A stretch of DNA of 64,000 nucleotides, from contig NZ_BAJY01000013.1 of assembly GCF_000613945.1 (NCBI RefSeq), positions 1 through 64,000 on the forward strand, in the 5' to 3' direction. A program made the position numbers and the translations under genes. Positions 1-64,000 of this stretch are shown piece by piece. Under the pieces are notes generated by a model, which was not told the origin of the DNA, did no database searches, and saw nothing but the letters and a program-made list of their open reading frames with translations. Position 1 is the stretch's first letter. Every line of letters begins with the position of its first letter. The stretch comes from Prevotella falsenii DSM 22864 = JCM 15124. GTDB taxonomy: Bacteria; Bacteroidota; Bacteroidia; Bacteroidales; Bacteroidaceae.

Positions 1-2
1 CT

Positions 3-1970
3 GCAATGGGTAAAAGCATGCCAAAGGGTATGCCGATGCACGGCAAAGGCGACAGTTCCGCTCCTATGGGACACGGTGGCAAGATGCCTGCAATGGGCAA
101 AAGCATGCCGATGGGCAAGTCTATGCACGGCAAACATGGCGATGCTCCGTCTATGGGGCACGGTGGCAAAATGCCTGCAATGGGCAAATCGATGAAAGGA
201 AAGTCCATGTCGGGTATGCCTCCGAAGGGTATGGCGGCAATGGTAGCTATGATGAAAGATAAGAAAAAGTCGTATAGCAAAGAAGAAAAAGCCTTCGCCT
301 TTGCCGTAAGAGAACTTGAACGAACCCTTAAAAGCATCGGTAAGTACAAGCAATATCTCTTGGCGAGTCCGCAAATGGAACTCGAAAGTATGATAAACGC
401 AATGAACGGAGGCTACACAGCCCCCTCTCCGGGCGGCGACCCGATAGTCAATCCGAACACGTTGCCTACGGGTAGAAACCTCTTCGGCATCAATGCTGAG
501 TCTACACCGAGCGAAGCTGCATGGGAAAAAGGCAAGCAATTGGCTGAAAATACGATAGAGATTTATAAGCGACGCCACAACGGCGAACTCCCGCACAAGG
601 TTAGTTACACGCTCTGGAGTGGCGAGTTCATAGAGACGGAAGGTGCTACGATAGCACAAGTGCTTTATATGCTGGGTGTAGAACCTATACGCGACTCGTT
701 CGGGCGTGTGAGCGACCTGCGCCTAATCCCCTCAAAGGAATTGGGCAGAAAGCGCATCGACGTGGTTGTACAGACTTCCGGACAGCTCCGCGACCTTGCT
801 GCATCGCGCCTTTTCCTCATCAACAAGGCAGTGGAAATGGCTGCCAATGCCAAGGACGATGCGTTCGAGAACGAAGTTTCAATCGGTATGAAAGCGGCAG
901 AACGCCACCTTACCGAGAAGGGAGTGTCGCCCAAGGAGGCACGCAAATTGGCTTCGCAACGCATCTTCGGCGGTATGAACGGCAATTACGGCACGGGCAT
1001 ACAAGCAATGGTGATGAGCGGCGACCGCTGGGAAAAGCGTGAGGAGATTGCAAACACCTATATCAACAACATGGGAACGTTCTATGGCAGCGAGAAAGAT
1101 TGGGAGCAATACAACAAATATGCTTTCGAAGCTGCCCTCACCCGTACCGATGTTGTGGTGCAGCCGCGCCAGAGCAACACTTGGGGAGCGTTGAGTCTCG
1201 ACCACGTCTACGAGTTCATGGGCGGATTGAACCTCGCCGTGCGCCACGTAACGGGTAAAGACCCCGACGCATACTTAAGCGATTATCGCAACCGCCACAA
1301 CGTGCGTATGCAGGAAGTGAAAGAAGCGATAGGCGTAGAAAGCCGTACCACCATTCTGAACCCTGTATATATAAAGGAGAAAATGAAGGGCGGAGCAAGT
1401 GCGGCAGGCGGTTTTGCCGAGGTAGTGGAGAACACTTACGGCTGGAACGTGATGAAACCGAAAGCCATAGATAAAGAACTGTGGGACGACATCTATCAGG
1501 TGTATGTGAAAGACAAGTACAATCTCGGCACGCAAGCCTTCTTCGAGCAAAAAAATCCGGCAGCCCTGCAACAGATTACTGCCGTTATGCTCGAAACAGT
1601 GCGCAAGGGAATGTGGAAGGCAACGCCGCAACAGGTGGCAGACATAGCCAAGTTGCACGTGGAATTGGTGAAGAAATACAAGCCGTCAGGTTCTGCTTTC
1701 GTTACCGACAATGCGAAGTTGCGCAACTTCATCGCCTCTAAGGTAGAGCCAAATCAAGGCAAGGAGTATCAACAACAGATAGACCGAATGCGCAATGCCG
1801 TTGCCAACGCCGACAAAGGTACGGTGATGAAACGCGAAGATATGTCGCAAAAGGTAGAGCAACACACGCCATTGCTCGAGAAAGGCGTACTCGTGGGCGG
1901 TGCAGTATTGCTCCTCGTGGTACTGTTGATATTTGTTGTGCGCAAGCGTCGCAACACCAATGCAGAATAA
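3..1970 (+). CDS. hmuS: HmuS / CobN-family haem-utilisation protein, C-terminal part (5' end outside window)
   Basis: The frame is open from the window edge, so the N-terminal part is missing. The visible 655 residues match the C-terminal half of the CobN/magnesium-chelatase large-subunit family: a glycine-rich PSPGGDPIVNP segment followed by LPTGRNLFGIN lies near bases 423-490, and the motif pattern continues to about base 1700. A single membrane helix (VLVGGAVLLLVVLLIFVV) followed by a basic tail ends the protein, as expected for a membrane-anchored enzyme. The next three genes are the typical hmuTUV partners, so a role in haem handling (HmuS) is more likely than cobalt insertion into B12; this is inferred from context. 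Unusual: the first 80 or so visible residues are a Met/Lys/Gly/His-rich low-complexity stretch built from repeats such as MGHGGKMPAMGKSM, possibly metal- or haem-binding. Confidence 0.82.
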   Translation, partial: AMGKSMPKGMPMHGKGDSSAPMGHGGKMPAMGKSMPMGKSMHGKHGDAPSMGHGGKMPAMGKSMKGKSMSGMPPKGMAAMVAMMKDKKKSYSKEEKAFAFAVRELERTLKSIGKYKQYLLASPQMELESMINAMNGGYTAPSPGGDPIVNPNTLPTGRNLFGINAESTPSEAAWEKGKQLAENTIEIYKRRHNGELPHKVSYTLWSGEFIETEGATIAQVLYMLGVEPIRDSFGRVSDLRLIPSKELGRKRIDVVVQTSGQLRDLAASRLFLINKAVEMAANAKDDAFENEVSIGMKAAERHLTEKGVSPKEARKLASQRIFGGMNGNYGTGIQAMVMSGDRWEKREEIANTYINNMGTFYGSEKDWEQYNKYAFEAALTRTDVVVQPRQSNTWGALSLDHVYEFMGGLNLAVRHVTGKDPDAYLSDYRNRHNVRMQEVKEAIGVESRTTILNPVYIKEKMKGGASAAGGFAEVVENTYGWNVMKPKAIDKELWDDIYQVYVKDKYNLGTQAFFEQKNPAALQQITAVMLETVRKGMWKATPQQVADIAKLHVELVKKYKPSGSAFVTDNAKLRNFIASKVEPNQGKEYQQQIDRMRNAVANADKGTVMKREDMSQKVEQHTPLLEKGVLVGGAVLLLVVLLIFVVRKRRNTNAE

Positions 1971-1976
1971 AGCACG

Positions 1977-2675
1977 ATGGAAACCGTAGTTGTCATTCTC
2001 TTTATACTCGTCTGTTTCAGCTTTTTGCTGAAACAGACTTTCGCCCACGCCCTGCAAATAGGCATTACGGCTGTGGCAGCAATGGTATTCATGGGGTTGG
2101 CGTGGCGCGGTGCCATCTTGCAGTCGTCTACGCAGATAGCCGGCTGGCTTGCCGATACCGACTTGGTGCGCGACATTTCCGTCCTGCTCAACATAGACGT
2201 GCTTATGGCAACAGCATTTTGTTTGTTGGCCGCCGATGTGGAAGTGTCGGGGCGCATTCGCCGCAAAGTGCGCCTGCTGTTTGCTTTCCTGCGTTTCTTC
2301 CCCGGCATTATGATTGTTCCGATGATGTTCGGCATACTTGTCGAAACTATCTTTGCTTTTCCCGGCGAAGACTTTTCGCTCATCGCTTGGACGCTCGGCG
2401 GTGTCTTCTGCATAGCCATTCCGCTCTTCACATACATCATAAAACGCCTGCTGCCCGAAACTTTCCTCCGCTTGGAGCTGCTCTTTCTCTGCAATTTGCT
2501 TATTGCGCTGATGGGCATTGTGGCAACGGTGAACGGCAAAACGACAGTGGTGGGAACCGACAGCACCAACCTTGAAGCCCTTGCAGGCACGGTCGTGCTT
2601 GTTGCCGTCTTAGGTATCGTGGGCATGGTGTGGCAACGCCGGCACACGAAAAGGCAAATCAAGCGAATGGATTGA
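1977..2675 (+). CDS. hmuT: HmuT-like integral membrane protein of haem operon
   Basis: A 232-residue, very hydrophobic protein with about six or seven predicted membrane helices, starting 6 bp after the hmuS stop. There is no recognisable catalytic motif. Position between a CobN-like HmuS and an ExbB/TolQ-type channel matches the third gene of the Porphyromonas/Bacteroides hmu operon, which is the basis of the name. It probably helps form the inner-membrane complex that energises or anchors HmuS. The family assignment rests on synteny and topology rather than on a domain signature. Six bp spacing implies co-transcription with hmuS. Confidence 0.65.
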   Translation: METVVVILFILVCFSFLLKQTFAHALQIGITAVAAMVFMGLAWRGAILQSSTQIAGWLADTDLVRDISVLLNIDVLMATAFCLLAADVEVSGRIRRKVRLLFAFLRFFPGIMIVPMMFGILVETIFAFPGEDFSLIAWTLGGVFCIAIPLFTYIIKRLLPETFLRLELLFLCNLLIALMGIVATVNGKTTVVGTDSTNLEALAGTVVLVAVLGIVGMVWQRRHTKRQIKRMD

Positions 2676-2689
2676 TGGCTCGGCATCGG

Positions 2690-2760
2690 TTAAATCCAAA
2701 TCGGTCATTAAGTCCTTGACCGGTTTATGCAAATGCGTCCTAATGACCGATTGGGGTTAA
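2690..2760. repeat. Dispersed hairpin repeat (TTAACCCC..CGGT family) inside hmu operon
   Basis: Inverted repeat with arms near TTAAATCCAAATCGGTCATTA (left end, 21 bp) and its near complement ending GATTGGGGTTAA (right end). It lies in the 137-bp gap between hmuT and hmuU. Related copies are at 3869-4069, 30992-31039 and 48701-48757. An RNA copy would fold into a long hairpin and could attenuate or stabilise the downstream message; no U-run follows, so it is not a simple terminator. Confidence 0.7.
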
Positions 2761-2812
2761 AAGCACTTCGGTATCAAACGAAATAAACATCAGTATAAAC
2801 TAAAAACAATTT

Positions 2813-3430
2813 ATGAATTACATAACAGACATACTTTATTGGATTTCATCGGGACTTCTCGTGCCCGTAATTCTTATTCTCATCTTCTTCTTTCTGCGTT
2901 CGTTGCTGCTCTTGGGCGGCTTTTTCAGCCAGTATCTCACGATGCGACAGAGCGGCACAATGCTGCACCGGGAAGTGAAAAACCTAACAGCCGACAACCT
3001 TTCTTCGCTTTCCGAACGCCTGCCAAAGGGCAAACTGCCTGTGGCTGCTTGCATTGCAAAGATGCTGGAGCACCGCGACAGTGCTGCAAAGGTGAACTAT
3101 CTGCTCGACGAATACGAGTATATGGTGGAGCGCGAACTCGAAACACCGAAGATGTTTACGAAGATGGGACCCATGTTGGGCTTGATGGGAACCCTCATTC
3201 CGATGGGTCCGGCACTCGTCGGCTTGTCTTCGGGCGACATCGCATCGATGGCTTACAACATGCAAGTGGCGTTTGCCACCACCGTTATCGGCTTGTTTGC
3301 CGGCGGCATCGGCTTCGTCGTGAAGTCGGTTCGGCAGCGTTGGTATCGCCGCGATATGGGTGCACTCAACTACATTGCCGATATGTTGAACGAAAACCAT
3401 AACAGCAACCATGAGAAGACGACAGATTAG
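2813..3430 (+). CDS. hmuU: MotA/TolQ/ExbB proton-channel family protein (HmuU-like)
   Basis: A 205-residue protein with one N-terminal membrane helix (residues about 8-30), a cytoplasmic stretch, and two further helices in the MGPMLGLMGTLIPMGPAL and YNMQVAFATTVIGLFAGG segments. This is the classic TolQ/ExbB core: the GxMGTLxPxGxAL motif followed by a Thr-containing helix (AFATTVIGL). Such proteins use proton-motive force to drive work in the envelope. In the hmu locus it probably powers or forms a complex with HmuS/HmuT. It is separated from hmuT by a repeat hairpin and overlaps hmuV by 20 bp, so the two are translationally coupled. Confidence 0.82.
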   Translation: MNYITDILYWISSGLLVPVILILIFFFLRSLLLLGGFFSQYLTMRQSGTMLHREVKNLTADNLSSLSERLPKGKLPVAACIAKMLEHRDSAAKVNYLLDEYEYMVERELETPKMFTKMGPMLGLMGTLIPMGPALVGLSSGDIASMAYNMQVAFATTVIGLFAGGIGFVVKSVRQRWYRRDMGALNYIADMLNENHNSNHEKTTD

Positions 3431-3746
3431 GCTCAGCCACGACGAGGACGACGACCCGATGAGCGTAGTCGGAAACCTCTTCGATGCGGCAATGGTGTTT
3501 GCCGTGGCACTGATGGTGGCACTCGTAACCCACTATAAGATGACCGAAATGTTCAGCACCGAAGATTTCACCGTGGTGAAAAATCCGGGAAAGCAAAACA
3601 TGGAAATCATCTCGAAGAAGGGCAAACAGATAGACCGCTATACGCCGTCGAAGAACCAAGACGCCAAGTCGGGCAACAAGGGCAAGCGTGTGGGCACGGC
3701 TTATCAGTTGGAAAACGGCGAAATCATCTATATCCCCGACGAATAA
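3411..3746 (+). CDS. hmuV: DUF2149-type protein (HmuV-like)
   Basis: A 111-residue protein with a basic N-terminus, a DEDDDPMSVVGNLFDAAMVF start characteristic of DUF2149, one membrane helix (about residues 22-42), then a soluble lysine-rich domain. DUF2149 proteins sit next to MotA/TolQ/ExbB-like genes and behave as their small ExbD/TolR-like partners; here the start codon lies inside hmuU. It is the last gene of the haem operon. The next 120 bp have no gene, followed by a large inverted repeat. The function beyond partnership with hmuU is inference. Confidence 0.75.
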   Translation: MRRRQIRLSHDEDDDPMSVVGNLFDAAMVFAVALMVALVTHYKMTEMFSTEDFTVVKNPGKQNMEIISKKGKQIDRYTPSKNQDAKSGNKGKRVGTAYQLENGEIIYIPDE

Positions 3747-3868
3747 AATAGAACTTGCAATAGGTTAGCCTTACCGGCACAACCAAAGAAAACGCTCGCA
3801 ATGAAGGTGCAAAACCTTTGTTGCCTGCCCCCTCTGTGCGCTCGTCAATCTACAGACATCGAAACCAT

Positions 3869-4069
3869 AAACCCCAAATCGGTTCATTAGCGTCATTGAC
3901 CGGTTTTGTTCGATTGTCGAGCAGATGTGCCAACATTTCATCGAAGGCGTAGCGGGCTACGGCGAGATGGAATGGTTGCGCAGATGCCGGCAAGCGGCTG
4001 AAACCGGTAAGGAAGCATGACGGAATAACAAATCCAAGCAAATGCGTCCTAATAACCGATTGGGGTTAA
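3869..4069. repeat. Long inverted repeat of the AACCCCAATCGGTT family with about 140 bp insert
   Basis: Left arm near AACCCCAAATCGGTTCATTA (3869-3890 region) and right arm CTAATAACCGATTGGGGTT (ending about 4068) are near-complementary and enclose about 140 bp with no convincing gene. It occupies most of the 373-bp gap between hmuV and the T9SS protein gene. The family also occurs at 2690, 30992 and 48701. Confidence 0.65.
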
Positions 4070-4119
4070 ACAATCAATCTATATATATTTATTTTTTAAA
4101 AACTAAGTTTCACTTTATT

Positions 4120-5322
4120 ATGAAAAGAATCTTACTATTAATGATCGCACACGTACTGTGTGCAAGTGTATGGGAAGCAAAAGCGCAAAGCGCAGCACCC
4201 AATCCGTTCTATGCCAATCCGGCAGTGTACAAACATCGCATTAACACGATGGACTTCGACTTGCAAGTCTTCAAGTATCTCTACACTCCCGACAATCGCA
4301 TAGAGAAAGAAGTTGTTTCCGATACCGAAGGAAACATGATGTACGAGAAGCATTACACGTACGATGCGAATGGTTACCTGCTCAAACAGGAAGAGTACAG
4401 ACGCGGCAACTCGGCAGAAGAACCGCTGAAACTCATCAAGCGCGATACCTACACGCGCGACCAACAGGGCTACATCACCGAGATTGTCTGCGCATTGCTG
4501 CAAGATATGGACTATCCCGGTGTGGAACTCACCGACATGTTCCGTATAAAGCTGACCTACGATGGCAACAGACGCATCGAGCGCGGCGAGGTTTTCTATT
4601 ATCTTGTCGATGGCGGCGTATGGGAAGAAACACCCCACATCTGCCAATTAACCTACAACGAAAAGGGACAGCTCGCAAGTTACGACCGCTCGCAAGATGG
4701 TGCTAACATCTACAAAGAAGAGTTTTATTACGACGAAGACGGTCGCAACACATCGGTTAAGTACATTCCCGGACCGGTATCGCAGGGCGACGTAGTCTAC
4801 GAACGTTCGTACGAGTACGACGACGACGGCGACATCGTAAGGACAGAAAGCACTACCGGTTTCGTTTTCACCTACGAATACGACAAAACCAAGCTCGCTT
4901 CCGAAACCTTCGTCCCACGCCTTACCACAGCCAACTTCTTCCTCTTGGGTTCGCGCAACGACGCCATCTTCTCGGCTCTGCCGGCCAACTACGGTTCAAA
5001 ACACGCCGTAAAGAGCGAAGAGAGCAACATGGACACGCACATGACGACAAACTATGTGCCTACCGAAGCTACGGGCATCAACCCCGCTTTCGCAGGTACG
5101 GCAAAGCAAATCAACCGCCTCAGCATAGAGAACGGTGTACTCTACATCAACGTAGGTAAAGCAGCCATCGGCGAAGTGGTGCGTGTTTACGACGCACAGG
5201 GCATCAGCCACCTGTCTGCCTATATCACCGACGCCGACAACGTTTACAATGTAAAGCACCTCAAGGCAGGCGTGTATGTTGTAAAACTCGGCAAAGAAAG
5301 CAGAAAAATCATCGTAAAATAA
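4120..5322 (+). CDS. Secreted protein with T9SS type A C-terminal sorting domain
   Basis: A 400-residue protein. I place the start at the ATG at 4120 because it begins a clear signal peptide (MKRILLLMIAHVLCASVWEAKAQ); the upstream in-frame codons run through A+T-rich leader and repeat DNA. The middle (about residues 50-260) has irregular YTYDANGYLLKQ / TYNEKGQLASY / EYDDDGDIVRT repeats that resemble the YD-like beta-strand repeats of Bacteroidota surface proteins. The last 75 residues (VRVYDAQG..., LKAGVYVVKLGKESRKIIVK) fit a type A sorting domain, which directs export through T9SS and attachment to the cell surface. The cargo function is unknown. Confidence 0.78.
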   Translation: MKRILLLMIAHVLCASVWEAKAQSAAPNPFYANPAVYKHRINTMDFDLQVFKYLYTPDNRIEKEVVSDTEGNMMYEKHYTYDANGYLLKQEEYRRGNSAEEPLKLIKRDTYTRDQQGYITEIVCALLQDMDYPGVELTDMFRIKLTYDGNRRIERGEVFYYLVDGGVWEETPHICQLTYNEKGQLASYDRSQDGANIYKEEFYYDEDGRNTSVKYIPGPVSQGDVVYERSYEYDDDGDIVRTESTTGFVFTYEYDKTKLASETFVPRLTTANFFLLGSRNDAIFSALPANYGSKHAVKSEESNMDTHMTTNYVPTEATGINPAFAGTAKQINRLSIENGVLYINVGKAAIGEVVRVYDAQGISHLSAYITDADNVYNVKHLKAGVYVVKLGKESRKIIVK

Positions 5323-5370
5323 CCGTTGGAGTGGGGTAAACAAACGTTTTCGTTCAGCCAGATGAGCACT

Positions 5371-5436
5371 ACCAAATCTATTTGAGCATTGCCACGGCGA
5401 GAAAACGCACTTTTCGAGGAACGAGAAAAGAACAAT
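5371..5436 (-). repeat. Dispersed module: CGAGAAAACGCACTTTTCG
   Basis: A segment around GCCACGGCGAGAAAACGCAC and GAACGAGAAAAGAAC recurs, in either orientation, at about 10963, 23915, 25204 and 47281. At 23915 and 47281 it directly follows the 184-bp element, so it looks like a 3' flanking module of that element found here alone. Confidence 0.6.
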
Positions 5437-5773
5437 CCGACACTACAAACGTAGGGGGCAAACTTGTTTTTGCCCCCTTTATTTATGCCCAAACCCCAAG
5501 TCCCACCTTTACAAACAGCACGGCTTGCGGTTGTTTTTCCCCTCTATAATCATATCAGAAATCCAAGTATCCATTCGGAAAGGCGAAACGATAGGCTTTG
5601 TTTTTCTCCCTATATTCGTGCCCGAAGTCCAAAGCAACCACACCTTACACCGATTGGGGCGATGTAGTCCTGCCCCTATATCCGTGCCCAAAGTCCAAGA
5701 CAACCACACCGTGGGGCATTCCGCTGGCAGGTTCGCAATCTCGTTTTACGGGCAGAAAACAAGCCATAAATCT
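5437..5773. other. Intergenic stretch with two degenerate direct repeats
   Basis: No convincing gene. Two imperfect copies of a unit reading CCCTATATTCGTGCCCGAAG followed by TCCAAAGCAACCACACC lie at about 5610-5648 and 5672-5711; a weaker relative is near 5485. Short open frames here have no recognisable protein features. Confidence 0.5.
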
Positions 5774-5957
5774 GTAATTATTTTTCGCAAACATAGCTGT
5801 CGCTTAACTCTCTGCCCATCAGTGCGTTACAATACCTATTGTTTGGCGTTCTTAAACCGTAGGTTTTGCACGGTAAAAGCGTAGGTTTTGCATTGCAAAA
5901 CCTACGCTTTCGCAACGCCAAACCGATTATATCACTTTTTAACAGAATTATCTTTAC
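5774..5957 (-). repeat. 184-bp dispersed element, copy 1
   Basis: Runs from GTAATTATTTTTCGC to CAGAATTATCTTTAC, exactly 184 bp. The ends form a short imperfect terminal inverted repeat (GTAAAnATnnTTC-like). Inside is a perfect hairpin GCGTAGGTTTTGC / GCAAAACCTACGC, plus a third related arm CCGTAGGTTTTGC. Nine other copies in the window have the same length. Confidence 0.9.
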
Positions 5958-6126
5958 AAAATCTGATAAACCAAACGAGGCATTATAAGTTACTACCGGT
6001 ATCCTGAAAATGGCTGCCGAACAAACTTGCAATTATACAGAGAAAGCGAGGAGCTTACATTTTAAGATGCACATTCACTTTAAAAATCTCTTTTGGAATA
6101 TATAGTTTCAAAAACTCTTCCATATT

Positions 6127-6157
6127 TTTGATATATTAATTTTTATAGTTATCTTTG
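6127..6157 (+). promoter_or_regulatory. Bacteroidota-type promoter ahead of the DRT3 locus
   Basis: TTTG (6127-6130), 19 bp, TATCTTTG (6150-6157): a full match to the Bacteroidota primary sigma factor consensus. Transcription would begin near 6164 and run through a truncated gene remnant (6199-6402) into drt3a at 6432. It is the only strong match I see before drt3a. Confidence 0.75.
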
Positions 6158-6198
6158 CAGAACAATTTATAATTACTATATAATACTTTTGACAATAA

Positions 6199-6402
6199 GT
6201 GAAACTAAAGACCGTAATAGCAGAATGTACTGCATACAACTCTAAGATAATACTTGAAAAGAAGAAGCCGAGAAGTTGGCTTAAAAGCATAATTACTTTT
6301 ACCAATGGCTTGGAAGAATCTTTATTTCTTAGTGTCAATAGTAATAGTATACCTAATGGGGTTGGTCGATATTCTAATGTGTATAATACTAACACTCAGT
6401 AG
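6199..6402 (+). pseudogene. Remnant of an AlbA_2 / Schlafen-type DNA-binding-domain protein, N-terminal fragment
   Basis: A GTG-initiated 67-codon frame whose first part (IAECTAYNSKIILEKKKPRS, then WLKSIITFTNGLEESLFLSV) strongly resembles the first 50 residues of AlbA_2-domain, AAA_4-type ATP-binding proteins common in Bacteroidales, where the typical text is KPKSWLKSVSAFANGxGGSL. The similarity fades after about residue 52 and the frame stops, whereas intact proteins exceed 350 residues. I read it as a truncated leftover at the left edge of the DRT3 insertion. It could still be translated as a short leader peptide because the promoter lies just upstream. Confidence 0.6.
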
Positions 6403-6431
6403 AAGTTCATAACCGCCTAAATAAAGAATAT

Positions 6432-7652
6432 ATGTATTCACAATCGTTCTCACCATATAATTTATATTCTTGCGTTACCCAAAGTGAGCGTAGGAATTAC
6501 GGACTGAGTAAAGAAGACTTTATTCAGAAATTGGAATTATGTGTTGGCAATACCATAGATGGAGGTCGGTATGATTTTAAAATTAAGACTTTAGGAGATT
6601 TATACCTCAACGATCAACCAAGAGATTCTATGGAATACCTTTGTCAGGATTTAATTCTGCGTAAGTTATATAACAATATCAAGCGCATATATAGAGTTGA
6701 GCAATCCAATCGTGATCAAATTGTGAAACAGATAGTTTCGTTGTTGAAAGAGGAAACCCCCAAATGGATTATTCGTATTGATATACGACATTTCTATGAA
6801 ACCATTAATCGTAATCAGATAATAGAGAATTTCCAAGCAAAAGGCAGATTAAGTCGTCAATCGATAAACTTACTTATAAAGCTTTTTTCAAATCCAGTAA
6901 TAAGCTCTAACAAAGGGTTACCTCGTGGTTTAAGTATAAGTTCCGTAATGTCAGAACTTTATATGAAGTATTTTGACTTAGAAATTCGCAGAATGAATGG
7001 CGTCTACTATTATGCACGATTTGTAGATGACATCATTGTGTTTTGTAGTAGTAAAAGATATCAAGAGGAGGTATGGGAAGAGATTCCTAAGATTTTGTCT
7101 AATATAAACCTGCAACTTAATGATTCTAAATCACACAAATGGAATGCTCATATACCGGTTAAACCTATAGATACCAGCAAACTAAAACATAAAGAACTTA
7201 CCTATCTTGGTTATAAGTTTATCCCCCAAGAGGACTGTAACTTGGAAATTACAATAGCAGACAAAAAAATAAATACAATAAAAACTCGTATTACAAAGAG
7301 TTTTGTTCGTTTTGCTAAAGATGGAGACTTTAGTAAACTTAAGAATAGAATCAAGTTCCTTACAGGCAATTTCACTCTTTATAATCCGTCTACCTTGCTC
7401 CCTATTAAGGTTGGAATCTATTTCAATTATAATATGATAACCGACAAGACGCCATTATACAATCTTGATAAATATTACCAAAGACTGTTGCATTGCAAGA
7501 GAGGACGTTTGGGTACAAGGTTAGCTGTAAAGATGTCCCCCGACCAACGAAAGGATTTATCCAAGTATTCTTTCTTCTTTGGCTTTGAAAAGCATGTGAA
7601 TCATTTTTTTACCTCTGCAATGCTTGCAGATATAAATAATTGCTGGCGATGA
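6432..7652 (+). CDS. drt3a: Antiphage reverse transcriptase Drt3a (DRT type 3, UG3 clade)
   Basis: A 406-residue reverse transcriptase. The N-terminus (MYSQSFSPYNLYSCVTQSER) and the stretch LRKLYNNIKRIYRVEQSNRD are typical of the UG3 group as I know it. Catalytic carboxylates are visible: motif A IIRIDIRHFYE with Asp117, motif B GLPRGLSISSVMSELYM, and motif C FVDD at residues 197-200, preceded by YYYAR. No maturase, integrase or endonuclease domain follows, so it is not a group II intron RT. The stop overlaps the start of drt3b as ATGA. Together with drt3b and the ncRNA it forms DRT type 3. In published work on DRT3 this subunit is reported, as I recall, to copy an ACACAC template in the ncRNA into poly(GT) DNA. 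The base composition is A+T-richer than the flanking housekeeping genes, consistent with transfer. Confidence 0.9.
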   Translation: MYSQSFSPYNLYSCVTQSERRNYGLSKEDFIQKLELCVGNTIDGGRYDFKIKTLGDLYLNDQPRDSMEYLCQDLILRKLYNNIKRIYRVEQSNRDQIVKQIVSLLKEETPKWIIRIDIRHFYETINRNQIIENFQAKGRLSRQSINLLIKLFSNPVISSNKGLPRGLSISSVMSELYMKYFDLEIRRMNGVYYYARFVDDIIVFCSSKRYQEEVWEEIPKILSNINLQLNDSKSHKWNAHIPVKPIDTSKLKHKELTYLGYKFIPQEDCNLEITIADKKINTIKTRITKSFVRFAKDGDFSKLKNRIKFLTGNFTLYNPSTLLPIKVGIYFNYNMITDKTPLYNLDKYYQRLLHCKRGRLGTRLAVKMSPDQRKDLSKYSFFFGFEKHVNHFFTSAMLADINNCWR

Positions 7653-9415
7653 GTAAAGATATAAATCTTAACAACAAATATAGAGTTCTTCTGACAGAGG
7701 TCTTACCGTATGAACTTCCTTTGATACTCGATAATGAAGGTTTCTATTTGAATATGCAGAATGAAGAGTTAAAACAGATATTCTATGAAACTTTCAAGGG
7801 GAAACTAAAGAAATGGACAATTCCATTTGATTATTCCGTACGTAAATACGGTGGAGATAAGAGTCGCAAGCTCAGTTTAATGCACCCTTTTACTCAATTA
7901 TCGTGTGTTGACTTTTACACTAAATATGATTACTATATACTTTCGCTTTGTAGTAATAGCCCATTCTCTATTCGCTACATTGCAGACCGTGCCAAATGCA
8001 TTTTCAAAGCAGAAGATACAGAAGAGGTGGAAACCAAAAGTCAACAGAACAATATTGAAATACAAGATGGTGAAATAGAAAAACGTTACCGCTCATACTT
8101 TAGTTATAAGCGGTATGATATGATGTATAAATTCTTTACCAGTGGTGATTATCTACGTCTCGAACAGAAATATACCCATCTGATGAAAATGGATATTGCC
8201 AGTTGTTTCTATCATATATACACTCATACAATTGCATGGGCTATCAAAGGTAAAGAACAAGCTAAAAGCCTAATAGGTAAACCAACATTCGAAAAGGAGT
8301 TTGACACGCTCATGCAACATACCAACTATAATGAAACGAATGGAATTATCGTAGGTCCGGAAATTTCACGTATATTCTCAGAAATCATCTTACAACGTAT
8401 AGATATCAATGTACTTAATCGACTTAAGCAAGAGCCATACTCTTTAAAACTGGGTCGTGATTATGAAGTCAGGAGATATGTAGATGATTATTATATTTAT
8501 GCAAATAGCAAAGACTGCCTTCTATCAATACTTGAAGTCTACAAGGAAGAGCTTGAGACCTACAAACTTTATATCAACGAGAGTAAACTTGAATTTTTAG
8601 AACGGCCTTTTGTCTCGAATGTATCTGTTGCAAAAAGAGAAATTAGTAGTCTGATATCAGACATTTCTGAACGTCTATTAGCAAAAGATGATAGTAAATA
8701 CAAATATGCTATAAAGAACGAAATGAAGTATTTCTCTTCCATTGTGAACAATTTCCGTTCGATAACATACAGATATAGTCAGAAGTATGGCACATTGAAT
8801 AGATATTTCCTCGTTCTAATAAAATCACAACTTGAAAGAGAGTTCAAAAAAGAGAGTGCCGCCAATGCAACCGCTGGACTACTACTAATGTATGTTGAGG
8901 TTTCCTTTTATGTGTTTTCGTTGGATATGAGTGCCTCTGCATCAATAAAGATTGGTCGTATTTTAGATTATCTTTACAAATGGGCTGAGAAATGTACAGA
9001 CAAAACAATACTACCTGAAATGGAAATTCGTATCTACCGTGAAGTAAAACGCTGTTTAGATATTTATGAAGTTAACAGAAAAGCAGGAGAAACCAATCTT
9101 GAAGCACTTAACCTTATGATTTGTCTTAGCCATTTAATGAAAACTCCAATACCACGTGCACAATTGATTAGTCTTTTCAATATTTCTGATGGTGATTCTA
9201 TAGAATACGAACATAAAAACTACTTCCAAATTTGTATACTTCTATATATAATTGGTCAAGATGCAGAATATGAGGATATTCGAATAAAGATTTTAGAAGA
9301 AGTTAAACGTCGACTAAAAAAAGAAAATGCAATGTGGTATGCTGACAATGCCATGCTCTTTTTTGATATTTTAGTATGCCCATTCGTCAGAAGGATGAAA
9401 AAAAAGATATACTAA
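7649..9415 (+). CDS. drt3b: Antiphage reverse transcriptase Drt3b (DRT type 3, UG8 clade)
   Basis: A 588-residue protein starting at the ATG at 7649, which overlaps the drt3a stop; a TTG three codons upstream is less likely. RT motif A is HLMKMDIASCFYHIYTH with Asp182. The segment NYNETNGIIVGPEISRIFSE corresponds to motif B, and motif C is YVDD at residues 277-280 (RRYVDDYYIY). About 300 helical residues follow, matching the C-terminal extension of Drt3b proteins. In DRT3 this subunit is reported, as I recall, to make the complementary poly(AC) strand without a nucleic-acid template. Both active sites look intact, so the system is predicted functional. Its stop overlaps the start of a small ORF (TAATG). 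Confidence 0.88.
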   Translation: MSKDINLNNKYRVLLTEVLPYELPLILDNEGFYLNMQNEELKQIFYETFKGKLKKWTIPFDYSVRKYGGDKSRKLSLMHPFTQLSCVDFYTKYDYYILSLCSNSPFSIRYIADRAKCIFKAEDTEEVETKSQQNNIEIQDGEIEKRYRSYFSYKRYDMMYKFFTSGDYLRLEQKYTHLMKMDIASCFYHIYTHTIAWAIKGKEQAKSLIGKPTFEKEFDTLMQHTNYNETNGIIVGPEISRIFSEIILQRIDINVLNRLKQEPYSLKLGRDYEVRRYVDDYYIYANSKDCLLSILEVYKEELETYKLYINESKLEFLERPFVSNVSVAKREISSLISDISERLLAKDDSKYKYAIKNEMKYFSSIVNNFRSITYRYSQKYGTLNRYFLVLIKSQLEREFKKESAANATAGLLLMYVEVSFYVFSLDMSASASIKIGRILDYLYKWAEKCTDKTILPEMEIRIYREVKRCLDIYEVNRKAGETNLEALNLMICLSHLMKTPIPRAQLISLFNISDGDSIEYEHKNYFQICILLYIIGQDAEYEDIRIKILEEVKRRLKKENAMWYADNAMLFFDILVCPFVRRMKKKIY

Positions 9416-9564
9416 TGAACGCCTATGGCTATAAAAAAGAAGATGAAGCATATACTAAATTGGAAATATACAATAAAACAAAGCGATGGTTCTTCAACTG
9501 GGATAAAACACAAGACCTTTCAGAGTTGTTATCCAAAAAGGAGTATCATTCGCCATACGAGTAA
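9415..9564 (+). CDS. Small coupled ORF (49 residues) between drt3b and the ncRNA, unknown function
   Basis: The ATG at 9415 shares its A with the drt3b TAA stop, an arrangement typical of translational coupling. The product (MNAYGYKKEDEAYTKLEIYN..., ending KKEYHSPYE) is charged and rich in aromatic residues, with no membrane segment and no family I recognise. It stops at 9564, 7 bp before the predicted ncRNA stem begins, so the gene neatly fills the space between drt3b and the RNA. It may be a real accessory peptide or simply a read-through ORF; conservation in other DRT3 loci would decide. Confidence 0.4.
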   Translation: MNAYGYKKEDEAYTKLEIYNKTKRWFFNWDKTQDLSELLSKKEYHSPYE

Positions 9565-9570
9565 TAAATT

Positions 9571-9786
9571 AAGGGAATCAGCGAACGCCCGAAGAGACAG
9601 TTCTGCGGTAACTAACTTTGATCAAATTAAGGAACCGATGTGAATATACGTTCTATTGGATTTGCTAGTAACGTTATATCGCATGCGTGCGATAATGTTA
9701 ACTATTGAATGCATTTGCAATGAAGAAAGAACGAGAGGAGTAATCCTCACACACTAATGACCCCCAAAGGCGTAGCAGATTCCCTT
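9571..9786 (+). ncRNA. Candidate DRT3 non-coding RNA with ACACAC template
   Basis: About 216 nt closed by a perfect 9-bp long-range stem, AAGGGAATC (9571-9579) with GATTCCCTT (9778-9786). The stem continues inward as GC/GC (9581-9582 with 9775-9776) and CGCC/GGCG (9586-9589 with 9769-9772). Inside are two further hairpins: TATCGCA-TGCG-TGCGATA (9677-9694), extended by GTAACGT with ATGTTAAC, and GAGGA-GTAA-TCCTC (9735-9748). Directly 3' of the second hairpin is ACACAC (9749-9754), the template sequence I recall for DRT3. The region has no plausible gene. Exact 5' and 3' ends are not determinable by eye; it may begin within or before the small ORF. Confidence 0.75.
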
Positions 9787-10130
9787 TTATAACATTTGCA
9801 TTGTCATTTCTACTAATACAAACTAGAATTTAAGTCTTCATTTTATTAAATGTGGACGGATTGCGGGGGCGAAATTCATTTCGTTCTTATATTCATGTTG
9901 CTGTTTCTTCGGTGTCAGGAAGGTGGTAAATCGCACCCCCTACCTCCGAAGTACATTGTAAATCCTATGCTTTTGCAGTGCCGGAAATGTTTTCGGAAAC
10001 AGCCTTGAGCAAGGAAAAGGAAATCAATTCCGCCGAAAATATCGCTTGCTCCTTATTCTTATTGTTGCCGTCCGATAAAGCGTTTGAGGGGCGCATCGGC
10101 TTTCTATGCACCTGTATGCAAGGTATCCGG
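9787..10130. other. Intergenic region right of DRT3
   Basis: No convincing gene. The A+T-rich composition of the DRT3 locus ends near 9850 and gives way to ordinary composition, which suggests the right limit of the transferred segment. Open frames here lack recognisable features. Confidence 0.5.
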
Positions 10131-10858
10131 TTAGTTGTTCAGCTTCATTCGTCTCCAAATCCGGTTCGGAATACGTCGCCACAGGGCTGTAAAAATTCGC
10201 CAACGACCATCGATTACGCAGACGTGGCGTTTTCTTTCTATGGCTTTCATAATGCTTTTTGCCACATTCTCGGTCTTCATCAGCATAGGGAAGTGAGAAG
10301 ATTCTGACAACAGCGGAGTGTCTACGAAACCGGGACGAATATCCGTGAAACGAATGTCATAACGGTTGTTGGCTGCCAACTGTTCCAAGGCTTGCAGGTA
10401 GGTGTTCTGCATAGCCTTCGTGGCACTGTAGGCAGGAATGGCTCCCAAGCCTTTTGTGCCTGCCACGGAAGTGATGCAGACAATGTGTCCGCCGCCGTGT
10501 GTGGCGAAATAACGATAGCTTCGCCCACCATACGCACAAAACCGAGACCATTGGTCTGCATTGTTTTCATTTCTTTTTCAGGGTCTAAAGTCGGATTTTT
10601 CCACCCGATGCCCGCTGAATGGAAATAAAGGTTCAGTCCTCCCATCTGCTCTATGAGCCGGTAAAGAGCCTCGTCCGCCTTCTCGTCGGTTACATCAATC
10701 TGCGCTGTGAAGACGCGTTCCGGAGCACAGATTTTCAAGTCTTCCAACTTTTCCTTGCGGCGTGCTGCCACGCCAACTGTCCACCCTTGCATGATGAGGA
10801 GCCTTGCCACCTCATGCCCGATGCCGCTGCTGGCACCTATTACAATTGCTCTTTTCAT
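10131..10858 (-). CDS. Short-chain dehydrogenase/reductase, frameshifted at about 10517
   Basis: An NAD(P)-dependent SDR oxidoreductase of 242 residues once repaired. The N-terminus holds the Rossmann motif IGASSGIGHEVARLL and the NLYFHSAGIGW segment. The second frame gives GLGAIPAYSATKAMQNTYLQ with the catalytic Tyr-x-x-x-Lys (YSATK) and the IRPGFVDTPL motif. The two halves are in different frames: reading GAAGC(T)TATCG with one extra base restores GEAYRYFATHGGGHIVCITS across the join, which is a perfect SDR sequence. The break therefore looks like a missing base rather than decay. The gene lies between two defence systems but has normal composition, so it is probably core-genome. The substrate is unknown. 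Confidence 0.8.
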
Positions 10859-10962
10859 AGTTCAAAAATTGATTTGTTACCTGTCTGTTAGCTTCAGTGT
10901 GTAAGTTGTTCTTTTACAAAGATAAGAAAAAAGTATCAAACCACCAAAAAACGTCCATCTTT

Positions 10963-11103
10963 CGTTGCCCGAAAAGTGCGTTTTCTCGCCATGGCAAGGT
11001 TCAAATCGGTTGGGCACTGCCCATTGGGTTCAACAAGAATATGGATTTTGCAGGGTAAAAGCGTAGTTATCACTTTCTTTCAGCGACGTTATCTTTATAA
11101 AAA
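10963..11103. repeat. Dispersed module followed by a decayed piece of the 184-bp element
   Basis: Bases 10963-11030 match the GAAAAGTGCGTTTTCTCGCC module and its GGTTGGGCACTGCCC extension, also seen at 25204. Bases about 11045-11103 (TTTTGCAGGGTAAAAGCG, TATCACTTTCTTTCAGCG, TTATCTTTATAAA) match the end of the 184-bp element with internal deletions. It occupies the gap between the SDR gene and the methyltransferase. Confidence 0.5.
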
Positions 11104-11189
11104 CGTTCGGAGTGAGCATTTCAATATAGAAAATAACCACACAAAAAGCACATTATTTCTCTAAAAAATTGCTATCTTTGCTTCCAATT

Positions 11190-12493
11190 ATGGCAACAGC
11201 AGAACAATATATAAGAGAAGATAGTAAACGAATATCATATATAAAGTCTTTGGTTAAAGAAAAAGCCGAAGACTTAATACTTATTCCTGAATCGCAAGCA
11301 ACACCAATTTCAAGAAAAAAATCTTGGAAAGATTTAGATTTCTCTCACCCTCAAAGAACAATAAGACTTGGTACCATGTTTAGTGGCATAGGTGCTATTG
11401 AACACGCTCTGCAAAGATTAAAGTTAAATCATCGTATAGTCTTTGCCGGCGATATAGATACTAAATGTAAACAAAGCTACTTTGCTAATTACGATATAAA
11501 GGAGGAAAACTGGTTTGATGATGCAAGAACTTTTGATGCACGAAAGTATAAAGGACAAGTTGATTTGCTTGTCGGTGGCGCACCATGTCAGGCATTTTCA
11601 ATGGTCGGTAAACGTTTAGGTTTTGAAGATGCACGAGGAACTCTCTTCTATGAGTTTGCACGTGTCATTAAAGAAACCCAACCCAAAGTCTTCATTTTCG
11701 AAATGTTAAAGGCTTGATCAATCATGATAAAGGCAGAACATGGATGGTTATGCATTCTATTTTCTCCGAATTGGGCTATCAAGTAAATTACCGAATCCTC
11801 AACAGTAAGGATTATGGAATCCCTCAACACCGAGAAAGAATATTCTGTATCGGTTTTCATACGCCAACGAAGTTTTCTTTTCCGGCTCCCATTAAATTGG
11901 AATATATAATGTATGATTTCTTGGAAGATTATGTTGATACGAGATATTTCCTCAAGGAAAAAGGTATTAAGTTCGTTACCAGCCATAAGAATAGGATTAA
12001 GTGCTATACACAAATCAATGGTGATATAGCTTTATGCCAAAAACGTAATCAACAATTTAACTGGCATGGAGACTTTATTTATCACCCCATGGCTATTGAT
12101 GAGGTTCCCGAAGAAGACTTTGATGAATTCATATTTAACGTGAAAGAAGTAGAGGAGAAGTATTACTTATCAGAAAAACTACGTAATTATGTACTTTGCC
12201 CGGGAACGAAAAATTTTAGTACAAGGATAGAAACCGACCTTGATATTGCACGTCCCCTTTTACATTCGATGCATAAAATGCACCGTGCAGGTGTTGATAA
12301 CTACGTTACACACAAAGGACGAATTAGGAAATTAACGCCAAGGGAATGCCTCCGTCTTATGGGATTTAAGGATTCTTTCAATATTGTAGTCTCAGACACT
12401 TCAGTTTATCAACAGGCAGGAAATTCGATAGTGGTAGACGTGTTAATAGCTCTACTCAAACAAATGGATATAACAAAATACGGCGAATTATGA
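11190..12493 (+). CDS. DNA (cytosine-5) methyltransferase of type II R-M system, frameshifted at about 11702
   Basis: The start at 11190 follows a TATCTTTG promoter box at 11173-11180. C5-methyltransferase motifs in order: motif I GTMFSGIGAIEHAL; motif IV GGAPCQAFSMVGKR with nucleophile Cys133; motif VI broken at the frameshift; motif VIII PQHRERIFCIGF; motifs IX-X LTPRECLRLMGF and YQQAGNSIVVDVL. The frame breaks in GAAATG; adding one A (GAAAATG) restores FIFENVKGLINHDKG, including the invariant ENV of motif VI, and gives 434 residues. It modifies host DNA to protect it from the HNH nuclease whose start overlaps its stop (ATGA). A truly dead methylase next to an intact nuclease would be harmful, which supports a sequencing deletion. 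A+T-rich. Confidence 0.88.
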
Positions 12494-13515
12494 TACTATT
12501 AGGAAACGAAAAATTTAATTTGATAGACGTGTTTCCCAAAATTTTGGCTATTCCCGATAGCTTTGTAGTTAGAAACAATAAGATACAAACAACAACAGAT
12601 AAAAGAAAAGAAAGCCATGGGGAGGCAAAGCTATATATTTCCTCAAAAGATACCATGCGAGAATTCTATGGGCAAGAAGGATTTCGCGTTACTTGCTTTA
12701 TGTTAAAGCAAGACCTTATCAATTATCTCAATACACTCAAAATTGAGTATCTGAATCCTTCACAGAATTATCGGGGAATGGAGAATTTATCGACCTTATG
12801 GACTGAAAGAATGAACAAAATAGTTCATTTACAAAATGAGATTATCACTTTTGAGATTTCCGATCAGAAACAAATAAAAGGGCCAAGAGGATACGTTAAT
12901 TCATCTGATGCAGGTTATCAACTTATTAGAGAACTATCATTACCATTGGTCAGTTATATACTCGTTAAGAAACTTACAGACACGGCCGGCAACGAACTTT
13001 ACTACTGGAAATTATTCGTAGATTTTGATGCCATCAAGCAAATGAAGTCATTGCCCACGATATTTGCATACGGAAAAGGAAAACAGCAACTACAAGAGGT
13101 TGATAAAACTGAAAAGAAAATAGAAGAAGAGGTTAATTCAATAAAGAAAGGAAGAGAAGGACAGCAAAAATATCGTGAGAAATTATTAGAACAATGCTCA
13201 TATTGCCCATTTACTATGGTTGCCGACGATCGTCTACTCATAGCCAGTCATATAAAGCCTTGGGCTGTATCTAATGAAAAAGAACGTATAGACCCATACA
13301 ACGGTTATATGCTTACACCTACATACGACCGACTGTTTGATCAAGGCTTTATTACATTCACAGAGGATAGACATGTTCATATCTCTAATTTCCTATCTAA
13401 TCGTACATGTAAGTTGCTGGGATTGGAAGACGATAAATTTATTCAAATGCTTCCTATGGATGAGAAAAGAATAAAATATCTTGAATTTCACAGACAATTT
13501 GTATTTAAGGGATAA
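12490..13515 (+). CDS. HNH restriction endonuclease of type II R-M system
   Basis: A 341-residue protein beginning within the methyltransferase stop (ATGA overlap). The C-terminal third carries an HNH_2-type nuclease motif: CSYCPF, then LLIASHIKPWAV with the conserved His, then DPYNGYMLTPTYDRLFDQGFI with the Asn and distal Asp. The N-terminal 220 residues do not match a family I know and are presumably the target-recognition part. Close coupling with a C5-methyltransferase makes restriction the most likely role; the recognition site cannot be read from sequence. A strong bidirectional terminator follows at 13613. Confidence 0.85.
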   Translation: MILLGNEKFNLIDVFPKILAIPDSFVVRNNKIQTTTDKRKESHGEAKLYISSKDTMREFYGQEGFRVTCFMLKQDLINYLNTLKIEYLNPSQNYRGMENLSTLWTERMNKIVHLQNEIITFEISDQKQIKGPRGYVNSSDAGYQLIRELSLPLVSYILVKKLTDTAGNELYYWKLFVDFDAIKQMKSLPTIFAYGKGKQQLQEVDKTEKKIEEEVNSIKKGREGQQKYREKLLEQCSYCPFTMVADDRLLIASHIKPWAVSNEKERIDPYNGYMLTPTYDRLFDQGFITFTEDRHVHISNFLSNRTCKLLGLEDDKFIQMLPMDEKRIKYLEFHRQFVFKG

Positions 13516-13612
13516 CCAATTGAACGATATTACTATTCTATTATATCAAAGGCTATGAAGAAGAGAAAATATTTAAGTTCTACTCGACAAAACAACTTTT
13601 AAGGAAAACAAA

Positions 13613-13650
13613 GAGGGGCTAAAACCGGCGAAATGCGGTTTTAGCCCCTC
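13613..13650. terminator. Bidirectional rho-independent terminator
   Basis: Perfect 14-bp stem GAGGGGCTAAAACC / GGTTTTAGCCCCTC with a 10-nt loop. T-run on the + strand, A-run preceding it. It lies between the convergent HNH nuclease gene and DUF3127 gene. Confidence 0.9.
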
Positions 13651-13695
13651 TTTTAGTTTATTGTAAGGCACGCCCGACGCTGCCTTTACCGAACT

Positions 13696-14085
13696 TTAGA
13701 ACGGTAGGTCGTCGGCTGCGCTGTCTGATGCAGCGGGTGGGAATGGTTCCTGACTTCCTCCTGCCGGTGCTTGTGGGGCAGCAGCGGGCGGCACGCCGGC
13801 AGCCTGTGCAGCTGCGGCATCGACTCTCTGAATGTTCCATGCACGAATGTTGTTGAACCATCTGCCGTTATATTCGTGTGCATCGATGTCGAAACTTACG
13901 ATGATTTCCTCGCCTGCCTTGATGGCAAACTGGTCGATACGGTCGGCACCGAAGATATTGAAGACCATTTTTCTTGGATATTGGTCGTGCGTCTCGATAA
14001 CATACTCTTGTGATTTCCACGGACCACGTGCCGATGTTCCCTCGCGTGGCTCTAATACTGCAATGACTCTTCCTTGTAATTCCAT
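13696..14085 (-). CDS. DUF3127-family protein with SSB-like acidic tail
   Basis: A 129-residue protein. The first 85 residues (MELQGRVIAVLEPREGTSAR, EYVIETHDQYPRKMVFNIFG, AGEEIIVSFDIDAHEYNGRWFNNIRAW) form the OB-fold-like DUF3127 domain, close in pattern to single-stranded DNA-binding proteins. A proline/alanine linker follows, and the protein ends SAADDLPF, closely resembling the DDDIPF tip by which SSB recruits partner proteins. A nucleic-acid-binding role is therefore likely but is inference. It is divergent from dnaN, so the two start sites share a 285-bp intergenic region. Confidence 0.82.
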   Translation of the reverse strand: MELQGRVIAVLEPREGTSARGPWKSQEYVIETHDQYPRKMVFNIFGADRIDQFAIKAGEEIIVSFDIDAHEYNGRWFNNIRAWNIQRVDAAAAQAAGVPPAAAPQAPAGGSQEPFPPAASDSAADDLPF

Positions 14086-14245
14086 ATTATATTTTGCGGT
14101 GTTATTAATAAATTTGTTTCTTTAAATACTTTGCATAAGTAAGCTGTGGTGGGGGTGTTCGGGTGCAAACACGCGTACCACTCGCCGGCATAACTTTGGC
14201 GAAATTACTAAAATAGTTCTAAAAACAAAAACTTTTACCTGTAAA

Positions 14246-14277
14246 TTTTGTTTTTCACATGGCTTTTTCGTATTTTT
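14246..14277 (+). promoter_or_regulatory. Promoter for dnaN
   Basis: TTTG (14246-14249), 20 bp, TATTTTTG (14270-14277), matching the Bacteroidota consensus, 94 bp before the dnaN start. Confidence 0.6.
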
Positions 14278-14370
14278 GTACGTTGAAGAAGAATATTTCG
14301 CTTTTAAGCCTGTGTGCTTATCGGAACTTCTTGCAGAAAATGAGTTATAACTAAAAATATATAGGAACTA

Positions 14371-15495
14371 ATGAGATTTACTATTTCAAGCACTGCCTTG
14401 AGCAGTAGATTGCTGTCGCTTTCGCGTGTTATCAACAGCAAAAATTCTTTGCCAATATTAAACTGTTTCGTATTCGATGCGCAGAACGGTCAGCTCACAA
14501 TCACTGCTTCAGATAGCGAGAACGTTGTCCGCATGTCGATAAATCTTGATTCACTCGAAGGTCAGGGCAAGTTTGCAGTAAATAACCACAATATCCTCGA
14601 TGCGGTGAAGGAACTTCCCGAACAACCACTCACCGTAGATGTGAATATGGGCGAACACACTATTTATATAAGCTATCAGAATGGTTCTTACAATTTCCCC
14701 ATCTTAGATGCCGACGAGTTTCCTATCCCACAGCCTGTTTCTGCCGATGCAACAAACATCACGCTGAGTGCGGAAGTGCTGGTAGATAACATTACACGTT
14801 CGCTTTTCGCTACTGCGCAAGACGAGCTTCACCCCGTGATGAACGGTGTGTACTTCGACCTCACGGCCGACAGCTTGGCTGTTGTTGCCACCGACGGACA
14901 CAAGTTGGTGCGCAACAGAGTGTTCTCTGTAAAGAACGACGTGCCTGCAGCTTTTATCTTGCCCAAAAAGCCGGCAGCATTGCTGAAAGGTTTTATAGCA
15001 AAAGAAGGCAGCGACGTTGTAGTGCGCTTCGATTCGCGCGCAGCCGAATTCTCGTTTAGCGAGGGCAATTTGGTTTGCCGACTTATCGATGGGAAATATC
15101 CGAACTACAACAGCGTAATTCCGGAAAACAATCCTTATCAAATCACCATCGACCGAAAGTCGCTCATTGGTGCTATCCGTCGCGTGTTGCCATTCGCAAG
15201 CGATTCTTCACAGCTCATTCGCTTCCACATAGCAAACGGACAGTTAGACCTTAGTGCAGAAGACATCGACTTCTCAACAAGCGCAAAGGAGAGCATGACC
15301 TGTACCTACGAAGGCAACCCTATGAGCATCGGCTTCAAGGGTAGCAGTATCTTGGAAATACTAGGCAACCTGCAAAGCGAAGAGGTAAACATACAGTTGG
15401 CAGACCCATCGCGCGCCGGACTCATTGTTCCGGTGGAACAACCTGAAGGCGAAAATGTGCTCATGCTGGTGATGCCGGTATTGCTCAACGATTAA
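14371..15495 (+). CDS. dnaN: DNA polymerase III beta subunit (sliding clamp)
   Basis: A 374-residue protein with the three-domain clamp pattern: MRFTISSTALSSRLLSLSRVINSKNSLPIL at the N-terminus, ATDGHKLV in the middle, and the C-terminal ending IVPVEQPEGENVLMLVMPVLLND, which matches Bacteroidota DnaN and carries the usual partner-binding C-terminus. It encircles DNA and tethers the replicative polymerase. The length is normal. It heads a gene group with an exonuclease, coaBC, porD and recN, an arrangement I know from Bacteroidales. A hairpin at 15516 separates it from the next gene. Confidence 0.95.
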   Translation: MRFTISSTALSSRLLSLSRVINSKNSLPILNCFVFDAQNGQLTITASDSENVVRMSINLDSLEGQGKFAVNNHNILDAVKELPEQPLTVDVNMGEHTIYISYQNGSYNFPILDADEFPIPQPVSADATNITLSAEVLVDNITRSLFATAQDELHPVMNGVYFDLTADSLAVVATDGHKLVRNRVFSVKNDVPAAFILPKKPAALLKGFIAKEGSDVVVRFDSRAAEFSFSEGNLVCRLIDGKYPNYNSVIPENNPYQITIDRKSLIGAIRRVLPFASDSSQLIRFHIANGQLDLSAEDIDFSTSAKESMTCTYEGNPMSIGFKGSSILEILGNLQSEEVNIQLADPSRAGLIVPVEQPEGENVLMLVMPVLLND

Positions 15496-15515
15496 TTAAG
15501 AAAGAAACAAGAGTC

Positions 15516-15546
15516 GTGGGCAGATTTTTTTAAGAAGTCTGCCCAC
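15516..15546 (+). terminator. Hairpin between dnaN and the exonuclease gene (attenuator-like)
   Basis: Perfect stem GTGGGCAGA / TCTGCCCAC with a T-rich loop. No clear T-run follows, so partial termination or mRNA processing is more likely than complete termination. Confidence 0.45.
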
Positions 15547-15569
15547 ATATACATTATAATAATAGCAGA

Positions 15570-16424
15570 ATGTTATTAAACTTAAAGAAGCCGTTAATTG
15601 TTTTCGACTTGGAAACAACGGGGCTCGACCTTGTAAAAGACCGTATCATACAATTATCGTATATAAAGGTATTCCCTGATGGGAAAGAAGAAAGAGAAAA
15701 CCTTTACATCAACCCTGAGAAAGAAATTCCGCAAGAGGTAGAAGAACTTACAGGCATCACCAACGACGATGTGGCCGCCGCACCAACGTTCAAAGAAAAG
15801 GCAGCCGAACTGGCTGATAAGTTCACGGGCTGCGATTTTGCCGGCTTCAACTCCAATCGTTTCGATATTCCGTTGTTGGCAGAAGAATTCCTCCGGGCAG
15901 GCGTAGACTTCGATTTCTCAAAGTGCCGACTCATCGATGCACAAAATATTTATCACAAAATGGAACGCCGAAACCTTGCCGCTGCTTACGAATTTTATTG
16001 TGGCAGAAAGATGGAAGACGACTTCACAGCCCATAAAGCCAACGAAGACACGGAGGCAACGTGGCGCGTTTTGCAAGGACAGATTAAGATGTACTCTGCT
16101 GAAAACCAAGACGAACCGGACCGCATACTGAAGAACGACATAGCCGAACTGGCAGAGTTCTCGCGTATGAACGACAACGTAGACTTTGCCGGACGCATCG
16201 TTTGGAAAGATGTTACCGACAAAGACGGCAAAACCTTGCTCGACGAACACGGACAGCCGCGCCGCCACGAGGTGTTCAACTTTGGCAAATATCGTGGGTG
16301 GGACGTGGCTGAAGTGCTACGCAGAGACCCCGGTTTCTATAGCTGGATATTGTCGAGCGACTTCACCTACAACACCAAACAAGTGCTCACACGCATTCGT
16401 CTTCGCGAATTTAACAATCGATAG
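15570..16424 (+). CDS. DnaQ-like 3'-5' exonuclease
   Basis: A 284-residue protein. Residues about 8-170 form a DEDDh exonuclease: Exo I IVFDLETTGLD (Asp and Glu), Exo II FAGFNSNRFDIPLL, and Exo III AHKANEDTEATW with the His and Asp. The C-terminal 60 residues (VFNFGKYRGWDVAEVLRRDP...SWILSSDF) match the extra domain of exonuclease-X-like Bacteroidota proteins. It probably proofreads or trims DNA ends; placement after dnaN fits a replication or repair role. It may serve as the epsilon-like proofreading activity, but that is inference. Ends 2 bp before coaBC. Confidence 0.88.
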   Translation: MLLNLKKPLIVFDLETTGLDLVKDRIIQLSYIKVFPDGKEERENLYINPEKEIPQEVEELTGITNDDVAAAPTFKEKAAELADKFTGCDFAGFNSNRFDIPLLAEEFLRAGVDFDFSKCRLIDAQNIYHKMERRNLAAAYEFYCGRKMEDDFTAHKANEDTEATWRVLQGQIKMYSAENQDEPDRILKNDIAELAEFSRMNDNVDFAGRIVWKDVTDKDGKTLLDEHGQPRRHEVFNFGKYRGWDVAEVLRRDPGFYSWILSSDFTYNTKQVLTRIRLREFNNR

Positions 16425-16426
16425 TC

Positions 16427-17628
16427 ATGCTCAAAGGAAAGAAAATCGTTCTCGGCATCACGGGTTCCATTGCCGCATATAAAAGTTGTCTTATCATTCG
16501 CCAACTCGTAAGGCAGGGGGCAGAGGTTCAGGTAGTCATAACGCCCGGTGGAAAAGAGTTCATCACCCCTATCACACTGTCGGCACTGACACAGAAACCG
16601 GTCATCAGCGATTTCTTTTCTCAACGCGACGGCACGTGGCACTCGCACGTAGACCTCGGTTTGTGGGCCGATGCCATGCTCATTGCACCCTGCACAGCCT
16701 CGACATTGGGCAAAATATGCCACGGCATAGCCGACAACATGCTCGTTACGACCTACCTTTCCATGAAAGCTCCCGTGTTCGTAGCTCCGCAATGGACCTT
16801 GACATGTACAAGCATACCGCTACACAAGCAAACATCGACATGCTGAAACGCAGGGGAAACCACATTATAGAAGCCGGCAGTGGCTTCTTGGCAAGCGGAT
16901 TGGAAGGCAAGGGACGCATGGAAGAACCCGAAGTCATCGTGGCTTTTTTAGACCAATATTTCGACAACAATGCTGCTATCACGCAGGATTTAAAGGGAAA
17001 GAATGTGCTGATAACTGCCGGACCTACATACGAAAAGATAGACCCCGTACGTTTTATAGGCAACTACTCGTCGGGAAAGATGGGCTTTGCCCTTGCCGAA
17101 GAGTGTTTCAAGCGAGGTGCCAACGTTACACTCGTCGCCGGACCTGTACATATAGCGTGCTCGGAGGGCATCAACCGCATAGATGTAGAAAGCTGCGAGC
17201 AGATGTACGAAGCCTGTCAGCAAGCCTTTCCTGTTGCCGATGCTGCCATACTGTGCGCCGCCGTGGCTGATTTCAAACCGCTGAACTTCTCGGAAACAAA
17301 GATTAAACGTGGAAAGGACAAACTGCACATCGACCTGCAACCCACCCACGACATTGCAGCCGCTTTGGGACAACGGAAGAAAAGCCGACAACGCATCGTC
17401 GCTTTCGCATTGGAAACAAACAACGAAGAAACAAACGCTTCGGCAAAGTTGGTGAAAAAGAATGCCGATTTCATCGTGCTGAATTCCACACGCAACGCCG
17501 GTACAACTTTCCGGTCGGACGACAACCAAATAACGATTATTTCAAAAGGAGGAAAGAAAGAATATGAAAAGAAGCGTAAACACTTGGTGGCTCGCGACAT
17601 TATTGACGAGCTGGTTTCTATTCTTTAA
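16427..17628 (+). CDS. coaBC: Phosphopantothenoylcysteine decarboxylase / phosphopantothenate-cysteine ligase CoaBC, frameshifted at about 16789
   Basis: A bifunctional coenzyme A biosynthesis enzyme. The N-terminal flavoprotein domain (GKKIVLGITGSIAAYKS, with the conserved LWADAMLIAPCTASTLGKI) decarboxylates 4'-phosphopantothenoylcysteine; the C-terminal domain (VLITAGPTYEKIDPVRFIGN, SSGKMGFALAEE, VAGPV, AAVADFKP) joins cysteine to 4'-phosphopantothenate using CTP. The frame breaks in GCTCCGCAATGG; inserting one G gives APAMDLDMY, the conserved PAM(D/N)xxM motif, and a 400-residue protein of normal length. It starts 2 bp after the exonuclease gene and overlaps porD by 65 bp. As an essential gene, the break is best read as a base-calling deletion. 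Confidence 0.92.
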
Positions 17629-18490
17629 CAACCACGCCACAGCGCAGGAGTTGCAAGCAAAGATAACCATCAACCACAACCAGATACAGGGTACGGACAA
17701 GTCGGTGTTCGAGAACTTGCAGCAAACCCTCGAACAGTTTGTGAACGAACGACAATGGACAAACCTGAAGTTCCAGAAGAACGAACGCATTGTTTGCAAC
17801 TTCAACATCACCGTTACAAAATACGACCAAAGCAGCAATGCTTTTACCTGTACGGCACTCATACAGGCGAACCGACCTGTCTACAACTCGGCATACACCT
17901 CTACATTGTTCAACATTAAGGACGCCGACTTCAACTTCGAGTTTGCGCAGTTCGACCAAATAGAGTTCAACGAAGAAAACATCGACAACCAGCTCACGGC
18001 TCTTTTCGGCTACTACGCTTATCTCATCATCGGCTTAGACCTCGATTCGTTCTCACCTATGGGCGGCGAAGACATTCTGCAACGCTGCATGAACCTTACC
18101 AACAATGCGCAGAACCTTAGCTTCACCGGTTGGAAAGCATTCGAAAACTCGAAGAACCGCTTCGCCATCATCAACGATTACCTCGACGGAGGTATGAAAC
18201 CCTTCCGCCAACTGCAATACGACTACTACCGAACAGGCTTGGACGAAATGGCAAACAGTCCTGAACGAGGCAGAACAAACATAACAACAGCTTTGGAAAC
18301 CGGTCTGAAAAAGGCGCACGAAGATAAACCCATGAGCATGTTACCACAGATTTGGACAGACTACAAGAAAGACGAACTTGCCAATATATACCATAAAAAG
18401 GGCACGCAAAAGGAGAAAGAGGCTGTCTACGAAATTCTTTTCGGCATCAATGCAAGCCAGAACGCATCGTGGGACAAGATTAAACAATAA
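17564..18490 (+). CDS. porD: PorD-like (DUF4835) protein, type IX secretion associated
   Basis: A 308-residue exported protein. Its signal peptide (MKRSVNTWWLATLLTSWFLFFNNHATAQ) is encoded inside the last 65 bp of coaBC, and no later start would keep it, so the overlap seems real. The body (ELQAKITINHNQIQGTDKSV, NIKDADFNFEFAQFDQIEFN, DLDSFSPMGGEDI) fits the DUF4835 family, called PorD in organisms with T9SS. The family is periplasmic or outer-membrane associated and is required for or linked to T9SS function. Three T9SS sorting-domain proteins elsewhere in this window agree with a working T9SS. It lies between coaBC and recN, as in other Bacteroidales. Confidence 0.83.
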   Translation: MKRSVNTWWLATLLTSWFLFFNNHATAQELQAKITINHNQIQGTDKSVFENLQQTLEQFVNERQWTNLKFQKNERIVCNFNITVTKYDQSSNAFTCTALIQANRPVYNSAYTSTLFNIKDADFNFEFAQFDQIEFNEENIDNQLTALFGYYAYLIIGLDLDSFSPMGGEDILQRCMNLTNNAQNLSFTGWKAFENSKNRFAIINDYLDGGMKPFRQLQYDYYRTGLDEMANSPERGRTNITTALETGLKKAHEDKPMSMLPQIWTDYKKDELANIYHKKGTQKEKEAVYEILFGINASQNASWDKIKQ

Positions 18491-18501
18491 TACAAACAAC
18501 T

Positions 18502-20171
18502 ATGCTCAAGCATCTTTATATAAAGAACTTCACGCTCATCGACCAATTAGACATCGACTTTCGCAACGGTTTCTCCGTTATCAGCGGCGAAACAGGTGCA
18601 GGAAAAAGCATTATTCTCGGAGCTATCGGCTTGCTTTTAGGCAACAGAGCCGACAGCAAACAGATAAAGCAAGGCGAGAAAAAATGCGTCATCGAAGCAA
18701 CGTTCAGTCTGCCAAAAGGTGCGTTCGACACGTTCTTTACCGACAACAACATCGACTTCGATGCCGATGAAACCATTCTGCGACGCGAAGTGGGCAGCAA
18801 CGGAAAGTCGCGTGCATTTATCAACGACACGCCCGTTGCCCTGAATTTGATGCGCGAAGTGGGCGACCAGTTGGTGGATATTCATTCGCAACACCAGAAT
18901 TTGCTTTTGCAAAAAGAAGACTTCCAACTTAACGTTATCGACATATTGGCTGCCAACGACAAGGAAATGGCAACCTACAAAAGCACCTTCAAGGCGTATA
19001 AAGATGCTGAAAAAAGGTTGGAACAAATAAAAAAGCAACTGAAAGAGAACGCCGAAAACGAAGAGTTTATGCGCTTTCAGCACGAAGAACTGTCAGGTGC
19101 GAACCTGCAAGAGGGGCAGCAAGAGGAACTCGAAGCCGAAAGCAAGACCCTTTCGCACGCAGAAGACATCAAGCATCGCTATACAATGCCGACAATGCAC
19201 TGAACGACGACGAGTCCGGAGCAGTGAAACAGCTGAAGTCTGCCGCCGAAGCCATAACGAACATTGCCCACGTTTTCCCTAAAGCCGAAGAACTTTGCAA
19301 CCGTCTCGACACCGCTTATATAGAGGTGAAGGACATTGCCGAGGAGATAAGCAGGGCGACCGGCGACATTGATTTCGACCCCAACAGGTTGGATTATATC
19401 AACGAACAGCTCGACAAAATATACCATCTCGAAAAGAAATTCCACGTGGAAACCATCTCCGATTTGCTCGCAATACAAGCCGAACTGAAGCAGAAGTTAG
19501 ACGGAATAGACAACAGCGACGAACTGCTGAAGGAAGCCGAGCAGGAACTTACTGCGAAACAAGCCGACTGTACCCGGCAGGCAGCCCTGCTGACCAAAAG
19601 CAGAGAGAAAGCTGCAAAAGCCATTCAGAAGGAAATGAAAGAGAAACTCGTGCCCATGGGCATACCCAACGTGCAGTTCGACATTCGGTTCGAGCCTAAA
19701 CCACCGGCTGCCGACGGTGCCGATAAAGTGCAATTCCTTTTCTCTGCCAACCGCAACAGTCCGCTGCAACCCATTGCACAAGTGGCTTCGGGGGGCGAAA
19801 TAGCCCGCGTCATGCTCTCGCTCAAGGCTATGATAAGCGGTGCCGTAAAGCTGCCAACCATCATTTTCGACGAAATAGACACAGGCGTAAGCGGCAAGAT
19901 AGCCCGGCAAATGGCTTTCGTAATGCAGCAAATGGGCAGCAACAACAAGCAGGTAATCTCCATTACACACCTTCCGCAGATTGCAGCATTGGGCACAACG
20001 CATTATAAAGTGGAGAAACACGACACTCCGATAGGCACCACCAGCCGACTAAGAGAACTGACAGCCGACGAAAGAGTTGTCGAAATAGCGCAAATGCTCT
20101 CCGGTTCAGACATCTCCGAAGCTGCCTTGCAGAATGCCCGCGAACTGTTAAACAGCAACCAACCCTCGTAA
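18502..20171 (+). CDS. recN: DNA repair protein RecN, frameshifted at about 19179
   Basis: An SMC-like ATPase for double-strand break repair. The N-terminus has MLKHLYIKNFTLIDQLDIDF and Walker A SGETGAGKSIIL. A coiled coil spans about residues 150-370 with the QHQNLL segment before it. The C-terminal half has the ABC signature VASGGEIARVMLSLK and Walker B TIIFDEIDTGVSGK. The frame breaks in CATCGCTATAC; adding one C restores KHRLYNADNALNDDESGAVKQL across the join. The repaired length is 556 residues, normal for RecN. It lies 11 bp after porD and 14 bp before the TPR gene, so all are probably one transcript. Confidence 0.92.
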
Positions 20172-20185
20172 ACGACCATAGAATT

Positions 20186-21852
20186 ATGAAAAGAACAAAG
20201 ATATTTTTCCTCCTTCTCGCCCTCTATATCGGCATCGCTACAACGGCGAAAGCACAGTCTGCGGCAGTGAAAAAGGCTGCCAACGCCACTTTCACGCTTA
20301 CCACATTCGACCCGAAAGGCTCTATCCTGTCTACCACAAACGGTGTTTTCGTCTCAACCGACGGCATCGGCATCAGCACGTGGAAGCCATTCGCAGGAGC
20401 AGCCAGAGCCGTAGTCATCGACAATAACGGTCAGAAATACAATGTGGAAACAATGCTCGGTGCCAACGAGATATACGACGTGGCAAAGTTCAAGGTAAGT
20501 GCAAAGACCGCTGCACTCCCATTCGCGCCTTCGGTTGCCGACAATGCCGGCGCGTGGGTGGTAATGCCTGCCAAGTCGGGCGACCCGATAAAAGCCAACG
20601 TAAGCAAGGTGGAAAAGTTCATGGAAAAATACAACTACTGCGTGCTCGCCACCTCAGCACCCGAGAAAAACAACGGTGCGCCCCTCGTAAACGACAAGGG
20701 ACAGCTCGTAGGAATATACAACAATTCGGGCACATCGCAGAGCGCAACCGATGCACGCTATGCCAACGACTTCGTATTGATGGGACTTTCGCAGAACGAC
20801 CCGACCCTGTTGCAATGCGGCATCAGAATAGGACTGCCCGAAGAGGCCGACGAAGCCGTTCTCGCACTCATGCTGTCGTCTTCAAAGATTGATGAAATAA
20901 GAACAGCCACCATAAACGATTTCCTGCAAAAGTTCCCGGCACTGAACAACGGCTACATCGCCTTGGCAACCAACTTGTTCGGTAAAGGCGACATCGGCGA
21001 GGCAGAAAAGGTGCTGCTCCAAGCCATTGCGAAGGCGAAAGCAAAGGACGAAGCCCACTACAACTATGCCCGCCTTATGTATCAGGGAGCCGTAACCGCA
21101 GCACTCACAGAAAAGGCAAAGGCGCAAGGGTGGACGTTAGACAAAGCCATGAGCGAAGCTGAGAAAGCCCACAAACTAAACCCGTTGCCCGTTTACAAGC
21201 ACCTTCAAGCACAAATTACATACGCAAAAGGCGACTACAAAAAGGCATATCAAGACTTCGAGGCACTCACAAAAACCCAAATAAAGAACCCCGAACTCTA
21301 TTTGGAAATGGCACAATGTCAGGAAAATCTCAACGGAAACGACGAAGAAATACTATCGCTCTTGAACCAAAGCATCGAACTTTGCGACACGCCTTACACG
21401 CAAACCGCAGCCCCATTCTTCCTTGCGCGTGGACAGCAATCAGACAAAATGGGCAAATATCGCGAAGCAATAAAAGACTTCTACACCTACGAATATCTTT
21501 ATGCAGGCATCTTGGGAGCCGACTTCTACTACATGCGCGAACAGTGCGAAGTAAAAGGAAAGCTGTGGCAACAAGCCTTGCAAGACATCTTAATAGCCGC
21601 CCGGCTCGATCCGGCAGAACCCATCTACTGTGCCGAAGCAGGCAGCTTGTTGCTCCGACTCAACAAATTTGAAGAAGCCATCGTAGCCGCACAACAAGCC
21701 GTAGCACTGAAGGCGGACTATGCCGAAGCCTACCTGATACTCGGAATAGCCTTGTGTCGGAACAACCAAAAGCAAGAAGCATTGCCAACATAGAGAAAGC
21801 AAAGAGTTTGGGCAACACCCAAGCCGACACTTTCCTGAACCAATTCAAGTAA
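20186..21852 (+). CDS. Exported degenerate trypsin-like protease domain plus TPR protein, frameshifted at 21781
   Basis: A 555-residue protein when repaired. A signal peptide (MKRTKIFFLLLALYIGIATTAKA) is followed by a region with the HtrA/S1C layout: GVFVSTDGIGIST, then the YDVAKFKV strand with an Asp, then NNGAPLVNDKGQLVGI. The catalytic His position reads STWKPF and the usual GNSGGPL reads KNNGAPL, so His and Ser appear lost. From about residue 240 helix-turn-helix repeats (EAEKVLLQAIAKAKAKDEAHYNYARLMY, YKHLQAQITYAKGDYKKAYQDFE, YAEAYLILGIALCRNNQKQEA) are TPR-like. Adding one A at GCATTGCC extends the protein 23 residues to a natural end. A scaffold or envelope-stress sensor is possible; function unproven. 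Confidence 0.75.
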
Positions 21853-21912
21853 GAAACCAACCGACAATACACCCCGACTTGAGTTAATTCGGAGAAAAAA
21901 CTTAACGGATAA

Positions 21913-21944
21913 TTTGGTCAGAACGAATAAAAGCAGTAATTTTG
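21913..21944 (+). promoter_or_regulatory. Promoter for tRNA-Arg
   Basis: TTTG (21913-21916), 20 bp, TAATTTTG (21937-21944), ending 14 bp before the tRNA 5' end. Confidence 0.65.
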
Positions 21945-21958
21945 CACCCAAATTCAGC

Positions 21959-22033
21959 GGTTCCGTAGCTCAGCTGGATTAGAGCAACAGCCTTCTAAGC
22001 TGTGGGTCTTGGGTTCGAATCCCAACGGAATCA
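21959..22033 (+). tRNA. tRNA-Arg (anticodon TCT)
   Basis: Cloverleaf read directly: acceptor GGTTCCG / CGGAATC with discriminator A, D arm GCTCAGCTGGATTAGAGC, anticodon stem ACAGC / GCTGT with loop CTTCTAA giving anticodon TCT (reads AGA), and T arm GGGTTCGAATCCC. CCA is not encoded. A strong terminator follows 13 bp later. Confidence 0.95.
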
Positions 22034-22046
22034 CGAATAAACGAAA

Positions 22047-22075
22047 AACGAGGAAGTTCGCCGGACTTCCTCGTT
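22047..22075 (+). terminator. Rho-independent terminator after tRNA-Arg
   Basis: Perfect 11-bp stem AACGAGGAAGT / ACTTCCTCGTT with a 7-nt loop, followed by TTTTC. Confidence 0.9.
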
Positions 22076-22124
22076 TTTTCGTTTATATATTGCCACATTG
22101 CCACTATTCCGGCGCAGTAGGAAC

Positions 22125-22222
22125 GTTAGTTCGGCATAAGAAAGCAGGTGAAACAAGCTATTTCGCAGATGCTTTTAAGCAAATTCTTTGATGAAACCGG
22201 GAGAGATTTTCGGCTCGACTTT
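22125..22222 (+). repeat. 5' flanking module of the 184-bp element
   Basis: About 98 bp beginning GTTAGTTCGGCATAAGAAAGC and containing TTTCGCAGATG and TTTTAAGCAA. The same module precedes the copies at 23714, 37204 and 47091 at nearly the same distance (98-101 bp). Confidence 0.75.
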
Positions 22223-22406
22223 GTAAAGATAATTCTGTTAAAAAGTGATATAATCGCTTTGGCGTTGCGAAAGCGTAGGTTTTGCGATGCAAAACCTACG
22301 CTTTTACCGTGCAAAACCTACGGTTTAAGAACGCCAAACAATAGGTATTGTAATGCACTGACGGATAGATGGTTAGGCGATAGTTATACTTGCGAAAAAT
22401 ATTTAC
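22223..22406 (+). repeat. 184-bp dispersed element, copy 2
   Basis: From GTAAAGATAATTCTG to GAAAAATATTTAC, exactly 184 bp. Perfect central hairpin GCGTAGGTTTTGC-GAT-GCAAAACCTACGC, then third arm GCAAAACCTACGG. Outer arms TTTGGCGTT / AACGCCAAA close the structure. It lies between convergent tRNA-Arg and the gene at 22526. Confidence 0.92.
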
Positions 22407-22525
22407 GTTTTATTACGCTCTTTTTGTTCATGTTTACGTTGTGTGCTGCATACATACACACGGTGCCGATGATGTTGCTGCGCTGTGCGTGGCGCACTTA
22501 CATGCTGCGGAGAAAGGGTGGGGGA

Positions 22526-22891
22526 TTATGGCTTTTCCGTCTGTGCTTCCCACTCTTTCATGGCTTCTTTCCAATCCGTAACCTCTCCGTTGGCAATGGC
22601 TTCTGCCTCTCGGCGTGCCGCATCGCGCGCCTTGTCGCGTGCTCGCTTTGCCTTCATGTCGGCAATAGTCTGTTCGTCGAGAATAGCGATAGCCCCACGA
22701 CGTATCGCATCATGCAGTTCTTCCTCGCCAAAGGCTTTGCCGGGCCGGTTGAAATCGGAGATGTTGAACTCGTAATCCACACGCAATTCGTGGCGCACGA
22801 GTTTCTGTTGGTGGCGGTTGCCCGCATTTTTAAGTCGTAAGAGTTTTGCTATTTTCTTTATTTCGCTTTCCGAAAACTTATTTCTTCCCAT
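22526..22891 (-). CDS. Hypothetical protein, 121 residues, charged helical
   Basis: I do not recognise a named family. The protein starts MGRNKFSESEIKKIAKLLRL, reminiscent of a short DNA-binding helix pair, has a central acidic part (DYEFNISDFNRPGKAFGEEE), and ends in a long Arg/Lys/Ala/Glu-rich helix (residues about 75-115: DMKAKRARDKARDAARREAE). It is soluble, with no signal peptide. Its start faces the HutD gene across a 207-bp divergent region. Coding is supported by length, codon usage and the absence of a better overlapping frame. Confidence 0.65.
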   Translation of the reverse strand: MGRNKFSESEIKKIAKLLRLKNAGNRHQQKLVRHELRVDYEFNISDFNRPGKAFGEEELHDAIRRGAIAILDEQTIADMKAKRARDKARDAARREAEAIANGEVTDWKEAMKEWEAQTEKP

Positions 22892-23098
22892 CAGTTGCTG
22901 TTTAAATAATGCTTATTGGCATTTGCATTTCTACTGCAAATATACTGCTTTTCGTTCATAACACCAAATATCCAATGCAGTTTCACCTTCCCCCACGCAG
23001 CAATTATCCGCACGAAAACGAGGGGTTTTCGGAATTAAATTTATATATTTGCAGTGTTAAAACAACTACGATGAATAAATAAAAATGCTTCGGAAAAC

Positions 23099-23614
23099 AT
23101 GGAAATAACAACTCAAGAACAGTACAAAACCACGATGTGGAAGGGCGGAACCACACGACAGATATTCATCAGTCCTGCTGACGGCGACTTATCGGCACGC
23201 CGTTTCGACCTGCGCATATCGTCTGCCATCATCGACCTGACGGAAAGCGACTTCTCCGACTTCACGGGCTTCACCCGATACATTCTCCCTTTGGAGGGCG
23301 AAATAACGTTGCTGAAAGACGGACGACGCATACCGCTATCGCACAACGAGTTATACAGGTTTGAAGGCGATGAGGCTGTAAGTTCCGAAAACACAAAGGG
23401 AGCTATCGACTTCAACATTATCGTGCGGCACGGCATTGACGTTGAAGTGGGCATCGTGCAGGACGAATGCTTCAACGACGGTCGGAAAACGGTGGTGTTT
23501 GCACTCGAAGACATCTTCATCGACGGCGAACGCATCGGCAAATACAACACTGCCACCCTCGAAACACCGTTCCGTTTGAAAGGAAAAGCTGCCGTAGTGA
23601 AGTTCTCCAAATAG
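23099..23614 (+). CDS. HutD/Ves-family cupin protein
   Basis: A 171-residue protein. The N-terminal TTMWKGGTTRQIFISPADGD followed by RRFDLRISSAII, and the FTGFTRYILPLEGEITLL segment, are hallmarks of the HutD/Ves family of bicupin-like proteins. HutD proteins are linked to histidine utilisation in some bacteria and Ves to cold response in E. coli, but no hut genes are present here, so the role is open. A TATATTTG promoter box lies at 23044-23051. The stop is followed within 2 bp by the dispersed-repeat module. Confidence 0.8.
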   Translation: MEITTQEQYKTTMWKGGTTRQIFISPADGDLSARRFDLRISSAIIDLTESDFSDFTGFTRYILPLEGEITLLKDGRRIPLSHNELYRFEGDEAVSSENTKGAIDFNIIVRHGIDVEVGIVQDECFNDGRKTVVFALEDIFIDGERIGKYNTATLETPFRLKGKAAVVKFSK

Positions 23615-23615
23615 C

Positions 23616-23713
23616 GTGAAGTCTGCATAAGAAAGCTGGTGAAGCAGGCTACCTCGCAGACGTTTTTAAGCAAGTTCGCCAATGAAACAACGAGCGTTTT
23701 TCGGTTTAATATT
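23616..23713 (+). repeat. 5' flanking module of the 184-bp element
   Basis: 98-bp copy beginning GTGAAGTCTGCATAAGAAAGC, starting 1 bp after the HutD stop codon, so it would form the 3' untranslated region of that gene. Confidence 0.75.
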
Positions 23714-23897
23714 GTAAAGATAATTCTGTTAAAAAGTGATATAATCGGTTTGGCGTTGCGAAAGCGTAGGTTTTGCGTTGTAAAACCTACGCTTTTACCG
23801 TGCAAAACCTACGGTTTTGGAACGCAAAACAATAGGTATTGTAATGTGCTGATGCAGAGAAAGTTATGCAAAGGCTATGCTTGCGAAAAATTTTTAC
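23714..23897 (+). repeat. 184-bp dispersed element, copy 3
   Basis: From GTAAAGATAATTCTG to AAATTTTTAC, exactly 184 bp. Central arms GCGTAGGTTTTGC and GTAAAACCTACGC, third arm GCAAAACCTACGG. With its 5' and 3' modules this is the most complete composite copy (23616 to about 23980, roughly 365 bp). Confidence 0.92.
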
Positions 23898-23914
23898 GTT
23901 TTTATTGCCTTATT

Positions 23915-23980
23915 TTCGTTCTTTTCTCGTTTCTCGAAAGTGCGTTTTCTCGCCATGGCAATGCTTAAATGAATTTGGTA
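23915..23980 (+). repeat. 3' flanking module (CTCGAAAGTGCGTTTTCTCGCC)
   Basis: Contains TTTTCGTTCTTTTCTCG, then GAAAGTGCGTTTTCTCGCC and ATGGCAATG. Related copies at 5371 (reverse), 10963, 25204 (reverse) and 47281. Confidence 0.6.
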
Positions 23981-24166
23981 TTGTCTTATATCAAACTCAC
24001 GCCAAATAGTCTTTTGCACTGTAAAACACCTTCCACCCATGCTCCAACACAACGTTAATGTATCTTAATTGTTACGGAAACATTGTGCAAATTCAAAATT
24101 AAAACCATATCTTTGTGCTATCAAAATGATATTACTTTTTAAATAACAAACAAAAACAATAGGATT

Positions 24167-25132
24167 ATGGAAAAGAAAGAATTTGCCTTTAAAGGAAGTG
24201 TACTGAACGGTTTCCTTATGCTTGTGCTTACGCTTGCAGCTTTGGTGGGCGGCGTTGTAAGTGCGGTTTATGGGTTTATATTGCTTGGCGACGAACAAAA
24301 CGGCGGACTGTTGCTTGCCCTTGCTGCGGTGCTGCTGCTCGTTTTCATTATGTGTTTCTGCGGTTTCGTAAAGATAGAACCCAACGAGGCGCGCGTTATG
24401 ATGTTCTTCGGACAATACAAAGGAACTTTCACCGAAGTGGGTTTCCACTGGGTGAACCCTTTCATCAACACCAAAAAGCTGTCGTTCCGCGCACGCAACA
24501 TCGACGCTGCGCCCATCAAAGTGAACGACAAGACGGGCAACCCCGTCATGATTGGCATGATGTTGGTGTGGCGACTCAAAGATACGTACAAAGCTATCTT
24601 CGAGATTGACTCTGAAACAATGGCTACTTCGTCTGAGGAAGTGGGCGAAACGGCTGCCGTGGGCAACATTATGATGGCGTTCGAACGCTTCGTGCGCATA
24701 CAGGGCGATGCTGCCTTGCGCCACGTGGCGGGTCAGTACGCCTACGACAACCTCGACGACGACCACGAGGCACAGACCCTTCGCGACAACAGCGAAGAAA
24801 TAAACAAGCTGTTGGAACAGACGCTCGACGAGCGTTTAGAGATGGCGGGCATCGAGATAATAGAAGCTCGCATCAACTATCTTGCCTACGCTCCTGAGAT
24901 TGCAGCCGTAATGTTGCGTCGCCAACAGGCAAGTGCCATCATCTCTGCACGCGAGAAAATCGTTGAAGGAGCGGTGTCAATGGTAGACATGGCACTGAAA
25001 AAGCTCGACAAGGAAAGCATTGTAGACCTTGACGAAGACAAGAAAGCTGCCATGGTGAGCAACCTTATGGTGGTGTTGTGCAGCGAAAGTGCAACCCAGC
25101 CGGTTGTAAATTCGGGCACGCTGAATATGTAA
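24167..25132 (+). CDS. SPFH (stomatin/prohibitin/flotillin) domain protein
   Basis: A 321-residue protein with two N-terminal membrane helices (about residues 15-40 and 48-68), then an SPFH domain: VKIEPNEARVMMFFGQYKGT, GFHWVNPFINTKKLSFRARN, GNPVMIGMMLVWRLKDTYKA. A helical C-terminal region (AAVMLRRQQASAIISAREKI, VEGAVSMVDMALKKLDKE) is typical for oligomerisation. SPFH proteins form large membrane-attached cages or microdomains that protect or organise other membrane proteins. A TATCTTTG promoter box lies at 24108-24115. An RHH protein and a membrane protein follow, a trio I recall as conserved in Bacteroidales. Confidence 0.88.
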   Translation: MEKKEFAFKGSVLNGFLMLVLTLAALVGGVVSAVYGFILLGDEQNGGLLLALAAVLLLVFIMCFCGFVKIEPNEARVMMFFGQYKGTFTEVGFHWVNPFINTKKLSFRARNIDAAPIKVNDKTGNPVMIGMMLVWRLKDTYKAIFEIDSETMATSSEEVGETAAVGNIMMAFERFVRIQGDAALRHVAGQYAYDNLDDDHEAQTLRDNSEEINKLLEQTLDERLEMAGIEIIEARINYLAYAPEIAAVMLRRQQASAIISAREKIVEGAVSMVDMALKKLDKESIVDLDEDKKAAMVSNLMVVLCSESATQPVVNSGTLNM

Positions 25133-25203
25133 AGACAAACTCGTTGGGGCAACTCTGCCCCGACGATACGTTCGGCATACGGAGCGTTTTCGGCAGGTAA
25201 AAC

Positions 25204-25273
25204 GGGCAATACCCAACCGGTTTGAACATTGCTACGACGAGAAAACGCCTTGTTTACGAACGGAAAAAGAACC
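25204..25273 (-). repeat. Dispersed module between SPFH and RHH genes
   Basis: Contains GGGCAATACCCAACCGGTTT, GCTACGACGAGAAAACGCC and GAACGGAAAAAGAACC, the reverse complement of the module at 10963 and 23915. Confidence 0.55.
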
Positions 25274-25305
25274 AATGGCTTTTGTAGCCGTAAGCGAAAA
25301 AGTAC

Positions 25306-25530
25306 ATGGCAAAGAAAGAAAGTAACACCAAAAGTTTCATTCTTCGGGTCGATGCCGACACGATGAGTGCCATAGAGAAGTGGGCAGCCGATGAGTTTCG
25401 GTCTACCAACGGACAGTTGCAGTGGATTATAACCGAAGCACTGCGCAAGGCGCGCCGCCTTCCGAAACAGCAAACGAAGGGTGAAACTACAACAAAAAGG
25501 AACAATACAGATGGCAACAACACCGATTGA
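25306..25530 (+). CDS. Arc-like ribbon-helix-helix DNA-binding protein
   Basis: A 74-residue protein. The pattern KSFILRVDADTMSAIEKWAA followed by DEFRSTNGQLQWIITEALRK is an Arc/MetJ-type ribbon-helix-helix: a short beta strand, then two helices with the conserved S/TNGQ turn. A basic, polar tail follows. It probably binds DNA as a dimer. The gene overlaps the next gene by 20 bp and follows the SPFH gene, so the three may be one functional unit; the RHH may regulate them. The direction of any regulation is unknown. Confidence 0.75.
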   Translation: MAKKESNTKSFILRVDADTMSAIEKWAADEFRSTNGQLQWIITEALRKARRLPKQQTKGETTTKRNNTDGNNTD

Positions 25531-25996
25531 AAAACTCCGACTACGCCGTACGCAGCAGTCTACTATCTACGAAGCCGTGTCGGCAACTATCCTTCTCGTT
25601 ATGTGGACAATAGGCATTGTGGCTGTTGCAAGACACGAAGCCAAAACCAGCATACTGATAGTGCAGACTGTTTTCTGTCTTGTCGTTTTGCTATTCCACT
25701 ATGCTTCCTATCGCCCCACGCAACGTTGGATACGCAACGACTTTGAAATAAAGACTGTACGTCAAGCCGTTGTGGCAAGCAAGTTCTACCGCATCTTCGC
25801 CATAGAGATTGCCGTGCTCGGCTTGATTATTGTCATCGACGGTTTAGTAGACATCAAGGACAAGCTGCCCGATATAATCAGTGGCGGTACACCCCTCACC
25901 ATCATATTTGCAACTCATGTCGCTGCGAACAGAAAGCTAAAGAAGGTGCGCGAAGCAGAGAAGTTGGAACGACAGCAGAAAAACGCAAAGGTATAA
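25511..25996 (+). CDS. Membrane protein of SPFH-associated trio
   Basis: A 161-residue protein from the ATG at 25511; a GTG ten codons upstream is possible but lies deeper in the RHH gene. It has four likely membrane helices (AVSATILLVMWTIGIVAVAR, SILIVQTVFCLVVLLFHYAS, IFAIEIAVLGLIIVIDGLV, ISGGTPLTIIFATHVAA) and a charged C-terminal helix (RKLKKVREAEKLERQQKNAK). I do not recognise a named family. Gene overlap with the RHH protein implies translational coupling. A bidirectional terminator follows. Confidence 0.65.
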   Translation: MATTPIEKLRLRRTQQSTIYEAVSATILLVMWTIGIVAVARHEAKTSILIVQTVFCLVVLLFHYASYRPTQRWIRNDFEIKTVRQAVVASKFYRIFAIEIAVLGLIIVIDGLVDIKDKLPDIISGGTPLTIIFATHVAANRKLKKVREAEKLERQQKNAKV

Positions 25997-26090
25997 CTCA
26001 CCATACTCCGTTTATCCGTCTTATGTTCAATACTATACAACGCAAGATGCGAAAAAGACGAGAAACAACGCCTTTACAAGCAGAAAAAAG

Positions 26091-26118
26091 AATGGGAAGC
26101 CCAATGCGGCTTCCCATT
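26091..26118. terminator. Bidirectional rho-independent terminator
   Basis: Perfect stem AATGGGAAGCC / GGCTTCCCATT with a 6-nt loop, A-run on one side and T-run on the other; between the convergent membrane protein gene and mrp. Confidence 0.9.
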
Positions 26119-26143
26119 TTTCGTTATGGTTTCATTATCTTTA

Positions 26144-27247
26144 TTACTGCTGCGACACCTTCACTATCTTTGTCGGTGCTTGTTCCTTGTTGCGTCGGTT
26201 CACCACCGTTACCACGGCTTGGGCAAGGTTTATGAATGCCTGACCGGTAATGCTGTCGATGTTTACTGCCGATGGCTCGCCCTTGTCGCCGTTCTCGCAG
26301 ATGCTCTGCACCAACGGAATTTGTGCCAAGAGCGGACAGTTCATTTCTTTTGCGAGGTTCTTTGCGCCGTCTTTGCCGAAGATGTAGTACTTGTTGTTGG
26401 GCAGTTCGGCAGGCGTAAACCACGCCATGTTTTCCACCAAACCGAGAATTGGCACGTTCACCTTTTCGTTACGGTACATGTCTATGCCCTTGCGTGCATC
26501 GGCAAGTGCCACGTTTTGCGGTGTGGAAACGATGACTGCGCCCGTGATAGCCAAGGTTTGGAGAAGGGTGAGGTGAATATCGCTCGTCCCCGGCGGCGTG
26601 TCGAGAATGAAATAGTCCAGCTCGCCCCAGTCGGCATCGGCGATAAGCTGTTTCAAAGCATTGCAAGCCATACTGCCACGCCACAGCGTAGCAGTGTCCG
26701 GATTGACGAAAAAGCCAACAGAAAGCAGTTTCACGCCATACTTTTCTACGGGTTCGATGAGCTGCCTGCCGTCTTTTTCCACAGCGTAAGGGCGTTCCTG
26801 CTCTACACCGAACATCTTCGGCATGCTGGGACCGAACACGTCCGTGTCCAACAAACCCACCTTATAGCCCAAGCGTGCCAAGGCAATGGCGAGGTTGGCA
26901 GATACGGTGCTCTTGCCTACGCCGCCTTTTCCCGAACTGACGGCAATGACGTTCTTCACCTGCGGCAGCATTTTGCCCACTTCGGGGCGCGGTGCCGACT
27001 TGAATTCGGTCTTTATTTCCACCTCCACATCTTTGCCCACCGAGTAGTGTATCTGCGCTTCGGCAGCCTTGATGGTAGACTTCATGAAGGGGTCGGTTTC
27101 GCGAGGGAACTCCAAAGTAAAGCTCACTTTGTTTCCATCAATGCGTATGTCGTCGGCAAGCATTTCGCTTTCTATGAGGTTTTTCTTTGTTCCGGGGTAC
27201 ATTACCTGCTCCAATGCGTCGGTAATGAGTTTTGGATATAATGCCAT
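26144..27247 (-). CDS. Mrp/NBP35-family iron-sulphur cluster carrier ATPase
   Basis: A 367-residue protein from MALYPKLITDALEQVMYPGT, the start I know from Bacteroidales homologues; upstream in-frame codons are A+T-rich leader. Residues 1-95 are a DUF59/MIP18-like domain. Residues 100-360 are the P-loop ATPase with the deviant Walker A GKGGVGKSTVSANLA, LLDTDVFGPSMPKM, and DYFILDTPPGTSDIHL. The usual CxxC of Mrp carriers (residues near 285 in homologues) reads differently here (ENMAWFTPAEL), so the mode of cluster binding is uncertain. The family delivers Fe-S clusters to apoproteins. Confidence 0.88.
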   Translation of the reverse strand: MALYPKLITDALEQVMYPGTKKNLIESEMLADDIRIDGNKVSFTLEFPRETDPFMKSTIKAAEAQIHYSVGKDVEVEIKTEFKSAPRPEVGKMLPQVKNVIAVSSGKGGVGKSTVSANLAIALARLGYKVGLLDTDVFGPSMPKMFGVEQERPYAVEKDGRQLIEPVEKYGVKLLSVGFFVNPDTATLWRGSMACNALKQLIADADWGELDYFILDTPPGTSDIHLTLLQTLAITGAVIVSTPQNVALADARKGIDMYRNEKVNVPILGLVENMAWFTPAELPNNKYYIFGKDGAKNLAKEMNCPLLAQIPLVQSICENGDKGEPSAVNIDSITGQAFINLAQAVVTVVNRRNKEQAPTKIVKVSQQ

Positions 27248-27429
27248 ATTCATCTTGTTTATATTGTATAGTGCTTGCAAAGTTACTGAAAAAACTCGAA
27301 GTTGCAAAAGAATAAGGTAGCCGATATTTTCGGGAACCTGCTTTTTAGCCTGCCCCTGACACCTGCGAGCCAAGGCATTTGGGCGTTAGGGGAGGGAGGC
27401 ATTATGCTGCCGGCACCGAGGGGAAAGCG

Positions 27430-27548
27430 GCTTTACGCCGAAGCAGTAGTGGGGTTACACCGAAGCCGCAGCAGTTTCATCTAGAAATTCTAGAGTTCCT
27501 AGATTTCCTAGGAGTTCTAGAAAAGAACTTAACAATCCCCTTGATTTT
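27430..27548 (+). repeat. CTAG-rich palindromic module attached to a 184-bp element
   Basis: Contains TTACACCGAAGC, then CTAGAAATTCTAGAG, TCCTAGATTTCCTAGGAG and TTCTAGAAAAGAAC, then CCCCTTGATTTT running into the element at 27549. A nearly identical copy precedes the element ending at 34675 in inverse orientation; a shorter relative is at 29801-29855. The bases between the mrp start and 27430 show no gene. Confidence 0.75.
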
Positions 27549-27732
27549 GTAAAAATAACCTCCTCGAAAAACAACTATTTCGCTTTCGCATTGCGAAAGC
27601 GGCTGTTTTGCACCGCAAAACAGCCGCTTTTGGCTTGCAAAACCTACGCTTTCGGAACGCCAAACAACAGGTTTCGGAATGCGTTGATAATGAAACTGTT
27701 ACACGATAGCTGCACTTGCGAAAAATGTTTAC
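27549..27732 (+). repeat. 184-bp dispersed element, copy 4
   Basis: Exactly 184 bp. The central hairpin arms are of the alternate type, GCGGCTGTTTTGC / GCAAAACAGCCGC, while the third arm is GCAAAACCTACGC. Both paired arms changed together relative to copies 1-3. Confidence 0.9.
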
Positions 27733-27867
27733 GGCTTTATGGCGTCCTTTTCGTTTATAAAGCAAGCTGTTTCCATGCACTTCACAAAATTCCTTATCAA
27801 CAAGAAGGCGTTCTTTTCGTTCATAAAGCAGGTTGTTTCCGTTAAGTTTCTATTGTTCAAAAAAAGA

Positions 27868-27889
27868 GGACAGCCCTCGCGGACTGTCC
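27868..27889 (-). terminator. Terminator of ferritin gene
   Basis: On the minus strand: GGACAGTCC-GCGA-GGGCTGTCC, followed by TCTTTTTTT. Confidence 0.88.
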
Positions 27890-27923
27890 CCGAAAATCAA
27901 ATAAATACTTATGAATACATTGT

Positions 27924-28409
27924 TTATTCACGTTCACCCACCTTGCGGTCGATGTGTGCCACTGCATGTTGCGGCATTTGTTTGAAGAGCAAAAGAATGT
28001 CTCTCACGTTCTTTTCTTCCTCTACTTGTTCGTCGATATATTTGTCTATGAAGTTCTGCGATGCACGGTCTTTCTCTGCATCGGCAACATCTGCCAGCTT
28101 GTTGATAAGGTCGGTAACGTGCTGCTCGTGCTTCAGAACAGCTTCGAACACCTCTTTAGGGTCGTTCCAATCGTTCTTTACAGCAGGAATAGCACTCATT
28201 TCAGGCACTCCACCGCGCGTTATCAGATAGTCTGCCATATCGAGCGCGTGTTCTTTTTCTTCGTCCGCCTGCTTGAACAACCAGCTTGCAAAGCCGTTCC
28301 ACCCCTCTTTGCGAAACCAGAAAGCCATGGCTAAATAGAGGTTAGACGACCAAAATTCTGCTTCAATCTGTTTGTTGAATGCGTCTTGCATTGTTTTGTT
28401 TATATCCAT
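27924..28409 (-). CDS. ftnA: Ferritin (non-haem, bacterial FtnA type)
   Basis: A 161-residue four-helix protein of normal ferritin length. Ferroxidase-site residues are visible: Glu in QIEAEFWSSNLYLAMAFWF, the ADEEKEHALDMADYL motif (Glu-x-x-His), and EQVEEEKNVRDILLL with Glu and Gln positions in the fourth helix. It oxidises and stores iron in a 24-subunit shell, limiting oxidative damage. It is monocistronic, with a terminator directly downstream. An MsrBA gene for methionine-sulphoxide repair lies divergently upstream, so this is a small oxidative-stress neighbourhood. Confidence 0.93.
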   Translation of the reverse strand: MDINKTMQDAFNKQIEAEFWSSNLYLAMAFWFRKEGWNGFASWLFKQADEEKEHALDMADYLITRGGVPEMSAIPAVKNDWNDPKEVFEAVLKHEQHVTDLINKLADVADAEKDRASQNFIDKYIDEQVEEEKNVRDILLLFKQMPQHAVAHIDRKVGERE

Positions 28410-28630
28410 AATTACAAATCTTGTTTATTATTTCCAACGTTATTGCCGGATTTTTTATATTGCAAATGTAGCAATTTATTGTGAATGAGCCAAATATTAG
28501 ATAAGATATTTCGTTATCTTTTCGGCATCGTGGCGTTTCCGTTACAATTCTTTTGGTTAAATAAAACAAAGGAGTAGCGGCGGAACGAATGTTTTTCGCT
28601 AATTTAGCAGACTGAAATAATAAAACTAAT

Positions 28631-29797
28631 ATGATTATGCTGAAGAGACATCTTACCACGACCTCAACGTTTTCGCCATTCGTCAGTTCGTTAATGGCGT
28701 ACCGACAGAAAGTAAAAACATTCCGACTGCTGTTGCCCTTATGGGCTTTGCTATGCACTGCCGTAAGTGCATCGTGCAGCAATAACACAAAACTTGCCGC
28801 CCAAGGAAGCGGCGACTCAATCATTAATAAAAGCAAAATGACAACAAAAAAATTCACACGACCCGACGACGCAACGCTGCGCCGGCAGCTCACAGCAGAG
28901 CAATATGCCGTTACACAGCAAGCGGCTACGGAGCGACCGTTTACCAACCGGTACGACAAAGAGTTTCGTCCGGGCATCTATGTAGACATTACCACGGGCG
29001 AACCGCTCTTCTCTTCCACCGACAAATACGACTCCGGGTGCGGCTGGCCTGCCTTTTCCAAGCCCATCGACAAGCAGCTTGTGGTGGAACGAGCCGACAA
29101 TTCGCACGGCATGCAACGCACCGAAGTGAAGAGCCGGACGGGCAATGCCCACCTCGGACATGTGTTCAACGACGGTCCTACCGACAGGGGCGGACTGCGC
29201 TACTGCATAAACAGTGCGTCGTTGCGCTTTGTTCCGCTCGAAGAAATGGAAAAGGAAGGCTACGGAGAGTACACCAAATTGGTGCGCAGAGAGAAGGAAA
29301 TATATGTAGCCGGCGGTTGTTTCTGGGGCACGGAACACTACATAAAGCAGGTGAAAGGCGTGCTATCGACCGAGGTGGGCTATGCCAACGGCAACACGAA
29401 GCGTCCTACCTACGAGGAAGTATGCACCGATGCCACAGGCTTTGCCGAAGCCGTGCACATTAAATACGACCCCGACGTGGTGTCGTTGGACTTCCTTATG
29501 AAGCTCTACTTTGTGTCTATCGACCCGACAAGCCACAACCGGCAAGGCAACGACCGCGGTTCGCAATATCGCACAGGGGTATATTACACGGACGCTGCCG
29601 ACCGTGCTATTATTAAAAAGGTGTTCGACGCCGAAGCGCGCAAGCACTCTGTGCCACTCGAAGTAGAACTTCTTCCGCTCAAGAACTTCTATCCTGCCGA
29701 GGAATACCATCAGGATTATCTCGACAAAAATCCGACGGGGTATTGCCATCTGCCCTCTTCGCTCTTTGAATATGCAAGGAAGGCAAAGCAACGGTAG
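28631..29797 (+). CDS. Lipoprotein peptide-methionine sulphoxide reductase MsrB-MsrA fusion
   Basis: A 388-residue fusion. The N-terminus ([20 protein letters not shown]) looks like a lipoprotein signal with Cys lipobox, so the enzyme is probably envelope-anchored. Residues about 75-215 are MsrB, with [29 protein letters not shown] and catalytic Cys in [11 protein letters not shown]. Residues about 230-385 are MsrA, with [17 protein letters not shown] containing the nucleophilic Cys. MsrB normally binds zinc through two CxxC pairs; here the first pair region reads [11 protein letters not shown], so zinc is probably absent, as in some MsrBs. It reduces both methionine sulphoxide stereoisomers. 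The exact start (28631 or a later Met) is uncertain. Confidence 0.88.
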
Positions 29798-29800
29798 AGA

Positions 29801-29855
29801 TTTTTAGAAATCCTAGAAGCCCTAGAGTACCTAGGATTCCTAGGATTTCTAAAAA
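29801..29855. terminator. CTAG-type inverted repeat, probably bidirectional terminator
   Basis: Perfect 16-bp arms TTTTTAGAAATCCTAG / CTAGGATTTCTAAAAA enclosing a second palindromic CTAG segment; located between convergent genes. Related in sequence to the CTAG modules at 27430 and 34676. Confidence 0.7.
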
Positions 29856-29882
29856 CATAACACCCCCTTAAAAGCGTTCTTC

Positions 29883-30572
29883 CTACCGCTTTGCCAACGC
29901 TGCTTGCAGCCCTTCCAACTCCGCTTGCAGCCTTTCTACCTCTGCTTTCAGCTGCATGTTCTCGGCTTGCAGCCTTTTCAGCAACTCCTCTTGCGCTTTC
30001 CGATAACCCGTGCGCGCAGCGTACATACGCTCTTTTATGCCTCCCTGCTCAACAAACTGCTTTTCCAAACGAGTAAGATAACTGCACATCATCTTGTCTG
30101 TTATATGGCAGAGCGTAAGCATTGTATTGCAAAACTCCTCGTCTGTCCACTTGCCGGCGTACAAAAGATAATCTACCGCCTTGTTGTGCCGCTTACAGAA
30201 ACCGAGCATAGCGTTGTAGCGCGAATGCTCCCGCGTCCATCGTGTCAGGCAACGCGTGTGCAGATAGTCGTCATAATCTTCGCGCAACTCCTGCAGCGAA
30301 CTGCGAGCCACGTTGAGAAGTTTAAGCTCCATCTCTGTCGAAGTGCTGCCGTCTTCTATCCCCTCTACAATGTTTTGCTTGCCCGAACGTGCCGCCTGCA
30401 CCATTTGGTCTACTGTGCGGTCGCCGTATTTGGGCAGAAAACGCTGACAAAAGACGTACGTCAGCCGGTATATGGCGTCTGCCTTTTGGTAGAAAAATAG
30501 TTTGTTGTAGGGCACACCTTGCCGCAAAACGCCTTTCTGTGCCCCCTGTTTCTCTTCTTGTTGTTTGTTCAT
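29883..30572 (-). CDS. Four-helix-bundle suffix-domain protein (S23-like)
   Basis: A 229-residue protein from MNKQQEEKQGAQKG. Residues about 25-150 (YQKADAIYRLTYVFCQRFLP, DRTVDQMVQAARSGKQNIVEG, LNVARSSLQELREDYDDYLH) match the S23/four-helix-bundle family first seen in 23S rRNA intervening sequences, in the longer Bacteroidota version. The last 45 residues form a leucine-heptad coiled coil (LLKRLQAENMQLKAEVERLQ, continuing AELEGLQAAL), indicating oligomerisation. Function is unknown; RNA binding has been suggested for the family. Its first part uses ordinary codons, and no sign of transfer is seen. Confidence 0.78.
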   Translation of the reverse strand: MNKQQEEKQGAQKGVLRQGVPYNKLFFYQKADAIYRLTYVFCQRFLPKYGDRTVDQMVQAARSGKQNIVEGIEDGSTSTEMELKLLNVARSSLQELREDYDDYLHTRCLTRWTREHSRYNAMLGFCKRHNKAVDYLLYAGKWTDEEFCNTMLTLCHITDKMMCSYLTRLEKQFVEQGGIKERMYAARTGYRKAQEELLKRLQAENMQLKAEVERLQAELEGLQAALAKR

Positions 30573-30720
30573 AGTAATTGCAACGTATGGCTTTGTCGTC
30601 CATTCAGCCTGCTTTTGCAAAGATAGCCATTAAAGTTACATGGCAAAAACATAAGCGACAAGTTTTGGTAAAACAGCCTGCAATGCCCCCTCAACAGACA
30701 GGAAAAAGAGGGGAAACGGT

Positions 30721-30904
30721 GTAAATATTTTTCAGAAGCGTAACCATCGCTTAACTTACTTGCTGTCAGCGCATTATAAAACCTACGTTTTGGCGTTGCA
30801 AAAGCGTAGGTTTTGCACGGTAAAAGCGGCTGTTTTGCATCGTAAAACAGCCGCTTTCGCAATGTCAAACCGTATTTGTCGTTTTTTAACGGAATAATCT
30901 TTAC
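30721..30904 (-). repeat. 184-bp dispersed element, copy 5
   Basis: Exactly 184 bp, GTAAATATTTTTCAG to GGAATAATCTTTAC. Paired arms GCGGCTGTTTTGC / GTAAAACAGCCGC (alternate type) and the outer arm GCGTAGGTTTTGC (first type). Confidence 0.9.
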
Positions 30905-30991
30905 AGAAATAAAGCGAAATTCCGACAACTGCGTTGCTTATTGTAGGGGCGGCTCGATGCCCGCCGGGCTTCTGCCGCCGCCTATTTTATC

Positions 30992-31039
30992 TTAACCCCC
31001 TATCGGTTCATTAGGACGCTAATGAACGATTAGGGTTAA
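30992..31039. repeat. Near-perfect hairpin of the AACCCC..GGTTCATTAG family
   Basis: TTAACCCCCTATCGGTTCAT with ATGAACGATTAGGGTTAA around a TAGGACGCTA centre. It touches the end of the BspA-like gene (31036) and probably acts as its terminator on the minus strand. Confidence 0.75.
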
Positions 31040-34000
31040 AACAACTTGCAGGTTTTAACGCCCACAATGTTGAGAATATAAATTCCGTTGCGCTGAACCG
31101 GGATAAACAAACTACTGCCGTCAGCCACGCCTGCGGCTACCTGCATGCCTGAAACTGTGCAGAGCGTGTAGCGTTGTCCGGCTTTCAAACCTTCAACGGT
31201 GTAGCCGTTGCTTTGCGCAATCACACGGACAGCACTGTCGGCGTTTGCCGTTGCGGTGCCGATGGCAGTAACAATGTCGGTCTGATAGTGCTTGAAATGA
31301 CGCCAGCCGTCGGCTTTTTTGTATGCCTCTACCGCATTCTTGTCTACGTGTACCACCACTTCGTCGAGATAGTAGATAGAGTTGAAGCATCGTCGGCAAC
31401 CACCGGAGGTACCATGTCGTAAGCGTAGATTTGCTGAATAGCCAAGCATTCGAAGAACGCCTTGTCGCCAATGGTGCAACCGGCAGGTATATGAACTTCC
31501 AGCAAGGCGGCGTCTTTGATGAAAGCACCTGCACCAATCTTCTTCAACGAAGGAATATGACGGAGGGCAGCAAGCTGTCCGTCGTGGTAGAAAGCCGAGT
31601 CGCCGATTTCTTCGAGTTCGGGTTCTACGCCCTCTTCCCACTTAATGTTGTTCAGATTAGGGTTGTTCGACAGTCCGTTTGCTTCGATGGTCTTCAGCGT
31701 AGCCGGCAATGTAATCTCGGTTACGGTGTGGTTGTATGCCAAGCCGTAGCGTGCAATCTTCTCCAGACCTTCGTTCAGCGTAATCTTATCCGTGCCCGGA
31801 CCGGTCTGCGGAATGGTCGGATAGTAGAGCAATTCCAACATATTCCTTGTATAGAGTGCACCCTTGTTGGCTCTCAAAGCCGTGTTGCCCTTTGCCACGG
31901 TTACACCCAGAAGCGATGGAACCAGTGCAAATGCACCGGGTTTGATGCTTGTTGCGCTCTGAATAACTTCGTAGGTGTCGTCCGTACGTCCCGGAGGATA
32001 AGCCATGAGGCGCGTTTTGTCTTTGCTGTAAAGCACGCCATCTACGGCAGTGAAGTATTCGTTCTCGGGGTCTACCGTAATTTCAGTAAGCTGTGTGCAG
32101 AACAAGAACACCAATTCGCCTATGCTTTTGACGCTCTTTGTGATATGGAACGACTCGAGTTCTGTCGATGCCTGCAGGGCGTTGTTGTCGATGTATTCCA
32201 CTCCGTCGGGCGTTACAGCCTTGCCTTTTGGCTTCCAAGAGATAAGATGACCGCCATTTATTTCGGGTTTGCTTTCAGGTTCTTCCGACTTGGTGCTGCA
32301 CACGAGCCATACCGTAACGTCTTCTTTCAGGTCGGTAATGGTATAGGTAAGTCCCTTTTCGTTCTTCAGTTCGTTTTCGTTGAGCAGCCAAGTGTCTACC
32401 ACATAGCCCTCTTTGGGGTGTGCCGTGAACACAACCGTTGCACCGTGATCTACCACTGTGCCTGTCGTAATGTCCTTGCCGCCTACCGCAGCCGTAAGTT
32501 CGCCGGTGTTGGTGTTCAGCGAGCGGAACTTAACAATGTGCTTACCGGCTGCACGGTCGAAGTCTACGAGAATGTCCAAAGCATCTACGGCGTTGCATTC
32601 GTATATGGTGGCATTGTCGTAACCGGGGATTGGCTGATAGGTTTCCACTGTTTGCTTGTTTCCGTTTTCATCGGTAACAACCTCTTTGCCGAGCTTATAC
32701 CATTGCGTAACGTGGTAGCCTTCTTTCGGAAACGCCTCGAAGCGCAGCTTTGTGCCCTTCTTCACCTTCTCGGCAGTCTTTATTTGCTTACCCGTTTCTA
32801 CCACCGTGCAGGTTACATCGCCGAAAGTTGGCTCTTTGCTTTTGAAGAAAATGATGTCTCCTTCTTCCTCTGCTTTCAAGGTAACAAGCACGTTCAGCGT
32901 TTCAGAAATGTGGTCGATAGACCATATTTCACCATTGATAGACGACGAAGGTCTGATGTTTTCAGCCGCAGCAGGCTTGCCGTTAATTTCCCATTTATCG
33001 ATTTTGTAGCCACCGTAAGGGGTTACCGAAACCGAAACAGCGTTGCCGGCAGCAATTTCTGCACCGCTTTCAAAGTTGCGTGCGCTGTTTGTCCATGCTT
33101 CTATTTCGCCGATTTTCTTTCCGTTCACCTCAATGTTGGTGATGGCATAGTTCACCTTGAACTTCTCGGCAGCTTGCGGTTCGCCGATTACAATCTTACA
33201 TTTGTTGAACTTCTTTTCCAGTTTTGCCTTCACGTTTTCGTCGGCAACGTAGATGGTGGTAGAGGTTTTGTCGGCAAATTCGGTTGCTCCGAACGATACA
33301 AAGTCCTTGCTCAAGTGAATGTCTACCACTGCCAAAGAGCCTACACCGCTCCATGCAACGTAGCTGTTGGTAGCTACGCTCACGAGATTGGGCACCAATA
33401 GTTCCGCCAATGCGCTACAATAGGTAAAGCTGTTCTTACCGATGGTCTTCACACCGGGCAGGTCTACTTTGGTAAGATTGGCGTTGCCGTACATCGCTTC
33501 GTCGCCGATGGCAGTGCATTCGTCAGCCGATAGCTTTATTTCCTTTGCCTGTCCGGCAAGATAAACCAAGGTTTTCGCCGGACTGATGAGTGCGTTCCGC
33601 ACCGTCTTATAGGTGCTGCCGGCTGCCACGGTGATGTTTTCCACCGCCTTGCAGTCCTTGAAAGTGTTGCCAAAAACCTTTGTAAGACCGTTGCCCAACG
33701 TAATTTCCGTAATCCGGTTACAGCCCTCGAAGGCGTTCATACCCAGTTCCTTAATCATCGGAAGACGAAGCGTTGTGAGCTTGTCGAGTCCGTAGAATGC
33801 ACCTTCTTCTATGATTTCCACCTTCGGGGCATCGATTGTTTCGATGTTGGAACAACCTCTGAAGGCGTTCTTACCAATCTTCTTGACGTTGTTCAGCTTA
33901 ACGCTTGTAATGTCGGTGTTGCTCTTTTCTTCCGAAGTAGTGCCCCATTCGTCGGGGTCTTCTTCGGCAGGTTCGTAGAAACAGTTAGCCGCAATCTCGG

Positions 34001-34133
34001 TAACGTGGGCAGGAATTTCAATCGCCCCGCTTGCTCCGGGCCACGATTTCAGCACCGTGCCTTCAATTTCTTGTGCATTTGCCATACAGCAGAATTGCAG
34101 TAGGGCAAACAACAGTAAATAGATTTTCCTCAT
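31036..34133 (-). CDS. BspA-like leucine-rich-repeat surface protein, frameshifted at about 31359
   Basis: A secreted 1032-residue protein when repaired. The signal peptide is MRKIYLLLFALLQFCCMANAQ. Residues about 25-320 hold BspA-type LRRs (VKKIGKNAFRGCSNIETIDA, LTTLRLPMIKELGMNAFEGC). Residues about 330-620 carry several InlB_B2-like modules (YGGYKIDKWEING, PKEGYHVTQWYKLG, HPKEGYVVDTWLLN). A second LRR block follows (residues about 630-940), and the C-terminus (GLKAGQRYTLCTVSGMQVAA...GIYILNIVG) looks like a T9SS sorting domain. The frame breaks near the last LRR; adding one G in AAGTGGTGG gives KVVVHVDKNAVEAYKKADGW, normal for the family. A role in adhesion to host or other bacteria is likely from the family. 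Confidence 0.85.
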
Positions 34134-34491
34134 TGTTTTGATGGTTTAAGAATTAATGTTTATATTTATAGTCTGTTGCAGAACTTGTAAATCGTCTTCT
34201 CGAAAGGCATCTTGCTGCATCAGGCAATCTGTGCGGTTAATATTTCCTTTTGATGCTATCTATATATAAATAGGTAAGAGTTTTCTGAAACGTTTTATTG
34301 AGTCTGCACTTAGGTATCTGCAAACTTAGCGTAAATAATTGTAATAACAAAGAAAACAGTAAAGAAATATTATAGTTTCTTTATTTTTGCTGCGCCCCCA
34401 CATCTTCTTTGCCCTTTATAGGCGGCACTTTGCCAACCTTGCCATGCTGTACAGACAACCGTTTTACAAACGGAAAAAAGGCGATAGAGCC

Positions 34492-34675
34492 GTAAACATT
34501 TTTCATTAGCACAGCTATCGTCTAACTATTTAATTATCAGCGTATTCCAAAAGCTGTTGTTTGGCGTTGCGAAAGCGTAGGTTTTGTGGGGTAAAAGCGG
34601 CTGTTTTGCGGTGCAAAACAACCGCTTTCGCACTGCGAAAGCAAAATAGTCGTTCTTCAAGGAGGTTATTTTTAC
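34492..34675 (-). repeat. 184-bp dispersed element, copy 6
   Basis: Exactly 184 bp, GTAAACATTTTTCATTAG to GGTTATTTTTAC. Arms GCGGCTGTTTTGC / GCAAAACAACCGC pair with one wobble; the outer arm GCGTAGGTTTTGT is of the other type. It is the same subfamily as copy 4. Confidence 0.9.
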
Positions 34676-34795
34676 AAAATCAAGGGGATTGGTAAGTTCT
34701 TTTCTAGAACTCCTAGGAATTCTAGGAAATCTAGAATTTCTAGATGAAGCTGCTAATGCTTCGGTGTAAACCCACTGCAAGTTCGGTGTCAGAAC
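34676..34795 (-). repeat. CTAG-rich palindromic module attached to copy 6
   Basis: Contains AAAATCAAGGGG, then TTCTAGAACTCCTAGG, AATTCTAGGAAATCTAG and TTCTAGATGAAGCTGC, the near-identical reverse complement of 27430-27548. Confidence 0.75.
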
Positions 34796-35188
34796 GAAAT
34801 TATCGCTTTTCTTTGGAATATTTTTTACAGAAGTAAATCGAATTTCCGACTTTCCAAGGGTATTGATGCTTCAAAGTATTTTGGACAATTTCTGCCAGAC
34901 CTTTAACCATGCTAAAATTCCAATTATACAACTATTGCATATTCACATATATTCGAGAATACTATCATTCATGACTTGATTTAGAGCATTTATACATACT
35001 AATTATAATAAATTAACACAAACTATTTCATCAAACTATTTTATAATGTATACTTTTGCTTTCGTATTTTAAGAATTTAAATAAATTTCGATAAAGAATA
35101 CAAGTCGCACCGGCTTTAAAAAGAAATGCTTCTGCCACAAACAAAGAGCAATACGGAACAATATTTAAGTATAATAAATTAGATAACG
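34796..35188. other. A+T-rich leader region with a decayed element fragment
   Basis: About 34799-34850 (TTATCGCTTTTCTTTGG, TTTTTTACAGAAGTAAATCG) matches the end of copy 5 and its flank, so it is a decayed fragment. The rest is A+T-rich; TACTTTTG at 35051-35058 is a candidate -7 box for the genes at 35189 and 35441. No gene seen. The stretch 34134-34491 likewise shows no gene. Confidence 0.45.
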
Positions 35189-35407
35189 ATGAGCAAAAAT
35201 CAAATCAACAAGACGGTTTATATCAAACCGGAAATTGAAGTTATGCAGGTTCTTATGGAGAACGGACTGTTACTAACGGGGTCAGGGGAAAAGTCAGAGA
35301 CTTTCCCGGGGCAACACAATAAAGGAGAACACAAGACGGGACCTACCGAAGAAAGTAATGACGCTAAAGAAGGATACTTCGAACAAAACGCCATTAATTC
35401 TTTGTAA
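35189..35407 (+). CDS. Small peptide with KPEIEV motif, ahead of fimbrillin-like lipoprotein
   Basis: A 72-residue peptide with no signal sequence. It begins MSKNQINKTVYIKPEIEVMQ and continues VLMENGLLLTGSGEKSE, a pattern (KxYxKPxIEVxxxxxExxLLxxSG) I know from many short, unannotated Prevotella and Bacteroides genes next to surface-protein genes. The C-terminal half is polar and low-complexity. It lies 33 bp before the lipoprotein gene and is probably co-transcribed. Function unknown; the conserved N-terminal part and variable tail recall leader-type peptides, but I see no processing enzyme nearby. Confidence 0.6.
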   Translation: MSKNQINKTVYIKPEIEVMQVLMENGLLLTGSGEKSETFPGQHNKGEHKTGPTEESNDAKEGYFEQNAINSL

Positions 35408-35440
35408 AATTAATATTAAGAACTATAAAATTCTATTATA

Positions 35441-36970
35441 ATGAATTTCAAATTATCATCATGCTGCGTTGTTGCAGCCTTTTTGGCAGTTGCCACCGGT
35501 TGTTCTAACGACGATTTGCCAACAAAAAAAGGCACAACGCAAAACGACGACAACACAACAGAAACGACACAAGTCACCTTTGTTGCCGGAAATGAAGGTA
35601 CACGTACATCGCTGAATTACGACAGCGGAGACTTCTACTGGGAGGCAAATGACCACATCTTTGTGCAGGACGATAACAATCAATTCCAAAAGAGTAGCAA
35701 TGCTGTAACGGGCAACAATGTGTCTTACTTCGAGTTTATGATGCCCGGCAAGTACAGCAAAGAGCGGTATATGGTTTATTATCCCGGGCAGAACGGCACT
35801 AACAACCAAGTAACCATCAGTAAAGAACAGACTCAAAGCGAGCCTAACAGCACCAAGCATTTCGGCGTTTCGGGCGACTGCGGCACCGCTACAGCAACTT
35901 TGGAAAGCGGTCAATACAAGTTTAAGCTTGACCACGCAGCCGCATACCTCTGCTTTGAGCCTACCTACAGCAGCGAACTTGCAAGCACCTACATTGAAAA
36001 AATAGTGGTAACATCTGACAACAATATTGCCGGTACCGGCTATACACTCGGCACTGATGGCAAGCTCACCGGTACGGGTGAATACAAGACTATCACCTTA
36101 ACACCACAAGGAACCAATGGTTTCAAAATGGAGAAGAAGGGAAACGGCTGCTCTGCGGGAAGATTGTTTATGGTTATAGCACCGGGAACTCACAAACTCA
36201 CCGTAGAATACTACTTAAAGGACACTAAAACAACTGTCAATGGCGTTATTAAAAAGACATTCAGCTCATTCAATTATACTGCAAATGGCTACCACGACAT
36301 TAATTCTGAGCTGAAAATCAGAGCCTATACCGATGATTACTATATGTGGGATGCGCAGAAAGAATACTGGTATGGATACAAAGCCAACCAGCCTACGCCT
36401 ATAAATGAAGAGACGGGCAGCAACTATCCTAAGGAAACCACTGATGCCCGTTGGTTCAATACAGCTAAACACCCAACACCTGCAAGCAACTCCGCTAAGA
36501 ACTGTCCAAACTATAACGAGTGTACGTGGTACTGTATGAAAGGCGACCCACATTGGGACAATAAGACCCTGTGGACGATATGGAAGCACTTGTACACTGG
36601 CGGTATGTGGTTCAAGAAAGCAAGTGTTATTGCCAAGGAGAATAAGAAAGATAACGCAGAAGAACTGAAGAAGAAAGCTTACAATGGTAAAGACTACGTT
36701 ACCACATCGATATACGAAACTCCACCCAATAACCCAAATGTTAAGTCAGGCACACCGGAGAATCGTAACAACTATTTCTTCCTGCCTGCTTTGGGGTACT
36801 ATGCTGACGGAAAGCTCAATAAATTCGGTTCACAGGGATTCTATTGGACAAGCACGGCTATTTCTTATACAAGTGGAAAAGCTTATAATCTCTATTTCGA
36901 CCAAGGTAATGTAGTTGCCAGCAATTTAAGAGAGAGGACGGACGGCTTCCGATTGTGGACCTCTGAATAA
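35441..36970 (+). CDS. Fimbrillin-family lipoprotein with C-terminal FISUMP-like domain
   Basis: A 509-residue protein. The N-terminal CCVVAAFLAVATGCSNDD is a lipoprotein signal with lipobox Cys. Residues about 45-290 (TFVAGNEGTRTSLNYDSGDF, YWEANDHIFVQDDNNQFQ, YMVYYPG, KFKLDHAAAYLCFE) follow the fimbrillin-like beta-sandwich pattern with the typical TRTS motif. The C-terminal 70 residues (NYFFLPALGYYADGKLNKFG, SQGFYWTSTAISYTSGKAYN, NLRERTDGFRLW) resemble the FISUMP / fibrobacter-succinogenes-like domain used as an accessory or tip domain. It is probably a surface or minor fimbrial component. A strong terminator follows at 37006. Confidence 0.78.
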   Translation: MNFKLSSCCVVAAFLAVATGCSNDDLPTKKGTTQNDDNTTETTQVTFVAGNEGTRTSLNYDSGDFYWEANDHIFVQDDNNQFQKSSNAVTGNNVSYFEFMMPGKYSKERYMVYYPGQNGTNNQVTISKEQTQSEPNSTKHFGVSGDCGTATATLESGQYKFKLDHAAAYLCFEPTYSSELASTYIEKIVVTSDNNIAGTGYTLGTDGKLTGTGEYKTITLTPQGTNGFKMEKKGNGCSAGRLFMVIAPGTHKLTVEYYLKDTKTTVNGVIKKTFSSFNYTANGYHDINSELKIRAYTDDYYMWDAQKEYWYGYKANQPTPINEETGSNYPKETTDARWFNTAKHPTPASNSAKNCPNYNECTWYCMKGDPHWDNKTLWTIWKHLYTGGMWFKKASVIAKENKKDNAEELKKKAYNGKDYVTTSIYETPPNNPNVKSGTPENRNNYFFLPALGYYADGKLNKFGSQGFYWTSTAISYTSGKAYNLYFDQGNVVASNLRERTDGFRLWTSE

Positions 36971-37005
36971 ATCTTTTGTAGCATTTTTGCAACATCAAAC
37001 AGAAC

Positions 37006-37054
37006 AACAGGTGTGCAGCTTGGTAGAATTTTCCAACAGAGTTGCACACCTGTT
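37006..37054 (+). terminator. Terminator of fimbrillin-like gene
   Basis: AACAGGTGTGCA / TGCACACCTGTT 12-bp perfect stem around a 25-nt loop, followed by ATCGTTTTTTG. Confidence 0.85.
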
Positions 37055-37102
37055 ATCGTTTTTTGGGAGGTATCCATCAACCTTCTGTACAAGTAAATTA
37101 AC

Positions 37103-37312
37103 GTGAGTTCGGCATAAAAAAGCGGGTTAAACAGGTAATATTCGCAGATGTTTTAAGCAAGCCCACTAATGAAATAAAGAGAGAGATTTTTTCGTTTAAC
37201 CTTCTAAAGATTATTCTGTTAAAATGTGAGAACTGCGTTTTGGCATTGCGGAAACGGCTGTTTTGCGATGCAAAACCTACGCCTTTACCATGCAAAACAG
37301 CCGCTTTCGCAA
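37103..37312 (+). repeat. 5' module plus truncated copy of the 184-bp element
   Basis: The 5' module starts GTGAGTTCGGCATAAAAAAGC at 37103; the element begins at about 37204 (TAAAGATTATTCTG) and breaks off after the third arm (about 37312). Arms: ACGGCTGTTTTGC, GCAAAACCTACGC, GCAAAACAGCCGC, so arm 1 matches arm 3 instead of arm 2. Confidence 0.75.
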
Positions 37313-37471
37313 TTCATTCTAAGTATTGATGCTCCGAAAATGCGACAAACTCGGCGTAATAGACATTTGGTATGCCGGCATTTCCGGCCTATTTTCTTAT
37401 GTTCAGACACCCGGCTATGAACTTCTTTTTATCAGCCTCGTTCGTTCATTTTATTATGGATACCGTCTAAA

Positions 37472-37503
37472 AAAGGTGTGCCGGACTTGTGTGGCACACC
37501 TTT
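37472..37503. terminator. Terminator of secreted-protein operon
   Basis: AAAGGTGTGCC / GGCACACCTTT, 11-bp perfect stem. On the minus strand it ends in a run of T, as required for the operon ending at 37515. Confidence 0.85.
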
Positions 37504-37514
37504 ATTGTTGGCTG

Positions 37515-38669
37515 TTATTCGCCGAATGCTTTGATTTCTCCTATCCAATCGCAGGTAACTTTCTTGCCTTTATCGGATATTAAGTCTGCTTTGACGTGGT
37601 ATTTGCCGTCTTCGGTTTTCTTAATCGTCAGTGTTCCATCGACAACGGAACAGTATGCTACACTCATATCGGCATTTACTCTTTCGCAGAACGAGCCTAA
37701 TGTGATGCCGGCATATTTACCGCCCGGGAAGAATACACCCGGAACTTCTTCGATGGCGTAGTTGCCTTTCTTTGTACCCACGCGGTAAGTTCCTTCTATT
37801 CCTGCACCCTTTGCCGTGTAGATGTCCATATTGAGCTTCATGCCCGGTACTGCCGGGTGTACTCCGTCTTCGGTTATGCTTGACACGTCGAACAGGCGAA
37901 GCACGTAGTTGTCGGTGGTTGAGCGAGGGTAGAGCATGTATTGCGCCAATACGGGCTGCAGGTTCACGTCGGTATTGATAACGTTCTTGTCGTCGTTGGG
38001 CTTATCTCCGCTGTGGTCTTCAAAGACGATTTGCCCTGTGTAATGGAACTTTAACGTCTTTCCGTCCTTAGTTTGAACCGTAGCCGTGAAGTCGTATCCA
38101 TCGGCGGTATGCTTCACTTCCATCTCTCCTCCCGTAAACAATATGTTGGCAAAACGGCTGCCTTGTTCGGTTTTCTCCTTGTTCAGGATAGCCAGCGAAT
38201 ACTCTGTGGTGAAGCAACCGTTAGCCCGTCCCGAACGTCCCTTGTACTTTCCTTCGGGCAATATGGCATTTTTGCTGTTGTCGGAGAGCGGTGCCCATAT
38301 ATCTACGAAAAGAAGATAGCCTCCGGGATCCATTGGCACGACATCGTTTGTCTGCGGTATTTGTCCCAAACGGTCGTTCGTCAGCGCGAAATAATAGTCG
38401 CCATAGCCTTCTTTCCAGAAGTCTCCGAAGTATATTCCTTGCAGGCTGGTATGGAGTTCTATGGGTTCGTTCTCGCCGCGCGCATAGCGTTTGATTTCCT
38501 TTATCTTTGAAAGGTCCACGCCGTTGAGCTTCCACGCGTCTCCATTGTTGCCGAATGAAATATTGCCCTTGGCTTTTTCGGTCTGCCCATTGGTGCGTAT
38601 GATGTCGAATTGCGCATGTATGCAGAGACTTACCATACATGCTGCAATAATGATACTAATCTTTTTCAT
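37515..38669 (-). CDS. Secreted protein of unknown function, last gene of three-gene operon
   Basis: A 384-residue protein with signal peptide MKKISIIIAACMVSLCIHAQ. I do not recognise a named family. After a short N-terminal segment (FDIIRTNGQTEKAKGNISFG) the body has two similar halves built around GxYKGRSG...YSLAILNKEKTEQG and GTYRVGTKKGNYAIEEVPGVFF, with FTATVQTKDGKTLKFHYTG and YHVKADLISDKGKKVTCDW near the ends of each, suggesting an internal duplication of a beta-rich domain. Its ATG directly follows the TAA of the DUF4465 gene with no gap, so the two are coupled. Probably outer-membrane or surface located. Confidence 0.7.
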   Translation of the reverse strand: MKKISIIIAACMVSLCIHAQFDIIRTNGQTEKAKGNISFGNNGDAWKLNGVDLSKIKEIKRYARGENEPIELHTSLQGIYFGDFWKEGYGDYYFALTNDRLGQIPQTNDVVPMDPGGYLLFVDIWAPLSDNSKNAILPEGKYKGRSGRANGCFTTEYSLAILNKEKTEQGSRFANILFTGGEMEVKHTADGYDFTATVQTKDGKTLKFHYTGQIVFEDHSGDKPNDDKNVINTDVNLQPVLAQYMLYPRSTTDNYVLRLFDVSSITEDGVHPAVPGMKLNMDIYTAKGAGIEGTYRVGTKKGNYAIEEVPGVFFPGGKYAGITLGSFCERVNADMSVAYCSVVDGTLTIKKTEDGKYHVKADLISDKGKKVTCDWIGEIKAFGE

Positions 38670-39551
38670 TTATTTAAATATCAAGTTGTCAATACAAACT
38701 GCGAATGATGATGAAGTGAGATTGTCGAAAGAGTCAGATGCCTGATGCGACAGCGACACCTTATTGACCTTTCCCAACGGCGAGAGGTCTACTTGTGTCC
38801 ATTCGCCACATATATAAGTCTTTCCGTCGCGATAGTCTGCCATTGGCACAACTACCTTTCCTGTTTCCTTGCCGGCAGCATCGTAACCCGTGAATACTGC
38901 CTCGTAGAAGTCGCCTTCTTTGAAAGCGGGCTTGCTGTAATAGCCAATCTTGCATTTCTGCCATATTTCGGCAGTGTTGTTTACCATCATCGAAACCATT
39001 GCATGTTCGGTTCCGTCGTTGAATGCAAACTCCGGTTTTTCACCATTCGACTTTCCGGTCAGGTAGTCGTCGTAACGCATAATGGCATATTTGGACGTTC
39101 CTTCTGCACCGGCAGGCTTTGATTCGTCCGTCGTGATGACTTTGTTTCCCGATGCCACTCCGGGGTGTTCGGATTCCCATTTTGAAACTTCGGAAGCGTC
39201 AGAAACAACCACGCCGCTGAAGTAGGTGTACTTTTCCTGATTTTTAAAGTCGATTCCGGCCTCTGTATAGGTTGTTACTTTACCCGAAACAATGTTGTTG
39301 TGCTTTCCTTGGGCGAAGGTACAGTCTTCAAAACCAACGGTTGTGTTCTTGACAATGTTACGTTTAATCATGTCGCCCTCTACGATTGCATTTCCGGCAA
39401 AGGTGAGCGTGTTTCCCGTTTGCTCGAATTTGAGGTTTTCGGAGCACACAATTGTAGTCCCATCAGCCTTGACGATGACCAAAGTATTGTCTGCCGAAGC
39501 AGTCATAGAGCATATAACTGCCAATGAAAATAAAACTTTTTTCATATCCAT
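38670..39551 (-). CDS. DUF4465-family secreted protein
   Basis: A 293-residue protein, start at 39551 (MDMKKVLFSLAVICSMTASA) or two codons later. A signal peptide precedes a short N-terminal part (TLVIVKADGTTIVCSENLKF). The DUF4465 domain covers about residues 70-290: VGFEDCTFAQGKHNN, SDASEVSKWESEHPGVASGN, YYSKPAFKEGDFYEAVFTGY, and the ending VSLSHQASDSFDN...FAVCIDNLIF. DUF4465 proteins are found in Bacteroidota exported proteins, some of them in nutrient-uptake loci. Middle gene of the operon 40032-37515; 13 bp follow the first gene. Ligand unknown. Confidence 0.78.
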   Translation of the reverse strand: MDMKKVLFSLAVICSMTASADNTLVIVKADGTTIVCSENLKFEQTGNTLTFAGNAIVEGDMIKRNIVKNTTVGFEDCTFAQGKHNNIVSGKVTTYTEAGIDFKNQEKYTYFSGVVVSDASEVSKWESEHPGVASGNKVITTDESKPAGAEGTSKYAIMRYDDYLTGKSNGEKPEFAFNDGTEHAMVSMMVNNTAEIWQKCKIGYYSKPAFKEGDFYEAVFTGYDAAGKETGKVVVPMADYRDGKTYICGEWTQVDLSPLGKVNKVSLSHQASDSFDNLTSSSFAVCIDNLIFK

Positions 39552-39564
39552 GCCTCCTCTATCT

Positions 39565-40032
39565 TTATTTGTCTTTCACAAACTTAAGGGTTTGTTTGCC
39601 CACTTTCAAGATGTAAGCACCTTTTTTCAGCTGTCCAATCTGTACGACGATGCGGTCGGCTTCGCGCTGAATGGGGGTGTCGAGGCAGATGCCATCAACC
39701 GTATATACAGCGACAGGAACCTGCATGTCGCTGACTTTCGTCAGTGTGATGGTTGATTTTGCGATGAACATAGCTGCCTTTTGCGCTACGGTTGTATTAA
39801 TGCCGGTAGTGGGCGTTCCGTACTTCACGGTGGCAGTTTTTACGCCGTAAACGGCTTCCCCCTCCTTTAGAACGATGCCGAAATCGGTGTCGTTGTCGGC
39901 AGCAATAAGGAAATCGACATTACTGACAAGTACTTCTGTGCCATTATCTGTAGCCAGATACCATACTTCTGTTTGGGCATTGCCCGACAAGGTGCAGCAA
40001 ACGAATGCAGCTAAAAATAGTAGTTTCTTCAT
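39565..40032 (-). CDS. Small secreted protein with T9SS-like C-terminal domain, first gene of operon
   Basis: A 155-residue protein with signal peptide MKKLLFLAAFVCCTLSGNAQ. The N-terminal part (TEVWYLATDNGTEVLVSNVD) resembles the N-terminal segments of the two following gene products, suggesting a common origin. The C-terminal part (DMQVPVAVYTVDGICLDTPI, GQLKKGAYILKVGKQTLKFV) has the shape of a T9SS type A sorting domain: a strand, a turn and a KKGxYILKV strand ending in a Lys-rich tail. It is preceded by a good promoter (40155-40186) and about 115 nt of leader. Confidence 0.72.
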   Translation of the reverse strand: MKKLLFLAAFVCCTLSGNAQTEVWYLATDNGTEVLVSNVDFLIAADNDTDFGIVLKEGEAVYGVKTATVKYGTPTTGINTTVAQKAAMFIAKSTITLTKVSDMQVPVAVYTVDGICLDTPIQREADRIVVQIGQLKKGAYILKVGKQTLKFVKDK

Positions 40033-40082
40033 AATACAATAGTTTTTGATGTTTGATAGACTCAGTTAGTAATATCTTATGG

Positions 40083-40107
40083 CTGAGGTCAGAGCCTAAC
40101 TCCTCAG
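40083..40107 (-). promoter_or_regulatory. Leader hairpins ahead of the secreted-protein operon
   Basis: CTGAGG (40083-40088) pairs with CCTCAG (40102-40107); overlapping GGCT / AGCC could pair instead, so two mutually exclusive folds exist. It lies in the transcribed leader between the promoter and the first start codon. I recognise no known riboswitch. Confidence 0.35.
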
Positions 40108-40154
40108 TCGTAAGAACTCCATAATTAGATTGTTTTTGCTGTTTGGAATTACTG

Positions 40155-40186
40155 CAAAGTTACGAAAATTACTAAATATATGCAAA
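40155..40186 (-). promoter_or_regulatory. Promoter of the secreted-protein operon
   Basis: On the minus strand TTTG (40186-40183), 20 bp, TAACTTTG (40162-40155). Confidence 0.7.
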
Positions 40187-40436
40187 AAACCATTGCATTT
40201 TTATATCGTTTTGGGCGAGAAATTTTCATTATGACTTCTCGATGAGAGAATATAGGTATAAAGTATAGCACAGAAAAAGTACGCTGTGCACAGGTGTTTT
40301 TACAGTTTCGTTGTGCCTTGTTGGGCGTAATCGCTGCGTATTGCATATTGCCAAAGATGCTGTATATTGTTTTTAGTTTCCTATGCAACTACGCTTACAT
40401 TCCTCGTTTTTCCCGGCAGAAAAACGCAATAAAAAC

Positions 40437-40620
40437 GTAAATATTTTTCGCAAGCATAACTATTGCGCAACTACCTCGCTATCAGTGCATTGCAAAACCT
40501 ATTGTTTGGCGTTCTTAAACCGTAGGTTTTGCACGGTAAAAGCGTAGGTTTTACATCGCAAAACCTACGGTTTCGCAACGCCAAACCGATTATATCACTT
40601 TTTAACAGAATTATCTTTAC
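40437..40620 (-). repeat. 184-bp dispersed element, copy 8
   Basis: Exactly 184 bp, GTAAATATTTTTCGC to CAGAATTATCTTTAC. Arms: CCGTAGGTTTTGC, GCGTAGGTTTTAC and GCAAAACCTACGG; the first and third match perfectly. Confidence 0.92.
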
Positions 40621-40681
40621 AATATTAAACCCCAATCGTGGATATAGCATACTTCAAAACTTACGAACTATTGCAATAAAA

Positions 40682-40716
40682 AGAGGACGTGCCAAATGAA
40701 TTTTTGACACGCCCTC
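40682..40716 (-). terminator. Terminator of nifJ
   Basis: On the minus strand GAGGGCGTGTCAAA and TTTGGCACGTCCTC form a 14-bp stem with G-U pairs, followed by TTTTT. Confidence 0.8.
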
Positions 40717-40743
40717 AAATACTATATCAGTGTTCTATCTTCG

Positions 40744-43700
40744 TTAATTGTTGTCGCTCCAGTCCTCCTTGCTCTTGCGAACATAGCTTTGGTAACGGAG
40801 TTTCGCCATTTGTTCAGCAGCGTCGAAGAGTTCTTGCGCTTCGTTCGGATAAGCCTTCTTGACAGAGAGATAGCGAACTTCGCCCATCAGGAAGTCTTGG
40901 AACTTGCTCCAGTCCGGAGCCTTAGAGTCGAGCGAGAATGGGTTCTTGCCCTCTTCTGCCAGCTGTGGGTTGTAACGCCACAAGTGCCAGTAACCGCTTT
41001 CTACGGCGCGGCCTTCTTCTGCTTGGCTCTTACCCATACCGCCCTTGACCTTCAAACCGTGGTTGATACATGGAGCGTAGGCGATGATGAGCGACGGACC
41101 GGGATATGCTTCAGCCTCGCGGATAGCCTTGAGCGTCTGTGCTTGGTCGGCACCCATGGCGATTTGGGCAACATATACATAGCCGTAGGTGGTTGCCATC
41201 AAGCCGAGGTCCTTCTTGCGGATACGCTTACCCTGTGCAGCAAACTGTGCGATGGCACCGAGTGGGGTAGACTTAGAGCTCTGACCGCCTGTGTTAGAGT
41301 AAACCTCCGTATCGAGTACGAGGATATTTACATCTTCTCCGGAAGCGATAACATGGTCGAGACCGCCGTAACCGATGTCGTAAGAAGCACCATCACCACC
41401 GATAATCCACTGTGAACGTTTCACCAAATAGTGGTCTAATGTCTGCAATTCCTTGCAGATAGGGCAGCCTGCTTCTGCGCCGGCAGCTATCATTGGTTTC
41501 AACGTAGCACTCGTTTCCTTTGAAGCATCGGCATCGTCCTTGGTGTCAATCCACGCTTGGGCGGCAGCTTTGAACTCTGCAGAAACATGTTCTTCGCCCA
41601 TGGCGTCGTTCAAGAGCTTGGTAATGCGTTCGCGCATCTTCTTGTTTCCAAGTGCCATACCCAAACCAAATTCGCAGAAGTCCTCGAACAATGAGTTGTC
41701 GAAAGCAGGACCTTGTCCCTGTTCGTTGGTTGTATAAGGAGTTGAAGGGATAGAAGCCGAATAGATAGAAGAACAGCCCGTAGCGTTGGAAATCATTTCG
41801 CGGTCGCCATACAATTGAGAAATCAACTTTACGTAAGGCGTTTCACCACAACCGGCACAAGCTCCTGAGAACTCGAACAACGGTTGCGCAAACTGTGAGT
41901 TCTTGACGTTGCTCTTGATGTCTACCAAGTGTTGCTTTGTCTTGACATTCTTGATAAGGTAGTCCCAGTTGTCGATTTGCTTCTGTTCGCGCACGAATGG
42001 AACCATTGCAAGTGCCTTGCCCTGCTTGTTGCCCGGACAAACGTCGGCACAGTTGCCGCAACCTACACAGTCGAGAATGCTGACCTGGATACGGAAGTTC
42101 ATACCTGCCATAGGCTTTGGAACCTTCATTTCCAACGTCTTATCTTCAAATCCTTTCACCTCTTCTTCGTCGAGAACGAACGGACGGATACAAGCGTGCG
42201 GACAAACGTAAGCACACTTGTTACACTGAATACAGTTTTCGGAAGTCCATTCCGGGTGGAAAGCCTCAACACCGCGCTTTTCAAACGCAGAAGAACCGTT
42301 CTTCATGGTACCGTCTACCATATCGTACTTGATGAAATCGGAAACTTTCAGCAAGTCGCCAACCTGACCGTTGATAGGACGAACTATTTCTTTGATGTAT
42401 GCAGGAGCATCGTCGTTTGCATCTTCTTCATCGTCTGCAAGGTTCGCCCAAGCAGGGTCTACCGGCAATATCTTGTATTCGCCGCCACGGTCTACGGCTG
42501 CATAGTTCTTATCAACCACGTCCTGACCCTTGTTGCCGTAAGATTTAACGATGAATTCCTTCATCTGCTCAACAGCCAAATCAACAGGAATTACTTCCGT
42601 AATGCGGAAGAATGCACTCTGAAGAATAGTGTTGGTACGGTTGCCAAGACCAATTTCCTGTGCAATCTTTGTTGCATTGATATAGTAAACAGTGATATTG
42701 TTTTGAGCGAAATAACGCTTAATCTTGTTCGGAATGAAGTTTGCAAGTTCTTCGCCTTCGAAAATGGTGTTCAAAAGGAAAGTTCCGTTCTTCTGCAAGC
42801 CGCGAATTACGTCGTACATACGCAAGTATGCCTGAACGTGGCAAGCCACGAAGTTAGGCGTATTCACTTGATAAGTAGAACGAATTTCGCTATCTCCGAA
42901 ACGAAGATGGGAACAAGTGAAGCCTCCGGACTTCTTAGAGTCGTACGAGAAGTATGCCTGACAGTGTTTATTGGTATTGTCGCCGATAATCTTGACAGAG
43001 TTTTTGTTTGCACCAACTGTACCGTCAGCTCCCAAACCGTAGAATTTAGCCTCGAACGTACCTTCGCCGCCCATCGGAATTTCATCAATCAATGGGAGAG
43101 AAGTGAATGTAACATCGTCTACGATACCTACTGTGAAATGGTTCTTAGGTTCGGCAAGTTCGAGATTGTTGAATACGGAAATGATGTGAGCAGGTGTGGT
43201 ATCAGATGAGCCGAGACCGTAACGGCCGCCAACAATCAAAGGTTTGTCTTCCACATCGTAGAATGCGCTCTTAACATCAAGGTACAACGGCTCGCCTTCT
43301 GCACCGGGTTCTTTTGTTCTGTCGAGCACTGCAATGCGCTTCACAGTCTTTGGAACAGATGCCAACAAGTGCTTAACAGAGAACGGACGATAGAGGTGCA
43401 CGGAAATCATACCAATCTTCTTGCCTTGCTTCATTTGGTAGTCGATGGCTTCGCGAGCAGCTTCGGTGGCAGAACCCATAAGGATTATAATGTTTTCTGC
43501 GTCTTCTGCGCCGTAGTAAGAGAAGAGGTGGTATTCGCGACCGGTAATATCCTTTATCTTAACCAAGTAGTCTTCAACTATCTCCGGAATGTTTTCGTAA
43601 TATTGGTTGCAGGCTTCGCGGTGCGTGAAGAATGTTTCCGGATTTTCAGCAGTACCACGAGTAACGGGACGTTCGGGAGAGAGTGCACGGTCGCGGAAAC

Positions 43701-44309
43701 GTTTCACATCTTCCGGGTCGAGCAATTTAGCAACTTCGTCTTGTTCAATCATCTCAATCTTCTGATATTCGTGAGATGTGCGGAAACCATCGAAGAAGTT
43801 TACAAATGGTATGCTTGTCTTCAACGAAGCAAGATGTGGAACTGCCGTAAGGTCCATTACTTCCTGCACCGAACCCGAGCAGAACATTGCGAAACCTGTC
43901 TGACGACAAGCCATAACGTCCGAATGGTCGCCGAAGATACACAATGAGTGTGTGGCAATCGTACGAGCTGAAACGTCGAACACGCAAGGAAGCATTTCAC
44001 CGGCAATCTTATACATGTTCGGAATCATCAACAACAAACCCTGTGAAGCGGTGAATGTTGTTGTAAGAGCACCGGCTTGGAGTGAGCCGTGCATAGCACC
44101 TGCTGCGCCACCTTCCGATTGCATTTCCTGAACAGTTACGGTTTGACCGAAAAGATTCTTACGTCCTTTTGCCGACCACGTATCGACATGCTCCGCCATT
44201 GGAGAAGACGGAGTGATAGGTAGATAGCTGCTACCTCTGAAAACATGTAGCTCACATGAGCTGCGGCTTCATTACCATCACAGGTAATATACTTTTTTTC
44301 TTTCGCCAT
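40744..44309 (-). CDS. nifJ: Pyruvate:ferredoxin (flavodoxin) oxidoreductase, frameshifted near start (about 44219)
   Basis: Homodimeric enzyme that oxidises pyruvate to acetyl-CoA and reduces ferredoxin; central to anaerobic metabolism. The true start is the ATG at 44309 (MAKEKKYITCDGNEAAAHVS). After YMFSEVAAIY the frame breaks; adding one C to TACCTATC gives YPITPSSPMAEHVDTW, the invariant PITPSSP motif, and 1188 residues, a normal length. Other marks: two 4Fe-4S motifs CIQCNKCAYVCPHACIRP and CVGCGNCADVCPG, the proximal cluster Cys in GACAGCGETPY, and the thiamine-diphosphate motif GDGASYDIGYGGLDH with EVYSNTGGQSSKSTP. Monocistronic, with its own terminator. Confidence 0.95.
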
Positions 44310-44436
44310 TGTCTTTATTTATTAAATGTTTCTATAATGTTTTTGGTCTGTTTTGTATAGGCCTGTTTATTATTAAATTCCTCTTTTTGTATTTATACTT
44401 GCAGTTTTATTTTGTGTTTGCGCCTTAGTCTCAGTA

Positions 44437-45621
44437 TCAATATAGAAATCCAAACAGCCAAAGTGGAATTTTGTTGTCTTTTCCTACTTCTGTATTGTAG
44501 CGAGCGTAAATGGTTTCGTTGTTTAAACGCATCTTTGTATTCTCCGCATCGCAAATCCTGAATCTCTTATTTTCGTCTATTATATAAATTCCTTGCTTAT
44601 TCCCTTCGTTTACTAAATGTCCGGACAACAAGGCATTGACAAAGAATGTTTCCATTACATCTTGCTGCTCTACGTGTATCGGATATATTGCGTAGATAAG
44701 GTTAGAGTTGTTCATTATCACCTTTGCCGGTTTTTTAGGAAACTCTTGCCCTACCGGATAGATAATGTTTATCAAGCGTGAATCGGATAAATACTTAATA
44801 TAGTTCATCACAGTTGCACGGCTTGTATTTATCTCTTTTGCCAAATTACTTATATTAGGCGACTTCGGACCTTCTAAAGCGAGCAGGTAGAAAAGTGTCT
44901 TAATCTTCGTCAGATACTTCAGTTCTATTTGCTTGATAAGCAAAATATCCACCTCGGTCATCATATTCATTGTCTTCAGCAAGTTTTCGGAATAATTCCT
45001 GTTTTCCAAAAAGAAGGGATAGTAACCATGATGAATATAATCTTGAAAATATTTTAGCGGACTGACCTTTGGCAAAATCTGCATTGCAATCTGTTCGTGG
45101 TTCTTTATAATATCATCAAGCGAGTAGGTTGGGAAGTTATGTCCCGACATATAATTCAGAAATTCCCTAAACGAAAACCCTCTTAGATTATAGCTCTTGA
45201 CAATACCGTTTAGCTCCGGGTTCTCCTCTTTCAGCCGCATGACGCTCGACCCGGTAAAGACTATCTTCAATTCGGGATAGTTATCGTAGCATTTACGCAA
45301 GTCGTTGCTCCAGTTGGGTTGCTTGAAAACTTGGTCGATGAGTAGAACTTTTCCGCCACCTCTATAAAAATCTCCGGCAAAATCGGCAATTCCTCTTTCC
45401 TGAAAATAGAAATTATTCATATTTATATAAAGGCATTGGCGGTCGTTAGCACCAAATTTCTCTTTCGCATATTGAAGAAGGAAGGTTGTTTTTCCTACAC
45501 CGCGTGTACCCTTAATGCCTATCATTCGGTCGTTCCAATCTATCTCGTCCATAAGCATACGGCGCACCGGTGCATGGTTATGCTCCACTAAGTAGGCGTG
45601 AGTACGGAAAAATGCGTCCAT
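44437..45621 (-). CDS. AAA_14 / DUF4143-type ATPase
   Basis: A 394-residue ATPase. Walker A is GIKGTRGVGKTTFLL (residues about 35-49), Walker B is KVLLIDQVFKQPNW, with IVFTGSSVMRL as the sensor segment. The middle has FSFREFLNYMSGH; the C-terminal part holds a winged-helix (NISNLAKEINTSRATVMNYIKYLSDSRLI) and a DUF4143 region. Such proteins are very common in Bacteroidales, often in many copies, with no clear role; a link to mobile or toxin-like systems has been proposed. The Walker B has Asp-Gln rather than Asp-Glu. It is A+T-richer than its neighbours, possibly acquired. Confidence 0.85.
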   Translation of the reverse strand: MDAFFRTHAYLVEHNHAPVRRMLMDEIDWNDRMIGIKGTRGVGKTTFLLQYAKEKFGANDRQCLYINMNNFYFQERGIADFAGDFYRGGGKVLLIDQVFKQPNWSNDLRKCYDNYPELKIVFTGSSVMRLKEENPELNGIVKSYNLRGFSFREFLNYMSGHNFPTYSLDDIIKNHEQIAMQILPKVSPLKYFQDYIHHGYYPFFLENRNYSENLLKTMNMMTEVDILLIKQIELKYLTKIKTLFYLLALEGPKSPNISNLAKEINTSRATVMNYIKYLSDSRLINIIYPVGQEFPKKPAKVIMNNSNLIYAIYPIHVEQQDVMETFFVNALLSGHLVNEGNKQGIYIIDENKRFRICDAENTKMRLNNETIYARYNTEVGKDNKIPLWLFGFLY

Positions 45622-45782
45622 CTTATTTGCTAAATTATTTCATATTTAAGAGAATGCTAATGGCAAAACACACTTTTTTAATGTATGCGCCTAACAATAT
45701 TTCTCACGTGCAAAGATAACATTTATTTCTCGAATTTGCAAACTATAGATTGCAAAAACGTGTTTTTTACTATTATTTATAT

Positions 45783-45813
45783 TTTGTCTTCTTACATATT
45801 TGCAGTACCTTTG
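45783..45813 (+). promoter_or_regulatory. Promoter with duplicated -7 segment ahead of the ATP-grasp gene
   Basis: TTTG (45783-45786), 19 bp, TACCTTTG (45806-45813), a full consensus. The segment TTTGCATAAGATATAGCT follows here and again at about 45877-45894, where TATCTTTG gives a second -7 box. Between them lies the palindrome GAAAGTAAACTTTC. Two start sites are likely. Confidence 0.7.
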
Positions 45814-45904
45814 CATAAGATATAGCTGCACTCGGCAAATTGAAAGTAAACTTTCTTTGCTCTCGCTGGCAATATCTTTGCATAAGATATAGCTAAAAAA
45901 CAGA

Positions 45905-46987
45905 ATGACACTTCATATATTTAACCCTGAACACGATATGTCGTTAGCACAGAATAGTCCTAACTACACTCCGTCGCGAGCGGCTTTGCAAATACGCAAC
46001 GACTTGGCTTTCTTGCCCTATATATGGGCAAAGCAAGGTGATGCCATATTGGTAAATGATGTTACGAAGGCGTGTGCTTCGGTTGAAAAACTTCGATTGA
46101 AAAAGAAAGAAGTGTGTTTTGTTGATGCTGACACTTTAGAAAGTATTTCCGACAAGATAGAAACCGTTTCGCCGTGGGGCTGGAACTGCACGATTAAAGC
46201 GCAATTACGGCAGGTGGGAATATCGCAACAACTGTTGCCTTCTGCCGAACAGTTGGATAGAATAGCCCGTTTAAGCAATAGACAGTTTGCTGTTGGCTTG
46301 CTCTCTACGTTGAAAGCATTGCTACCTATGGACGCTATCGTAGGCAAATCGTATTATTTTGACAATCTTGACGATTTGCGTGCGAAGGCAAAAAATATAG
46401 GGAAGGCTGTCGTCAAGGCACCTTGGAGCGGCAGTGGAAGAGGACTTCGGTTTACCGATGAAGAAATTTCCACTGTCCATCTGAATTGGGCAAAGAATGT
46501 TATTGCGCAACAACAAGGCATTATTTTAGAACCTTATTATAATAAGGTGAAAGACTTTGCGATGGAGTTCCATGCGGAAAAAGCCGGCGTGAAGTATTGC
46601 GGTCTGTCGGTTTTCTTGTCTTTGCATGGTGCTTATACCGGAAGTATGATTGCCGATGAGGGTAGAAAACGAGAGCTATTGGGGCAATACATTGATATAG
46701 AAGTGTTGGATACGATAAAAGAAAACCTGACAAACCTATTGGAACAGAATATTAAAGGCAAATACGAAGGACCGTTAGGTGTTGATATGATGATAGTTGA
46801 AAGCAAACGTTCGTCTTATTCTGCAACTTCGTCTTATTCCATTCACCCCCTTGTAGAGGTAAATCTGCGTCGTACAATGGGGCATGTGGCTTTATCGCTT
46901 TACGATGAAATACAGACACAAAATAAGATTATGCAGATTACGTTTGACGGTTTACACCACATGTTAGAAATAAACGACGGCGTGTAA
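45905..46987 (+). CDS. ATP-grasp-like protein of unknown substrate
   Basis: A 360-residue protein that begins MTLHIFNPEHDMSLAQNSPN, a start conserved in Bacteroidota homologues. ATP-grasp features: AIVGKSYYFDNLDDLRAKAK, the glycine-rich KAPWSGSGRGLRF loop (phosphate binding), GIILEPYYNKVKDFAMEFHA, and the metal-binding IHPLVEVNLRRTMGHVALSL near the end. It should ligate an acid to an amine at the cost of ATP, but the substrate is not known. It stands alone with a duplicated promoter. The repeat module begins 4 bp after its stop. Confidence 0.72.
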   Translation: MTLHIFNPEHDMSLAQNSPNYTPSRAALQIRNDLAFLPYIWAKQGDAILVNDVTKACASVEKLRLKKKEVCFVDADTLESISDKIETVSPWGWNCTIKAQLRQVGISQQLLPSAEQLDRIARLSNRQFAVGLLSTLKALLPMDAIVGKSYYFDNLDDLRAKAKNIGKAVVKAPWSGSGRGLRFTDEEISTVHLNWAKNVIAQQQGIILEPYYNKVKDFAMEFHAEKAGVKYCGLSVFLSLHGAYTGSMIADEGRKRELLGQYIDIEVLDTIKENLTNLLEQNIKGKYEGPLGVDMMIVESKRSSYSATSSYSIHPLVEVNLRRTMGHVALSLYDEIQTQNKIMQITFDGLHHMLEINDGV

Positions 46988-46991
46988 TAGC

Positions 46992-47090
46992 GTGAGTTCG
47001 GCATCAGAAAGCAGGTTAAGCAGACAAGTATCGCAGATGGTTTTTGGCAAATCCGCTGATGAAGCGGTGAACGTTTTTAGGTTTAATATT
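46992..47090 (+). repeat. 5' flanking module of the 184-bp element
   Basis: Begins GTGAGTTCGGCATCAGAAAGC, immediately after the ATP-grasp stop; 99 bp. Confidence 0.78.
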
Positions 47091-47274
47091 GTAAAGATAA
47101 TTCTGTTAAAAAGTGATATAATCGGTTTGGTGTTGCGAAACCGTAGGTTTTACGATGCAAAACCTACGGTTTAACCGTGCAAAACCTACGGTTTTGGAAC
47201 GCGAAACAATAGGTTTTGCAATGCGCTGATAGCGAGATAGTTGCGCGATAGCTACGCTTGCGAAAAATATTTAC
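47091..47274 (+). repeat. 184-bp dispersed element, copy 9, with 3' module to about 47330
   Basis: Exactly 184 bp, GTAAAGATAATTCTG to GAAAAATATTTAC. Arms CCGTAGGTTTTAC, GCAAAACCTACGG and GCAAAACCTACGG. The 3' module (TTTTCGCTCTTTTCCCG, TCGAAGAGTGTGTTTTC) continues to about 47330. Confidence 0.92.
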
Positions 47275-47352
47275 ACATTTATTGCCTTCTTTTCGCTCTT
47301 TTCCCGTTCCTCGAAGAGTGTGTTTTCTTGCTGTTTTCAGATAAAATATACT

Positions 47353-47391
47353 ACACGAAGAAAACATCTGAAGGCAATGTTTTCTTCGTGT
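47353..47391. terminator. Hairpin terminator of porin gene
   Basis: Perfect 15-bp arms ACACGAAGAAAACAT / ATGTTTTCTTCGTGT with a 9-nt loop, between the convergent ATP-grasp and porin genes; the T-run is weak. Confidence 0.7.
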
Positions 47392-47414
47392 ACGTTGTCT
47401 TCTTGCGAATGTTT

Positions 47415-48529
47415 TTAAAACTTAAAGCTCAATTGTACGTCTACCAACGAATAGTCCGGTTTCGCCAAACTACGGTCGTGAACGTGGGCATATTCGCTTG
47501 AAAGTCGCACGTTATAATTTATTTCGTAGTTAAAACCTATTTCGTACAAAGTGCGTTGCTTCTCTGCGCCCTTTGAAGGTTGGTACATATCGTAACGTGC
47601 TTTCGCATAGAGCTTTTTCTTAATGATAGGTGCCATAACGAGCGCATAAACACCTTGCGCTTTGTTACCATTGCTGCTGAGCGTACAGTCTTTCGCAGCC
47701 GCATCATTTGTGTTTACAAGCGATTTTGCAAAAGCCTCGCCTGTAGAGTGCGCGTACTCCGAACGGAAAGTCCAACCGTTTGCCACGTATTCTGCAGAAA
47801 TGGCATAGCGACGTTGCTGCAACTTGCGAACTCCATTTTGTGTTACACCGTTTTCATCGACCATGTGCCTTTACGGGCATACGAACCTGTCCAACCGAAC
47901 CAACCAATGCGCATACCTGCCACCGGCATAACCCAGACACCGCCGATAATATTCTTTTGTTCGTCCACATCTTTCACGTTAATGCCTTGTCCGTTAAACA
48001 CACCAACCTGATAGTGCAGCAAGTTTCTGCCGGAAGCATTTTTAAGGAAGTCGCCCTGAATTTGTACTCCTATGTCGCGTCCGTTAGAGCTGTGCGCTCC
48101 TGCACGGTCGGAAAAACCGGCTAATTTACTAATTACTTGCGAATTGCCCATAAATCCTAACGTGATGGGGTGTATTGGATTTTCAAACGTAAACGGATTT
48201 TTGAACTGCCCGACCTTTACACGGAAGAAGGTGTATTTTTGCCATTCGGTGAACAAATCGACCACGCGTGGCGACGAACCTAAAACAGACGTATTGCCAT
48301 TAAACTGAATTTGTGCTTTCCAAGCCCAATCATCAAAGAATTTACCATCGAGCGAAACACGACCTAAACGCAAGTTAAACGAATTTGCCTTTGCGTTGTC
48401 TTGGTCTGTGAATTGATACTGTGCAATGCCAAAGCCCGATAGCCTTACATTGTTTACCCACTTTGCCGTTTGTGCAGATGTATTAGAAATTGCTAACGCC
48501 ATTACTGCCAATGTGAAGAACTTTTTCAT
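47415..48529 (-). CDS. OprO/OprP-type outer membrane porin, frameshifted at about 47864
   Basis: A 371-residue protein when repaired. The signal peptide MKKFFTLAVMALAISNTSAQ is followed by beta-strand-rich sequence with porin O/P features: VRLSGFGIAQYQFTDQDNAK, FNLRLGRVSLDGKFFDDWAW, RVKVGQFKNPFTFENPIHP, GRDIGVQIQGDFL. The second frame continues with strands and ends LVDVQLSFKF, with the terminal Phe expected for insertion by the Bam complex. Adding one A (on the minus strand CACATGG becomes CACAATGG) joins KGTMVDENGVTQ. It forms an outer-membrane pore, possibly for phosphate or polyphosphate; specificity is not readable. Confidence 0.85.
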
Positions 48530-48700
48530 AAATATCTTTTAACTACTATATTGAGTTTATTGTTTCGAGCAGCAAAGATAATAAAATTTGATAGAAAGTA
48601 AAAACAATTCTTAAATTTTTCATCGTAAAATCTTATTGAACGTACGGTTCGATATAAGAATTAAGCAAGTATATTGTTTATATAAGGTACTTTAAGGAAG

Positions 48701-48757
48701 AACCGATTGGGGTTTAATCCCCAATCGTTCATTAGCATCCTTGACTGCTTTTGTTCA
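48701..48757. repeat. Dispersed hairpin repeat of the CCCCAATCGGTT family
   Basis: AACCGATTGGGG / CCCCAATCGTT form an immediate inverted repeat, followed by ATTAGCATCCTTGACTGC and TTTTGTTC, as in the copy at 3869. Lies in the divergent region between the porin and rlmD; the rest of that region shows only a TAACTTTG box at 48836-48843 for rlmD. Confidence 0.7.
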
Positions 48758-48859
48758 CGAGTAGCATTGTTCGGAATAGTAGACCCGCATCAGCAGTTTT
48801 AGTGCAAGGCTGCCATGCAAACCAAAAAAAATAACTAACTTTGCAGCAAATATAAGAAA

Positions 48860-50290
48860 ATGAGCAGGAAAAGGAAACCGTTACCTATATTAGAAAACAT
48901 TGAAATAGAAGCTGTTGCAGCAGAAGGAAAGTGTGTTGCACACGTAAACGATATGGTTGTGTTCGTTCCGTTTGTAGTGCCGGGCGATGTTGTAGACCTT
49001 CAGGTGCGCAAGAAGCGTAATAGCTATTGCGAAGCTACGGTGGTGAGAATGATACAACCAAGTCCTATTCGCATTGCCCCTAAATGCGAACACTTCGGCG
49101 TTTGCGGAGGTTGCAAGTGGCAAAACCTTCCTTATAAAGAACAATTAGCTGCCAAACAACAGCAGGTTATCGACCAGCTGACACGAATAGGCAAGGTTGA
49201 ACTACCCGATATTTCGCCTATTTTAGGCTCCGAAAAAACAGAAGAATATCGCAATAAGTTGGAATTTGCTTGTTCCAACAAACGTTGGTACACCAAGGAA
49301 GAGTTAGAAGCATTGCCCGAAGGCGTAGGTTTGGCGCAGGGTGCAATAGGTTTCCACATAACGGGCGCATTCGACAAGATTTATCCTATCGAGAAATGCG
49401 TGCTGATGGACGACTATTGTAATAAGGTGAGAAATGCTATTTACAATTATGCTTTGGAGCATAACCTTACCTTTTTCGACATTAGAGAGCAGCACGGCTT
49501 GTTGCGCGACATTATGGTGCGAAACTCGAATACCGGCGAATGGATGCTGCTTGTCCAATTTCATTACGATGAAGCAGGCGACGAAGAACGCGCAATGGGC
49601 TTGATGCAGTTCATAGCCGATGAGTTTCAGGAAATCACTTCATTATTATATGTAGACAACCAAAAGGGCAACGACACGTTCAACGATTTGGAATTGACCG
49701 TATTTAAAGGCAACGACCATATATTTGAACTGATGGAAGACCTTCGTTTCAAGGTGGGGGCAAAGAGCTTTTATCAAACCAATACCGACCAAGCCTACCA
49801 TTTATATAGTGTGGCACGCGAATTTGCCAACCTTACGGGCAGCGAATTGGTTTACGACTTATACACCGGTACGGGAACCATTGCGAACTTTGTGGCTAAA
49901 AGGGCGAAGAAAGTAATCGGTATAGAATATGTGCCCGAAGCGATAGAAGATGCAAAAATAAACTCGGAGATAAACAAAATAGAAAACACATTGTTCTATG
50001 CGGGCGATATGAAAGACATCTTGACCGAGGACTTCGTGAAGCAACATGGACGCCCCGACGTTATCATTACCGACCCACCTCGTGCCGGTATGCACGCCGA
50101 TGTGGTGAATGTGATTTTGGGCGCGCACCCGCAACGGATTGTTTATGTAAGTTGCAACCCCGCAACACAAGCCCGCGACTTGGCACTTTTAGACAAAGAC
50201 TATCGGGTTGTGGCTGTTCAGCCTGTCGATATGTTCCCACATACGCCCCATGTAGAGAACGTTGTATTGTTGGAAGCGAGGGTAAAGTAA
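48860..50290 (+). CDS. rlmD: 23S rRNA (uracil-C5)-methyltransferase RlmD
   Basis: A 476-residue enzyme of the RumA/RlmD family. Residues 5-65 form a TRAM RNA-binding domain. A 4Fe-4S cluster site is visible: CEHFGVCGGCKW, with the fourth Cys in CVLMDDYC or nearby. The catalytic domain has SFYQTNTDQAYHLY, LVYDLYTGTGTIANF (SAM binding), IITDPPRAGMH, and the nucleophile motif YVSCNPATQARDL with Cys. It uses SAM to methylate a uracil of 23S rRNA (U1939 in E. coli, by family knowledge). A monocistronic gene; a 184-bp element follows 111 bp after its stop. Confidence 0.9.
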   Translation: MSRKRKPLPILENIEIEAVAAEGKCVAHVNDMVVFVPFVVPGDVVDLQVRKKRNSYCEATVVRMIQPSPIRIAPKCEHFGVCGGCKWQNLPYKEQLAAKQQQVIDQLTRIGKVELPDISPILGSEKTEEYRNKLEFACSNKRWYTKEELEALPEGVGLAQGAIGFHITGAFDKIYPIEKCVLMDDYCNKVRNAIYNYALEHNLTFFDIREQHGLLRDIMVRNSNTGEWMLLVQFHYDEAGDEERAMGLMQFIADEFQEITSLLYVDNQKGNDTFNDLELTVFKGNDHIFELMEDLRFKVGAKSFYQTNTDQAYHLYSVAREFANLTGSELVYDLYTGTGTIANFVAKRAKKVIGIEYVPEAIEDAKINSEINKIENTLFYAGDMKDILTEDFVKQHGRPDVIITDPPRAGMHADVVNVILGAHPQRIVYVSCNPATQARDLALLDKDYRVVAVQPVDMFPHTPHVENVVLLEARVK

Positions 50291-50401
50291 AGCGCGCAAA
50301 ACGATAACAGACAGGAGAGAGTGGGGGCTGTCGATGTTGATAGAAGCTGTTGGCTTTCCCATTCTTTCCGAAAGCAAATTCTTGGAAATACCTTTGGTAT
50401 T

Positions 50402-50585
50402 GTAAAAATAACTCCGTTAAAAAGTAATAACTGCGCTTTGGCGTTGCGAAAGCGTAGGTTCTGCAATGCAAAACAACCGCTTTTACCATGCAAAAACTAC
50501 GCTTTCGGAATGCAAAACAATAGGTCTTATAATGCACTGATGATGAGATGGTTATACGATAGATACCTCTGTGAAATATATTTAC
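50402..50585 (+). repeat. 184-bp dispersed element, copy 10
   Basis: Exactly 184 bp, GTAAAAATAACTCCG to GAAATATATTTAC. Arms GCGTAGGTTCTGC, GCAAAACAACCGC and GCAAAAACTACGC; arm 1 fits arm 3 better than arm 2. The most diverged full-length copy. The rest of the gap 50291-50768 holds only a TACCTTTG box at 50740-50747 for the Lrp gene. Confidence 0.88.
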
Positions 50586-50768
50586 GGTCTTATTATCCGT
50601 TCCCATCTCTCAAGTAAATTGTCTTCATTAATTTTTAAATCGTTCCATAGCAAGACCTAAAAGGCACGATTTTTCAGCCTTAAAGTTGCGAATTATAACT
50701 TGTTATGAAAAAATAATTGGTAGGTTGAGAAGTTTATTGTACCTTTGTCGCAAATTTTATTAAGATAA

Positions 50769-51266
50769 ATGGCACATAGAAGTTTAGATCAATTAGACAA
50801 AAAAATTCTTCGCCTTATTGCAGAAGATGCACGTATTCCATTTTTGGAAGTAGCACGCGAATGTAAGGTAAGTGGTGCGGCAATTCACCAGAGAATTCAG
50901 AAACTAACAAACTTGGGTATTCTCAAAGGTTCACAATTTATTATCGACCCTGAAAAGATAGGCTATGAAACCTGTGCTTTTATGGGATTGAACTTAAAGA
51001 ACCCCGAGAATTTTGATGAAGTGGTAGAGGCTTTGAAGAAAATCCCGGAAGTTGTGGAATGTCATTTCACAACGGGCGAGTACGATTTGTTTATCAAAGT
51101 CTATGCTCAAAACAATCATCATCTTTTAAACATTATCCACGACAAGCTCCAAGCATTGGGTTTGGCTCGAAGTGTAAGTATCATTTCTTACAACGCCGTA
51201 ATCGATCGCCCGCTCCCAATCAACGACTTTGCAGTGGGAGAATATTCGGAACCGGTTGAAGAATAA
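50769..51266 (+). CDS. Lrp/AsnC-family transcriptional regulator
   Basis: A 165-residue protein. Residues about 5-60 form the AsnC-type helix-turn-helix (LDQLDKKILRLIAEDARIPF, LEVARECKVSGAAIHQRIQK). Residues about 75-150 form the RAM ligand-binding domain (TCAFMGLNLKNPENFDEVVE, VVECHFTTGEYDLFIKVYAQ). The family senses amino acids or related metabolites and acts as dimers to octamers on DNA. The length is normal. The regulated genes are not apparent from the neighbours. A nested hairpin terminator follows. Confidence 0.9.
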   Translation: MAHRSLDQLDKKILRLIAEDARIPFLEVARECKVSGAAIHQRIQKLTNLGILKGSQFIIDPEKIGYETCAFMGLNLKNPENFDEVVEALKKIPEVVECHFTTGEYDLFIKVYAQNNHHLLNIIHDKLQALGLARSVSIISYNAVIDRPLPINDFAVGEYSEPVEE

Positions 51267-51284
51267 ACCACTTATAAATAACAA

Positions 51285-51353
51285 TTCAAGCACTTTTTAC
51301 CGTAAATAAAAGGTTGTTGCAAACCTTTATTGCATTGGTGGAAAGTGCTTGAA
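51285..51353. terminator. Nested bidirectional terminator
   Basis: Outer stem TTCAAGCACTTT / AAAGTGCTTGAA with inner stem AATAAAAGGTT / AACCTTTATT; T-run on the + strand (TGTTTTTT). Between the convergent Lrp and glycoside hydrolase genes. Confidence 0.85.
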
Positions 51354-51365
51354 CTGTTTTTTATC

Positions 51366-53066
51366 TTATCGTTTGATAAAGAAATAACCGACTTTATGGC
51401 TCACTTTTCGTTTCGCCGAATGGGCGCGAAGTCGGTAAGTGCCATTTTTAAGACTATAAATATTTAAGGTGTCGTGATGCGAAGCAACGTAGTAAATCTT
51501 CATAATCGTATTGCCCTGCATCGTTTCAACGGTGAAATAGTCTATATCCATTGCGTTCAAATCTTCCGGAAGGGCAATTGTTTCACCGTCATTTGTAAGT
51601 AGTCTGCTCTCAAAATCTTCTTTCTCGAATACACTTTGCAGCGCATCGCTTTCGTTGCCGTACCTGTCCATTGCCGTAATGGCATAATGTTGTTGATGTT
51701 TTGCCCCCTGATGTACGAACGACGTTCCTTGAAATCTTGCCATAACAAGATTGCGGGGGTCTTTCACGTCTACGGGGTGGCTGCTGCTCATATATATATT
51801 ATAATAAGGTGAATTTCCTTTCCAACGTATCGTTTTTGCGCCTTGTGCACCTATCAATGTTACTACGGAGTTGCCCTGAACGTAGGTAGGGGCTTTCGGT
51901 TTTCTGCTGCTTATCCATGTCAGGGCAGGCGTAAGTGCCGGCACAGCATTAAAACGTTTCTCGAAGTTATATACACCTTGTCGGTTGTCCAACAAGAATT
52001 TAGAACGGAAATGCGCATGTCCCATTCCCAACCATCGGCTGACATGCATCTGGCGGGTAAGTTCTTCGAGTCCCCAATTGCCCTCTCGCGGGTCAAGAAA
52101 GTATGTTCCAAGTCCTGAAATTATATCATGTCCGTTGGAATTTTCCACCCAATCGGCACTGAAAGGGTAATAATTGTCGCCCCGCCAATATTGCATCGGG
52201 TAGAGCTGGTCCATTATTCGCGTCTTTACCCATAGTTGCGCATCTTGCGAAACACGATTTTTGGCATTATAGTTTTTCGATGAATATCTGTTTAAGTCAT
52301 CGTATTTGCCAATAGGCGAACAAGAAATCTTTACCCAAGGCTTAAGTTTCTTCACCCTGTAATGTATTTCCCTGACAATGTTGGTAATGTTTTCCCGGCG
52401 TGCTTCCGGTGTGTCGCCGTTCCTGTACGTCGGGTATGGCCAACCGTCAGGATACCTTATATAATCTAAATTGATACCGTCAATATCGTAGTTTCGGGTT
52501 ATTTCTGCACAGATTTCGCCCAAATACCCTGCAATCTTAGGGTCTTCAGGGTTTACGTAAGCACCTGTTGCGAAACTTCTGATGCTGAATCCTTTTTGTT
52601 TCATCAGTCTGCAACCTAACGATTTAGCAGCTCCGACAGGCATTGCGGCAATCCATGCGTGTATTTCCAACCCACGTTTATGACATTCTTCAACGGCAAA
52701 CGCCAACGGGTCGTAGTTCGGATTTCCGTTTTCTCTGCCCGTTAAGCATTTGTCCCAAGGCTCTATGACGGACGGATAGATAGTGGCTGCACGCACACGC
52801 GTTTGCAACAGAACGGTATTGATGTTTGCCGCAACATATTTATCTAAAATATCAATGAGTTCCTGCTTTTGTCTTTCAATGCCTTCTGCCGAGTTTGCAA
52901 ATGTCGTTGGCCAATCAAGGTTGTTTAAAGTCGTCAGCCAAACAGCACGGGTTTCACGCTTTTTGAAAGGTTTTGTATCCCAATTTATAAATATTTCGTT
53001 CGTTTGTGCAAAGCAATTTATTATGAAACAGCTTAGTAATATCAGTGTTATTATCTTTTTATTCAT
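51366..53066 (-). CDS. Family-10-like glycosylhydrolase (GHL10 / DUF187), secreted
   Basis: A 566-residue protein with signal peptide MNKKIITLILLSCFIINCFA. Residues about 35-340 make a TIM-barrel of the GHL10 type: RETRAVWLTTLNNLDWPTTF, ANINTVLLQTRVRAATIYPS, LEIHAWIAAMPVG, DIDGINLDYIRYPDGWPYPT with likely acidic active-site residues, WVKISCSPIGKYDDL. The C-terminal part is a fibronectin-III-like beta domain (SSHPVDVKDPRNLVMARFQG...HYAITAMDRYGNESD). Members are thought to cleave peptidoglycan-linked or other glycans; the substrate here is unknown. Divergent from the OMP gene at 53215. Confidence 0.87.
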   Translation of the reverse strand: MNKKIITLILLSCFIINCFAQTNEIFINWDTKPFKKRETRAVWLTTLNNLDWPTTFANSAEGIERQKQELIDILDKYVAANINTVLLQTRVRAATIYPSVIEPWDKCLTGRENGNPNYDPLAFAVEECHKRGLEIHAWIAAMPVGAAKSLGCRLMKQKGFSIRSFATGAYVNPEDPKIAGYLGEICAEITRNYDIDGINLDYIRYPDGWPYPTYRNGDTPEARRENITNIVREIHYRVKKLKPWVKISCSPIGKYDDLNRYSSKNYNAKNRVSQDAQLWVKTRIMDQLYPMQYWRGDNYYPFSADWVENSNGHDIISGLGTYFLDPREGNWGLEELTRQMHVSRWLGMGHAHFRSKFLLDNRQGVYNFEKRFNAVPALTPALTWISSRKPKAPTYVQGNSVVTLIGAQGAKTIRWKGNSPYYNIYMSSSHPVDVKDPRNLVMARFQGTSFVHQGAKHQQHYAITAMDRYGNESDALQSVFEKEDFESRLLTNDGETIALPEDLNAMDIDYFTVETMQGNTIMKIYYVASHHDTLNIYSLKNGTYRLRAHSAKRKVSHKVGYFFIKR

Positions 53067-53139
53067 ACGTTTTAAGCATATTTACAAGCAAAAAGTGAAG
53101 GACTTATTTGCAAATCAGGCACAAAGATAGGCAATAATT

Positions 53140-53169
53140 TTTGTAATTCAAATAATTCTACTACCTTTG
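53140..53169 (+). promoter_or_regulatory. Promoter for the OMP-recR gene group
   Basis: TTTG (53140-53143), 18 bp, TACCTTTG (53162-53169), 45 bp before the start at 53215. Confidence 0.65.
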
Positions 53170-53214
53170 TCAATGGAATTTAGCAATAAATAGATTTTAC
53201 AATAACAGTATTAT

Positions 53215-53709
53215 ATGATGAAGAAATTATCACTCCTTTTATTAGGATTAACATTGTCATTGGGTATTCATGCGCAGTTTCAAGAGGGCAAAGGCTACAT
53301 CGGAGCTTCTCTGACAGGTCTTGATTTGCACTATAATGGGCACGATAAGTTCAATTTCGGACTTGAAGCAAAAGCTGGTTATTTGCCATGGGACGATATT
53401 ATGTTGTTGGCAAGCGTAAGTGCCGAGCATAATGGCTCGGAGGCTGTGGCAGACCATATCGTTATTGGTGCCGGTGCACGCTATTATATTACTCAGAATG
53501 GCTTGTACTTGGGTGCCGGCTGTAAGTTCCTGCATGCCAATCATAGCTATAACGATATGTTGTTGGGGGCTGAAGTTGGCTATGCTTTCTTTATAAATCG
53601 TTCCGTAACAATAGAACCGGCAATTTATTACGACCAATCGTTTAAGGATACTAAGTATTCTACAATAGGTTTCAAACTTGGTCTTGGTATATATCTCTTC
53701 GACGATTAA
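53215..53709 (+). CDS. Outer membrane beta-barrel protein, OmpA/OmpW-like
   Basis: A 164-residue protein; start at 53215 or the next codon. After the signal peptide (MMKKLSLLLLGLTLSLGIHA) come about eight alternating beta strands (GKGYIGASLTGLDLHYNGHD, FNFGLEAKAGYLPWDDIMLL, VIGAGARYYITQNGLYLGAG, LLGAEVGYAFFINRSVTIEP, TIGFKLGLGIYLF), a small porin-like barrel. It ends LGIYLFDD, where most barrels end in an aromatic residue, so insertion may depend on the preceding Phe. The recR start lies 25 bp downstream. Confidence 0.75.
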   Translation: MMKKLSLLLLGLTLSLGIHAQFQEGKGYIGASLTGLDLHYNGHDKFNFGLEAKAGYLPWDDIMLLASVSAEHNGSEAVADHIVIGAGARYYITQNGLYLGAGCKFLHANHSYNDMLLGAEVGYAFFINRSVTIEPAIYYDQSFKDTKYSTIGFKLGLGIYLFDD

Positions 53710-53734
53710 GCCAGTATAACCCGTTTCAATCAGT

Positions 53735-54343
53735 ATGCAACAATTTCCTTCTCAACTGCTTGAAAAGGCTGTTGGAGAATTTTCTAAGCTGCCGGGAGTA
53801 GGTCGAAAGACTGCTCTGCGGTTTGTTTTGCATCTATTACGCCAATCTGAAGATGATGTAGATGGCTTCACGGAGGCTGTTTCTACAATGCGGCACGATA
53901 TAAAATACTGCCGTATTTGCCACAATATTTCCGACACCGACACGTGTTCCATTTGTGCAAACCCACACAGGGACGGTTCAACGTTGTGTGTTGTAGAGAA
54001 TGTGCAAGATGTTCTTGCCATCGAGAATACGCAGCAATATAATGGCTTATACCATGTGTTGGGCGGAATAATCTCACCGATAGATGGCATCGGACCGAAC
54101 GATTTGGAAATAGAATCGCTTGTAGAACGAGTGAAAACGGGTAAAATCAATGAGGTTATTCTTGCTTTAGCCAGCACAATGGAGGGCGATACAACAAACT
54201 TTTATATATCGCGCAAGCTGAAGGGTATCGATGTAAAGCTGACGGTGATAGCCCGTGGCATATCGGTTGGCGACGAACTGGAATATACCGATGAAGTTAC
54301 ATTGGGACGAAGCATATTGAACAGAACCGTGATAGAAGGTTAA
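53735..54343 (+). CDS. recR: Recombination mediator protein RecR
   Basis: A 202-residue protein of normal length. Order: helix-hairpin-helix [18 protein letters not shown], zinc finger [16 protein letters not shown], and Toprim domain [14 protein letters not shown] with [20 protein letters not shown] and the Walker-like [15 protein letters not shown]; the [15 protein letters not shown] ending is typical. With RecF or RecO it loads RecA on gapped DNA. It heads a tightly packed group with a membrane protein, a glycosyltransferase and an acetyltransferase (8 bp to the next gene). Confidence 0.93.
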
Positions 54344-54350
54344 AGACACT

Positions 54351-54812
54351 ATGGAACAAACACGAAAAAGGCTTTTAACATTATTGGGATTTTTCTTATT
54401 CATATTAATCGGCATTGTTGCCGTATATGAATTGAATGTTGTTTTGCCGGGTAGTATGTCCGGCGATGGTAGTCTTATGTATGTGCAGTTCATCATGCAG
54501 CCTTTGGCACTGCTGTTAATACCGCTTGCACTTTATTTATTTAAGTTTCCGCGAGTTAGCAAAAGCATTACCAATCCGCAGTCGTATAAAGGTTTTCGCT
54601 TATGGGCTTGTGTGCGAATTTGCCTTCTTTGCATTCCCATCATACTGAATATGTTCTTCTATTATATATATGGTGAAGAGGTTGGGTTCTTTTATTTAGC
54701 ATTAATCTTGACGATTAGTCTCTTCTTTATCTATCCGACAAAAGGCAGATGTGAAAGCGAAAGGAACTTTGGGAAGGACAAAACAGACCAAAATAATGAA
54801 GTAAAGCTATGA
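54351..54812 (+). CDS. Small integral membrane protein, unknown function
   Basis: A 153-residue protein with four membrane segments (LLTLLGFFLFILIGIVAVYE, QFIMQPLALLLIPLALYLFK, ICLLCIPIILNMFFYYIYG, FFYLALILTISLFFIYPTKG) and a charged tail. I recognise no motif. Similar small proteins lie between recR and a glycosyltransferase in other Bacteroidales genomes as far as I recall. Its stop overlaps the start of the next gene (ATGA), so expression is coupled with the glycosyltransferase. Confidence 0.65.
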   Translation: MEQTRKRLLTLLGFFLFILIGIVAVYELNVVLPGSMSGDGSLMYVQFIMQPLALLLIPLALYLFKFPRVSKSITNPQSYKGFRLWACVRICLLCIPIILNMFFYYIYGEEVGFFYLALILTISLFFIYPTKGRCESERNFGKDKTDQNNEVKL

Positions 54813-56005
54813 AATTAAGTATTATAATTGTCAATTATAATGTTAAATACTACCTTGAACAGTGTTTGCTGAGTGTTGAGCGAGCTATTCAGGACGTCGA
54901 TGCCGAAGTTATTGTTGTAGACAATCACTCTAAAGATGGCTCCGTGGAATATATCGAACAGCGTTTTCCATGGGTAACCTGCATCTCTTCTTTGCACAAT
55001 TTAGGATTTGCCCGAGCAAACAATCTTGCCATAAAACAAAGCAGCAGCGAGTATGTTTTACTGCTCAACCCCGATACCTTCATTAGCGAAAACATTATAG
55101 TTGATGCCTTAAACTTTATGGATAACCATGAAAATGCGGCAGGATTAGGCGTTACGATGCTTACAACAAGTGGCTCAAAAGCAAAAGAAAGTCGTAGAGG
55201 CTTCCCCTCGCCCATGGTGTCTTTCTATAAAATGATGGGACTATGCGACCGCTTTCCCAACCACCCGAAGTTCGGACACTACTACATGAGCAATATGCCT
55301 TGGGACAAATCAGGAAAGATGGAGGTCATTAGCGGAGCCTTCTGCCTGTTGCGTCGTGCTGCATTAGATAAGGTCGGATTGCTCGACGAAGCATTCTTTA
55401 TGTATGGAGAAGATATTGATTTAAGTTACAGAATTTTGAAAGGAGGATTTGAAAACTGGTTTTTCCCTTCTATAATATTACATTATAAAGGCGAAAGCAC
55501 GCAGCGTTCGAGTTTCCGATATGTCCATGTCTTTTATGCAGCAATGCTCATTTTCTTCCGTAAACATTATAGCGGAATGAGCTTTTTGCTAAGTATCCCC
55601 ATCAAGATTGCCATCTATTTGAAAGCAACCACTTCGCTGTTGCAAATGTTATGTAGAAAATCCAAAAAGCTTTTAGGGTTTATTTCTCATTCGCATGCGA
55701 TAGAATCGAATTACATCTTTATAGGAAACGAAGATAATATAAAGCGTTGCGAGGAAATAGCAAAGAGCAGGGGAGTGGCAGCAAAATATGTAATAGGCAA
55801 TAAAGAAACGTTGCCGAACGGGCATCTCGATAAGCAAGAGCTGATAGAAGCAAAAACTTTAAACTATGTGGTTTATGATATGGACGCCTATTCGTATGGC
55901 GACGTACTTTCTATATTTGCCGCCCAACCTCAAGATAATGTACATATCGGAACATACAACAGGCGGGCAGACTGCATAATAACCGAAAAAGAAATTCTGA
56001 AATAA
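54809..56005 (+). CDS. Glycosyltransferase family 2 protein
   Basis: A 398-residue enzyme. Residues 1-230 form a GT-A domain: KLSIIIVNYNVKYYLEQCLL, EVIVVDNHSKDGSVEYIEQR, NLGFARANNLAIKQ, YVLLLNPDTFI (metal-binding DxD equivalent), VISGAFCLLRRAALDKVGLL, DEAFFMYGEDIDLSYRI with the catalytic ED. A membrane-associated stretch follows at about residues 240-290, and a C-terminal domain of about 110 residues (NYIFIGNEDNIKRCEEIAKS...NVHIGTYNRRADCIITEKE). It probably adds a sugar to a surface polysaccharide or lipid; the donor is unknown. Stop overlaps the next start (TAATG). Confidence 0.88.
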   Translation: MKLSIIIVNYNVKYYLEQCLLSVERAIQDVDAEVIVVDNHSKDGSVEYIEQRFPWVTCISSLHNLGFARANNLAIKQSSSEYVLLLNPDTFISENIIVDALNFMDNHENAAGLGVTMLTTSGSKAKESRRGFPSPMVSFYKMMGLCDRFPNHPKFGHYYMSNMPWDKSGKMEVISGAFCLLRRAALDKVGLLDEAFFMYGEDIDLSYRILKGGFENWFFPSIILHYKGESTQRSSFRYVHVFYAAMLIFFRKHYSGMSFLLSIPIKIAIYLKATTSLLQMLCRKSKKLLGFISHSHAIESNYIFIGNEDNIKRCEEIAKSRGVAAKYVIGNKETLPNGHLDKQELIEAKTLNYVVYDMDAYSYGDVLSIFAAQPQDNVHIGTYNRRADCIITEKEILK

Positions 56006-56514
56006 TGGAAATGAGTGAAGTGCAACTTCGTGCAATGGAGCCTGAAGACTTAGACTTGCTTTATAAAATAGAAAACGATGAAAGGTTATGGAATGTCAGT
56101 GCCACCAACGTTCCATATAGTCGTTACGTGCTTCGCGACTATATAGCCAATGCAAAGAACGATATTTTTGCCGACAACCAAGTCAGATTAATCATTGAAA
56201 CCGCTACCAAGACAAACATAGGCATACTTGATTTGGTGAATTTCGACCCTCGTCATCAGCGTGCGGAGTTAGGAATAATCATCTTGGAGGAGTTCAGAGG
56301 CAAGGGCTATGCCTATGCTGCAATTCAGAAGATAATAGAACATGCACGGAAATACCTTCATCTTCGCCAAATTTATGCTTACGTAGACGTAAACAACGAA
56401 GCGTCTTTAAAATGCTTGGAAGCAGCCGGCTTTCGGAGAAAAGCTTGTCTGAAAGATTGGTTTTTTGAAACCAACGAGTTCCACGATGCTTATATAATGC
56501 AATTTTTTTTATAA
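56005..56514 (+). CDS. GNAT-family N-acetyltransferase
   Basis: A 169-residue protein. The acetyl-CoA-binding motif A is AELGIIILEEFRGKGYAYAA, with the following helix IQKIIEHARKYLHLRQIYAY and VDVNNEASLKCLEAAGFRRK, as in RimJ/SpeG-type members. The N-terminal AMEPEDLDLLYKIENDERLW fits the same subgroup. The target could be a protein N-terminus, a polyamine or an amino sugar; coupling to a glycosyltransferase makes an amino sugar possible, but that is inference. Its start shares bases with the preceding stop. Confidence 0.87.
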   Translation: MEMSEVQLRAMEPEDLDLLYKIENDERLWNVSATNVPYSRYVLRDYIANAKNDIFADNQVRLIIETATKTNIGILDLVNFDPRHQRAELGIIILEEFRGKGYAYAAIQKIIEHARKYLHLRQIYAYVDVNNEASLKCLEAAGFRRKACLKDWFFETNEFHDAYIMQFFL

Positions 56515-56528
56515 AAACCGTCATTCTG

Positions 56529-56560
56529 TTTGGCTATAATAAATAAAATAGCTATCTTTG
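56529..56560 (+). promoter_or_regulatory. Promoter for tRNA-Asp pair
   Basis: TTTG (56529-56532), 20 bp, TATCTTTG (56553-56560), about 40 bp before the first tRNA. Confidence 0.75.
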
Positions 56561-56599
56561 CACTCGCTAAACAGAAATGGTAGTTAGCACACGCAATTT

Positions 56600-56673
56600 G
56601 GTGCGTTAGTTCAGTTGGTTAGAATGCCTGCCTGTCACGCAGGAGGTCACGAGTTCGAGTCTCGTACGCACCG
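56600..56673 (+). tRNA. tRNA-Asp (anticodon GTC), copy 1
   Basis: Acceptor GGTGCGT / ACGCACC with discriminator G, anticodon stem CCTGC / GCAGG with loop CTGTCAC giving GTC, and T arm ACGAGTTCGAGTCTCGT. CCA is not encoded. Confidence 0.95.
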
Positions 56674-56701
56674 CAACTACTATTTTGAAACAACGCAATC
56701 C

Positions 56702-56775
56702 GGTGCGTTAGTTCAGTTGGTTAGAATGCCTGCCTGTCACGCAGGAGGTCACGAGTTCGAGTCTCGTACGCACCG
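56702..56775 (+). tRNA. tRNA-Asp (anticodon GTC), copy 2
   Basis: Identical to the copy at 56600, 102 bp downstream, sharing its promoter and terminator. Confidence 0.95.
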
Positions 56776-56824
56776 CTTTAAATACTCTGAAAACAGTGTC
56801 AGAGATTTTAAGAAAATATTAAAT

Positions 56825-56848
56825 ATCATAACTCCTTGGGGTTATGAT
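56825..56848 (+). terminator. Terminator after tRNA-Asp pair
   Basis: ATCATAACTCC / GGGGTTATGAT stem with a 2-nt centre, followed by ATTTTTGTTTT. Confidence 0.85.
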
Positions 56849-57038
56849 ATTTTTGTTTTATACCACTTCCTCTTTTTAAAGTACGTTGTAGATATGGCTC
56901 AGTAGGGAAAAGATACACTAAAATATCCCCAAAGGCTCTACGACGACTGCAATTTAATTACGCAACTTTTTAAGTTTCGGCTACACAAAACCGCTATTCC
57001 TTATTTATATTTCATGGGCGAAAAGAAGGCGAAAGACT

Positions 57039-57222
57039 GTAAATATTTTTCGAAAGAGTATATCTTGCTTAACTTGCTTACTGTCAGTGTATTACAAAAC
57101 CTATTGTTTCGCGTTCCAAAACCGTAGGTTTTGCACGGTTAAACCGTAGGTTTTACAACGCAAAACCTACGGTTTCGCAACGCCAAACCGATTATATCAC
57201 TTTTTAACAGAATTATCTTTAC
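57039..57222 (-). repeat. 184-bp dispersed element, copy 11
   Basis: Exactly 184 bp, GTAAATATTTTTCG to CAGAATTATCTTTAC. Arms CCGTAGGTTTTGC, CCGTAGGTTTTAC and GCAAAACCTACGG, so the third can pair with either of the first two. It lies between the tRNA-Asp pair and tamB; no gene is visible in the rest of 56849-57295. Confidence 0.92.
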
Positions 57223-57295
57223 AAAATAAGGGCGATATTCTGCCGAAACCGTTCATGATTTCGGCAATTTTGTTTCCGTATGTGGAATGCGGCAG

Positions 57296-60200
57296 TTATT
57301 TCTTTTTCTTTTTCCGTTTGAACAATTCCTTGAAGTTGGTGAAGTCTTTCTTCATAATGATACCGATACCCTGCGTGTTCAGAGAGTTGCGCGTAAAGTA
57401 GCGGTCGTTGGCACGATTGTAGAAGTTCAGTGCCATATTGCCGTTCGGCACGAACAGGTATTTGATGTCGAAATCGCCGATGAATGCCGACGTGTTGGTA
57501 GCCACGTTGTCGCGATAGCCGAACTCACCGTTGATGAGCAGGCGGTTGTTGAGCAGACTTCCCGAAAGTATGCCTTCGTATTCGGCATTGCTGAACCCAT
57601 CGTTGCCGGTGGCAATGTTTGCGCCAAAGTTCCAATGATTGTCGTTTATAACGTTCGAGAGCACGGTGTTGATTTGCTGTGAGAGCGTTCCCGACAAGAT
57701 GCTCTGCATAACGAGCGAGGCTTGCCCCGACTGGTTAGGTTCGCGAGGGGCAGCGTTGTTTACCGTCTGCGGATAAAATCTGCCCACCGCCAAGAGGTAT
57801 AACACCTGCTGGTTGAGGTCTTGCTCGGAGTTCAATACCGACAGCACCATTTGCTTTGCGTCGGAAGAGAGTTCGGGCAAGTCGAGTCCGAAGGCTATTG
57901 AGGGGTTTTCAGGCGTACCGTTGATGTCGAGCAGACAGTCCACCTTGGTGTTGCTGGTGCGGAACGAATTGCCCATTTGCAGGTCGGAAAGAGGCACGGA
58001 GTTCAGTGTGTAGCGACCTTTCAGCTTCAGTGCTGCACCAAAGGGGTCGCCGCCAAAGGCGATGAGCGAGCCATCGCTGAAGTTGAATTGTCGTTTTATG
58101 ATGTTCTGAATGGTAAGGTTGTAGCTGCCCCGACTGACGTTGTAGTTGCCGAAGAGCTGGAATGCTCCCTTATTATAATAGGTGGCGCGGATTACGCCCG
58201 AACCGTTCAGTTCGATATTGTCGCCTGTTGTTTCGTCCATCAGCACACCAAGTGTAAAGTCGGGCGTGGTGTTTATAAGGAAGTTTACGTGCAGGTCGCT
58301 TGCTATTTCCTTGTTATAGTGGTCTTCGGCGTTGCGTTTCAGCCACGTCGTATCTTGTCGGAGCACCGGTTGCAGCGAGTCGGGCGTCATGTCGCGCCAA
58401 CGAATGAACGAGTTTTCGTCGATGGTATTCTTTGCCGCATTGTAGGTTATGTACGAGTTGCGGTTCGGTGTCATGTTTATGTTCATCGTCGTTTCGTTCT
58501 CTCGACCGATGATTTCGCATTTGCCCGTGCCATATACACGCCCCCAGAATGTGCCCGATGATGCCTCGCGTGGGTAGTTGTATGCCAGCAGATTGTTGGT
58601 TTGCACGTCTATGTCGAACGTCAGACGGCGCAGTGCTTGGTGGTGTAGCCCGCCCGTAATCATGCCCGTGTGCCCCTCGGCATCGGCAATGGCGATGCGG
58701 TCGAGGCTGATTTCGTTCGGAATGAGCAGCACACGACCATCTTGCACGGTGTAGGTGGTGCCCAACGGCGTAATGCGCACAGAGCCGGAAGCCAACATGT
58801 CGCCCTCAAGATTTACGTCGGAGAGCGGTCCTACTACCTTTATCCAGCCATTTCCGTACAACTTAATCTCGTCCATAAATGCCCCGCAGAAGTGCTTCAG
58901 GAAGGTCAGGCGCGTGTCGTGGGCATAGATGGGCAGGTTTATCCGACTGTTTCGCAAGTCGATATAGCCGCCGATGTCGGTCGATGCGTCGCCGTCTATC
59001 GCCTTTGCGTCGATGTTTATGCGTCCTTCGTTGTTGCTGTAACCGGCTTGTGCATAGAGCGTTCCCATATCGCCTCGTTCAAATTGGAACTGCCTTACAA
59101 CAAGGTTGGCATGCGCTTGTGGATTGGTGAATGCCGATTTCAGCACCACTTCGCCCGAAGCAAGTCCGCCGAACGATACGCTGTGGAAGTTTACGAGGTC
59201 TAAGATGTAAGGCACGTCGATGTCCTTGAGCTGCACAATGAGCGAATCGGAAGCGTTTCCGGTTGTCTGTCCGTTCACGATAATGTGCTGTTCCTTGTTC
59301 GATAGCTCGAAGTGCTTTATGTCCAAGTTGTTGTGGGCATAGGTAAGTTCCGACGGTTGCACCTGCAGTTCGATGGTGTCGATGCGTATTTTCGAGGGCG
59401 AAAAGTGCAGGTGGGTAGCTAATTTGCTGCCCTGTCGTTCAAATTGCGCAGTGCAATCGATTTGTCCCAAGAAGGTTTTCTGTGCGAAAGCGTTGAACGA
59501 TGACAGTGTGCTGATTTCGTTGTTTGCGGCTGTTCCGTTGGTTTGCAGCGCGAGGCGGCGGCCTGTCTTGTCCACCCATTCGCCTTTCAGCGCGATGTCT
59601 AAGGTATGGTTGGGCGTGGAAAGGTCTGCTTCGAGGTTCTCGAAGTGGTAGCGGCATACTCTGCTTGTGGTGCAGCAATGTTGAGCGACAGCGTGTTGCG
59701 GGCTTCGTCCACATTGCCCATAAGTCGGATATGGGGCGTAATGCCGATTTTAATGTTCGTCAAATCGTGCAAAAGCTGTGTGTTCGTGATGTTGGCTGAT
59801 ATGTGGAACGCATTTTTGCTTGCGCTTTTACCCCATCGCTGTGGTGCTCCCACAAGGGCAGGGAGGTAGGCACCCACCACGTTCTTTACGCTTTGCACGA
59901 GCGTAGAGTAGTTGAAGCGTCCCGAAATGGAAGCTGTGCCGAAGTCGGATTGCAGTTCTATCGACTTGCCCATGAGGTTGTTGGTTGCGCTTAGTTCCAA
60001 GTGGTTCAGCTCAATGTTGCGGTTGTTTGCCTCTTGCATGGCAAAATTGTCGAGCGTGAGTTTGCCGATAAGGTCGTCAATCGACGCACTGCTACCTTCC
60101 AATACCGCATGGAACGATAGCGTGCGGTTGCCCAATGCTTCGGTGATATGCATATTGTGGAGGTTCAGGCGGTCGGCATCAATGCGGGCATTTATTGCTA

Positions 60201-61719
60201 TTTTACCTTTCTGTTCGAGGAATTTACGAATGTTTCCCACCGTTCCGTCGATACCGATTTTGCCGTTCGGGTCGTTAATCGAGGCTTTTCCGCTGAATAT
60301 ATCGTTGGTATAATTGCCGTCTATGGCAATGTTGCGGTAGGTGTAGCCGTTGTAGTCGAAGCGTGGCACGATGCCTTTGGCGTAGATGTAGCGTAGGTCG
60401 GTGGTGGCTTCCACCTTGAGGTCGGCAACGATGGTGCCGAGTTGCGCAGATGTAAGAATGTTGCCAATGGCGAAACGCTGCGTGTGCAGTTCGGCTTTTA
60501 TGTTCCGTCCACGCAGCGAGAAGTCTATGTCGGCATTGCCATGCACGAGGGTAAGTGTGCCCTTTGCGTGGTGGTTGCCGTGCGCCCCTTGCACCTTTCC
60601 TTTGAAACGAAGGTCGCCCAAGCGCAGAATTTCGGCAGGCAGGTTCAGTCGGAATGCCTTGTTCATCTGCCGGATAAGGCTGTTTTTCAGTTGGACGGTA
60701 TGTGCGTTGATGTTCCAAGCAGGCTGTGTGGTAAGGCGTGCGAGCGAGCCTTTGAGGTTCGCAACGATGTCGCCTTTGCCGTAGCGCAGTGCAAGCGTGT
60801 TCAGTTTCAGTTTGTCAGTCGTTCCCGAAATGTTGGTGTTGAGATACAGTTTGTCGCTGAAAGTTTTCAAAGACGGTAGCAGACAGGCGATGTCGGCAGG
60901 GGTCAGATACGATTTTTCTATGCGCAGTTGGTGGTGGGCAGTGCCGAAATCGGGCGTTGCCGCCTTGTCGCCGAAGCGCATTATATATAAAGGTATGTTG
61001 ATTTTCGACTGTGGAAGTCGGACGAGCAAGTCGTTTATTTCCGCCTGTTGCTTGTCCGTTTTCAGGCGTAGGTGCAGTTTGCGCACGTCCAACCCTGAAG
61101 TTTCTGCAAACGAAAGGTTGCGAATGGTGGCGTCGATACGGTTGTCGGTGAGGGTGTTTAAGTTGATGTGCCCCGATATATTCTTAACGTTGAGGTGGTT
61201 AAGGTTCAGCCTGTTGCGCGTGATAGGCGCGGAAAGAAGGTCGTAGCGCACATTGCTGTGGCGGATAATAAGGCTTTGAATGCGAATGTCTAAAGGAGTG
61301 TGGTGCGTTGTATCGCGCGATGCCAACGAGTCGATGACGAATTGGAAATTGGGCTTTTCGCTTGGTGAGGTGCGATAGAGCTGTGCATTCAGACCGAAAA
61401 CCTGCGCCGACGATATGCGCACTTTGCCCTCGCTGATGAGCGTCCATAAGTCTATTTTGGTGGCAATGCGCGACGCTTTTGCCATTTGCTTGCCTTTTTG
61501 GTCGTTTACAACCAATCCGTCTACAATGAAATGGTTTAAAAATCCAAGGTCAATGCGTCCCACCTGAACCTTTGTTCCAAGTTTCTCGGTGAGTGCATTC
61601 GCTACCTGCGTACCCACGAAATGCTGTACGGAAGGCAGGTGTAACAATATAATTATAAGCAAGTATAGCCCGATTGCGGTCCATACGCTCCAACGAATAA
61701 AAGTCCTCAGTTTCTTCAA
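57296..61719 (-). CDS. tamB: TamB-family translocation/assembly module protein, frameshifted at about 59653
   Basis: A 1474-residue protein when repaired. The N-terminus (WSVWTAIGLYLLIIILLHLP) is an uncleaved signal anchor. An AsmA-like start (LGTKVQVGRIDLGFLNHFIV) leads into a very long run of beta strands typical of bridge-like lipid-transfer proteins. The C-terminal TamB (DUF490) domain holds GVIRATYYNKGAFQLFGNYN, SRGSYNLTIQNIIKRQFNFS, DGSLIAFGGDPFGAALKLKG, VSLSDLQMG-like text and SGTLSQQINTVLSNVI. Two frames meet at TATGCCGC; adding one C gives EYARYHFENLEADLSTPNHT. TamB links inner and outer membranes and moves phospholipids. Ends in a Lys-rich tail (FKRKKKKK). Confidence 0.88.
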
Positions 61720-61842
61720 AGCAAGTGCAAAACTACAATTTTTCCATTGTATAGTAAAATTAATGATACAAAAAGTTTCTAAAGTGCCTAAAATTTACTA
61801 TATTTGCACACTGAATTAGCGAAGATTTCATTCATTTATATT

Positions 61843-63194
61843 ATGACAGAACAAATAAGGTTGCGTAAGGGTTTGGATATAAAACTCAAAGGGCGTGCTG
61901 AAAAAAAAACAATGCCATTGGAATTGTCGAAGCTGTATGCAGTAGTGCCCGGTGATTTTGTAGGGGTTACACCCAAAATGACAGTGAAGGTAGGCGACCA
62001 TGTCAAAGCGGGCGAAACGCTTTTCGTGAACAAGATTTCTGAGGAAGTAAGGTTTGCTTCTCCTGTCAGCGGTGTCGTAAAATCAATAGAAAGAGGTGAC
62101 CGCAGAAAGATTTTGTACGTTAGTATAGAGGCTGACAACGAGCAAACATTTGCCGATTTCGGCGTGAAAGACATACAGACGCTTGATGGCGAAGGGGTGA
62201 AGAAGGCTCTGTTGGAAGCAGGATTGTTCGGATATATCAACCAGTTGCCCTATGCAGTGTCTACCACTCCCGACACCGAACCAAAGGCAATATTCGTTTC
62301 GGCATTAAGAGACAAACCATTACAAGGCGACTTTGAGTATGAACTTGAAGGACAGGAGGAAGCCTTCCGGACAGGATTAACCGCACTGTCGAAGATTGCA
62401 AAAGTTTATTTATCTATTGGTGTACGGCAAAACAGCAAGGCTCTTGTAGAAGCAAAGAATGTTGAGCTGACTGTTTTTGACGGACCTTGTCCGGCAGGAA
62501 ACGTAGGTGTGCAAGTCAATCATCTATCACCTGTGAACAAGGGAGAGGTGGTTTGGACGGTAGACCCAACTGCTGTTATCTTCTTTGGACGACTCTTTCA
62601 GACAGGTAAAGTAGACCTGACACGTGTTGTTGCCGTAGCGGGCAGCAAGATAAAAGAGCCTGCATACGTGAAAGCATTGGTAGGAACACCCATAAAAGAC
62701 ATTGTTGCCGGCAGACTGACAACCACCGAACACGTGCGTATATTGAACGGAAACCCACTGACAGGAACGATTGCAGACGATAATAGCTTTCTCGGTGCAC
62801 ACATTTCCGAAGTCGTGGCAATGCCGGAAGGCGACGATGTAGACGAAATGGCAGGCTGGATAATGCCACGCCTGAACGATTTTTCTACGTCAAGAAGTTA
62901 TTTCAGCTGGCTCTTCGGTAAGAAAAAAGAATACGACCTCGATGCTCGCATCAAAGGAGGAAAGCGCAATATCATCATGAGTGGCGAATACGACTCGGTA
63001 TTACCGATGGATATATACGGCGAGTACCTTATAAAAGCCATCATCACGGGCAATATTGACAAGCAGGAACAGCTGGCATTTACGAAGTAAGTCCCGAGGA
63101 TTTTGCCTTGGCAGAGTTCGTAGACAGTTCAAAGCAACCATTGCAGCAGATTGTGCGCGAGGGTTTGAACACGCTGCGAAAAGAGAACGAGTAA
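61843..63194 (+). CDS. nqrA: Na+-translocating NADH:quinone reductase subunit A, frameshifted at about 63075
   Basis: A 450-residue protein when repaired, the normal length. The start at 61843 (MTEQIRLRKGLDIKLKGRAE) matches NqrA; a TATATTTG box lies at 61799-61806. Typical text: VPGDFVGVTPKMTVKVGDHV, TLFVNKISEEVRFASPVSGV, NVELTVFDGPCPAGNVGVQV, LNGNPLTGTIADDNSFLGAH. Adding one G (CTGGCATT becomes CTGGGCATT) restores EQLGIYEVSPEDFALAEFVD and the end TLRKENE. NqrA is the cytoplasmic subunit at the quinone side of the sodium pump that couples NADH oxidation to Na+ export. nqrB begins 49 bp downstream. Confidence 0.95.
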
Positions 63195-63242
63195 GTACAC
63201 CTTATATTATAATAGAGAATTAACAACTTTAAGTGATACAAT

Positions 63243-64000
63243 ATGAGCTTAAGAAATTATCTTGATAAGCTGCGTCCACAATTTGAGAAAGGTGGAAAGT
63301 TGCACGCTTTCAAGAGTATTTACGATGGTATGGACACTTTCCTGTATGTCCCACACGAGACATCGAAGAGCGGAACGTCTATTCACGATGCCATCGATTC
63401 AAAACGAATAATGAGCATGGTGGTGATTGCGCTGATACCTGCAATGCTGTTCGGTATGTACAACATTGGTTATCAGAATGCTTTAGCTGCCGGAAAATTG
63501 GGCGAAGCAACCTGTATGGGAATGTTCCTGTACGGTGCTTTGATGCTGTTGCCTAAAATCTTGGTGTCTTACATAGTGGGTCTCGGTATCGAATTTGCTT
63601 GGGCGCAGTGGAAAGACGAGGAAATTCAGGAAGGCTTTTTGGTAAGTGGTATCCTCATTCCGCTTATCATTCCCATTACGCTGCCGCTGTGGATGCTGGC
63701 ATTAGCCGTAGCTTTTGCCGTGATTTTCACAAAGGAAATCTTTGGCGGAACAGGTATGAACACCTTCAACGTGGCACTGGCTGCACGTGCTTTCCTATTT
63801 TTCTCTTATCCGGGAAGTATGACGGGCGACACGATATGGACATCTACCGAACAGATTTTCGGGCTTGGCTACACGTTGCCTGACGGTTTCACAATGGCAA
63901 CTCCATTGGGCGAAATTGCTCAAGGCGCAGCTGTGAACGCATCGTTGAACGATATGATTTTGGGTTTAATTCCCGGTTCGGTGGGCGAAACGTCGGTTAT
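63243..64000 (+). CDS. nqrB: Na+-translocating NADH:quinone reductase subunit B, N-terminal part (3' end outside window)
   Basis: Open from ATG at 63243 to the window end, 252 residues. It starts MSLRNYLDKLRPQFEKGGKL and has membrane segments including RIMSMVVIALIPAMLFGMYN, CMGMFLYGALMLLPKILVSY, FLVSGILIPLIIPITLPLWM and LALAVAFAVIFTKEIFGGTG. The motif MATPLGE contains Thr220, which aligns by its TPL context with the covalent FMN-attachment Thr of NqrB (SGATPL in Vibrio). NqrB is the integral subunit of the sodium pump and binds FMN and riboflavin. Together with nqrA it begins an nqrABCDEF operon that continues beyond the window. Confidence 0.95.
   Translation, partial: MSLRNYLDKLRPQFEKGGKLHAFKSIYDGMDTFLYVPHETSKSGTSIHDAIDSKRIMSMVVIALIPAMLFGMYNIGYQNALAAGKLGEATCMGMFLYGALMLLPKILVSYIVGLGIEFAWAQWKDEEIQEGFLVSGILIPLIIPITLPLWMLALAVAFAVIFTKEIFGGTGMNTFNVALAARAFLFFSYPGSMTGDTIWTSTEQIFGLGYTLPDGFTMATPLGEIAQGAAVNASLNDMILGLIPGSVGETSV

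What the first reader, a model, noticed from the sequence alone, without database searches (positions are those of the whole stretch)
6432..9786. Complete DRT type 3 antiphage system with a recognisable ncRNA
Seen: two adjacent reverse transcriptases with intact active sites (FVDD at residues 197-200; YVDD at 277-280), overlapping by ATGA, then a 216-nt structured region with a 9-bp closing stem, two perfect hairpins and ACACAC directly 3' of the second hairpin. Established: DRT3 is defined by two RTs (UG3 and UG8) plus an ncRNA, and recent work as I recall assigns an ACACAC template to Drt3a. Inference: this Prevotella-like locus is a functional DRT3 that makes alternating GT/AC DNA. The ncRNA position (downstream, after a small ORF) and fold can be read here without an alignment.
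Basis: partly seen in the sequence, partly recalled or inferred. Interest (0 to 1): 0.85.

Follow-up and report, generated by a model that had tools for sequence, protein, structure and literature searches.

The report
Prevotella DRT3 two-enzyme antiphage locus
This is a genuine DRT3 antiphage locus (two DNA-making reverse transcriptases plus a structured template RNA) in a Prevotella-like bacterium; its second enzyme looks cut in two in this assembly, most likely through a sequencing error, so it is a new member of a known kind of system.

Summary
The locus is real DRT3. Drt3a (6432-7652) and Drt3b (from 7649) match their NCBIfam and PADLOC models far above cut-off or rival families. The downstream ncRNA is found at 188.9 bits by a covariance model built without it. 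Its fold has covariation support, and its ACACAC (9749-9754) lies directly 3' of a hairpin. Residues reported to gate and catalyse synthesis in E. coli DRT3b are present.

The "small ORF" (9376-9564) is the conserved C-terminal tail of Drt3b in the -1 frame. It carries the penultimate tyrosine matching the reported DNA-priming residue. As assembled, Drt3b is split and lacks its primer. The six same-genus relatives examined have one unbroken frame. The host assembly has many similar breaks: 18 of 140 comparable gene rows (17 distinct genes), against 1 of 122 in the reverse comparison. The split is most likely an assembly error and the true system complete. A genuine loss-of-function mutation is the main rival; a programmed frameshift is unlikely.

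Novelty: new member of a known kind. By-products worth keeping: a nearly universal ACACAC downstream of Drt3b, within otherwise dissimilar RNAs.

The parts
6432..7652 (+). Drt3a reverse transcriptase, 406 aa, FVDD at 197-200
   Evidence: NCBIfam NF041747 378.6 bits, cut-off 200; PADLOC Drt3a 374 bits; PDB 9z6y chain A E 6e-39
7649..9415 (+). Drt3b reverse transcriptase, body as assembled (588 codons from ATG 7649); E22, D182, R241, YVDD 277-280
   Evidence: NCBIfam NF041748 569.1 bits, cut-off 350; PADLOC Drt3b 563 bits; residues
9376..9564 (+). Open frame holding the Drt3b C-terminal tail (-1 frame; tail proper from about 9406), ending SPYE; tyrosine codon 9556-9558 matches the reported priming tyrosine
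   Evidence: Drt3b models 589-647/647 and 593-651/651; alignment with six relatives
9387..9406 (+). Site of the one-nucleotide frame break; contains an A8 run (9398-9405) and the heptamer A_AAA_AAG (9400-9406)
   Evidence: alignment with six relatives, none with the break or the A8 run
9568..9791 (+). DRT3 ncRNA, Prevotella form; closing stem 9571-9579/9778-9786
   Evidence: held-out model R2 9568-9789, 188.9 bits; R1 9568-9791, 213 bits; covariation
9677..9694 (+). internal ncRNA hairpin, 7 bp, 4-nt loop
   Evidence: sequence and fold
9735..9748 (+). hairpin directly 5' of the template, 5 bp, 4-nt loop
   Evidence: sequence; pairs 95.5% kept in 11 sequences, one pair changed on both sides (helix 7)
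9749..9754 (+). ACACAC, presumed Drt3a template
   Evidence: template role from PMC13174585
6130..6157 (+). Bacteroidota-like promoter match (TAnnTTTG at 6150 with TTG upstream); weak, consensus recalled
   Evidence: one of five TAnnTTTG matches in 5400-9900 and the only one with the upstream TTG

Best explanation
The locus is a DRT3 antiphage system in a small defence island. Inferred mechanism, by homology to the tested E. coli system: Drt3a copies the ACACAC of the ncRNA into poly(dTdG); Drt3b, an oligomer, starts DNA on its own penultimate C-terminal tyrosine and adds alternating dC and dA, selected by R241 and E22; the strands anneal into double-stranded DNA whose build-up during infection stops growth. 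Shown here: identity of both RTs, catalytic and gating residues, an ncRNA with conserved fold and template, a conserved tail with the tyrosine. Inferred: that the one-nucleotide frame break between Drt3b body and tail is an assembly error, so that the living cell makes a full-length enzyme.
For: Family models. Held-out ncRNA model 188.9 bits. Covariation: 11 of 29 pairs changed on both sides, 92.4% of cells paired against 84.2% in shuffles. E22, D182, R241 at the E. coli numbers and an intact YVDD (numbers). Six of six same-genus relatives unbroken. 18 of 140 gene rows split in this assembly (17 distinct genes) against 1 of 122 in the reverse test. The five window gene-splitting sites resolved at DNA level are all one-base deficits in the window. 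The tail is still under coding constraint: changes by codon position 8, 5, 21 against L005, 18 synonymous and 9 non-synonymous codons.
Against: No reads, transcripts or second assembly of this strain were available, so the break itself is what the record shows. At about 0.12 breaks per kb a gene this long would carry an error by chance only about one time in five, so a real mutation is not excluded. Against L007 the tail shows equal synonymous and non-synonymous changed codons (17 and 17), a weaker sign of constraint. No product or phage protection was tested.
Confidence: 0.82

Rival explanations
1. A genuine DRT3 locus whose Drt3b carries a recent, real one-nucleotide deletion. Drt3b then lacks its tail and priming tyrosine, so the poly(dCdA) strand and the defence are lost.
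For: The frame stops at 9415. Broken DRT3 genes occur elsewhere: L041 has about 650 nt inserted in Drt3b, and an E. coli plasmid locus has its Drt3b region annotated in two pieces. In PMC13174585 a Y666F change abolished poly(dCdA) and defence.
Against: The many breaks in this assembly, some in conserved genes; the tail still looks coding.
Confidence: 0.12
2. The break is real and is bypassed: -1 ribosomal frameshifting on A_AAA_AAG, or slippage or length change of the A8 run, fuses the tail to a fraction of Drt3b and so sets the supply of priming tyrosine.
For: The heptamer A_AAA_AAG lies in the required register at 9400-9406 and a -1 shift enters the tail frame (the heptamer's role in other genes is recalled). 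The tail is conserved.
Against: Neither the break nor the A8 run is found in the six same-genus relatives. No stimulatory element was looked for. The assembly-wide breaks give a simpler cause.
Confidence: 0.03
3. Drt3b ends at 9415 and the 62-codon ORF is a separate small protein of the system.
For: The small frame has an ATG and is open for 62 codons.
Against: It matches the end of the Drt3b models, and in six relatives the same residues are the end of Drt3b.
Confidence: 0.01

Closest known systems
E. coli DRT3 (EcoDRT3; preprint PMC13174585; Deng et al. 2026 known to me only as cited there and in PMC13314766; PDB 9z6y, 9z6z named Drt3a/Drt3b, and 26cz, whose identity as EcoDRT3b is my inference)
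   Same: Two RTs in the same order with a downstream ncRNA holding ACACAC; E22, D182, R241 at the same numbers; YVDD (one residue later here); a tyrosine one residue from the C-terminus
   Different: Distant in sequence (9z6y Drt3b matched at 269 bits over the body); ncRNA not recognised above noise between the Prevotella model and the Enterobacter, Vibrio and E. coli plasmid loci fetched; tail split in this assembly
DRT3 of Prevotella pallens ATCC 700821 (L006/L037) and of G083 and G237 (L005, L004/L038)
   Same: Drt3b body 77% identical, same 637-aa form, ncRNA aligned end to end
   Different: Unbroken Drt3b; in G083 the system lies elsewhere and the locus is 75% identical at DNA level while shared chromosome blocks are 85-91%; P. 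pallens has GCACAC at the template
DRT9 and DRT10 (ncRNA-templated tandem-repeat DNA) and DRT4, AbiK (protein-primed, untemplated), as described in PMC13174585 and PMC13314766
   Same: Drt3a works like the first pair, Drt3b like the second, by the papers' account
   Different: Single RT each; the family models here point to Drt3a and Drt3b, with other families far weaker

Membership tests
DRT3 | First RT of the UG3 / Drt3a family | tested here: met
   NF041747 378.6 bits against cut-off 200; PADLOC Drt3a 374 bits, next non-Drt3a family 130. No tree built.
DRT3 | Second RT of the UG8 / Drt3b family | tested here: met
   NF041748 569.1 bits against cut-off 350; PADLOC Drt3b 563, next non-Drt3b family 147. 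No tree built.
DRT3 | Adjacent genes in the order a, b, then ncRNA | tested here: met
   ATGA overlap 7649-7652; ncRNA begins just after the tail's stop at 9564
DRT3 | Structured ncRNA downstream | tested here: met
   Held-out model from 10 relatives, 188.9 bits; covariation. The published E. coli-type model was not available to run.
DRT3 | ACACAC template in a loop region of the ncRNA | tested here: met
   9749-9754, unpaired in the predicted fold; 41 of 44 related downstream stretches, window included, hold ACACAC
DRT3 | Catalytic motifs in both RTs | tested here: met
   FVDD 197-200 and YVDD 277-280
DRT3 | Gating residues E22 and R241 of Drt3b | tested here: met
   E22 and R241 in the window; R241 in 45 of 45 rows, E22 in 41 of 45 with 1 D and 3 gaps
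DRT3 | Priming tyrosine near the Drt3b C-terminus | tested here: inconclusive
   Present and penultimate in the -1 frame tail (9556-9558) but not joined to the body in this assembly
DRT3 | Makes poly(dTdG)/poly(dCdA) DNA and protects from phage | not testable with these tools
   Needs expression, DNA sequencing and plaque assays
Programmed -1 frameshift gene | Slippery heptamer in register before a conserved downstream frame | tested here: met
   A_AAA_AAG at 9400-9406 and conserved tail
Programmed -1 frameshift gene | Frame arrangement conserved among relatives | tested here: not met
   0 of 6 same-genus relatives

The most novel reading that the evidence does not exclude
The frame break is real and the A_AAA_AAG/A8 site meters how many Drt3b subunits receive the priming tyrosine, so that recoding, slippage or change in run length sets the amount of poly(dCdA) and arms or disarms the system.
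Probability: 0.03. Interest if true: 0.8.

Novelty: new member of a known kind. Interest (0 to 1): 0.33.

Why it matters
It extends a very recently explained system, in which a protein acts as template for DNA, to Prevotella, and supplies an aligned ncRNA set for that branch. The comparison suggests what is nearly fixed across distant DRT3 loci (ACACAC, R241, a C-terminal tyrosine) and what is free (the rest of the ncRNA, the tail sequence). It also shows that gene breaks in this assembly need checking before any gene in it is called broken.

Tried and rejected
Separate small gene at 9376-9564: rejected, it is the Drt3b tail. Programmed frameshift: pursued first because heptamer and frame fit; set aside because six of six same-genus relatives are unbroken and because of the assembly-wide breaks.

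Viral relatives: none by protein. Nine viral stretches match a 16-base ncRNA pattern; 3 of the 9 gave model hits of 9.3 bits, E 0.43, and none better, so I take them as chance. Phage records: 8 with matches, none covering 80% of the query. The Prevotella ncRNA model on 33 other loci gave nothing above noise: best outside the window L048, just after its Drt3b, 13.8 bits, E 0.065, while an unrelated place in the window scored 15.6 bits, E 0.02; on four plasmid loci the best was L127, 14.2 bits, E 0.018. A hairpin touching the template is not a general rule by my simple test: 25 of 41 against 39% expected. The L041 insert gave no Rfam match. 'DRT3' with 'Prevotella' gave 0 papers in the held library.

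Papers seen: PMC13174585 (abstract and outline, Results parts 1 and 2 of 3, ncRNA methods, Discussion, figure legends part 1 of 2, find passages); PMC13314766 (find passages and start of abstract); PMC13213688 and the other listed papers (search listing only); Deng et al. 2026 (not seen; as cited in those two).

Rows left out of counts. One search examined 50 loci (L004-L009, L019-L035, L037-L063); L010-L018, which matched Drt3b only locally, were not carried forward, although one of them (L018) is the same place as L020. drop six loci held twice (L026, L027, L037, L038, L043, L052) and L029 (contig end); one search also drops L041 (interrupted) and L035 (below the family cut-off). The E. coli plasmid locus L124 was fetched but not put because its Drt3b region is annotated in two pieces. 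Of 140 plasmid records matched, four regions were fetched.
Full report
WHAT IS THERE. The ncRNA region folds better than all of 200 shuffles (-61.3 against -43.5 +/- 4.1 kcal/mol, z -4.36).

IDENTITY OF THE ENZYMES. The first ORF matches NCBIfam Drt3a at 378.6 bits (cut-off 200) and the second NCBIfam Drt3b at 569.1 bits (cut-off 350). PADLOC gives Drt3a 374 and Drt3b 563 bits, with the next other families at 130 and 147. Both match solved DRT3 chains (9z6y). Residues that PMC13174585 reports as gating or catalytic in E. coli DRT3b are at the same numbers here: E22, D182 and R241. The YVDD is one residue later than the paper's numbering implies. An arginine at 73 probably corresponds to their R71 (that correspondence is my reading). 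No UG-wide tree was built.

THE MISSED POINT. The small ORF 9376-9564 is the end of Drt3b. It matches Drt3b model positions 589-647 of 647 (E 4e-5) and 593-651 of 651 (E 1.6e-6). In six same-genus DRT3 loci (L004-L009) the same residues end one unbroken Drt3b (KKEYHSPYE or REYHSAYE). PMC13174585 reports that E. coli DRT3b starts DNA on Y666 of 667; the window's tail has its tyrosine at the same penultimate place (9556-9558). As assembled, the long frame stops at 9415 and the tail lies in another frame. The window has one nucleotide fewer than the relatives just upstream of, or in, an A8 run (9387-9406). In the upstream frame that run reads A_AAA_AAG, a heptamer known for -1 frameshifting in other genes (recalled).

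WHY IT IS PROBABLY AN ASSEMBLY ERROR. None of the six relatives has the break or the A8 run. I compared 620 ORFs of at least 150 aa from 915 kb of G083, a close genome in two contigs, with 437 kb of the window's genome. Of 140 rows that could be compared, 18 were split between frames in the window's genome (17 distinct genes, one sampled twice); in the reverse direction 1 of 122 was split in G083. The window's own share is 6 of 37 rows, 5 distinct genes. That test required 75% identity, so the Drt3b tail is not among the 18; Drt3b shows as split in the looser, where 11 of 37 rows were multi-frame, some of them duplicates or antisense frames. Split genes in the window include a Flavoprotein/DFP pair (16427-17628, a coaBC-type gene; the name is recalled), a RecN/SMC-type ATPase (18502-20171) and a dehydrogenase-like gene (10131-10858, name from its sequence, not from a family search). 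A neighbouring C5 methyltransferase is split too (PF00145 positions 5-109, then 114-322). The five gene-splitting sites of the window resolved at DNA level are all one-base deficits in the window. The tail still looks coding: changes against L005 by codon position are 8, 5, 21, with 18 synonymous and 9 non-synonymous changed codons; against L007 the latter are 17 and 17. A recent real mutation is not excluded: about 0.12 breaks per kb gives roughly a one-in-five chance of an error in a gene this long, and no reads were available.

THE ncRNA. The window's region aligns with ten relatives (A3). For the consensus structure 92.4% of cells pair against 84.2% in shuffles; 11 of 29 pairs have changes on both sides against 5.3; 27 cells against 8.7. 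At most 1 of 500 shuffles reached any of the five measures, and sliding the partners drops pairing to 40-45%. Some rows are close relatives, so independent changes are fewer. A model from the ten relatives without the window (R2) finds 9568-9789 at 188.9 bits, E 5.2e-54; the next window hit has 11.2 bits. A model with the window (R1) hit 3 of 299 genus genomes, all DRT3 carriers and all in its training set. That shows few false hits, not new finds, and the listing does not say which other DRT3 carriers were in that draw. Rfam at the gathering threshold reported three tRNAs in the window and nothing here.

THE TEMPLATE ACROSS DRT3. Loci were found by Drt3b. Within 330 nt after the stop, ACACAC is present in 41 of 44 non-redundant stretches, the window included, against 6% expected from mononucleotide shuffles, and in 0 of 43 final 330-nt stretches of the Drt3b gene. 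The loci are related to each other, so these are not 44 independent cases. Misses: L006 (P. pallens type, GCACAC), L035 (below the Drt3b cut-off) and L062. The distance from the stop differs: 147-187 nt in the window and its Prevotella-type relatives, but only 29-50 nt in 13 loci (L019-L025, L028, L030-L033, L063). The Prevotella model finds nothing above noise in the others. So the template is nearly fixed while the rest of the RNA is not. A hairpin touching the template on its 5' side was not general by a simple test (25 of 41, 39% expected). A tyrosine lies in the last three residues in 43 of 44 Drt3b rows other than the window, the exception being L060.

SETTING. In G083 (L117) a copy of a dispersed repeat lies about 90 bp from the dehydrogenase-like gene; in the window the gap from the repeat (5773-5962) to that gene's block (10093) is about 4.1 kb and holds DRT3. 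Next to it, 2.6 kb with a C5 methyltransferase and an HNH endonuclease (10967-13608) is absent from G083, where 3 bp separate the flanks. The DRT3 locus is 75% identical to G083's own copy, which lies elsewhere, against 85-91% for shared chromosome blocks. This fits horizontal acquisition into a small defence island (inference).

MECHANISM. By homology to the E. coli system (PMC13174585): Drt3a copies ACACAC into poly(dTdG); Drt3b primes on its tyrosine and alternates dC and dA without a nucleic-acid template; the strands anneal and the duplex triggers abortive infection, restrained by RecBCD in E. coli. Whether Prevotella uses the same restraint is unknown. None of this was tested for this locus.

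VERDICT. A true DRT3 locus, a new member of a known kind, most likely complete in the organism and split only in the assembly. Interest in the locus itself is moderate to low; the frame question would be settled by reads.

Noticed in passing
window 5773-5962; also about 22120-22430, 23610-23920, 27470-27770, 30690-30920, 34460-34770, 40390-40630, 46980-47300, 50360-50600: A dispersed, partly palindromic repeat of roughly 190-310 bp, with dozens of copies in the close genome G083, hit on both strands. Copies also lie near DRT3 in both genomes.
   Followed up: partly
window 11187-13515: C5 cytosine methyltransferase (split in this assembly) followed by an HNH endonuclease: a probable type II restriction-modification pair next to DRT3, missing from the matching place in G083.
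   Followed up: partly
L019-L025, L028, L030-L033, L063: ACACAC lies only 29-50 nt after the Drt3b stop in these 13 loci, so the 5' part of the ncRNA may overlap the coding region or the RNA may be built differently.
   Followed up: no
L006/L037 (Prevotella pallens ATCC 700821): The ncRNA has GCACAC where the relatives have ACACAC, with Drt3b otherwise intact: a natural template variant.
   Followed up: no
L041 about 5534-6189: About 650 nt inserted in Drt3b of a Paludibacteraceae MAG, bounded by inverted repeats; looks like a short insertion sequence (inference; no Rfam match). The ncRNA behind it is intact.
   Followed up: partly
window 6199-6402: A 67-codon ORF just upstream of Drt3a with no Pfam or PADLOC match; it reminds me of the start of an AlbA_2-type protein (recalled, untested).
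   Followed up: partly
G083 contig C2, end (L120) and 31500-40700: The end of the contig repeats an interior stretch that matches window 10093-19653: a duplication or an assembly artefact in G083. L120 was left out of the frame-break counts.
   Followed up: no
whole genome G000 (window and 19 further stretches): Many one-base frame breaks: 18 of 140 gene rows, 17 distinct genes. Apparent pseudogenes in this assembly should not be trusted without reads.
   Followed up: yes
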